Source of the DNA: a virus
Strand: one strand, 5' to 3'
Length of the DNA: 25,585 nt
IMG/VR virus record: IMGVR_UViG_3300035698_001097
Span: 1-25,585 of that record
This document shows, one piece after another, positions 1 through 25,585 of the stretch. Made by a program: the position numbers and the translations under genes. The notes under the pieces were generated by a model that was not told the DNA's origin, did not search any database, and worked only from the letters and a program-made list of their open reading frames with translations. Position 1 is the first letter of the stretch. Every line of letters starts with the position of its first letter.

Positions 1-186
1 CTCATAGATTAGGTATGACAGGACAGAGGATTCCGGGCCTTGGGTCACGGGATGAGAATCAATTATATGCATGGGAAATGGGATGCTTATGTGATCTCAA
101 TCCAATTTATGCATCTGCATATAATTGATTCTCATCCCGTGACCCAAGGCCCGGAATCCTCTGTCCTGTCATACCTAATCTATGAG
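1..186. repeat. 71-bp perfect inverted repeat with 44-bp loop (probable fold-back contig end)
   Basis: Positions 1-71 are the exact reverse complement of 116-186. The left arm starts at base 1 of the window. Read on the + strand from base 3, the left arm and loop continue the phosphoesterase protein past the GHTH motif (HRLGMTGQ, then DENQLYAWEMGCLCDLNPIY). The - strand copy instead falls into nonsense and stops at 107. The true gene therefore continues as in the + copy and the sequence then doubles back on itself. This is the pattern of an amplification or assembly chimera at a contig end, though a real palindrome is not excluded. Confidence 0.9.
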
Positions 187-781
187 TGTGGCCAACAATC
201 ACCGATTGAAAATACTTATCAAGCATACCTCTGGCAGAATAACCACCATGTTTTCTTACAATGTCACCATGTAGAACAACTAGATCCTTACAAAGTTCAA
301 CGTAATCAACGTGATCCACATCTTCTCGATAATCGCCAAGGAAGACATTCTGGTAAGAAAGTTTCTCGGCAATATCTGGAAGAGACGTAAGCTCTCTAAG
401 ACGCTCCGATAAATATCTAAACCATCTACCATCAGTTCCATTTCCCGCATGATTGGAATGGGTCTCCACAATCGATGCACCCCCAGATACGCCCAATAGA
501 GTATCGAGAAATTCATGGTATGCCAAACGCTCATCTAAGAGCGAATATTGATGTCGGATGTCTTTTGGAAATCTTGAGACTGCCAACATATCAACCGTGT
601 CACCATTTAAAATAATTTGTTTTGGTTGAAGTTGTCGAATAGTTTCGAAGGCAATATCTAAAGATTTATTGCATTGCATTGGAAAGTGCATATCATTCAA
701 AATGACAACAAAATCGCTATGATTCGTCACTTTTGGGGTCGCTTTTCGAATCGGAACTTTGATTGGGGCCAACTCTTCCAA
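107..781 (-). CDS. Calcineurin-like metallophosphoesterase, 3' end lost in the fold-back
   Basis: This is a metal-dependent phosphoesterase of the calcineurin superfamily; the substrate is unknown and could be a nucleotide, nucleic acid or phosphoprotein. The family motifs appear in order: D-x-H in LNDMHFP, GDxxD in LNGDTVD, an Asn-His pair in THSNHAGN (replacing the usual GNH[DE]), LHGD, and the terminal GHTH. The listed start is a TTG at 781 with no credible start signal. The same frame is open upstream to the TAG at 881-883 and has no ATG there, so the protein probably begins at 1012 with a helix-turn-helix domain. The last residues, after QLYA, are an artefact of the inverted repeat. The family call is secure; both ends are not. 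Confidence 0.8.
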   Translation of the reverse strand: MEELAPIKVPIRKATPKVTNHSDFVVILNDMHFPMQCNKSLDIAFETIRQLQPKQIILNGDTVDMLAVSRFPKDIRHQYSLLDERLAYHEFLDTLLGVSGGASIVETHSNHAGNGTDGRWFRYLSERLRELTSLPDIAEKLSYQNVFLGDYREDVDHVDYVELCKDLVVLHGDIVRKHGGYSARGMLDKYFQSVIVGHTHRLGMTGQRIPGLGSRDENQLYADA

Positions 782-880
782 AAAGTCCAGAACTTCATCT
801 TCAGTTTTTTGAAAACGTTTCGGTTTTTCTCTTTGGAGATTTTCATTAACGTAGCCAACTCCAACATTATCTTCCAGTGT

Positions 881-1012
881 CTAAGTCCCCCCGTCTTCAA
901 ATTTTGCAACCCAACCTCTGGCCGTTGATTTTGGCACTCCATATTCTTCGACTATTTGGGAATAGGTCCACCCATTTAACCGACTATCTACAACCTGTTG
1001 TTTTACTGTCAT
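881..1012 (-). CDS. Helix-turn-helix N-terminal piece, in frame with the phosphoesterase, ending at TAG
   Basis: This 43-residue frame starts MTVKQQVVDSRLNGWTYSQI and continues VEEYGVPKSTARGWV, a compact helix-turn-helix of the kind seen in terminase small subunits and transposase-type DNA-binding proteins. It ends at TAG (881-883). The same frame then stays open for about 33 codons (TLEDNVGVGYVNENL...) into the phosphoesterase at 781, with no ATG. The likely ancestral product is one DNA-binding phosphoesterase of more than 300 residues, now interrupted by a nonsense codon. A TAAATA box ends 1 nt before the ATG. Alternatives are a sequencing error, stop readthrough, or a separate small peptide. 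Confidence 0.5.
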   Translation of the reverse strand: MTVKQQVVDSRLNGWTYSQIVEEYGVPKSTARGWVAKFEDGGT

Positions 1013-1013
1013 A

Positions 1014-1019
1014 TATTTA
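1014..1019 (-). promoter_or_regulatory. TAAATA late-promoter-like box
   Basis: Within TAATAAATA, 1 nt before the ATG at 1012 and directly after the stop of the 77-aa gene. The spacing is shorter than elsewhere, so weaker support. Confidence 0.4.
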
Positions 1020-1253
1020 TTACTGTATTTTCTGGAAAAGCTGTTTCGAGTATTTTATAACATCCGATTGAGATAGGGGTTTCGTTAGATCCTCCAATGC
1101 TGCTTCAGCTTCTTCCATAGTATCATACTGTCCCAGTGGTGTCAAGCCTTTTGAGGGACAATCTTCAAAAATTCTTACAGATCCATCCGAATAATCCCGG
1201 CTCAATTTATACCGGCACTTATATTGGTTGAGGATCTCTGTGTCTCGTCTCAC
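1020..1253 (-). CDS. Hypothetical protein, 77 aa
   Basis: I do not recognise this protein. It is a small, charged, soluble protein starting MRRDTEILNQYKCRYKLSRD. It has a central segment (SVRIFEDCPSKGLTPLG) and an acidic helix (DTMEEAEAALEDL) that resembles the closing helix of small phage proteins that pack a beta sheet against one helix. There is no signal peptide or membrane segment. The start is GTG at 1253, supported by a TAAATA box 5 nt upstream that also contains the dehydratase stop codon, and by GGAG in front of the start. It ends directly before the TAAATA box of the helix-turn-helix frame, so it sits in a tightly packed - strand series. Confidence 0.6.
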   Translation of the reverse strand: MRRDTEILNQYKCRYKLSRDYSDGSVRIFEDCPSKGLTPLGQYDTMEEAEAALEDLTKPLSQSDVIKYSKQLFQKIQ

Positions 1254-1257
1254 TCCA

Positions 1258-2238
1258 CTATTTAATCTTTCCGGCTGCTTTTAATTCCTTGGCATACCAA
1301 TTAATTGTGCGGTCTAGATTATGAATAAATCCGTCTGTGTGGACAGGTCCAAACTGTCTATTAAACTTTTTCGACGACACAGAATACCTAAAATCATGTC
1401 CTGCTCTATCCATAACATATTGAATATCCTTCTTGAACTTAAATCCCAGTCTCTCTAGGCAGTCCACAATAGTCAGGACCATATCAATATTGGATTTCTC
1501 AAGACCCCCACCGATTGTATACGTGTCTCCGATCTTACCATCGGTCAAAACCTTAATCAATGCTCTACAATGGTCCTCCACAAAAATCCAATCCCGAATA
1601 TTCGACCCCCGCCCATATACCGGCACCGGCTTATCTTGAAGAAAGTTTCCAATAATAGTTGGAATAAACTTTTCAAAATCTTGATGTGGTCCAAAATTAT
1701 TGGAACAATTCGTGATCAAAGTTGGTACTCCATAAGTATTATGATATGACCGAACAAAATGATCCGCAGATGCCTTGGATGCGCTATATGGATTCTGAGG
1801 ATCATACTTACTATATTCATCAAATGATGGTGCCTCAAGTTTCAAAGACCCAAACACTTCGTCCGTGCTAACATGTAAAAATCTACCATCCGTTGGATTG
1901 TGCTTTTTAAAAGCATCCAACATAGAGACGGTTCCCATCACGTTCGTTCGAACGAATGGTGTGGCATCCCCAATTGCTCGATCCACATGCGACTCTGCCG
2001 CCAAGTGCATTACATGGGTGATTCCATATTCATGCATGAGATGGTTCATGGCCCAAGTATCGCAAATATCATTGTTAAAAAACATATATCTATGATCCTT
2101 ATAGTCGGCCCAATACCTATTGCTACCATACGTCAATAAATCGACATTAACTACATATTCTACTCGATCATCATCTAGTAGCATGTTGACCAAATTAGTT
2201 CCTATAAATCCTCTTCCTCCCGTTACTAATACTTTCAT
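1258..2238 (-). CDS. rmlB: dTDP-glucose 4,6-dehydratase (RmlB-like)
   Basis: This short-chain dehydrogenase/reductase-type enzyme converts dTDP-glucose to dTDP-4-keto-6-deoxyglucose, the entry step to rhamnose and other deoxysugars. The 326 residues are near the family's usual length. Residues 7-13 carry the GxxGxxG NAD-binding loop. Residues 125-130 are TDEVFG, giving the Asp-Glu pair diagnostic of the 4,6-dehydratases, and Tyr151 and Lys155 form the YxxxK catalytic pair. The NNFGPHQ and IRDWIFVEDHCRAL segments are typical RmlB signatures. It starts 38 bp from the divergent + gene at 2277 and is the only clear gene here that stops at TAG. No rmlA, rmlC or rmlD lies beside it, so it may supplement host sugar synthesis or feed glycosylation of virion or cell surface. 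Confidence 0.9.
   Translation of the reverse strand: MKVLVTGGRGFIGTNLVNMLLDDDRVEYVVNVDLLTYGSNRYWADYKDHRYMFFNNDICDTWAMNHLMHEYGITHVMHLAAESHVDRAIGDATPFVRTNVMGTVSMLDAFKKHNPTDGRFLHVSTDEVFGSLKLEAPSFDEYSKYDPQNPYSASKASADHFVRSYHNTYGVPTLITNCSNNFGPHQDFEKFIPTIIGNFLQDKPVPVYGRGSNIRDWIFVEDHCRALIKVLTDGKIGDTYTIGGGLEKSNIDMVLTIVDCLERLGFKFKKDIQYVMDRAGHDFRYSVSSKKFNRQFGPVHTDGFIHNLDRTINWYAKELKAAGKIK
1259..1264 (-). promoter_or_regulatory. TAAATA late-promoter-like box
   Basis: 5 nt before the GTG at 1253; it coincides with the last codons and TAG stop of the dehydratase gene. Confidence 0.45.
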
Positions 2239-2265
2239 AATTGTTGATTTTTCGGTATTTTACCT

Positions 2266-2271
2266 TAAATA
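2266..2271 (+). promoter_or_regulatory. TAAATA late-promoter-like box
   Basis: 5 nt before the ATG at 2277; decides that start over the ATG at 2241. Confidence 0.6.
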
Positions 2272-2276
2272 GTCAT

Positions 2277-2738
2277 ATGTCCAGTGACTACCATCTTGAT
2301 ACCGAAGTTGATAATATCATATCCCAGATCAAAAATCAAGGGAAATTATTGAAATCTCCGGAAAAAACTCAGCCGACTCTCCGAAAAGAGGATTTGGAGC
2401 AATTCGTAATTGACAATGCGTCGGTGGTGATTGTTGATTCGGTTGAAATGGTTCAACATCTAAAGGATGAAGTTATTGCAGGAGGCGATTTTAAGACCGT
2501 GGAGGCTGTTTCTGAGCTTGTTAAGGCTGTTACTGGTGCCATAGACGCACTATCTAAATTAAAGCTCTCAGACGACAAAATCAAGAGCCAAAGAGAAATC
2601 AAATTGATGGACATCGAGTCTAAAGAATTGGATAAAGATGCTGCATCCGTTAATAATGCCATCACATTCAGTCGAGAAGAAGTCTTAAATAGAATGTTGA
2701 AAATTGGGGATACAAAAGACGACACAATTGATATTTAA
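2277..2738 (+). CDS. Probable terminase small subunit (T4 gp16-like)
   Basis: The 153-residue protein is mostly helical and soluble. A long helical centre (FKTVEAVSELVKAVTGAIDA, then LSKLKLSDDKIKSQREIK) precedes a C-terminal NNAITFSREEVLNRMLK. This mirrors the gp16 layout of T4-like phages, where a multimerising helical core is followed by a short Asn-rich linker and a terminal helix (NNAI-F.S...L...L). T4 gp16 has 164 residues. The ring-forming small terminase recognises DNA and stimulates the gp17 motor. An upstream in-frame ATG exists at 2241, but 2277 is preferred because a TAAATA box lies 5 nt before it. The gene stands alone on the + strand, far from the large terminase, and its stop overlaps the stop of the convergent gene. 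The call rests on architecture only. Confidence 0.55.
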   Translation: MSSDYHLDTEVDNIISQIKNQGKLLKSPEKTQPTLRKEDLEQFVIDNASVVIVDSVEMVQHLKDEVIAGGDFKTVEAVSELVKAVTGAIDALSKLKLSDDKIKSQREIKLMDIESKELDKDAASVNNAITFSREEVLNRMLKIGDTKDDTIDI

Positions 2739-3661
2739 AGAGGGTTGCCCAGTTGTCCCTCGTTTGTATTAAGCGTATATTCCTTATCCTTTGAGTCATT
2801 TTCCACTTTAAGTATTGTTGCTCTCTTTTCTTCTGAATCGAAGACATCACCCATCAGATCAACTGTGATGACAATTGTTTCGGAGTTCTCTGTGAACTCT
2901 TTCTCAATTTTATTGTTGGTTCCCGTTGAGGTGTTCTTACTCGAATCAAATGGGAAGAACGTTTTTTTGTCTGCCCACAGTCTAAAGTTCTCATCTCCTA
3001 AGTATGCCTTAACAGAATCGAAAATGTCTTGAGACACTTCTTCAATAGCCAACTTGAAATATCTATCCTTCACAAGATATGATCCATTTGGTGCCAATTC
3101 CCATCCCCCCTTTGGTTCTTCGACGTATCGTTGTTGGGGTGCTTTATCGATGATAGGTAATGTGTTATCGTGGACCATGGAACTACGAAATCCCGATCTG
3201 AAAACTTCGTCCGCCTGTTCTACGGCGGTTTTAATTAACTCTTGTGTGAAGGCTGGAACCTTGTTATGAATATCAACAGGTGCCCCAAGAGGATAATAGA
3301 GGGTCTCATATAGAGTAGTATTTGGAGACGAATTAGCATTATTACCATTCCTCCCCATACCCTCTGGAGTATCCGGAAAATACTTCTTATCTTTTGACAA
3401 TTCCCTTGTGTGAGATCCCAGAGGTCCATTAAAGAGAACATCCACATAATATTGTATGGAGTATGCATCCAGTTCATCACCTTCTTCATCCAACTTGTCA
3501 ATGAAGACCTTCAATTGATCCAAGCCAAGCTCATAGATTTTTTTGAACTCGACCATGAATTCAATTTCCTTTTCAGAAAATGAATCTCCAAGATTTTGGA
3601 TGGTTTTTAAATCATCGTAAGTGTAGCACAAGGCTCTAAGAATCTCTACTTGATTTCTCAT
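2735..3661 (-). CDS. Unknown baseplate-associated protein, 308 aa
   Basis: I do not recognise this family. The N-terminal 70 residues look helical (DDLKTIQNLGDSFSEKEIEF and onward). A Gly/Asn-rich loop (GMGRNGNNANSSPNTT) follows, then a middle section rich in aromatic residues and prolines, and a C-terminal mixed region (KEFTENSETIVITVDLMGDV) that reads like beta strands. There is no signal peptide or membrane helix. The start codon overlaps the stop of the gp27-like gene by 4 nt (ATGA), so the two are translationally coupled, which suggests a hub or baseplate partner. The position downstream of the hub would suit a hub spike or chaperone, but no lysozyme or OB-fold signature is visible. Confidence 0.75.
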   Translation of the reverse strand: MRNQVEILRALCYTYDDLKTIQNLGDSFSEKEIEFMVEFKKIYELGLDQLKVFIDKLDEEGDELDAYSIQYYVDVLFNGPLGSHTRELSKDKKYFPDTPEGMGRNGNNANSSPNTTLYETLYYPLGAPVDIHNKVPAFTQELIKTAVEQADEVFRSGFRSSMVHDNTLPIIDKAPQQRYVEEPKGGWELAPNGSYLVKDRYFKLAIEEVSQDIFDSVKAYLGDENFRLWADKKTFFPFDSSKNTSTGTNNKIEKEFTENSETIVITVDLMGDVFDSEEKRATILKVENDSKDKEYTLNTNEGQLGNPL

Positions 3662-4983
3662 TCAACGTCCTCCTTAAAGTCTGATTTTGATCCAACATAT
3701 GTTTTAGTTGCAAATAATTGATTGGTGTAAAGATCTGCGAAGAATATGTGTCGGACTTCTGTTAGAAACCATCTACCTAAAATCTTCTCATCACTCTTCA
3801 ATTTGAGGTCTCCTCTGGTGGAGAAGATGTCAATAAACTTACCAGATCTCCGCATGGTATTTCCAATGTTTGAAAATGATGCTTGGAGATTGTAAAATGT
3901 TAGAGCGGAATGGGTCTCCGCTTCCACAAGCTTAACACCATCCTCCACTGAACGCGCAAATTTATACCTCTTGAATCTTTTTTCAGTTGTGTTATTCTCA
4001 ATTGCGAATAGCTTTGGCTTACCCCCAATGGACTTAAATGGATCTACGAATTTTGCGCCCCATTTTTTCTTAATGTCTTCAAAGTTTAATTTTCTTATTT
4101 TCTGTTCCCCAAGAATTGGGTCATATCCAATTATAAGGCTATTCAGAAAGAAATCAGTGGTCCATCCATACAGAGGGGTCGAGTATCCAAGATTTTTCAA
4201 TGCTCCGATATATTCCCCGACGGGAGGTCCAGATGGAGGATTGTTTGGATTGCTTGTGTCAATCTTTGACGTAAGATCCCCAAGGGCAAATGCCTCTATA
4301 GTGTTCTCATCATTGTTAGCATAAACGGTAGACAGTAAATCCAACCTATACTTATCTTCCTTATCGTTGTGTGTAATAAATCCTTTAACATAAATCTCTC
4401 CATCCTTTGCATAATATAATTTAAGAAAGTATCTCAATAAGTCAATATACCGAAATGTAGCGGGAGGATAATAAGATTCTATTTCAAAATCGCCCTCTTC
4501 CCAGTTTTCTTTATCGACTTTCTCTTCTCCTAAAACTTCTTCAAAAATGTCCTTTAGAATTGCTCCAATTTTACCAGAACAGACTTTACCATATGGTAGC
4601 ATGTCCGTAAACTTAATGGCATCTTTTGCCAGTAAACTAAATGTCTTGATACCTTCTGCCCTTGATACTGCCTTAGATGCATTGGCATCATCTACAATTA
4701 CAAATGTATGTTCAAAAAATTCGTCTTTTCCTTTTGGTTCTTTTGGTTTAAATTTAATGAGAAGTTCATCTCTACCATCTCCTCTTAAAAAGTATTCATT
4801 CTCAATAAAGTCATAAGGATTCGCTATAGATACTGTACCTGATAAAAATGGGTCGAATATATTGTCAATTAATGTCATACCCCGGAGAGCAGACTTAGTG
4901 AACTTTACTTCTTGTCCATCTGGATTGGATAAAGTAAACTCACAGTCATATTCAATATCATTAATTTTAAAGATGTCGCCCAT
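3658..4983 (-). CDS. 27: Baseplate hub protein (T4 gp27-like)
   Basis: This is a probable structural hub subunit that forms the ring at the end of the tail tube and carries the central spike. The N-terminal part has the expected tail-tube-type beta domain (a SALRGMTLIDN segment, then FDPFLSGTVSIANPYDFIEN). The middle has FSLLAKDAIKFTDMLPYGKV and a helix (GKIGAILKDIFEEVLGEEKV). The end (LKSDEKILGRWFLTEVRHIF) corresponds to the gp27 C-terminal segment that reads 'V.EV.H.....YT...FATKT'. Its 441 residues exceed the 391 of T4 gp27; the extra length includes a Pro/Gly-rich loop (SNPNNPPSGPPVGEY). It starts 3 nt after the gp53-like stop and overlaps the next gene by ATGA. Identification is by pattern, not alignment. 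Confidence 0.65.
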   Translation of the reverse strand: MGDIFKINDIEYDCEFTLSNPDGQEVKFTKSALRGMTLIDNIFDPFLSGTVSIANPYDFIENEYFLRGDGRDELLIKFKPKEPKGKDEFFEHTFVIVDDANASKAVSRAEGIKTFSLLAKDAIKFTDMLPYGKVCSGKIGAILKDIFEEVLGEEKVDKENWEEGDFEIESYYPPATFRYIDLLRYFLKLYYAKDGEIYVKGFITHNDKEDKYRLDLLSTVYANNDENTIEAFALGDLTSKIDTSNPNNPPSGPPVGEYIGALKNLGYSTPLYGWTTDFFLNSLIIGYDPILGEQKIRKLNFEDIKKKWGAKFVDPFKSIGGKPKLFAIENNTTEKRFKRYKFARSVEDGVKLVEAETHSALTFYNLQASFSNIGNTMRRSGKFIDIFSTRGDLKLKSDEKILGRWFLTEVRHIFFADLYTNQLFATKTYVGSKSDFKEDVE

Positions 4984-4985
4984 GT

Positions 4986-5384
4986 TTAGTAATGTCTATT
5001 ATCGTACACTGTTGAATTAGTAATATCTGTATATATGGCAGTTCGGAAAGCATTAATTATGTACTTTACTTGTACCCCACCATCTATATAAAATGGGGCA
5101 CCTGTAAACTTATCTTTATTAAGTAAGTACAATATCCACCAACTTTTAATATCTTCATAAATATTATATGAAAGTATTGATAAGGGAAGTTTGCTATTAG
5201 TAGTATAGTACTCAATATATTGACCATCAATTTCAGGAAACTCAATCTTCTTAAGAAGATTATAAACATAGAAGTCCTTATTGTCAAGGGATTCTTCGAA
5301 AATTTTGAAAATTCTTTCGTAATCCGTCAAATCAAGGGCGGAAAGTGAAAGAATCTCGTTTTGGTATTGACCTGTATCAATCAT
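4986..5384 (-). CDS. Baseplate wedge protein (T4 gp53-like, LysM-type core)
   Basis: The core segment LPLSILSYNIYEDIKSWWIL, followed by YLLNKDKFTGAPFYIDGGV, matches the gp53 pattern in which a short beta element, a helix ending in a paired aromatic and 'LLxxN' form a LysM-like fold at the hub-wedge contact. At 132 residues it is shorter than T4 gp53 (196), lacking most of the C-terminal helices. The first 8 nt overlap the end of the upstream GIY-YIG endonuclease gene. A TAAATA box 18 nt before the start lies inside that endonuclease frame. It sits directly before the gp27-like hub, consistent with a baseplate role. A generic LysM-containing tail protein is the alternative. Confidence 0.55.
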   Translation of the reverse strand: MIDTGQYQNEILSLSALDLTDYERIFKIFEESLDNKDFYVYNLLKKIEFPEIDGQYIEYYTTNSKLPLSILSYNIYEDIKSWWILYLLNKDKFTGAPFYIDGGVQVKYIINAFRTAIYTDITNSTVYDNRHY

Positions 5385-6096
5385 ATGTTATTTTCAATTT
5401 CCTATTTAATGCCGAGATTCTCATTTTTTCTCGGGTTTCTTTAGATATTCCCCTCTTTTTTGCGGATATTCTCAATTTTTCCTTATGTTCTTCTGAGAGC
5501 ACTCTACCCCTCCCAGCCTTACTTAAATTTTTGCGGTGTTCATCTGATACGGGGGTAGTTTTTGGCTTCGAATTTGCAACCCGTATCTTTTCCTTCGTTT
5601 CTTCGGAGCGTTTCATACCACGGTGGGCATCTCCAATTTTTTTCTTATGCTCAGCTGAAAGTTTTTTATTTTTTGTTTTGGTCCTAGTAGCGTCGGACCA
5701 TTTTTTGCCAAGATTTGCAGCTCTAATTTTTTCTTTAGCCTCATCCGACATTTTCATTCCAGTATTATCATTGGAATATTTACATATATTATAACCAATT
5801 TCACTATTGGTAGCATTGTATATTTTTATATAGTGGGATTCTCGTTCCAAAAGAGAATCATTATCTTTTAACTTATCAAAGTTTTCAACAATTTCTAATA
5901 TTTCAACATCAAATAATTCCCAGCCATATTTTTTTATAGCACTTTTTAAATAATTACCAATACCATTTTTACATCTTGGATAAACTTTAAGTCTATTATA
6001 AATATTATTCGCCTTCCCTATATAAATTTTATTATTAACCCCACAGGTTAATTTATAAATTCCGGCTTCTTTGGGGGGTATGAAATCTGGCATCAT
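5377..6096 (-). CDS. GIY-YIG homing endonuclease with NUMOD3 repeats, intact
   Basis: This free-standing homing endonuclease cuts DNA lacking the gene and so promotes its own spread. Residues 12-27 contain GIYKLTC...KIYIG, with Arg35 following, and a candidate catalytic Glu86 lies in RESHYIKIY. From about residue 112 there are several NUMOD3-type DNA-binding repeats of the form 'S.E.KEKIR.AN.GK' (MSDEAKEKIRAANLGKK, LSAEHKKKIGDAHRGMK, RSEETKEKIRVAN, LSEEHKEKLRISAKKRG, SKETREKMRISALNRK). It is Lys-rich and more AT-biased than the flanking structural genes, as expected of an invader. It lies between the tube-cap and gp53-like genes, has a TAAATA box 6 nt before its start, and its last codons run into the gp53-like start. 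Confidence 0.92.
   Translation of the reverse strand: MMPDFIPPKEAGIYKLTCGVNNKIYIGKANNIYNRLKVYPRCKNGIGNYLKSAIKKYGWELFDVEILEIVENFDKLKDNDSLLERESHYIKIYNATNSEIGYNICKYSNDNTGMKMSDEAKEKIRAANLGKKWSDATRTKTKNKKLSAEHKKKIGDAHRGMKRSEETKEKIRVANSKPKTTPVSDEHRKNLSKAGRGRVLSEEHKEKLRISAKKRGISKETREKMRISALNRKLKITYD
5403..5408 (-). promoter_or_regulatory. TAAATA box inside the endonuclease 3' end
   Basis: 18 nt before the gp53-like start and inside codons for ALNR of the endonuclease. It may be the original gp53-like promoter overlaid by the inserted gene. Confidence 0.4.
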
Positions 6097-6102
6097 TAGA
6101 TA

Positions 6103-6108
6103 TATTTA
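6103..6108 (-). promoter_or_regulatory. TAAATA late-promoter-like box
   Basis: 6 nt before the ATG of the intact GIY-YIG gene at 6096. Confidence 0.5.
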
Positions 6109-6127
6109 ATGTTGAATATTATATTAA

Positions 6128-6985
6128 TCAAACGTAGTTCATAAAGCCAGCGTGCTCCAATGTTAGGGATCTAAATGACATCTCTACGTTATACCCTTCT
6201 GGGATGATAATCTTACCGATTTGTCTACGAGTTCCTAAAAACTTAATAGAAAAACTATTACAATACGCCCATGGAATATATCGATGACCGGGAATACGTA
6301 ATCTAAAGATCCTCGGAGGGTCAACTGAAATACTATCATTTCTTAGAGGTCTATTAATCTCTGTTAATTTCTTGATGAGTTCATAATTCTTGTCGAAATC
6401 TGAATTAATTGTGTTTGATAAAATGAACGACACTCGAACTGGACCATCATCTTTTGAAAATTGGTAAAACATTGGAGTTTCGACATATGTTCCGGGATTT
6501 CCCCCCAACACTCCTTCAACATTCCCCCCAGAAAATCCGTGCTCAATCGCATCCGCAGCACCTTGGATATCCCCTCTCGCTAATCCTACTACAGATTGTC
6601 CAATATGAGTGTTGAGTAATTGTCCTGCGGACCCTACAAGTTTTTTCAGCCCTTGGTTTACGCCATCCAACCCACCACCTGACCCACCTACACCATTTTG
6701 AAATGTGTCTCCAAACTCATTGGAGAATGATCTCACATCATCACCAAAGAATGGAAAATTAAAGTCGTCTTCCGGAGATGTGGCCTTACCATACATATTT
6801 TCATAAAATGTTTTTGCGTCTCCTCCAGACTCTTGAAGAATATTCATATATCCCTTGATTGTTTGCATAATTTGGTTGGACTCCAACTTATATGATTTTA
6901 CCCAAACTCTAGGAGCACGACCACGCATTCCTGACCCTCTGGGAGAAGAACACCAATCATAATCTTTGACAACATTATACTTCAT
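6128..6985 (-). CDS. Tail tube initiator / baseplate tube cap (T4 gp48/gp54-like)
   Basis: This protein probably sits between the hub and the first tube ring. A Gly-rich low-complexity middle (GVGGSGGGLDGVNQGLKKLV) is followed by a C-terminal tube-like domain. It has VETPMFYQFSKDDGPVRVSF, then PPRIFRLRIPGHRYIPWAYC, then NSFSIKFLGTRRQIGKIIIP, and ends with GYNVEMSFRSLTLEHAGFM. The ending 'P..Y.VEMSFRSLTL....' corresponds to the terminal strand and tail of T4 gp48. At 285 residues it is between gp54 (320) and smaller relatives. It directly follows the tape-measure gene, as 48 follows 29 in T4. A TAAATA box lies 7 nt before the ATG. Whether it is the 48 or 54 equivalent cannot be decided. Confidence 0.6.
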   Translation of the reverse strand: MKYNVVKDYDWCSSPRGSGMRGRAPRVWVKSYKLESNQIMQTIKGYMNILQESGGDAKTFYENMYGKATSPEDDFNFPFFGDDVRSFSNEFGDTFQNGVGGSGGGLDGVNQGLKKLVGSAGQLLNTHIGQSVVGLARGDIQGAADAIEHGFSGGNVEGVLGGNPGTYVETPMFYQFSKDDGPVRVSFILSNTINSDFDKNYELIKKLTEINRPLRNDSISVDPPRIFRLRIPGHRYIPWAYCNSFSIKFLGTRRQIGKIIIPEGYNVEMSFRSLTLEHAGFMNYV

Positions 6986-6992
6986 ATATTAT

Positions 6993-6998
6993 TATTTA
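6993..6998 (-). promoter_or_regulatory. TAAATA late-promoter-like box
   Basis: 7 nt before the ATG at 6985 (tube-cap gene), overlapping the tape-measure stop codon. Confidence 0.55.
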
Positions 6999-8858
6999 AG
7001 CAAGCGAATACGGGCTATTGAGATAACCCGCTCGATTATCTGATAAAGATATCAACGGATCGCCCGGTTGGGGACTTGTATTACTAACTGCGATGCTATT
7101 GCCACCCCCAGACCCCATGGATCTCAGTCCTTGCACCATCATTGCTGTGTTTTGAGCAATGTTTTGTAGGTATTGATTTGACTTGTGTTGTGCTTGTGCT
7201 AAGAATTTCAACCCCTCAGAACTACCACCACCTCTCAAGAACTCATTAATAGCGCCACCCTGTTTCAGACCCATAACCTCATCTCTTGAATTGAATTTAT
7301 GCAATTGACCACCTTTCAAGATAAAGTCTTGCATCTCGTCTGCTGGGGGATTTGTTCCTGTGACATAGGCACCAATAGATTTAATATACTTTTCAGGTAT
7401 AAGATAATCTGTTATCAATCCTCCAAGAAACTTGCCCCCCTGGTCGCCCAATATTCCCCCAGTGACGGCACCTATAAACGATCCAATACCCGGACCCGCA
7501 ACAACGGTTCCAAGGGCAGCACCCAATGTTCCAACCGACGCAGTTCCGATAACACCACCAACACCTTGAATAATTCGTCTACCAGATAACTGTTGTAATT
7601 GTTGCTCTGTTATTTCTCCCGCTTCATATCTGCCGCGTAATTCGTCCAAATCTCCTTTAGTCATGAATGATTCGATAATAGTTCCAATGAATGGAACTCT
7701 TTTTGCAAGTTTACCCAGTAATTTACCAACACCACCAGCACCTTTTAAAACTTTAGAAGTTGCAGCAGTCAAAGTTGATTTAGCTGCCCCCGCAGTCATA
7801 GAGAATGCTTTCTCTCCAACGGCTTTGGCGGCAGACCCGACTACCTTAGCGCCTTGCACTACACCTGTTCCCGCAGCTTTTGCCATGTTTACTGCCCCAG
7901 TTCCAACGGCTTTGGCGGCACCTCCAACTTTACCTATACCTGCTTTGCCTGTGTTCCACAACCAATCAATAGCACTCTTACCCACACCTTTACTTGCCCC
8001 TGCGCTTGCCCCTGCTCCTGTCGCAGTTGCCGCGCCTTTTACACCACCGGGTAATAAACTTTGAACGCCTTTTAAAGCAGCTGAAACTACAGAGGCGATT
8101 TTATTCTTGATACCAAGAAAAAACTTTCCAATAGCACTTATGGCATCATCAATTATACCTGTAAATGCTTTATATGCCTTAGATCCTGTTACTTTGCCCC
8201 ATAACCCTGCGATCTTATTTCCAATAGATTTAAAGATACCAACAATTTTATTCTTAAGATATCCAAAGACACCTTTAATTTTACCCCATGCCTTAGACAT
8301 GACGCTCTTTGTCTTGTTCCACCCCCACTTCACACCGTTCCACAGTTTTCCCGCAAGCCCCTTGATACCCTTCCACAGCTTGTCAATGGCACCCTTCAAC
8401 TTGGTCCAGATCTTCTTGATGCCACTCATCAGCAATTGCTTGAGCGCAGAAGGATTTAAATATTTGGCCAGGCCCGCAAGTCCAAGAAGACCCAATAGAG
8501 ATGCCAAAAGACCACTACCACTGGAGCCCGAACCACCCCCAGATGCCGCAAGAGCAACAGGCTTAGGTGTGGATTTTGGCAATTTGGATACTTGTGTTTG
8601 CGCTCTAGTATCTGGTGCCCTCTTCTTCTGCTCATCAAAAAATCGACCAACAAAAATGTCAGTTGCTTCTTTGGTTCTCGTTTTTTCAGATGATGATAAT
8701 CTCGATGGCTTTGCTTCGGTAGATCCAAATGTGGAGTTCTCCGATTTGATGATATTTTTATCGACGAGTTTAGACTGCCCACTACTCATATCCATGAGTT
8801 GACCAGTCAATTTTGTTTGCTCGTTTAATACCTGTAGGAACTCTGTTGCTATGTCCAC
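6996..8858 (-). CDS. Tail tape-measure protein (T4 gp29 counterpart)
   Basis: The 620-residue protein is close in size to T4 gp29 (590), so a T4-scale tail is likely if length is ruled the same way. Residues 1-100 are polar and helical. Residues 116-132 are a hydrophobic stretch (GLLASLLGLLGLAGLAK). Residues 145-225 carry an irregular repeat built on 'W.K.KG' (IWTKLKG, LWKGIKG, LWNGVKWGW, AWGKIKG, LWGKVTG). A long Ala/Gly section follows, then a glycine-zipper-like segment (GGVIGTASVGTLGAALGTVV), typical of tape measures that insert into membranes. The start is taken as GTG at 8858, with a TAAATA box 6 nt upstream; an overlapping out-of-frame ATG lies 2 nt before it. It lies between the assembly-protein pair and the tube-cap gene. 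Confidence 0.75.
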   Translation of the reverse strand: MDIATEFLQVLNEQTKLTGQLMDMSSGQSKLVDKNIIKSENSTFGSTEAKPSRLSSSEKTRTKEATDIFVGRFFDEQKKRAPDTRAQTQVSKLPKSTPKPVALAASGGGSGSSGSGLLASLLGLLGLAGLAKYLNPSALKQLLMSGIKKIWTKLKGAIDKLWKGIKGLAGKLWNGVKWGWNKTKSVMSKAWGKIKGVFGYLKNKIVGIFKSIGNKIAGLWGKVTGSKAYKAFTGIIDDAISAIGKFFLGIKNKIASVVSAALKGVQSLLPGGVKGAATATGAGASAGASKGVGKSAIDWLWNTGKAGIGKVGGAAKAVGTGAVNMAKAAGTGVVQGAKVVGSAAKAVGEKAFSMTAGAAKSTLTAATSKVLKGAGGVGKLLGKLAKRVPFIGTIIESFMTKGDLDELRGRYEAGEITEQQLQQLSGRRIIQGVGGVIGTASVGTLGAALGTVVAGPGIGSFIGAVTGGILGDQGGKFLGGLITDYLIPEKYIKSIGAYVTGTNPPADEMQDFILKGGQLHKFNSRDEVMGLKQGGAINEFLRGGGSSEGLKFLAQAQHKSNQYLQNIAQNTAMMVQGLRSMGSGGGNSIAVSNTSPQPGDPLISLSDNRAGYLNSPYSLA

Positions 8859-8864
8859 ATATAT

Positions 8865-8870
8865 TATTTA
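8865..8870 (-). promoter_or_regulatory. TAAATA late-promoter-like box
   Basis: 6 nt before the GTG start of the tape measure at 8858; supports that non-ATG start. Confidence 0.6.
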
Positions 8871-8880
8871 CCTCAAGAGA

Positions 8881-9603
8881 TTACTCAAAGAACGTTGAAT
8901 CAATATCTACTGTAATTCCATCGTATGTTAGCATCTTTTCATCGTATTCCCGAACCTCGATGATGAAGTCCGTTATCTGATTTGTGATGTTTGCCGGAAG
9001 ATTATCCAAGATTTTAATTCTATTAGAAGTAGACAGATCGTCCATCTTAAGTTCTTTTCCATTGAATACGATCTTATCTACGAACTTCGGGACTTCCCAT
9101 GATAAAATCTTTGAAACATTTTGCCCAATATGGTCCGCATTAATCTTTTTCAGATCTTCAATACAAATGGCCAAATATTTATTCTCCTGTTTTAGAGTTG
9201 GAATACGAAGTTGAATCTCATATGCTTCGGCGGTCACGGTCATCTTCTCAATAGGTTCGAATGGTCTATATCCCTTGATCAGATCCATCACATCGACCTC
9301 CGACTCGTCTTTTTTGATTTTCTTAGATGAGATGTTCTTCCGAAGTCCCAACATGATTGGAACTCGATCATAGATCTTCAAAGACTCCTCTGAGGAGTTG
9401 AACAATATAACGTCATTCAAACTTTTAATAAATGACATCACGCCTGCAATCCCGTCCAATCCAGTCGTCACCAATTCTTTTTGCTGTTTAAATGACATTG
9501 GTTTGATTTGGACGACCTTTGTGGTTGTCTTTACTTTGATTGTGTCGGATTGCTTATCTCTAATTACATCGAGAAAGTCCTGTAGTTCAAATTTATCGCT
9601 CAT
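8881..9603 (-). CDS. Baseplate hub/tail assembly protein (gp26/gp51-like)
   Basis: The opening follows the gp26 pattern of T4-like phages: a short strand, then 'KPMSFKQQKELV', a helical stretch, and a 'YDR+..L.LR' motif (SLKIYDRVPIMLGLRKNISS) where relatives read 'FDIEYLFLQ+R'. The C-terminal half is helical and includes LDNLPANITNQITDFIIEVR. In T4, gp26 and gp51 are needed to assemble the hub around the tape measure. This gene lies immediately before the tape measure, the slot of tail-assembly chaperones in other tailed phages. Its start overlaps the upstream stop (ATGA), so it is coupled to the related gene at 9600-10388. Specific numbering is not possible by eye. Confidence 0.5.
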   Translation of the reverse strand: MSDKFELQDFLDVIRDKQSDTIKVKTTTKVVQIKPMSFKQQKELVTTGLDGIAGVMSFIKSLNDVILFNSSEESLKIYDRVPIMLGLRKNISSKKIKKDESEVDVMDLIKGYRPFEPIEKMTVTAEAYEIQLRIPTLKQENKYLAICIEDLKKINADHIGQNVSKILSWEVPKFVDKIVFNGKELKMDDLSTSNRIKILDNLPANITNQITDFIIEVREYDEKMLTYDGITVDIDSTFFE

Positions 9604-10388
9604 ATACTTAATTTAGTCTCAGTGTTCGTTTTTTCAACCTCTTCCGAAAATAGACGCATCAATAGATCTAAATCTTTTGGCGTCTTCTTAGATAGATAGG
9701 TGACATCGGGAATCCTCTTAGATAGGATAAATAGAATTTCCAGAATGTCATCATAATTGTAATAACTATAAATTGTCTTCAGGGTTGAGAATGCGGAGTT
9801 GTTGAAGAAGTTCACCTTGATCTCTGGAAGTCCTAACTTACTCTCCATGAGAAGAATCTCGTCCCCATGATGAGATATGATATAATCCTTAACCGTGGCA
9901 ATGACGCCAAATGGCAAACTGTTTAAAGTCTGAGCCTTATCAAAATTGGGAAGACCTCTAAAGTTTAAGTGTTTATTATTTACAGTTAAACCATATATCA
10001 CCTCAGATATTATATCATCCGATTTATTATATATACAATTTATTGGTAGTCCCACGGTGATATCGAATCCATCGACATGTAATGTTTTAGTTATATTTGG
10101 AATATCTTCCAATAACTTGGACTCCCACAGTTCCAATCTAATTGAAATATTTGCTTTATCATTATTGAATATAATATCATCATTGATATATACTGATCGT
10201 GCTTTTAGTAAAGCATAAAAAAGATCAAAAGCATTATAGTCTCCCCGGACCTTAGATCTCAGAAGTCGATAGAGGGCAGTGTCAGAATCATTCTCAATTA
10301 AAAATGATACAGATTGAATATCCTCGATTGTGAAGGGCTCGACGAATATTAAATTGTCTGAAAATAAACTAGGAATCTCTAGAGTCAT
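9600..10388 (-). CDS. Baseplate hub/tail assembly protein (gp26/gp51-like), paralogous layout
   Basis: This protein of 262 residues has the same gp26-type opening as its downstream neighbour: VEPFTIEDIQSVSFLIENDS, then 'NAFDLFYALLKARSVYINDD', matching '.FD...L...RA.S.G'. It closes with a helical segment (DDILEILFILSKRIPDV, then TPKDLDLLMRLFSEEVEK) like the gp26/gp51 C-terminus. It starts at an ATGA overlap with the tube-like gene upstream and ends at an ATGA overlap with the next gene, so three genes form one coupled unit: tube-like protein, this one, and the second assembly protein. Function as a tape-measure or hub assembly chaperone is inferred from position and pattern. Confidence 0.5.
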   Translation of the reverse strand: MTLEIPSLFSDNLIFVEPFTIEDIQSVSFLIENDSDTALYRLLRSKVRGDYNAFDLFYALLKARSVYINDDIIFNNDKANISIRLELWESKLLEDIPNITKTLHVDGFDITVGLPINCIYNKSDDIISEVIYGLTVNNKHLNFRGLPNFDKAQTLNSLPFGVIATVKDYIISHHGDEILLMESKLGLPEIKVNFFNNSAFSTLKTIYSYYNYDDILEILFILSKRIPDVTYLSKKTPKDLDLLMRLFSEEVEKTNTETKLSI

Positions 10389-10978
10389 AATTGCTCATAA
10401 TTTTGACATGCAAAATTGATAGACTTTTCTTTGAAGTCTGTATTTCCATAATCCAACCTAAAAGATTCGATTGCAGTTGGAAATACCTTCGTGAATTTAA
10501 ACCCTTTCATCAATTGCCCCCCATTTGTGTATTGTCGAACTTCCATATCTCCTTTCAAGGATACGCCCTGTTCGATTAATCCTTTATGCTCAATCGCAAT
10601 TAACCATGGCCGAAAGAAGTTGTGCTCAATGTCCATCTCAGTCTCCAGAAAGTTGACAGAGACTCGGTCCAAGAAGTTTGTTCTTTTAACCATGGCATAT
10701 CCGGGAAGAAAACCTCCGGTGTTTTCCATTCCCAACGCCACAAACTCTGATTTCTCATTTGGCATTACTACTTCTCGGGCCACCAAAATATTTCCCCCTT
10801 TTGTCATATCAAATGGATTGATCTTGGCCTGCCATTTTTCACCCGCCTCACTCAAAACACTATTGATTGCCCCCTCAGTTACGCCATCGATTGTGACGCT
10901 CCACAATACAGGAAGGTGGAGGGCGAACTTCCGATCACTGGCAAAGGAAGAGAAAAACTGTGTAATACTTGGGTGCAT
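10385..10978 (-). CDS. Tail-tube-like protein (second tube-fold paralogue)
   Basis: This 197-residue soluble protein has the strand-rich layout of T4 gp19-type tube proteins. An N-terminal part (FALHLPVLWSVTIDG) is followed by an inserted region with VMPNEKSEFVALGMENTGGF, a helix-containing middle (FRPWLIAIEHKGLI), and a C-terminal sheet (GFKFTKVFPTAIESFRLDYG, ending KSINFACQNYEQL). 'F...V.PTAI..F.LDYG' is the characteristic closing segment of tube proteins. It lies downstream of the true tube gene. It could form a special ring at the tube end (initiator or terminator) or a baseplate component. A TAAATA box lies 6 nt before the ATG, preceded by an 11-bp hairpin. Confidence 0.6.
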   Translation of the reverse strand: MHPSITQFFSSFASDRKFALHLPVLWSVTIDGVTEGAINSVLSEAGEKWQAKINPFDMTKGGNILVAREVVMPNEKSEFVALGMENTGGFLPGYAMVKRTNFLDRVSVNFLETEMDIEHNFFRPWLIAIEHKGLIEQGVSLKGDMEVRQYTNGGQLMKGFKFTKVFPTAIESFRLDYGNTDFKEKSINFACQNYEQL

Positions 10979-10984
10979 CGATAA

Positions 10985-10990
10985 TATTTA
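10985..10990 (-). promoter_or_regulatory. CTAAATA late-promoter-like box
   Basis: 6 nt before the ATG at 10978, just downstream of the 11001-11031 hairpin. Confidence 0.6.
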
Positions 10991-11000
10991 GCTCGTATAG

Positions 11001-11031
11001 CCCATATCTCCAATACTTATGGAGATATGGG
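11001..11031. promoter_or_regulatory. 11-bp perfect hairpin between tail genes
   Basis: The arms 11001-11011 and 11021-11031 are perfectly complementary around a 9-nt loop. There is no T tract on either strand, so it is not a standard intrinsic terminator. On the - strand it follows the stop of the ORF at 11049 and precedes the TAAATA box of the tube-like gene. It may act in mRNA end formation or stability, or as an insulator between units. Confidence 0.7.
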
Positions 11032-11034
11032 AGA

Positions 11035-11055
11035 ATGTCAAGGATTACTTAGAGA
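11035..11055. repeat. 21-bp direct repeat, copy distal to the tube gene
   Basis: Identical to 11475-11495. On the - strand it contains the stop codon (11049-11051) of the unknown ORF. The two copies are 440 bp apart and frame that ORF. Confidence 0.95.
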
Positions 11056-11474
11056 TGATTATACAGATATCCCACCAATTTTACATCTGGACCACCACCA
11101 TTGTTACCAACCGTGTCCAATGCAATTTTCAATTTGTCTAAAGATATTTGTTTTGAGGCGTTTGGTCCCTGTATATTTACATTCTCTCCATCTATTGACA
11201 CTTGAACAGATATTCCCTTATTCTGTGTGAAATAATCCGTAATAACTTGTTGTAAATTATTATGGTCGTCAACTTTATCAGATAAATCAGTAGACACATG
11301 CTGTGTGATGTTATCTCCTCTTACATTTACCGGAATATCTGTTGTTGATGGGGACGGCCACATAGAAGCTGCGGCTAATCCAGCAGCACCCAGTCCAGCG
11401 GCTTTTGCTTTCCAGCCTTCTTCAATTGTATCATAATACAATTGTTCAATATTTTCAAAGTCTTTTGTGTTCAT
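11049..11474 (-). CDS. Unknown protein, 141 aa, bounded by direct repeats
   Basis: I do not recognise this protein. Residues 4-21 (KDFENIEQLYYDTIEEGW) form a predicted amphipathic helix ending near an I-x-E site. A short hydrophobic Ala/Gly stretch follows (AAGLGAAGLAAASMW), which could be a transmembrane or packing segment. The rest is polar and could alternate strands and helices (KGISVQVSIDGENVNIQGPN). The gene lies between the tube and the second tube-like gene, and 21-bp direct repeats mark both of its edges. It has no TAAATA box, unlike most genes starting a unit here; its start follows the tube stop by 10 nt. The setting suggests later insertion and a virion or assembly role. Confidence 0.7.
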   Translation of the reverse strand: MNTKDFENIEQLYYDTIEEGWKAKAAGLGAAGLAAASMWPSPSTTDIPVNVRGDNITQHVSTDLSDKVDDHNNLQQVITDYFTQNKGISVQVSIDGENVNIQGPNASKQISLDKLKIALDTVGNNGGGPDVKLVGYLYNHL

Positions 11475-11495
11475 ATGTCAAGGATTACTTAGAGA
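11475..11495. repeat. 21-bp direct repeat, copy at the tube gene stop
   Basis: Identical to 11035-11055. On the - strand it contains the last codons and TAA stop of the tube gene and ends exactly at the base before the ATG of the unknown ORF. Confidence 0.95.
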
Positions 11496-12051
11496 AATCT
11501 TCATACCAGTGGTATGAGAATGTAGTAGCAAGTTTCAGGATTTCTCCTGTGCCATCCGCAATTGCATACTCAACATTTGAAACATTACGAACACCAACCC
11601 CGACAAGTTTCAAAGACTTAATAATTTCAAATCCTTGTCCTCCTTGGTTGCCTTGTCCACAAGGAGCACCAAGAACATCAAGGATGATATAAGATTCGGG
11701 ACCGGGCATACACATTTGGCCAGTAGTTGTTTCATTATCGAATGCCGCTCTTGATGCTTGTTCCAATTTAGTTCTCAGATCCAGAGATTGGTCCATGTAA
11801 AACTCTATAGGCCAAGCCTCAGAACCGGGATAAGTAGATTTTCCATTCAAGTGAAATACTTGTCCGGAGTAATTTACAGTTTTATCTTCAATGTCTCTAC
11901 CGGGTAGAGTAGCAGTTCTAGCAAATACCAGGTCTGTTTCTCCATCCAGAGACATCCCTGCGACTTCGATTTGTTTGATCCTCATGAAAAAGTCCCGAGA
12001 GAACTGTTTTTGGGATGCGATGTTGAAAAAAGTATTGATTGTCGTGGGCAT
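11485..12051 (-). CDS. 19: Tail tube protein (T4 gp19-like)
   Basis: This protein forms the stacked rings of the inner tail tube. Its 188 residues compare with 163 in T4 gp19. The N-terminal strand and loop read FMRIKQIEVAGMSLDG, followed by RTATLPGRDIEDKTVNYSGQ, the 'PGR......V.Y.G' motif of the family. Then come the 'P......FY.D...DLR..LE' segment (AWPIEFYMDQSLDLRTKLEQ) and a C-terminal sheet (KLVGVGVRNVSNVEYAIADG, ending LATTFSYHWYEDF). It directly follows the sheath gene, as 19 follows 18 in T4. A TAAATA box lies 5 nt before the ATG. Confidence 0.8.
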   Translation of the reverse strand: MPTTINTFFNIASQKQFSRDFFMRIKQIEVAGMSLDGETDLVFARTATLPGRDIEDKTVNYSGQVFHLNGKSTYPGSEAWPIEFYMDQSLDLRTKLEQASRAAFDNETTTGQMCMPGPESYIILDVLGAPCGQGNQGGQGFEIIKSLKLVGVGVRNVSNVEYAIADGTGEILKLATTFSYHWYEDFSK

Positions 12052-12056
12052 ATAAT

Positions 12057-12062
12057 TATTTA
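12057..12062 (-). promoter_or_regulatory. CTAAATA late-promoter-like box
   Basis: 5 nt before the ATG of the tail tube gene at 12051. Confidence 0.6.
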
Positions 12063-12066
12063 GTTA

Positions 12067-14361
12067 TTAGACGAGTTCTTCGAAACTTGTTCCAGTTCTG
12101 ACCGCTGTAAATTGGACAATAATGAATTCCGCAGTTCTCGTTGGCTTCAGATAGATATCACACATCATTTCATTTGCGTCGATGACCTCATTTGAATTGT
12201 TCCTCTCATCGCAGACAATCAAGTAGTCATATAGCCCACCATTTTGTTTAGCATATTCGAAGATTGGAGTTAGAGTATTGACGAATCGGGTTCTTGTGAA
12301 CTCGTTATTCGGTTGAAAAACGAAGAAGATCGCAGCTTTTTTAGTTGGTCTTTCAAGAGCCAAGAAGAGTCTACGGACATTGATTCTATCAAATGCACTA
12401 GGTTTCTTGAGCAATGTTTTCTGACCAAAGATCGCCATTCCCTGTGATGGGGAGAAAAGAACAGGATTTATGTTACTCTTGTAGAGTTCATCCCGTTGTT
12501 TTTGATTTGGCGTGATTGCGATATCCAGAACATTTCCTTTGACTAATCCTCTGGTGTAACCAGCAGGAGCAGACCATGGGAATTCGGCAGCATCACTCTT
12601 AGCATATGCCGCCGCAGCAACAGGAGAGAATGGAACCCAGATCTTATCACCGAGGAAGTCTTCGTATATTTGTGCCCAGTTTGCATAAACTGCGCCATAG
12701 GAAGTGGTGGTGTTTGACATCTGATGTCTGATCGGCCAATAACCATATTGTTGGAAACTCTTAGATCTATCACCAAGAACTTTACTGTTCTTGCCAGTGA
12801 CCAAGATTTGTCTTAGAGGATCGGCAATGAACATGCAGTCTCCGCGACCACCAAGTAATTCACAGAAGTTTACGAACTTAGTTGCAACTGCATCATAATC
12901 ACCTCTAATGTCTGTTCCTGTGGAATCGAGGGCACTTGAAGTTTGCAGGGCAGAAATATTTGGCACCAGCGCAGTGTCATCATAGTAACTCAAGCTTAAT
13001 TGAGTCATGGATGTGTGGACTGTTCCAAGACCAGCTTCAACCACAAGGTCAATGTCATAGATTTCGTCATTGTTTACTGATTCCAGAGCACGTTCCACTT
13101 TAGTTGGGATCGATCCCAGAACTTTTTCAGAGAGAACGTTTGAAGAATATGTTCCAACAGGATACAAATTGTCCGACTCCGTTAAGATAGTCGCCATGTT
13201 TGTAAGGACAGCAGGAAGAATACCACTCTTAGACGATAGGCTAAGAGCATTTGTTGTTAGGAAGTTGGTCAACATGCGGACCTTACGAAGTGGCTCTCCA
13301 TCATCGTTGACTGAAGAATTTTGGTTCTTCTTAGAGACATATGGATTAACCATAACTTCAACATTTCGACTATTGGTATCTTGAGATTCCAAGAAGAATG
13401 ACACCGAAGGTCCACCAGTTGGATTCAATTGCTGTCTGTTAAAGTCCATGGCTCCAACAATACGATCCTCAAGGACATAATCCAATTTGAATGCGTCTGT
13501 GGCATAAAGACTCTTGCGAAGCTTAACAATACCAACACTAAGAACGTCATCATCTTCAGCCCCGTCGATATTGTAATCGGTGAGGTTTTCCAGAAGTTGA
13601 GAAACATTATTATAAGAGCCAGAAGCACCAGTCAAATTAAATTGTAGTGTTCCTTGTGGGATTGATGTGAAATCAACAGGAGTAGCACTTAGAGAATTAG
13701 TGCTAACCGTTTTCACCCCAATTACTGATTCATGGGCCGTTCCATAGTTAAGATTGGTGTTATCGGCAATACCAACATAATAACCTTCAAATTGGCTATT
13801 GATAGTTGTTTGAGATTTGTTTAGGACGATAAGTGCCGATTTTCCAAGATCTGTGATCGTTGGAATGGTTCCAAGAGCATTACCAGACAGGCTCCAAGTG
13901 AAAAGAGATCCTTCGAGAGCTTGTCTATACTGATCTTCAGTTAGAACAAATTGAGTAGGCGCACCAAGTAAGATCGTTCCTGCACTCAAAGTATCAAAAT
14001 TGGTTCCTGACAATGCTGTTACGGTGTCGTATGTTAAGGCAGGATACGCCAGAGCAGAATAATAAGAACCAAAACCAACACCAGAAGCCTCACCATATGG
14101 GAGTCTGGAAGTATAAATGCTGGCAGGAGATGTCAGCAATTCTTTGATGCCATAGTAGAAATATCTCTCTGCACTATTGGTTGGGGTGCCATAGACAGCC
14201 TCCAATTCATCATTGGTAGTGATTTTCAATACCTCATCTGTCGGCCCTTGGGGGGCGAAACCTGTGATGAACACATTTGTGCCCACCGAAGCTGGCGCAA
14301 TTAGAGAATAGTCCCGCTCTAAAATTTGAACTCCGGGAGATAAGATTGATCGTGTGGCCAT
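12067..14361 (-). CDS. 18: Contractile tail sheath protein (T4 gp18-like)
   Basis: The sheath polymerises around the tube and contracts to drive it through the host envelope. The start SILSPGVQILERDYSLIAPA carries the 'SPGV...E.D' signature. The next segment, VGTNVFITGFAPQGPTDEVL, is the usual first strand block. The closing block (EMMCDIYLKPTRTAEFIIVQ, then FTAVRTGTSFEELV) is the conserved C-terminal domain whose final strand links to neighbouring subunits. At 764 residues it is longer than T4 gp18 (659); the extra material is in the variable outer middle region. It lies upstream of the tube gene, and a TAAATA box is 6 nt before the ATG. Confidence 0.95.
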   Translation of the reverse strand: MATRSILSPGVQILERDYSLIAPASVGTNVFITGFAPQGPTDEVLKITTNDELEAVYGTPTNSAERYFYYGIKELLTSPASIYTSRLPYGEASGVGFGSYYSALAYPALTYDTVTALSGTNFDTLSAGTILLGAPTQFVLTEDQYRQALEGSLFTWSLSGNALGTIPTITDLGKSALIVLNKSQTTINSQFEGYYVGIADNTNLNYGTAHESVIGVKTVSTNSLSATPVDFTSIPQGTLQFNLTGASGSYNNVSQLLENLTDYNIDGAEDDDVLSVGIVKLRKSLYATDAFKLDYVLEDRIVGAMDFNRQQLNPTGGPSVSFFLESQDTNSRNVEVMVNPYVSKKNQNSSVNDDGEPLRKVRMLTNFLTTNALSLSSKSGILPAVLTNMATILTESDNLYPVGTYSSNVLSEKVLGSIPTKVERALESVNNDEIYDIDLVVEAGLGTVHTSMTQLSLSYYDDTALVPNISALQTSSALDSTGTDIRGDYDAVATKFVNFCELLGGRGDCMFIADPLRQILVTGKNSKVLGDRSKSFQQYGYWPIRHQMSNTTTSYGAVYANWAQIYEDFLGDKIWVPFSPVAAAAYAKSDAAEFPWSAPAGYTRGLVKGNVLDIAITPNQKQRDELYKSNINPVLFSPSQGMAIFGQKTLLKKPSAFDRINVRRLFLALERPTKKAAIFFVFQPNNEFTRTRFVNTLTPIFEYAKQNGGLYDYLIVCDERNNSNEVIDANEMMCDIYLKPTRTAEFIIVQFTAVRTGTSFEELV

Positions 14362-14367
14362 ATAAAC

Positions 14368-14373
14368 TATTTA
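14368..14373 (-). promoter_or_regulatory. ATAAATA late-promoter-like box
   Basis: 6 nt before the ATG of the sheath gene at 14361; extended form AATAAATA. Confidence 0.65.
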
Positions 14374-14419
14374 TTCTTTTTCATCAACAAATTTAAATTT
14401 TAAAATATTTAATAAGTTA

Positions 14420-15106
14420 TCATTTAGGGGTATAATCTTTAATTTTTAGTATTGTGTGTAGAGGTAAGGAGTGTCTCGTTGATTTTTGTATATGTTTAAT
14501 CTCTTTAATTCCGTTTCGACGCAATGCTGATAATGTCTCTCTGTCTATTTTTAAAGTGTCGATACAATCTTGTATATTATTATAACGTATTTCGTATTCC
14601 TCTTGTATTGGTTCTAAAAATACAATAATAAATGGTCTGTTATATTTTTGCATTGTTGGAAGTTTTTGAAGGGCGGGCTTATCTAAAAATTTTAATGTTA
14701 TTTTAGAATTTTCTGAGAATTTATGCTTAGTATTTTTTCTAATTCGAGGAATTGTTAATTTCCCAGTCGTCTTTAAAATTTGGAGAAATTTCGAATTTAA
14801 ATTTGTCTTTATGTAACAGTCCTTTCTATGTTCACACAAAATGTTATATTTTCCATGTATAGGATCGTCTACACTCAATTCAAATGGGTCTCTGATAACC
14901 GCCAAATAATTTTTATATCGTTTATCATCATGGAACATGTCCTTTACTCTTTTTCCTTTTTTGTTACTTGGAAATGAATACCCCAAAGTTCCCTCCCCAC
15001 CACAGGTTAAATTTACTAAGGTTCCTTCTTTGGTATTTTTTCTACCATAAAGTTTTATGAATTCTTTTTCTTTTTCTTTTAATTCTAATATTGGGAGATT
15101 CTTCAT
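14420..15106 (-). CDS. GIY-YIG homing endonuclease, C-terminal part of a frameshifted gene
   Basis: The ORF from the ATG at 15106 encodes only the later part of the enzyme. Residues 14-45 read EFIKLYGRKN...GTLVNLTCGGEGTLG, the known end of GIY-YIG nuclease domains in this group ('E..FI..YGR....G.L.N.T.GGEG'). The remainder is a basic DNA-binding region with a C-terminal helix-turn-helix-like stretch (YNNIQDCIDTLKIDRETLSA). The GIY-YIG core itself lies upstream at 15107-15270 in the same frame but without a start codon. The gene is Lys-rich and AT-rich, unlike the sheath gene it precedes. As it stands it lacks a start for the catalytic part and may be inactive. Confidence 0.8.
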   Translation of the reverse strand: MKNLPILELKEKEKEFIKLYGRKNTKEGTLVNLTCGGEGTLGYSFPSNKKGKRVKDMFHDDKRYKNYLAVIRDPFELSVDDPIHGKYNILCEHRKDCYIKTNLNSKFLQILKTTGKLTIPRIRKNTKHKFSENSKITLKFLDKPALQKLPTMQKYNRPFIIVFLEPIQEEYEIRYNNIQDCIDTLKIDRETLSALRRNGIKEIKHIQKSTRHSLPLHTILKIKDYTPK

Positions 15107-15282
15107 AATTATTTCAACTTCATATGGAGTGTTATTAACTACCCGGTTCCAAAAAATAGCTCTTCCACCTCTTAAAAATGCTCGCTTATAATCGTTATCC
15201 GTTCCAATCCCAACATAAAATACCTCATTTTTATCTAATCGTATATGTCTATATAAATATCCTACTGTTTTTTATCGCTCAT
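15107..15282 (-). pseudogene. N-terminal GIY-YIG core of the same endonuclease, split by an A6 run
   Basis: The frame of the downstream ORF continues upstream with GYLYRHIRLDKNEVFYVGIG, then TDNDYKRAFLRGGRAIFWNR, the catalytic core (GYLY...FYVGIG, then Arg). This is open back to a TAA overlapping a run of six A residues (15268-15273, T on the + strand). An ATG at 15282 reads MSDKKQ and then stops. With one more A it would read MSDKKTVGYLYRHIRL, a normal start for this family. So the gene is most simply a full GIY-YIG enzyme with a 1-nt deletion in a homopolymer, either real or a sequencing error. The stop of the 55-aa ORF lies 1 nt before this ATG. Confidence 0.8.
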
Positions 15283-15283
15283 C

Positions 15284-15451
15284 TTAATCTTCTTTCATCT
15301 CCCATCGTGTGAATGGTTGTATTAACATGACCTTACAATCTCGGGCGGCGACATTACTATTCAGAACATCTCGCCATTTTTCAGAAATCCTAAGCTTCTC
15401 TTCATCTGTGAGATATCTCATTTCCTTTCCCGACAACCCTTCAGTTTTCAT
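15284..15451 (-). CDS. Small hypothetical protein, 55 aa
   Basis: I do not recognise this protein. It reads MKTEGLSGKEMRYLTDEEKL, continues with a helix (RISEKWRDVLNS) and ends RWEMKED. It is charged, with no membrane segment. Support for a real gene comes from a TAAATA box 6 nt before its ATG, matching the spacing of other genes here, and from its tight fit: it follows the tube-like gene stop by 30 nt and its TAA lies 1 nt before the ATG of the endonuclease. Confidence 0.55.
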   Translation of the reverse strand: MKTEGLSGKEMRYLTDEEKLRISEKWRDVLNSNVAARDCKVMLIQPFTRWEMKED

Positions 15452-15457
15452 GTACCA

Positions 15458-15463
15458 TATTTA
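15458..15463 (-). promoter_or_regulatory. CTAAATA late-promoter-like box
   Basis: 6 nt before the ATG of the 55-aa gene at 15451. Confidence 0.55.
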
Positions 15464-15481
15464 GGAGAAGTCTAAAAAATG

Positions 15482-16060
15482 TCAAGACTCATTCAGAATC
15501 TCAACATGAAGCTGACTATATACAAAAGTAAATCCACTTAAGATTTCTTCCCCTGCTTCCCCTTTTTGGTTATAGGTAATACCCTTAACTGAAGTTGGAA
15601 ATGCCTTGTGATAAGTGAACTTTATTCTTTTCTTTAAAAACTCATCAAGACCATATAGAGTCAGATCTGTCATATAATCATTAAACTCCGCATCCACCGC
15701 ATTATTGTGCTGGTTATATACTCCAGTCTTTTGGTCGTGTAGGAGATTCAACCATTGATACATGACATAGTAATTATTATACATTGAGTCCACCATGAAC
15801 TCAATTTCAACTGGTGGATACGAATCCTTCGAATGACTGGACACATATAGAGTAGACCCAGCGAATCGTGTTTCCGTGGCCTTTACTGTGATTTCTGGCA
15901 CAGCGGTTCCAAATACAGAGAATTGAACACTATCTGGTTGAATAGTCTTTTGAGTTCTCTCAAATTTCCGCGTGATATCCTTGCGGATCGGAGGAACATC
16001 GAAGACGAGCAGAAACTTGTCTTCGCGAGCTTTGTTTAAAAATGACTGGACGATTTCCAT
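15482..16060 (-). CDS. Tail-tube-like protein (third tube-fold paralogue)
   Basis: This 192-residue protein has the tube-protein pattern: PDSVQFSVFGTAVPEITVKA, then ETRFAGSTLYV, then PPVEIEFMVDSMYNNYYVMY, and a closing sheet (KFTYHKAFPTSVKGITYNQK, then LSGFTFVYSQLHVEIL). 'F.V...W', 'HKAFPTSV' and the final 'FTF.YSQL' are the elements seen in gp19-like proteins. It lies between the large terminase and the sheath, where T4 has no gene between 17 and 18. It may be a tail-terminator or other tube-end ring protein. A TAAATA box, overlapping the intergenic space after the terminase TAA, is 5 nt before the ATG. Confidence 0.6.
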   Translation of the reverse strand: MEIVQSFLNKAREDKFLLVFDVPPIRKDITRKFERTQKTIQPDSVQFSVFGTAVPEITVKATETRFAGSTLYVSSHSKDSYPPVEIEFMVDSMYNNYYVMYQWLNLLHDQKTGVYNQHNNAVDAEFNDYMTDLTLYGLDEFLKKRIKFTYHKAFPTSVKGITYNQKGEAGEEILSGFTFVYSQLHVEILNES

Positions 16061-16065
16061 ATTCT

Positions 16066-16071
16066 TATTTA
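16066..16071 (-). promoter_or_regulatory. TAAATA late-promoter-like box
   Basis: 5 nt before the ATG of the tube-like gene at 16060, directly after the terminase stop. Confidence 0.6.
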
Positions 16072-16072
16072 A

Positions 16073-17857
16073 TTATGTGAACCACTTGTCAAGAAGATCG
16101 TAATTCTGTTGTGTCATCGTCCGAGATGGATCAATGTATGGATCGTCTCCCCCTAAGAAAACCCAACCCTCTTCTTTTAAAGATGCTACTTCTTCTAAGT
16201 CGCCATCTCCCATAGATCCAAAGGACATTGGATTCAACATCGATTGCTCGATTCTTTCCACTTGTTCATTTGTATAGATCGAAGTCGGATTTTCAAAATA
16301 GGCAATCCCATAATCGATTGGGGTGATACGGAGAGGTTTTCCACACTCGTCGGTCTCTTCAATGGTGAACCATTCCTCTGCCAATTCTGTATCGAGAACC
16401 TTCAAGGCCCAAACCATTGCCATTGTCCTATCATCGTGTTTTCCCGATGCCGCCTTCCAGGTGTCATTGACCTTTACAAAGTCTTTGAACACTTCTTCTA
16501 AGGAATGTTCATTCCTAAAAACAACAGATCCCGTATCATTATAAAAGTATCGAGCATTTGCACACGCATTGTACTTAGTGTTTCTCGATGATACCATACC
16601 CTCAAGTTGTTGATTTTTTCTACCCGCCATCTTAGCTCCCCACGATACAATCTTCGGATACGCGTAATCGCGGGATAATCTATCAACCACCTGTCCACCT
16701 TGATTATTTCTCTCAATCGAAAGCACTGGATTTCCCCAGTGTCTCATGATATCATATACAATATTTGAAAACTCTGCCACGGGAGTCGTATTATCATAAT
16801 ACTCTGCAACCTCTATGATTTCTCTTAGATCTGTTGCATCGAATATCTTAATGACTGAATGGTCGCCCCCCACACCGTCTCCAACGTCAACACCCGCAAT
16901 ATATAATTTATCGGCATCTGGATACTCCCAAATATTATATTTCCCATCCATCAGAGTTTCAATTGGGGCGTGTGTCAATTTTTTAAGTTCCCTATAGAGA
17001 TTTTCATTTAGGGATGACGTTCCAGTGTTTATAAACTCGCAGTCGTACTCCTGAGCAAACTTTTCAGCGGACGCCAACCCTGCGCGGATTTTATCAGCCC
17101 ATTCTTCAGTTCTTCCGGGGATCTCATGCCAAAGAATCCTATCATGTGCCCACCCATTTTTTCCTTCAACTGCTCCAGTATATGTAGTATGGAATAGATT
17201 ACCCGTTCCGTTTGGAGTAGAACACATAAAAACTTTTGAATCATCAGAAGCAGAAACAATTGGAAAAACGGATGCCCAGAACGGATCTAATAAATGTTCT
17301 TCGACGAATGCACATTCGTCAATGACCAAACATGATACGGCTTGTCCCCGTGCCGCAGTTCCCGTAGTTGTTGAGATTGATATTCTAGATCCATTTTCTA
17401 AATCCATACTAGTTTTACCATACGATTCACTCACAGGAGATTTCAACCAGTTTGGAAGTAACTCGTATGCCATTCTAATTCGACTAAAAATTTCAATTGC
17501 GGTCGCTTCTTTATTTGCAACTAGCAATATCCGCTCATCCCCAAAAAATATAGCAAGCCATAAAAGATAAATGGTCATTAAAGTTGACTTGCCCACTTGG
17601 CGACTTGCAAGTAGGACAAAGAATCTATCATTTATCATTTTATCTAATATTCGAATTTGTGGGTCATATAGTTTAATTAACTCCTTTCCCTTTCCCGGTC
17701 GTAATATTGTAAAATAGTTCTCGGAGAAATAATGTATATCCTCCCTACACTTAGTAATTTCCGACAGCATCTCTTCTGTGTACTCGAACTCTGCCCCCTT
17801 AGATGGAACATTTGGATTTCCCATATAGAAATTATCCTTTTTACGTTTCGCAGCCAT
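16073..17857 (-). CDS. terL: Terminase large subunit (T4 gp17-like)
   Basis: This is the ATP-driven motor and nuclease that packages DNA into the prohead. With the start at 17857 the protein has 594 residues, against 610 in T4 gp17. Residues 84-92 are the Walker A loop (ASRQVGKST), 176-181 the Walker B (CLVIDE), and STPNGTGN near 213-220 is the coupling motif. The RNase H-type nuclease has Asp324 in AGVDVGDGVGGDHS, Glu382 in SIERNN, and Asp475/Asp476 in GKHDDRT. A longer frame opens at 17932, but it would overlap the divergent + gene. The perfect TATAAATA 8 nt before the ATG at 17857 favours the shorter form. Confidence 0.95.
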   Translation of the reverse strand: MAAKRKKDNFYMGNPNVPSKGAEFEYTEEMLSEITKCREDIHYFSENYFTILRPGKGKELIKLYDPQIRILDKMINDRFFVLLASRQVGKSTLMTIYLLWLAIFFGDERILLVANKEATAIEIFSRIRMAYELLPNWLKSPVSESYGKTSMDLENGSRISISTTTGTAARGQAVSCLVIDECAFVEEHLLDPFWASVFPIVSASDDSKVFMCSTPNGTGNLFHTTYTGAVEGKNGWAHDRILWHEIPGRTEEWADKIRAGLASAEKFAQEYDCEFINTGTSSLNENLYRELKKLTHAPIETLMDGKYNIWEYPDADKLYIAGVDVGDGVGGDHSVIKIFDATDLREIIEVAEYYDNTTPVAEFSNIVYDIMRHWGNPVLSIERNNQGGQVVDRLSRDYAYPKIVSWGAKMAGRKNQQLEGMVSSRNTKYNACANARYFYNDTGSVVFRNEHSLEEVFKDFVKVNDTWKAASGKHDDRTMAMVWALKVLDTELAEEWFTIEETDECGKPLRITPIDYGIAYFENPTSIYTNEQVERIEQSMLNPMSFGSMGDGDLEEVASLKEEGWVFLGGDDPYIDPSRTMTQQNYDLLDKWFT

Positions 17858-17865
17858 ATGTAACA

Positions 17866-17873
17866 TATTTATA
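17866..17873 (-). promoter_or_regulatory. Perfect T4 late promoter TATAAATA
   Basis: Exact match to the T4 late consensus, 8 nt before the preferred terminase start at 17857. Confidence 0.8.
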
Positions 17874-17884
17874 CACGTTACAGT

Positions 17885-17890
17885 TAAATA
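17885..17890 (+). promoter_or_regulatory. TAAATA late-promoter-like box
   Basis: 7 nt before the ATG at 17898; divergent from the terminase promoter, 11 bp away. Confidence 0.6.
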
Positions 17891-17897
17891 AGAATAT

Positions 17898-18848
17898 ATG
17901 AAAACACCAGACCGCGTTTGTATTGGGGACATCTATGGGAAGATGCTCAATTCTATTAAACCCCAATTGGTCAAAGAAGCCAAGAAACAACCCCCGAATG
18001 CTTTCAACTCTAAAATGCCCATTGAGAAATCGAAACCGATTGATGGGTATAATAGAGCGTTAAATGATTCTGAAAATGATGAAAATTCGGAGGAGGACGA
18101 ACAGGACGCATCGGCCCCAAAAACTAAAAGGGGCAAGACCATGGAAAATCTCTTAAAAAAATCCAAAAACAAGAAGTTTAGTAGCCAGCAACGAGCAGGA
18201 TTCAAAAAAGAGGCAGAGAAAAGAGGTTTTTATTCTGAGGGAGAGGAAGATTTGAAAGAATCGAAAAAAACACACACCGATACGATAAATAAAGTTATGA
18301 GCAAATCAACGTTCGATAAATTATATAGTAAGGTCTTAAAAGAAAACTTCGGACAGGAAGATCCAGATATGGACGCTCTTGGTTTGGATGACGCCACGGC
18401 AGATTCCGATATGGAAGGTGACTACGGGGCGGAAGATGATATGGGAGAAGAGGGCGACGAAGTTACCTTTACTCTTGACCGCGCAACTGCACAGGTGTTA
18501 ATGGACGTTCTCCAAGGTGCTATGGGAGAAGAAGGCGAAGGGGGAGACGAAGACCTTGACTTTGGAGACGAAGGAGAAGATCTTGGACTCGATGACGATG
18601 ACGGTAGCTTTAACTTCGACGAAGATGAAGAAGAACAAGGAACCAAACCTGCCACTGATAAAAAAGGGGCCTTCCAAGTAAAGAATAACAAGGTTGGGGG
18701 CAGAGCCAATCCAAAAGGTTCCAAAATGGGAAGCGGTGATGTGACGGACGACACGGGAACCAAAGAAGGTGCCCCTCCAATCACACAACTTCAAGGCAAA
18801 GACAATAAGGTTAAAGGCCAAGTTAATGCTGGTGACTTCTTCAAGTGA
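17898..18848 (+). CDS. Highly acidic protein, prohead-core or scaffold candidate
   Basis: The 316-residue protein is Lys-rich in its first 130 residues and extremely acidic afterwards (GDYGAEDDMGEEGDE, and then EEGEGGDEDLDFGDEGEDLG and LDDDDGSFNFDEDEEE). Between the two lies SKSTFDKLYSKVLKENFGQE, an amphipathic helix followed by an L-x-E site of the type cut by the T4 prohead protease. The C-terminus has two related segments, KNNKVGGRANP and KDNKVKGQVNAG. T4-like prohead core proteins are similarly acidic and are processed in the prohead, so a core role is plausible but unproven. It is divergent from the large terminase, has a TAAATA box 7 nt before the ATG, and is followed by a strong terminator. 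Confidence 0.75.
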   Translation: MKTPDRVCIGDIYGKMLNSIKPQLVKEAKKQPPNAFNSKMPIEKSKPIDGYNRALNDSENDENSEEDEQDASAPKTKRGKTMENLLKKSKNKKFSSQQRAGFKKEAEKRGFYSEGEEDLKESKKTHTDTINKVMSKSTFDKLYSKVLKENFGQEDPDMDALGLDDATADSDMEGDYGAEDDMGEEGDEVTFTLDRATAQVLMDVLQGAMGEEGEGGDEDLDFGDEGEDLGLDDDDGSFNFDEDEEEQGTKPATDKKGAFQVKNNKVGGRANPKGSKMGSGDVTDDTGTKEGAPPITQLQGKDNKVKGQVNAGDFFK

Positions 18849-18869
18849 TCTGACCAAATAACAAATTTG

Positions 18870-18900
18870 AAAAACCCGCTATTAATTTAGCGGGTTTTTT
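18870..18900 (+). terminator. Rho-independent terminator
   Basis: A 12-bp perfect stem (18870-18881 with 18888-18899) with a GC-rich core, CCCGC/GCGGG, a 6-nt loop and a run of six T at 18895-18900. It lies 22 bp after the acidic-protein gene. An A run on the other arm would allow function in reverse. It is the only canonical terminator seen in the window. Confidence 0.9.
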
Positions 18901-18903
18901 CGT

Positions 18904-18909
18904 TAAATA
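18904..18909 (+). promoter_or_regulatory. TAAATA late-promoter-like box
   Basis: 6 nt before the GTG at 18916, immediately after the terminator; supports the GTG start. Confidence 0.6.
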
Positions 18910-18915
18910 GTTATA

Positions 18916-19266
18916 GTGAAAAGCTTCCAACAATTTTTCTTAGAATATCGACACAACCTTGCGGATGGCTCAACGGCTCCCTCAATCTATGTCAATAATG
19001 GTAAAAACCCAGATCGTATTGGGCCTGATAAAAAAAGACTACACACAGTGGGAGACTATGAAAAGAAGAACGACAAGCTCGATATTCCCGGATCATTATT
19101 GACATACCCAGAATTGGAAGAGATGGGGCTAAAGGATCTCATGAGCGTTCAATTACCTCGGACATTCCAAAACATTAAAAACTCGGGCGCAAATATCCAA
19201 GTTTGGCAGAATGATAGAGGAGAAATCGTCGGAAGAGTGATCAGACATAGCAAGCCGGATAAATAA
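18916..19266 (+). CDS. Candidate internal head protein with T4-type capsid-targeting N-terminus
   Basis: This 116-residue protein starts MKSFQQFFLEY, closely resembling the capsid-targeting peptide of the T4 internal proteins (MKTYQEFIAEA), which sends them into the prohead core and is cut after an [LI]-x-E site. Here the equivalent is FLE. The remaining body is basic and polar (NGKNPDRIGPDKKRLHTVGD), ends in VWQNDRGEIVGRVIRHSKPD, and has no membrane segment. The start is GTG, supported by a TAAATA box 6 nt upstream. It lies between the acidic core candidate and the gp14-like neck gene, a head-gene setting. The body fold is unknown to me. Confidence 0.65.
   Translation: MKSFQQFFLEYRHNLADGSTAPSIYVNNGKNPDRIGPDKKRLHTVGDYEKKNDKLDIPGSLLTYPELEEMGLKDLMSVQLPRTFQNIKNSGANIQVWQNDRGEIVGRVIRHSKPDK
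19260..19265 (+). promoter_or_regulatory. ATAAATA late-promoter-like box
   Basis: 5 nt before the ATG at 19271; overlaps the stop codon of the preceding gene. Confidence 0.55.
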
Positions 19267-19270
19267 GAAT

Positions 19271-20065
19271 ATGGGCTGCCCTGTAACACCACTGTCTTGT
19301 CTGGAACCTTCAAATATCTTTGCGGGCGTCTACAACCCTAAATGTGGGGGATTCGCAGATCCGTCCAATTATCAAGCAGAACAAGCCATCTTTAAATCTG
19401 GGTTCAACGAACTGATCAATAATTATGGCGTTGAAGTTGATTATTATATCAATGGGTTCAATACATCCGAAATGAACTTCATATATGGGGAACACACAAC
19501 CCAAGAATATTCATCCCCATTCACAATTAAAATGTATCTCGAATTGGAAGAAGGTATCAGTCTCAGCCAATTCGGTATTTCCAGTGATGATGAACTCACA
19601 GCATATGTGAGTATTGATAACTTCGCAACAACGGTCAATTTGTCGGCAGATGCTTTGGTAGCTTTTTATTCCACAAATAATCAGAGAATCGAGCCAAAAT
19701 CTGATGATCTCATTGAAGTTACCGCTCTAGGATGTGACAGACCAGGTGATAGAGGGGCTAAAATATTTCGCATCACAGAAGCATTAGATCAAAGCACAGG
19801 AGACGGCTTGAATCCCCTGATGGGCCATTATGTGTGGAGACTCAAGGCGAAACGCTACGAGACTTCCTTTGAAACCAATGCGCCTCAAGAAGATGGAAAT
19901 GACCAAGTGTATGATAATACATATAGTGGAAAACTTTCCTCTGTATTATTCCCAACCCTCTCAACTGATGAGAAGGTATATGACGACAATGCGGACGATG
20001 TTAGTCAAGCATCAGTGTATGACATGGATAATACTGATAATAGCGTCTATGGTGATTACTATTAA
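19271..20065 (+). CDS. Neck / head completion protein (T4 gp14-like)
   Basis: The 264 residues compare with 256 in T4 gp14, which closes the filled head and joins it to the tail. The pattern follows T4-like gp14: an opening helix (EQAIFKSGFNELINNYGVEV) with DYYINGF, then FIYGEHTTQEYSSPFTIKMY and LELEEGISLSQFGISSDDEL, then 'PKSDDLIEVT', then a 'IFRITEALD' strand, and HYVWRLKAKRYETSFE. 'Q...F...I..YG..V.Y', 'PF.I.MY.E..EG', 'FG' and 'W.L...RYE.S.E' are the shared elements. The last 60 residues are acidic. It starts 5 nt after a TAAATA box, and its stop codon overlaps that of the convergent tailspike gene. Confidence 0.65.
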   Translation: MGCPVTPLSCLEPSNIFAGVYNPKCGGFADPSNYQAEQAIFKSGFNELINNYGVEVDYYINGFNTSEMNFIYGEHTTQEYSSPFTIKMYLELEEGISLSQFGISSDDELTAYVSIDNFATTVNLSADALVAFYSTNNQRIEPKSDDLIEVTALGCDRPGDRGAKIFRITEALDQSTGDGLNPLMGHYVWRLKAKRYETSFETNAPQEDGNDQVYDNTYSGKLSSVLFPTLSTDEKVYDDNADDVSQASVYDMDNTDNSVYGDYY

Positions 20066-21348
20066 CCAATCAACCACGTTGATCCCGTATAATAAATAGG
20101 AACAACATTTGCGCCTCCTGTCACATAGGGCGTTCCATATCCAGCAGATAAAGGTTGGTTAGAATCGGAAGTAAACACTTTCATTCCCGCGTAAGCTGAT
20201 AATGATGTCAAACTGGTCACATTGTATATATTATAAACCGCCAAATTAGGATCAGTCGTATTAACATAATATCCCGTGGGGGAAGTATAATCTACTTGAC
20301 GAACATATTGAGTGACAGAGCTAACAGTAGACCCAGCCGCAGATTGCATTCCATTAGATGATTTACCCGTGTTAATATCTTCAATTATAACTCCCTCGTT
20401 CGCTCCCCTAACAATATTAGTTGCATTAACACTTGCACCGTTATTATTAATTCTGATCACAGATGCTCCCGCACTAAGAGAATACCCCTCGACACTATCA
20501 AGTGTTATATTTGGAGGTGAACCACCTCCCCCCGTAGAGCTTTCATAACCATACCAATTATATACTACGTCAATGCCTACCACATTTGCGGTCTCCATAT
20601 GAATATTTCTCATTACGGCACATCGACCACCAACTCTTGCGATATATTGGCAATTAGTTGAGCCCGATATTGCATTAAGAGTGGCTCTAGAAAGTTCCCA
20701 AGTAGTTCCTACCGCCATCCAACAAATAGGAACCCCATCACTTGACGCAAACATATTAATGCCATCTGCCGTAAACCCATTGAAGATTGTCATACGACTA
20801 CCCCCAAAACCATATCCAGTAAATCCCGTTCCAGAAACATTAACCAGTCGAGTATTTTCTTCAAGAGAACCCTCATGATAAATAGATGAAAACTCAACTC
20901 CCACTGTAGGAGTAATAGCCCATGAATCTATAGATAAATTTTGGAGGGACTGATTATATTGATTTGTGAGTGTTTGTTTCGCCCCCGCATCCACCCTATT
21001 ATATTCCATGATGCCCATGAAAATAGCGGCAGTAGTTCCGCCCCCAGTATAAGGATAATCTGGGGGGAATGAACGATGAACGTCTAAGTCCCAATGAGCA
21101 GAATCTACACAAGTGATTACAACCTGACCACTAGGATAAGTGATTCCCGGTTGTCCCATCAAACTCGACCGATACCCTCTCAAATCAATTGGTCTGTCGA
21201 TGTAATAATCTTTTTGACTGAGATATACTACACTGTTTGAAATTCCTCTTGGGATATATCGACCACTATAAAGCACCCAATATGTTTCCCAGTTTACTCC
21301 AACTCCGGGAGTATCATCTGTAGTAGAAGTATGCCCCCAGAAATACAT
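20062..21348 (-). CDS. Tailspike, C-terminal part (beta-helix), downstream of a G5 frameshift
   Basis: The listed ATG at 21348 is probably not a real start; this frame continues the adaptor frame at 21294-21974 after a shift at the G5 run 21334-21338. The first residues (GHTSTTDDTPGVGVNWETYW) are the second half of a small carbohydrate-binding-like insert ('Y.C...HTS......G..W..YW'). The rest is rich in Asn, Gly, Ser and Thr with repeated short strands, as in right-handed beta-helix spikes (RNIHMETANVVGIDVVYNWY). The end (VPIYYTGSTWLIG) is a typical spike tip. It probably binds or degrades surface polysaccharide. Joined to the upstream frame the protein would have about 637 residues. Confidence 0.7.
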   Translation of the reverse strand: MYFWGHTSTTDDTPGVGVNWETYWVLYSGRYIPRGISNSVVYLSQKDYYIDRPIDLRGYRSSLMGQPGITYPSGQVVITCVDSAHWDLDVHRSFPPDYPYTGGGTTAAIFMGIMEYNRVDAGAKQTLTNQYNQSLQNLSIDSWAITPTVGVEFSSIYHEGSLEENTRLVNVSGTGFTGYGFGGSRMTIFNGFTADGINMFASSDGVPICWMAVGTTWELSRATLNAISGSTNCQYIARVGGRCAVMRNIHMETANVVGIDVVYNWYGYESSTGGGGSPPNITLDSVEGYSLSAGASVIRINNNGASVNATNIVRGANEGVIIEDINTGKSSNGMQSAAGSTVSSVTQYVRQVDYTSPTGYYVNTTDPNLAVYNIYNVTSLTSLSAYAGMKVFTSDSNQPLSAGYGTPYVTGGANVVPIYYTGSTWLIG

Positions 21349-21974
21349 TGATATGAAGATCCCTCATAAAACAACCTATATCCTTTTATATAAGCGTTGC
21401 CAGTATCCCAAATGTCAATACCATAAAAACTTCCCGCTGTGGCGCTGAGATCGTGTGTAGTCGTTAATGAACACTCAATAGCAGATTGAATACCAAGCCA
21501 ATCCGCAGAAGCATTTGCCTCAACATCACCAAACCCGCCCCACCACTCAGGGTGACGGTAAACGCCACCAAGAGTCCCAATGACCTGGGCCGGTGCAGTG
21601 ACAACAAAAATCTGCTGTTCTGGGTGCGCATCAAGATAACCATAACAAGTCCAAATAAAAGCCCCCATCGTGACCCTACCATCTGGCCCAACAATTATAT
21701 TCGAGGTGGTTGGGGTGGTTCTGTCTGCTGTAAGGGTAATATGAGAATTAATATAAAGAGTAGACTCATCAAGTTCTAACAATCCGTCAGAAGTCACTGT
21801 AATTGCAGAAGCTGAGACAACCCCTACAGCGGAGGTTGCGATGATTCTAGACCCGACATTGTTCGACTCAGTTCTTGACAATATCCCATTATCAGTAATC
21901 AATAAATATTCAGAACCATCTATATTAGATGTAATAGGTAAATCGTTTGCGTATACGACAGATGTAATGGCCAT
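21294..21974 (-). CDS. Tailspike, N-terminal part with virion-attachment module
   Basis: The first 35 residues (MAITSVVYANDLPITSNIDG, then TDNGILSRT) match the start of the adaptor at 25048-25491, so this is the shared attachment module that docks the spike to the tail. Further on, HPEWWGGFGDVEANASADWL followed by GIQSAIECSL is the 'PEW.G..GD......D...IQ.A+' motif that opens many tailspike beta-helices. The protein then enters a carbohydrate-binding-like insert (YEGSSYQCISG), shifts out of frame at five G residues and ends in GILLLQMILPELE, an unlikely natural ending. One added G, or two removed, restores 'SG(G)HTSTTDDTPG' and joins it to the next ORF. A TAAATA box lies 5 nt before the ATG. 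Confidence 0.75.
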   Translation of the reverse strand: MAITSVVYANDLPITSNIDGSEYLLITDNGILSRTESNNVGSRIIATSAVGVVSASAITVTSDGLLELDESTLYINSHITLTADRTTPTTSNIIVGPDGRVTMGAFIWTCYGYLDAHPEQQIFVVTAPAQVIGTLGGVYRHPEWWGGFGDVEANASADWLGIQSAIECSLTTTHDLSATAGSFYGIDIWDTGNAYIKGYRLFYEGSSYQCISGGILLLQMILPELE

Positions 21975-22044
21975 AATCTTATTTAATAAGACTTAGCGAC
22001 TGATACAAAGTATCGATCAAAATATTTTCAAATATTCCATTCCT
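21871..22044. repeat. 174-bp imperfect direct repeat, left border of the large spike cassette
   Basis: Aligns without gaps to 25388-25561; by hand count 138 of 174 positions match. It covers the end of the small peptide frame, the TAAATA box and about 35 codons of the adaptor module. Confidence 0.85.
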
Positions 22045-22062
22045 ACCATTAACCCAATTCAT
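21979..22062 (-). CDS. Small conserved peptide frame (27 aa) at the cassette border
   Basis: The frame reads MNWVNGRNGIFENILIDTLY and then QSLSLIK before TAA. Its start overlaps the last 14 nt of the 1000-aa spike in another frame. The same peptide (RNGIFEN, then DTLYQSLSLIK) occurs before the other adaptor at 25496-25585, and most differences between the two DNA copies within it are silent or conservative. It could be a small protein, or the displaced C-terminus of the upstream spike gene. There is no TAAATA box or clear ribosome site of its own. Confidence 0.35.
   Translation of the reverse strand: MNWVNGRNGIFENILIDTLYQSLSLIK
21980..21985 (-). promoter_or_regulatory. TAAATA late-promoter-like box
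   Basis: 5 nt before the ATG at 21974; it coincides with the last codon and stop of the 27-aa frame. Confidence 0.55.
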
Positions 22063-25051
22063 TGTGATTCCCGTATTTAAACTCTGCCCAATCTGCACTA
22101 CCATAGATAGCATATGCAGATAATGTTGCAGGAATATTCTCCCATGATCCATCTGCGATAAGTCCTATATTAGAGGTATCTATATTCTGGAATCCTTGAG
22201 CCAACACTGGAGAATCTCCGGCGACCTGATACGTCGCAAAATCCAATTTAGGATCTGTGAATATAGTTCCCTCTTCCCATGGGGCCATAGTTTCAAATCC
22301 TGCTGATACTTGAATAACCGTGGAGTCATTTGCCCAGTCGTGGAGAGTCGCAAAACTATTAATCCCATCTCCATACGCAACACCATCAATATCTAATCTC
22401 TGGGCAGCACATGCTAAAAAGGCATCTTCATTAGATGATAATAGATGAGAGTCTGTGACTCCGGTTAAGGTAGTATAATAACAGTTCCTATTAGATGAAT
22501 AAAATGGTACACTTCTCTTGAAGGTGTCGGTTGGAGTTATTACTGGATATGGTTTATTTGCTTCTAAATACGCGCCTCCAACATTTATAATCCAACTATC
22601 AGATGGGACTTTCCAAGGATAAGGATACCCAGAAGCACCAGCATTAGATGATACCAATATGGAGGATGTCAACATATTACTAAACCCATAAACCCAACTA
22701 CCGTCTCTAACAAAGAATTTTTTGAGCATTTGGGCACTCGTATATATTGGATACCCCTCATTGGCCCCTCCCCGAATAAAATAAAATGAACTATTCCACC
22801 CAGGTATACTTCCCGCAGAATACGCATATGTGATTTTTGCAATTCCTTTGTATTCATCATCTGATGCATTTAAATTTGAATGAATAATTCTACTCGTATG
22901 CATTGAGCTGGAATCTGCTACCATTGCGGGGGCAATGGTAGATCCGAGTTCTGGATATAGGAGCGGTGTGATCCCCGATGTCGCATACCAAATATTATTC
23001 CAAGCAGACATTCCCCAAAAATTAGTATTTGGTCTGACTCTGTCCGTGACATTATTACGCCGATAATTAAATTGAGTTCTTTGGGATTCTCTAGTGCTAT
23101 ATATCTGCCCATAAGAGTTTAGAAATATATTATTCCAAACTTTATGATTGGCCATGTCATTACTGATAAGTGTACTACCGGCCCCATCAATAATATTATT
23201 ATACCACTCTCCCCAATTTCCTTGTTGCTCTATATACAACCCATTACCATTAGATAATCCAGGTGTCTGTCTAGCATATTTTATAATATTATCGTGGACT
23301 CTGGCTCTTTCCGGGTCCGTCAACCCATTAAACCAATATGGGGCAACCCCAAAACCATAATACACTGATGCCATGTCATTACTATAGCCATATCCACAAT
23401 TAGATACATAATTGCCAGATATTTGATCAAACATAGAAAAATTTAAATGGAGAGTGCTATACCCGGAATATCTAATATGATTATTTTTTATAATATTATG
23501 AATACAATATTTTGTCCCTCTATAATCTTCTCCCCGCACATATTCAATATCATCTCCCGGTTGAGGCGCATCATATCCTCCCGCTGGGGTCCAAGGATCT
23601 TTTATTTTAAAAGTGTAATATGGAGAACTCTGTAATGTGTCAACACATAATCGTTGTTGCCCTGATAATGCGCCCGTTTTAATTTCAACGTACCCGGAAA
23701 AGTTATCTTCAAATATACTCCCCACCCTTGGAACCACCATTGATCCGACTGAAAGAGAGAATGTGGTTGAAGTTGCGCTGATAATTGGAGTAGCCACCAT
23801 TGACACATTTGAGTAGTTTAACCCCTCAATATGAAGTCCACACGCCGTCTCCTCAGTTATATTACCCAACCCACTATACATTATAATATTATTATAAAAT
23901 GAACAGTCAGATAGTAGGTGACCATTTACCCCATATCCAGAATGGTCAAACACTATGTTCTTATAAAAATTAACATTTGTGGTCCTACAAAGAATAATCC
24001 CATTAACATTCTTCTCAATTCTACATCCAGAAAAAGACGCCGATCTACAATAGTCTTGAACTTTTAAACCATATCCATAATTTTTAATTCCAATGTCATA
24101 TACATGGACATTTTCAGCTCCATCTATTGTCAATCCCGTCTGAGTAGAGGTCAATAACTTAAACTCTGTAGATGTTCCCATGTGTGGTTTTATGTATATG
24201 TATCTTGTGCCATTTTCCAGACTCATCACATACTCCCCAGCCTTTGTACAGAAATTGTGAGCATCTGCGGACATATTCTGGAAATAACTATAACGTCGAC
24301 TGAATGGAATGATACTAATTCCTTTATTCTGTGCTGCCAAATTAGTATCATGAAAAATAAATGTAAAGGAATTGGGGGCGGTATATCGAAATGCTGATAG
24401 TGTATAAAAACCTATCGAACCGGTAAAATCTCCCCCCAGGGCAACTCTCGGGTTAGATGTTGTAATAGATGTATCTATATAACTTGTCAATGCCCGACAA
24501 AAAGTTGTATGATCTTTAATTGTGACCGCCGTTTTACCATCAATTGTAGATCGAGCACCCGCAAGATAAAATGCGCCCTCTTTTGGAAATCTGGCGGGAA
24601 ATATTCGAGAATCATCCAAAAACATTTGTCTTTCGTCTGTCCATAATGAATATGTTGTTTTTGGATATTCCACTTTCACCAATCCATTGGTTGTTATTGT
24701 CAACTCCGAAGATTTATAATAGTCCCCCTCAAGAGTAACGTCCCCATCTCCATACTTTTCAATGTATAAATTACCATCATTTAAATTATTATCATCATAA
24801 TCAAATGACAGAGGTTGGTCCACATATGATCCCGCCTTTAAAATTAAGTGTCGTGCCTTTTCCGGAGATGTTTTAATTTTAGTTAGGATCTCGGTAGCAT
24901 TAGACAAGGTTTTAGTGGGTAGATTGGGAGTATATCCCAGATATCCATCTTTACCGGAAGGAGAAGCGTATACAGTGGTTCTATCCGAATACTGTCTGGC
25001 ATTCGGCCCATTGATATCAACTAACGACGCGCGTATTCCCGGTGTAATCAT
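22049..25051 (-). CDS. Large beta-helix tailspike, probable polysaccharide-active receptor-binding protein
   Basis: The 1000-residue protein opens with VYASPSGKDGYLGYTPNLPT followed by KTLSNA, the '+.SPSG.D...G.....P.KTL' entry of the pectate-lyase-like superfamily. Residues from about 300 to 420 show stacked short turns typical of a right-handed beta-helix (VYDIGIKNYGYGLKVQDYCR, SGCRIEKNVNGIILCRTTNV, NFYKNIVFDHSGYGVNGHLL). Later parts are rich in Asn and aromatics. It is likely trimeric and surface-exposed, binding or cleaving capsule or O-antigen; a catalytic residue cannot be assigned. It has no attachment module of its own and its ATG overlaps the adaptor stop (ATGA), so the adaptor probably mounts it. 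Confidence 0.8.
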   Translation of the reverse strand: MITPGIRASLVDINGPNARQYSDRTTVYASPSGKDGYLGYTPNLPTKTLSNATEILTKIKTSPEKARHLILKAGSYVDQPLSFDYDDNNLNDGNLYIEKYGDGDVTLEGDYYKSSELTITTNGLVKVEYPKTTYSLWTDERQMFLDDSRIFPARFPKEGAFYLAGARSTIDGKTAVTIKDHTTFCRALTSYIDTSITTSNPRVALGGDFTGSIGFYTLSAFRYTAPNSFTFIFHDTNLAAQNKGISIIPFSRRYSYFQNMSADAHNFCTKAGEYVMSLENGTRYIYIKPHMGTSTEFKLLTSTQTGLTIDGAENVHVYDIGIKNYGYGLKVQDYCRSASFSGCRIEKNVNGIILCRTTNVNFYKNIVFDHSGYGVNGHLLSDCSFYNNIIMYSGLGNITEETACGLHIEGLNYSNVSMVATPIISATSTTFSLSVGSMVVPRVGSIFEDNFSGYVEIKTGALSGQQRLCVDTLQSSPYYTFKIKDPWTPAGGYDAPQPGDDIEYVRGEDYRGTKYCIHNIIKNNHIRYSGYSTLHLNFSMFDQISGNYVSNCGYGYSNDMASVYYGFGVAPYWFNGLTDPERARVHDNIIKYARQTPGLSNGNGLYIEQQGNWGEWYNNIIDGAGSTLISNDMANHKVWNNIFLNSYGQIYSTRESQRTQFNYRRNNVTDRVRPNTNFWGMSAWNNIWYATSGITPLLYPELGSTIAPAMVADSSSMHTSRIIHSNLNASDDEYKGIAKITYAYSAGSIPGWNSSFYFIRGGANEGYPIYTSAQMLKKFFVRDGSWVYGFSNMLTSSILVSSNAGASGYPYPWKVPSDSWIINVGGAYLEANKPYPVITPTDTFKRSVPFYSSNRNCYYTTLTGVTDSHLLSSNEDAFLACAAQRLDIDGVAYGDGINSFATLHDWANDSTVIQVSAGFETMAPWEEGTIFTDPKLDFATYQVAGDSPVLAQGFQNIDTSNIGLIADGSWENIPATLSAYAIYGSADWAEFKYGNHNELG

Positions 25052-25491
25052 TGTAGTAATCCGCTAAGTAAAAAAGCATCTTCGGATGTTCGTATAATTG
25101 AGGCCATTGCCCCCGGACCCGCAGTTATAAATAAGTCCCCATATGCCACCAAACTGGCAGAATATGCGGGACTCGGCCTCACTTCAACAGTTCCAGTGCT
25201 TAATTGCGCAACCGATGTATTAAATCCCGCAACGTCAAGCGCATTTGTGATATAAGCAGTAATAGCGGAAACTCCCGTGTATGTCAACATTGCTCCGCTA
25301 TCAGAAGATGCTATAGTATAATCAGATGTTATCTCCACGGTGGACAGCCGATAACCAATAGATGTCTGCCCAATATCTACCGCCAACGTTCTGGATAATA
25401 TTCCATTGTCAATGGTTATTACATAATCAGAACTTCCTATAAAAGATGCGATAGGGAGGTCGTTTGCGTATATAACAGATGTGATAGCCAT
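25048..25491 (-). CDS. Tailspike adaptor / attachment protein, 147 aa
   Basis: The start MAITSVIYANDLPIASFIGS, followed by DNGILSRT, is homologous to the N-terminus of the other spike at 21294-21974. Here the module is a separate small protein that continues with strand-rich, Thr/Ser/Ala-rich sequence and a typical fibre-domain ending (DLFITAGPGAMASIIRTSED, then AFLLSGLLQ). The stop overlaps the start of the 1000-aa spike by 4 nt, so equal production by coupled translation is likely. A TAAATA box lies 5 nt before the ATG. Role: joining the separate spike to the baseplate or neck. The attachment-module call rests on the shared N-terminus. Confidence 0.75.
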   Translation of the reverse strand: MAITSVIYANDLPIASFIGSSDYVITIDNGILSRTLAVDIGQTSIGYRLSTVEITSDYTIASSDSGAMLTYTGVSAITAYITNALDVAGFNTSVAQLSTGTVEVRPSPAYSASLVAYGDLFITAGPGAMASIIRTSEDAFLLSGLLQ

Positions 25492-25561
25492 AATGTTATT
25501 TAATGAGACTCAGCGATTGATAGAGGGTATCGAGTATAATATTTTCAAATATTCCATTTCT
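25388..25561. repeat. 174-bp imperfect direct repeat, right border of the large spike cassette
   Basis: Partner of 21871-22044, offset by 3517 bp. Same content: C-terminal peptide, TAAATA box, adaptor N-terminus. Confidence 0.85.
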
Positions 25562-25585
25562 GCTACTCAGATCTTCTTGCGTCGC
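25496..25585 (-). CDS. 3' end of a gene running off the window, same C-terminal peptide
   Basis: The frame is open to the window edge and ends SSRNGIFENIILDTLYQSLS, then LIK and TAA. It matches the 27-aa frame at 21979-22062. It is either the C-terminus of another spike-region gene or a second copy of the small peptide gene. Only 29 codons are visible. Confidence 0.5.
   Translation of the reverse strand, partial: ATQEDLSSRNGIFENIILDTLYQSLSLIK
25497..25502 (-). promoter_or_regulatory. TAAATA late-promoter-like box
   Basis: 5 nt before the ATG at 25491, in the same relative position as the box at 21980-21985. Confidence 0.55.

Follow-up and report, generated by a model that had tools for sequence, protein, structure and literature searches.

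The viral DNA analysed here, a stretch of 25,585 nt (IMG/VR record IMGVR_UViG_3300035698_001097, positions 1 to 25,585; termed the window), probably contains a site for receptor-binding cargo, where cassettes are exchanged through crossovers in core genes and where one of two repeated borders, border 1, is the scar of an added second cassette. The proposed site is that of an uncultured T4-like myovirus, and its cargo would lie between a putative baseplate gene and the convergent gene for head closure protein Hc2 (Table 1).

A repeat search found a single family of direct repeats, two copies of 174 bp that are identical at 138 positions (79%) without gaps, as had been predicted (E 7.8e-40 for copy 2 against copy 1 in a DNA search). 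The distance from start to start is 3517 nt. Exact matches between the two copies reach at most 21 nt, which makes a chimeric assembly through the repeat unlikely. All genes around the borders are on the minus strand. Read in the coding direction, each border consists of 21 codons of a C-terminal peptide, RNGIFENI(L/I)(I/L)DTLYQSLSLIK, a stop codon, a TAAATA box that overlaps the stop, and the N-terminal part of an adaptor, some 34 codons long, which begins MAITSV(V/I)YANDLPI.

Table 1. Features of the cargo site in the window, and cassettes found at the same site in relatives (positions are those of the window unless a locus is named)
Feature	Position	Strand	Remarks
Head closure gene Hc2	19271..20065	+	phrog_679, E 9e-12; other flank of cargo site
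Second ORF, cassette 2	20062..21348	-	428 aa, apparent rest of second spike; 4-nt overlap between its end and that of convergent Hc2
First ORF, cassette 2	21294..21974	-	226 aa; adaptor N-terminus and apparent spike start, ends in first half of CBM5/12-like domain
Run of five G	21334..21338	-	reading frame of cassette 2 interrupted here; weak CBM5/12 match spans break
Border copy 1	21871..22044	.	direct repeat
Mini-ORF MNWVNGRNGIFENILIDTLYQSLSLIK	21979..22062	-	27 aa, second copy of baseplate C-terminal peptide; overlaps spike stop by 14 nt
TAAATA box, border 1	21980..21985	-	11 nt before second adaptor start
Putative spike, cassette 1	22049..25051	-	1000 aa, right-handed beta-helix; ATGA overlap of its start with adaptor stop
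Adaptor, cassette 1	25048..25491	-	147 aa; weak tail fibre match phrog_16053, residues 49-142
Border copy 2	25388..25561	.	direct repeat
Putative baseplate gene, 3′ end	25496..25585	-	C-terminal 29 codons and stop; continues on contig IMGVR_UViG_3300035698_001790
TAAATA box, border 2	25497..25502	-	11 nt before adaptor start
L037 cassette	cargo 10783-11718		244 + 312 aa; chymotrypsin-like cargo
L040 cassette	cargo 10783-12426		149 + 548 aa; chymotrypsin-like cargo
L047 cassette	cargo 10774-11592		169 + 286 aa; chymotrypsin-like cargo
L052 cassette			215 + 107 + 586 aa; beta-helix
L045 cassette			202 + 976 aa; F5/8C
L118 cassette			925 + 240 aa + long chitobiase-like spike; end appears to continue into L049, same sample
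L032 fusion	cargo 10774-11640		baseplate protein fused to chymotrypsin-like (protease-like) domain just after peptide

The original prediction placed the same three elements at both borders, and they are indeed found there, but three details have to be changed. The spike that stops at border 1 does so in another frame and does not end in the peptide, which is encoded there by a separate ORF of 27 codons. The ORF that starts at border 1 looks like part of an interrupted spike, and the name adaptor fits border 2 better. Finally, the TAAATA box, which had been listed as a promoter belonging to the borders, is a genome-wide start-site motif: at a distance of 11–13 nt it precedes 12 of the window's 23 main gene starts, it also precedes several starts on the adjoining contig, and it is therefore not a border element. 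Starts with this box have no evident Shine-Dalgarno sequence; the box resembles a T4-type late promoter and is so close to the start that transcripts would be nearly leaderless.

The 3.5-kb interior between the borders holds what was predicted, i.e. the rest of the adaptor and the long ORF with its beta-helix match. On the other side of border 1, the two ORFs of cassette 2 look like one spike whose frame is broken at the run of five G; sequencing error, decay and phase variation are candidate causes of this break. The two adaptors of the window are alike over about 34 codons (24/34 aa) and unrelated thereafter, and the spikes share nothing past the adaptor start. Direct searches of viral contigs and phage records gave no relatives of the adaptors or of the 1000-aa spike, and comparison by sequence of this spike and of the L040 cargo with solved structures gave nothing useful. 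Domain matches in the cargo of the various loci are to Beta_helix, F5/8C, CHB_HEX_C_1 and, weakly, CBM5/12. Folds and position suggest that the cargo consists of receptor-binding spikes.

The gene upstream of border 2 was predicted to run past the window, and this is the case. A degenerate-DNA scan of viral contigs for the border peptide retrieved one other record (L003/G001), the end of which overlaps the right end of the window by exactly 101 bp. The complete gene (L003 5190-7427) is found there directly behind those of gp25 and gp6; it encodes 745 aa with an N-terminal PKD domain and ends in the border peptide. Baseplate protein is a name given from this position. No identification was drawn from a structural model, which has a mean pLDDT of 61, a low-confidence C-terminal third and generic Ig-like multidomain matches. 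Because the overlap is exact and both contigs together are collinear with the relative G002 (clamp loader, gp25, gp6, baseplate gene, Hc2, terminase), they very probably represent adjacent parts of a single genome. It had been suggested that more cassettes might follow on the right. The adjoining contig has no third repeat and its baseplate gene is an ordinary single-copy gene, by which a third cassette on this side is rejected. Homologues of the baseplate protein keep the border peptide with or without a cassette behind them, and baseplate function thus accounts for conservation of the peptide. The profile score of the mini-ORF peptide is 46.3 bits, compared with 62.4 for the true C-terminus.

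Relatives were collected by scans with Hc2 and baseplate alignments, which yielded about 150 loci, many of them from the same contigs. The content of the site varies between zero, one and two cassettes. In 13 populations of the close group the site is empty and the baseplate gene and the convergent Hc2 gene abut, while six populations carry a single unrelated cassette of adaptor and cargo (beta-helix, chymotrypsin-like, F5/8C or chitobiase-like) and one has the L032 fusion. Among about 20 populations, two cassettes are found in the window only. A profile scan of all fetched loci gave no second copy of the border peptide outside the window, and no relative was found there that has both cassettes of the window or just one of them. 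Farther relatives have, behind the baseplate gene, a tail protein mostly of 840–900 aa and no cassette. When occupancy is placed on a tree of the baseplate protein built without the border columns, it requires seven changes, compared with a mean of 6.7 for shuffled labels, and the starred branches force at least four. Since this is no fewer than for shuffled labels, cassettes were gained and lost repeatedly. Variable spike content, which the original prediction called for, is thus found scattered over the tree.

The chymotrypsin-like cargo represents an unusual type. A model of the L037 cargo (mean pLDDT 50, low confidence) matches chymotrypsin-fold proteases, with a best E of 2e-6 and 625 matches below 0.001. 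A DSG motif, in most cases GDSG, is common to the cargo of L037, L039, L040 and L047 and to the L032 fusion. The position of the histidine differs among these proteins, so that some may be inactive. The presence of chymotrypsin-like cargo in place of beta-helix spikes suggests that the surface met by some members of the group may be of protein and not of sugar.

The best evidence for exchange comes from one pair of loci, L040 and L052. These are 98–100% identical per 100-nt block from position 13532 of L040 to about 17132-17232, a stretch that spans gp6 and, from its start, ~515 codons of the baseplate gene. Identity then falls abruptly to ~75–86% over the last ~640 nt of this gene. The adaptor starts are ~88% identical and alike for 29 codons, after which the cassettes are unrelated, and homology returns at the Hc2 stop codon, with 93–97% in the last 400 nt of Hc2. 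A second sample gave an identical assembly of the L040 sequence (L041). At the level of sequence, this comparison shows an exchanged unit made up of the 3′ third of the baseplate gene, the adaptor and the spike, bounded by crossovers in core genes on either side: one ~640 bp inside the baseplate gene, the other at or inside the 3′ part of Hc2. The two genomes also differ at other places, and this is therefore ordinary phage mosaicism in which the spike site is one variable place. It had been proposed that homologous recombination moves whole spikes by way of the borders; whole-spike exchange is what is seen here, but the crossovers lie in core genes.

In the most probable scheme, cassettes of adaptor and spike are gained, lost and substituted for one another when related phages undergo homologous recombination. 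Since the crossovers fall in core genes on either side, a cassette would bring the 3′ end of its baseplate gene with it, as in the pair L040 and L052. For the window, the scheme supposes that a second cassette was added and the first not replaced, and that 21 C-terminal codons from a baseplate gene stayed behind as a scar before the inner cassette; scar and adaptor N-terminus together would constitute the repeat. As 3′ ends of the baseplate gene travel with cassettes, addition instead of replacement would be expected to leave a remnant of this gene ahead of the second cassette. With the scar, the inner spike would have retained an upstream stop codon, TAAATA box and start context, and both spikes of the window could then be expressed. 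The repeats are best read as products of exchange and not as a dedicated switch.

The two copies of the border peptide bear on the origin of the scar. They have 10 nucleotide differences, none at second codon positions and most at third positions, and these result in two conservative amino acid changes where 6.6 are expected (P 0.0008). The small number of changes argues for two baseplate C-termini that were both in use while they diverged and that met recently. The copies are nearest to each other (47/57 nt, compared with at most 41/57 to any relative), and the donor would thus be a near relative or a member of the same lineage.

Closeness of the two borders and their tandem arrangement in one genome are also what an old tandem duplication within the genome would give, in which the last 21 codons of the baseplate gene, the adaptor and the spike were copied and the spikes later diverged or were replaced. 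The adaptor N-termini are specifically alike (24/34 aa), which fits duplication within the lineage too and is a point against the exchange scheme. However, a non-functional remnant of the baseplate gene should gather amino acid changes, whereas the peptide differs almost only synonymously, and the spikes have nothing in common beyond the adaptor start. Duplication is therefore rather unlikely.

Perhaps the 27-aa mini-ORF is itself translated and under selection, as a free baseplate C-terminal helix that serves as an extra docking point or as a chaperone for the second spike. Its amino acids are conserved between the copies, its start codon overlaps the spike stop as in coupled translation, and a C-terminal helix is predicted with low confidence. 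But the mini-ORF is unique to the window genome, and recent arrival explains the conservation equally well. This reading is improbable, although it can hold together with addition of a cassette by exchange. It is similarly a long shot that a duplicated docking peptide lets the phage carry two spikes, and that borders of peptide and adaptor are a way to add spikes and not to replace them.

The host-range switching system of the original prediction, in which the two borders recombine within the genome and thereby delete, duplicate or swap the enclosed spike, is highly improbable: a whole spike is indeed flanked by direct repeats, and the neighbouring contig, with its overlap of 101 bp, ends exactly at a border, as expected where an assembly branches between strains, but shared runs of at most 21 nt at 79% identity are a poor substrate for homologous recombination, a second border occurs in one of about 20 populations, the crossovers of the observed exchange are in the baseplate gene and near Hc2, and inverted repeats of at least 40 nt, sought at the borders within the window, are absent. 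An invertible segment of the Mu G type is rejected on the last ground.

The phage has a T4-type large terminase, a sheath, and gp25- and gp6-like wedge proteins, and its contractile tail and baseplate region resemble those of T4. The terminase, however, is only ~30% identical to that of T4; its best cultured matches are cyanophages and Sinorhizobium phages (30–33%). No relatives of the PKD baseplate protein, Hc2, adaptor or spike are detectable among 50,697 phage records.

Exchange of host-recognition parts is a known process in phages; what is new is its occurrence in this group and the unusual cargo. For Ackermannviridae it has been proposed that entire tsp genes are exchanged when homologous recombination takes place in flanking genes and in the conserved N-termini (PMC8432352), and exchange of spike genes was shown in engineered phages, which underwent recombination and spike loss after a fifth spike was added (PMC11414711). 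The tsp cluster of kuttervirus S117 and CBA120 is similar in having conserved spike N-termini and variable C-terminal parts, and here too a shared N-terminal attachment segment precedes unrelated C-terminal parts, both in the window adaptors and in those of L040 and L052, with different spikes at the same site on near-identical backbones in the latter pair. By contrast, the site described here can be empty, adaptor and spike are often separate genes, cargo includes chymotrypsin-like proteins, and transfer of a cassette includes the 3′ end of the baseplate gene. A tblastn search of phage records with either window spike gave no match to known Ackermannviridae tail spikes. Modular receptor-binding proteins of Klebsiella phages likewise combine an N-terminal attachment module with an exchangeable specificity module (PMC8262889); compared with this arrangement of anchor and depolymerase, exchange here involves whole adaptor-spike operons beside a baseplate gene.

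The site thus provides a natural example of whole-spike exchange among uncultured environmental phages, in which the 3′ end of the upstream baseplate gene belongs to what is exchanged. The site, which holds zero, one or two spikes, offers a way to locate receptor-binding genes in metagenomic data.

Several other features were observed. At the very end of the contig is a perfect inverted repeat of 71 bp (window 1-186; spacer 44 nt), which is probably an assembly artefact. In G002, the terminase gene (L016 7531-11476, equal to G002 contig 15531-19476) is split by intein- or endonuclease-like insertions, and a 568-aa protein beside Hc2 contains eight tandem 63-nt repeats (L015 10493-11185). By eye, homing-endonuclease-like ORFs are found between structural genes of the window at 5377-6096 (GIY-YIG type) and 14420-15106. 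Also by eye, the window has a dTDP-glucose dehydratase-like gene (1258-2238) and the adjoining contig has dTDP-sugar reductase-like and thymidylyltransferase-like genes (L013 12054-13867); together these suggest a phage-encoded dTDP-sugar pathway.
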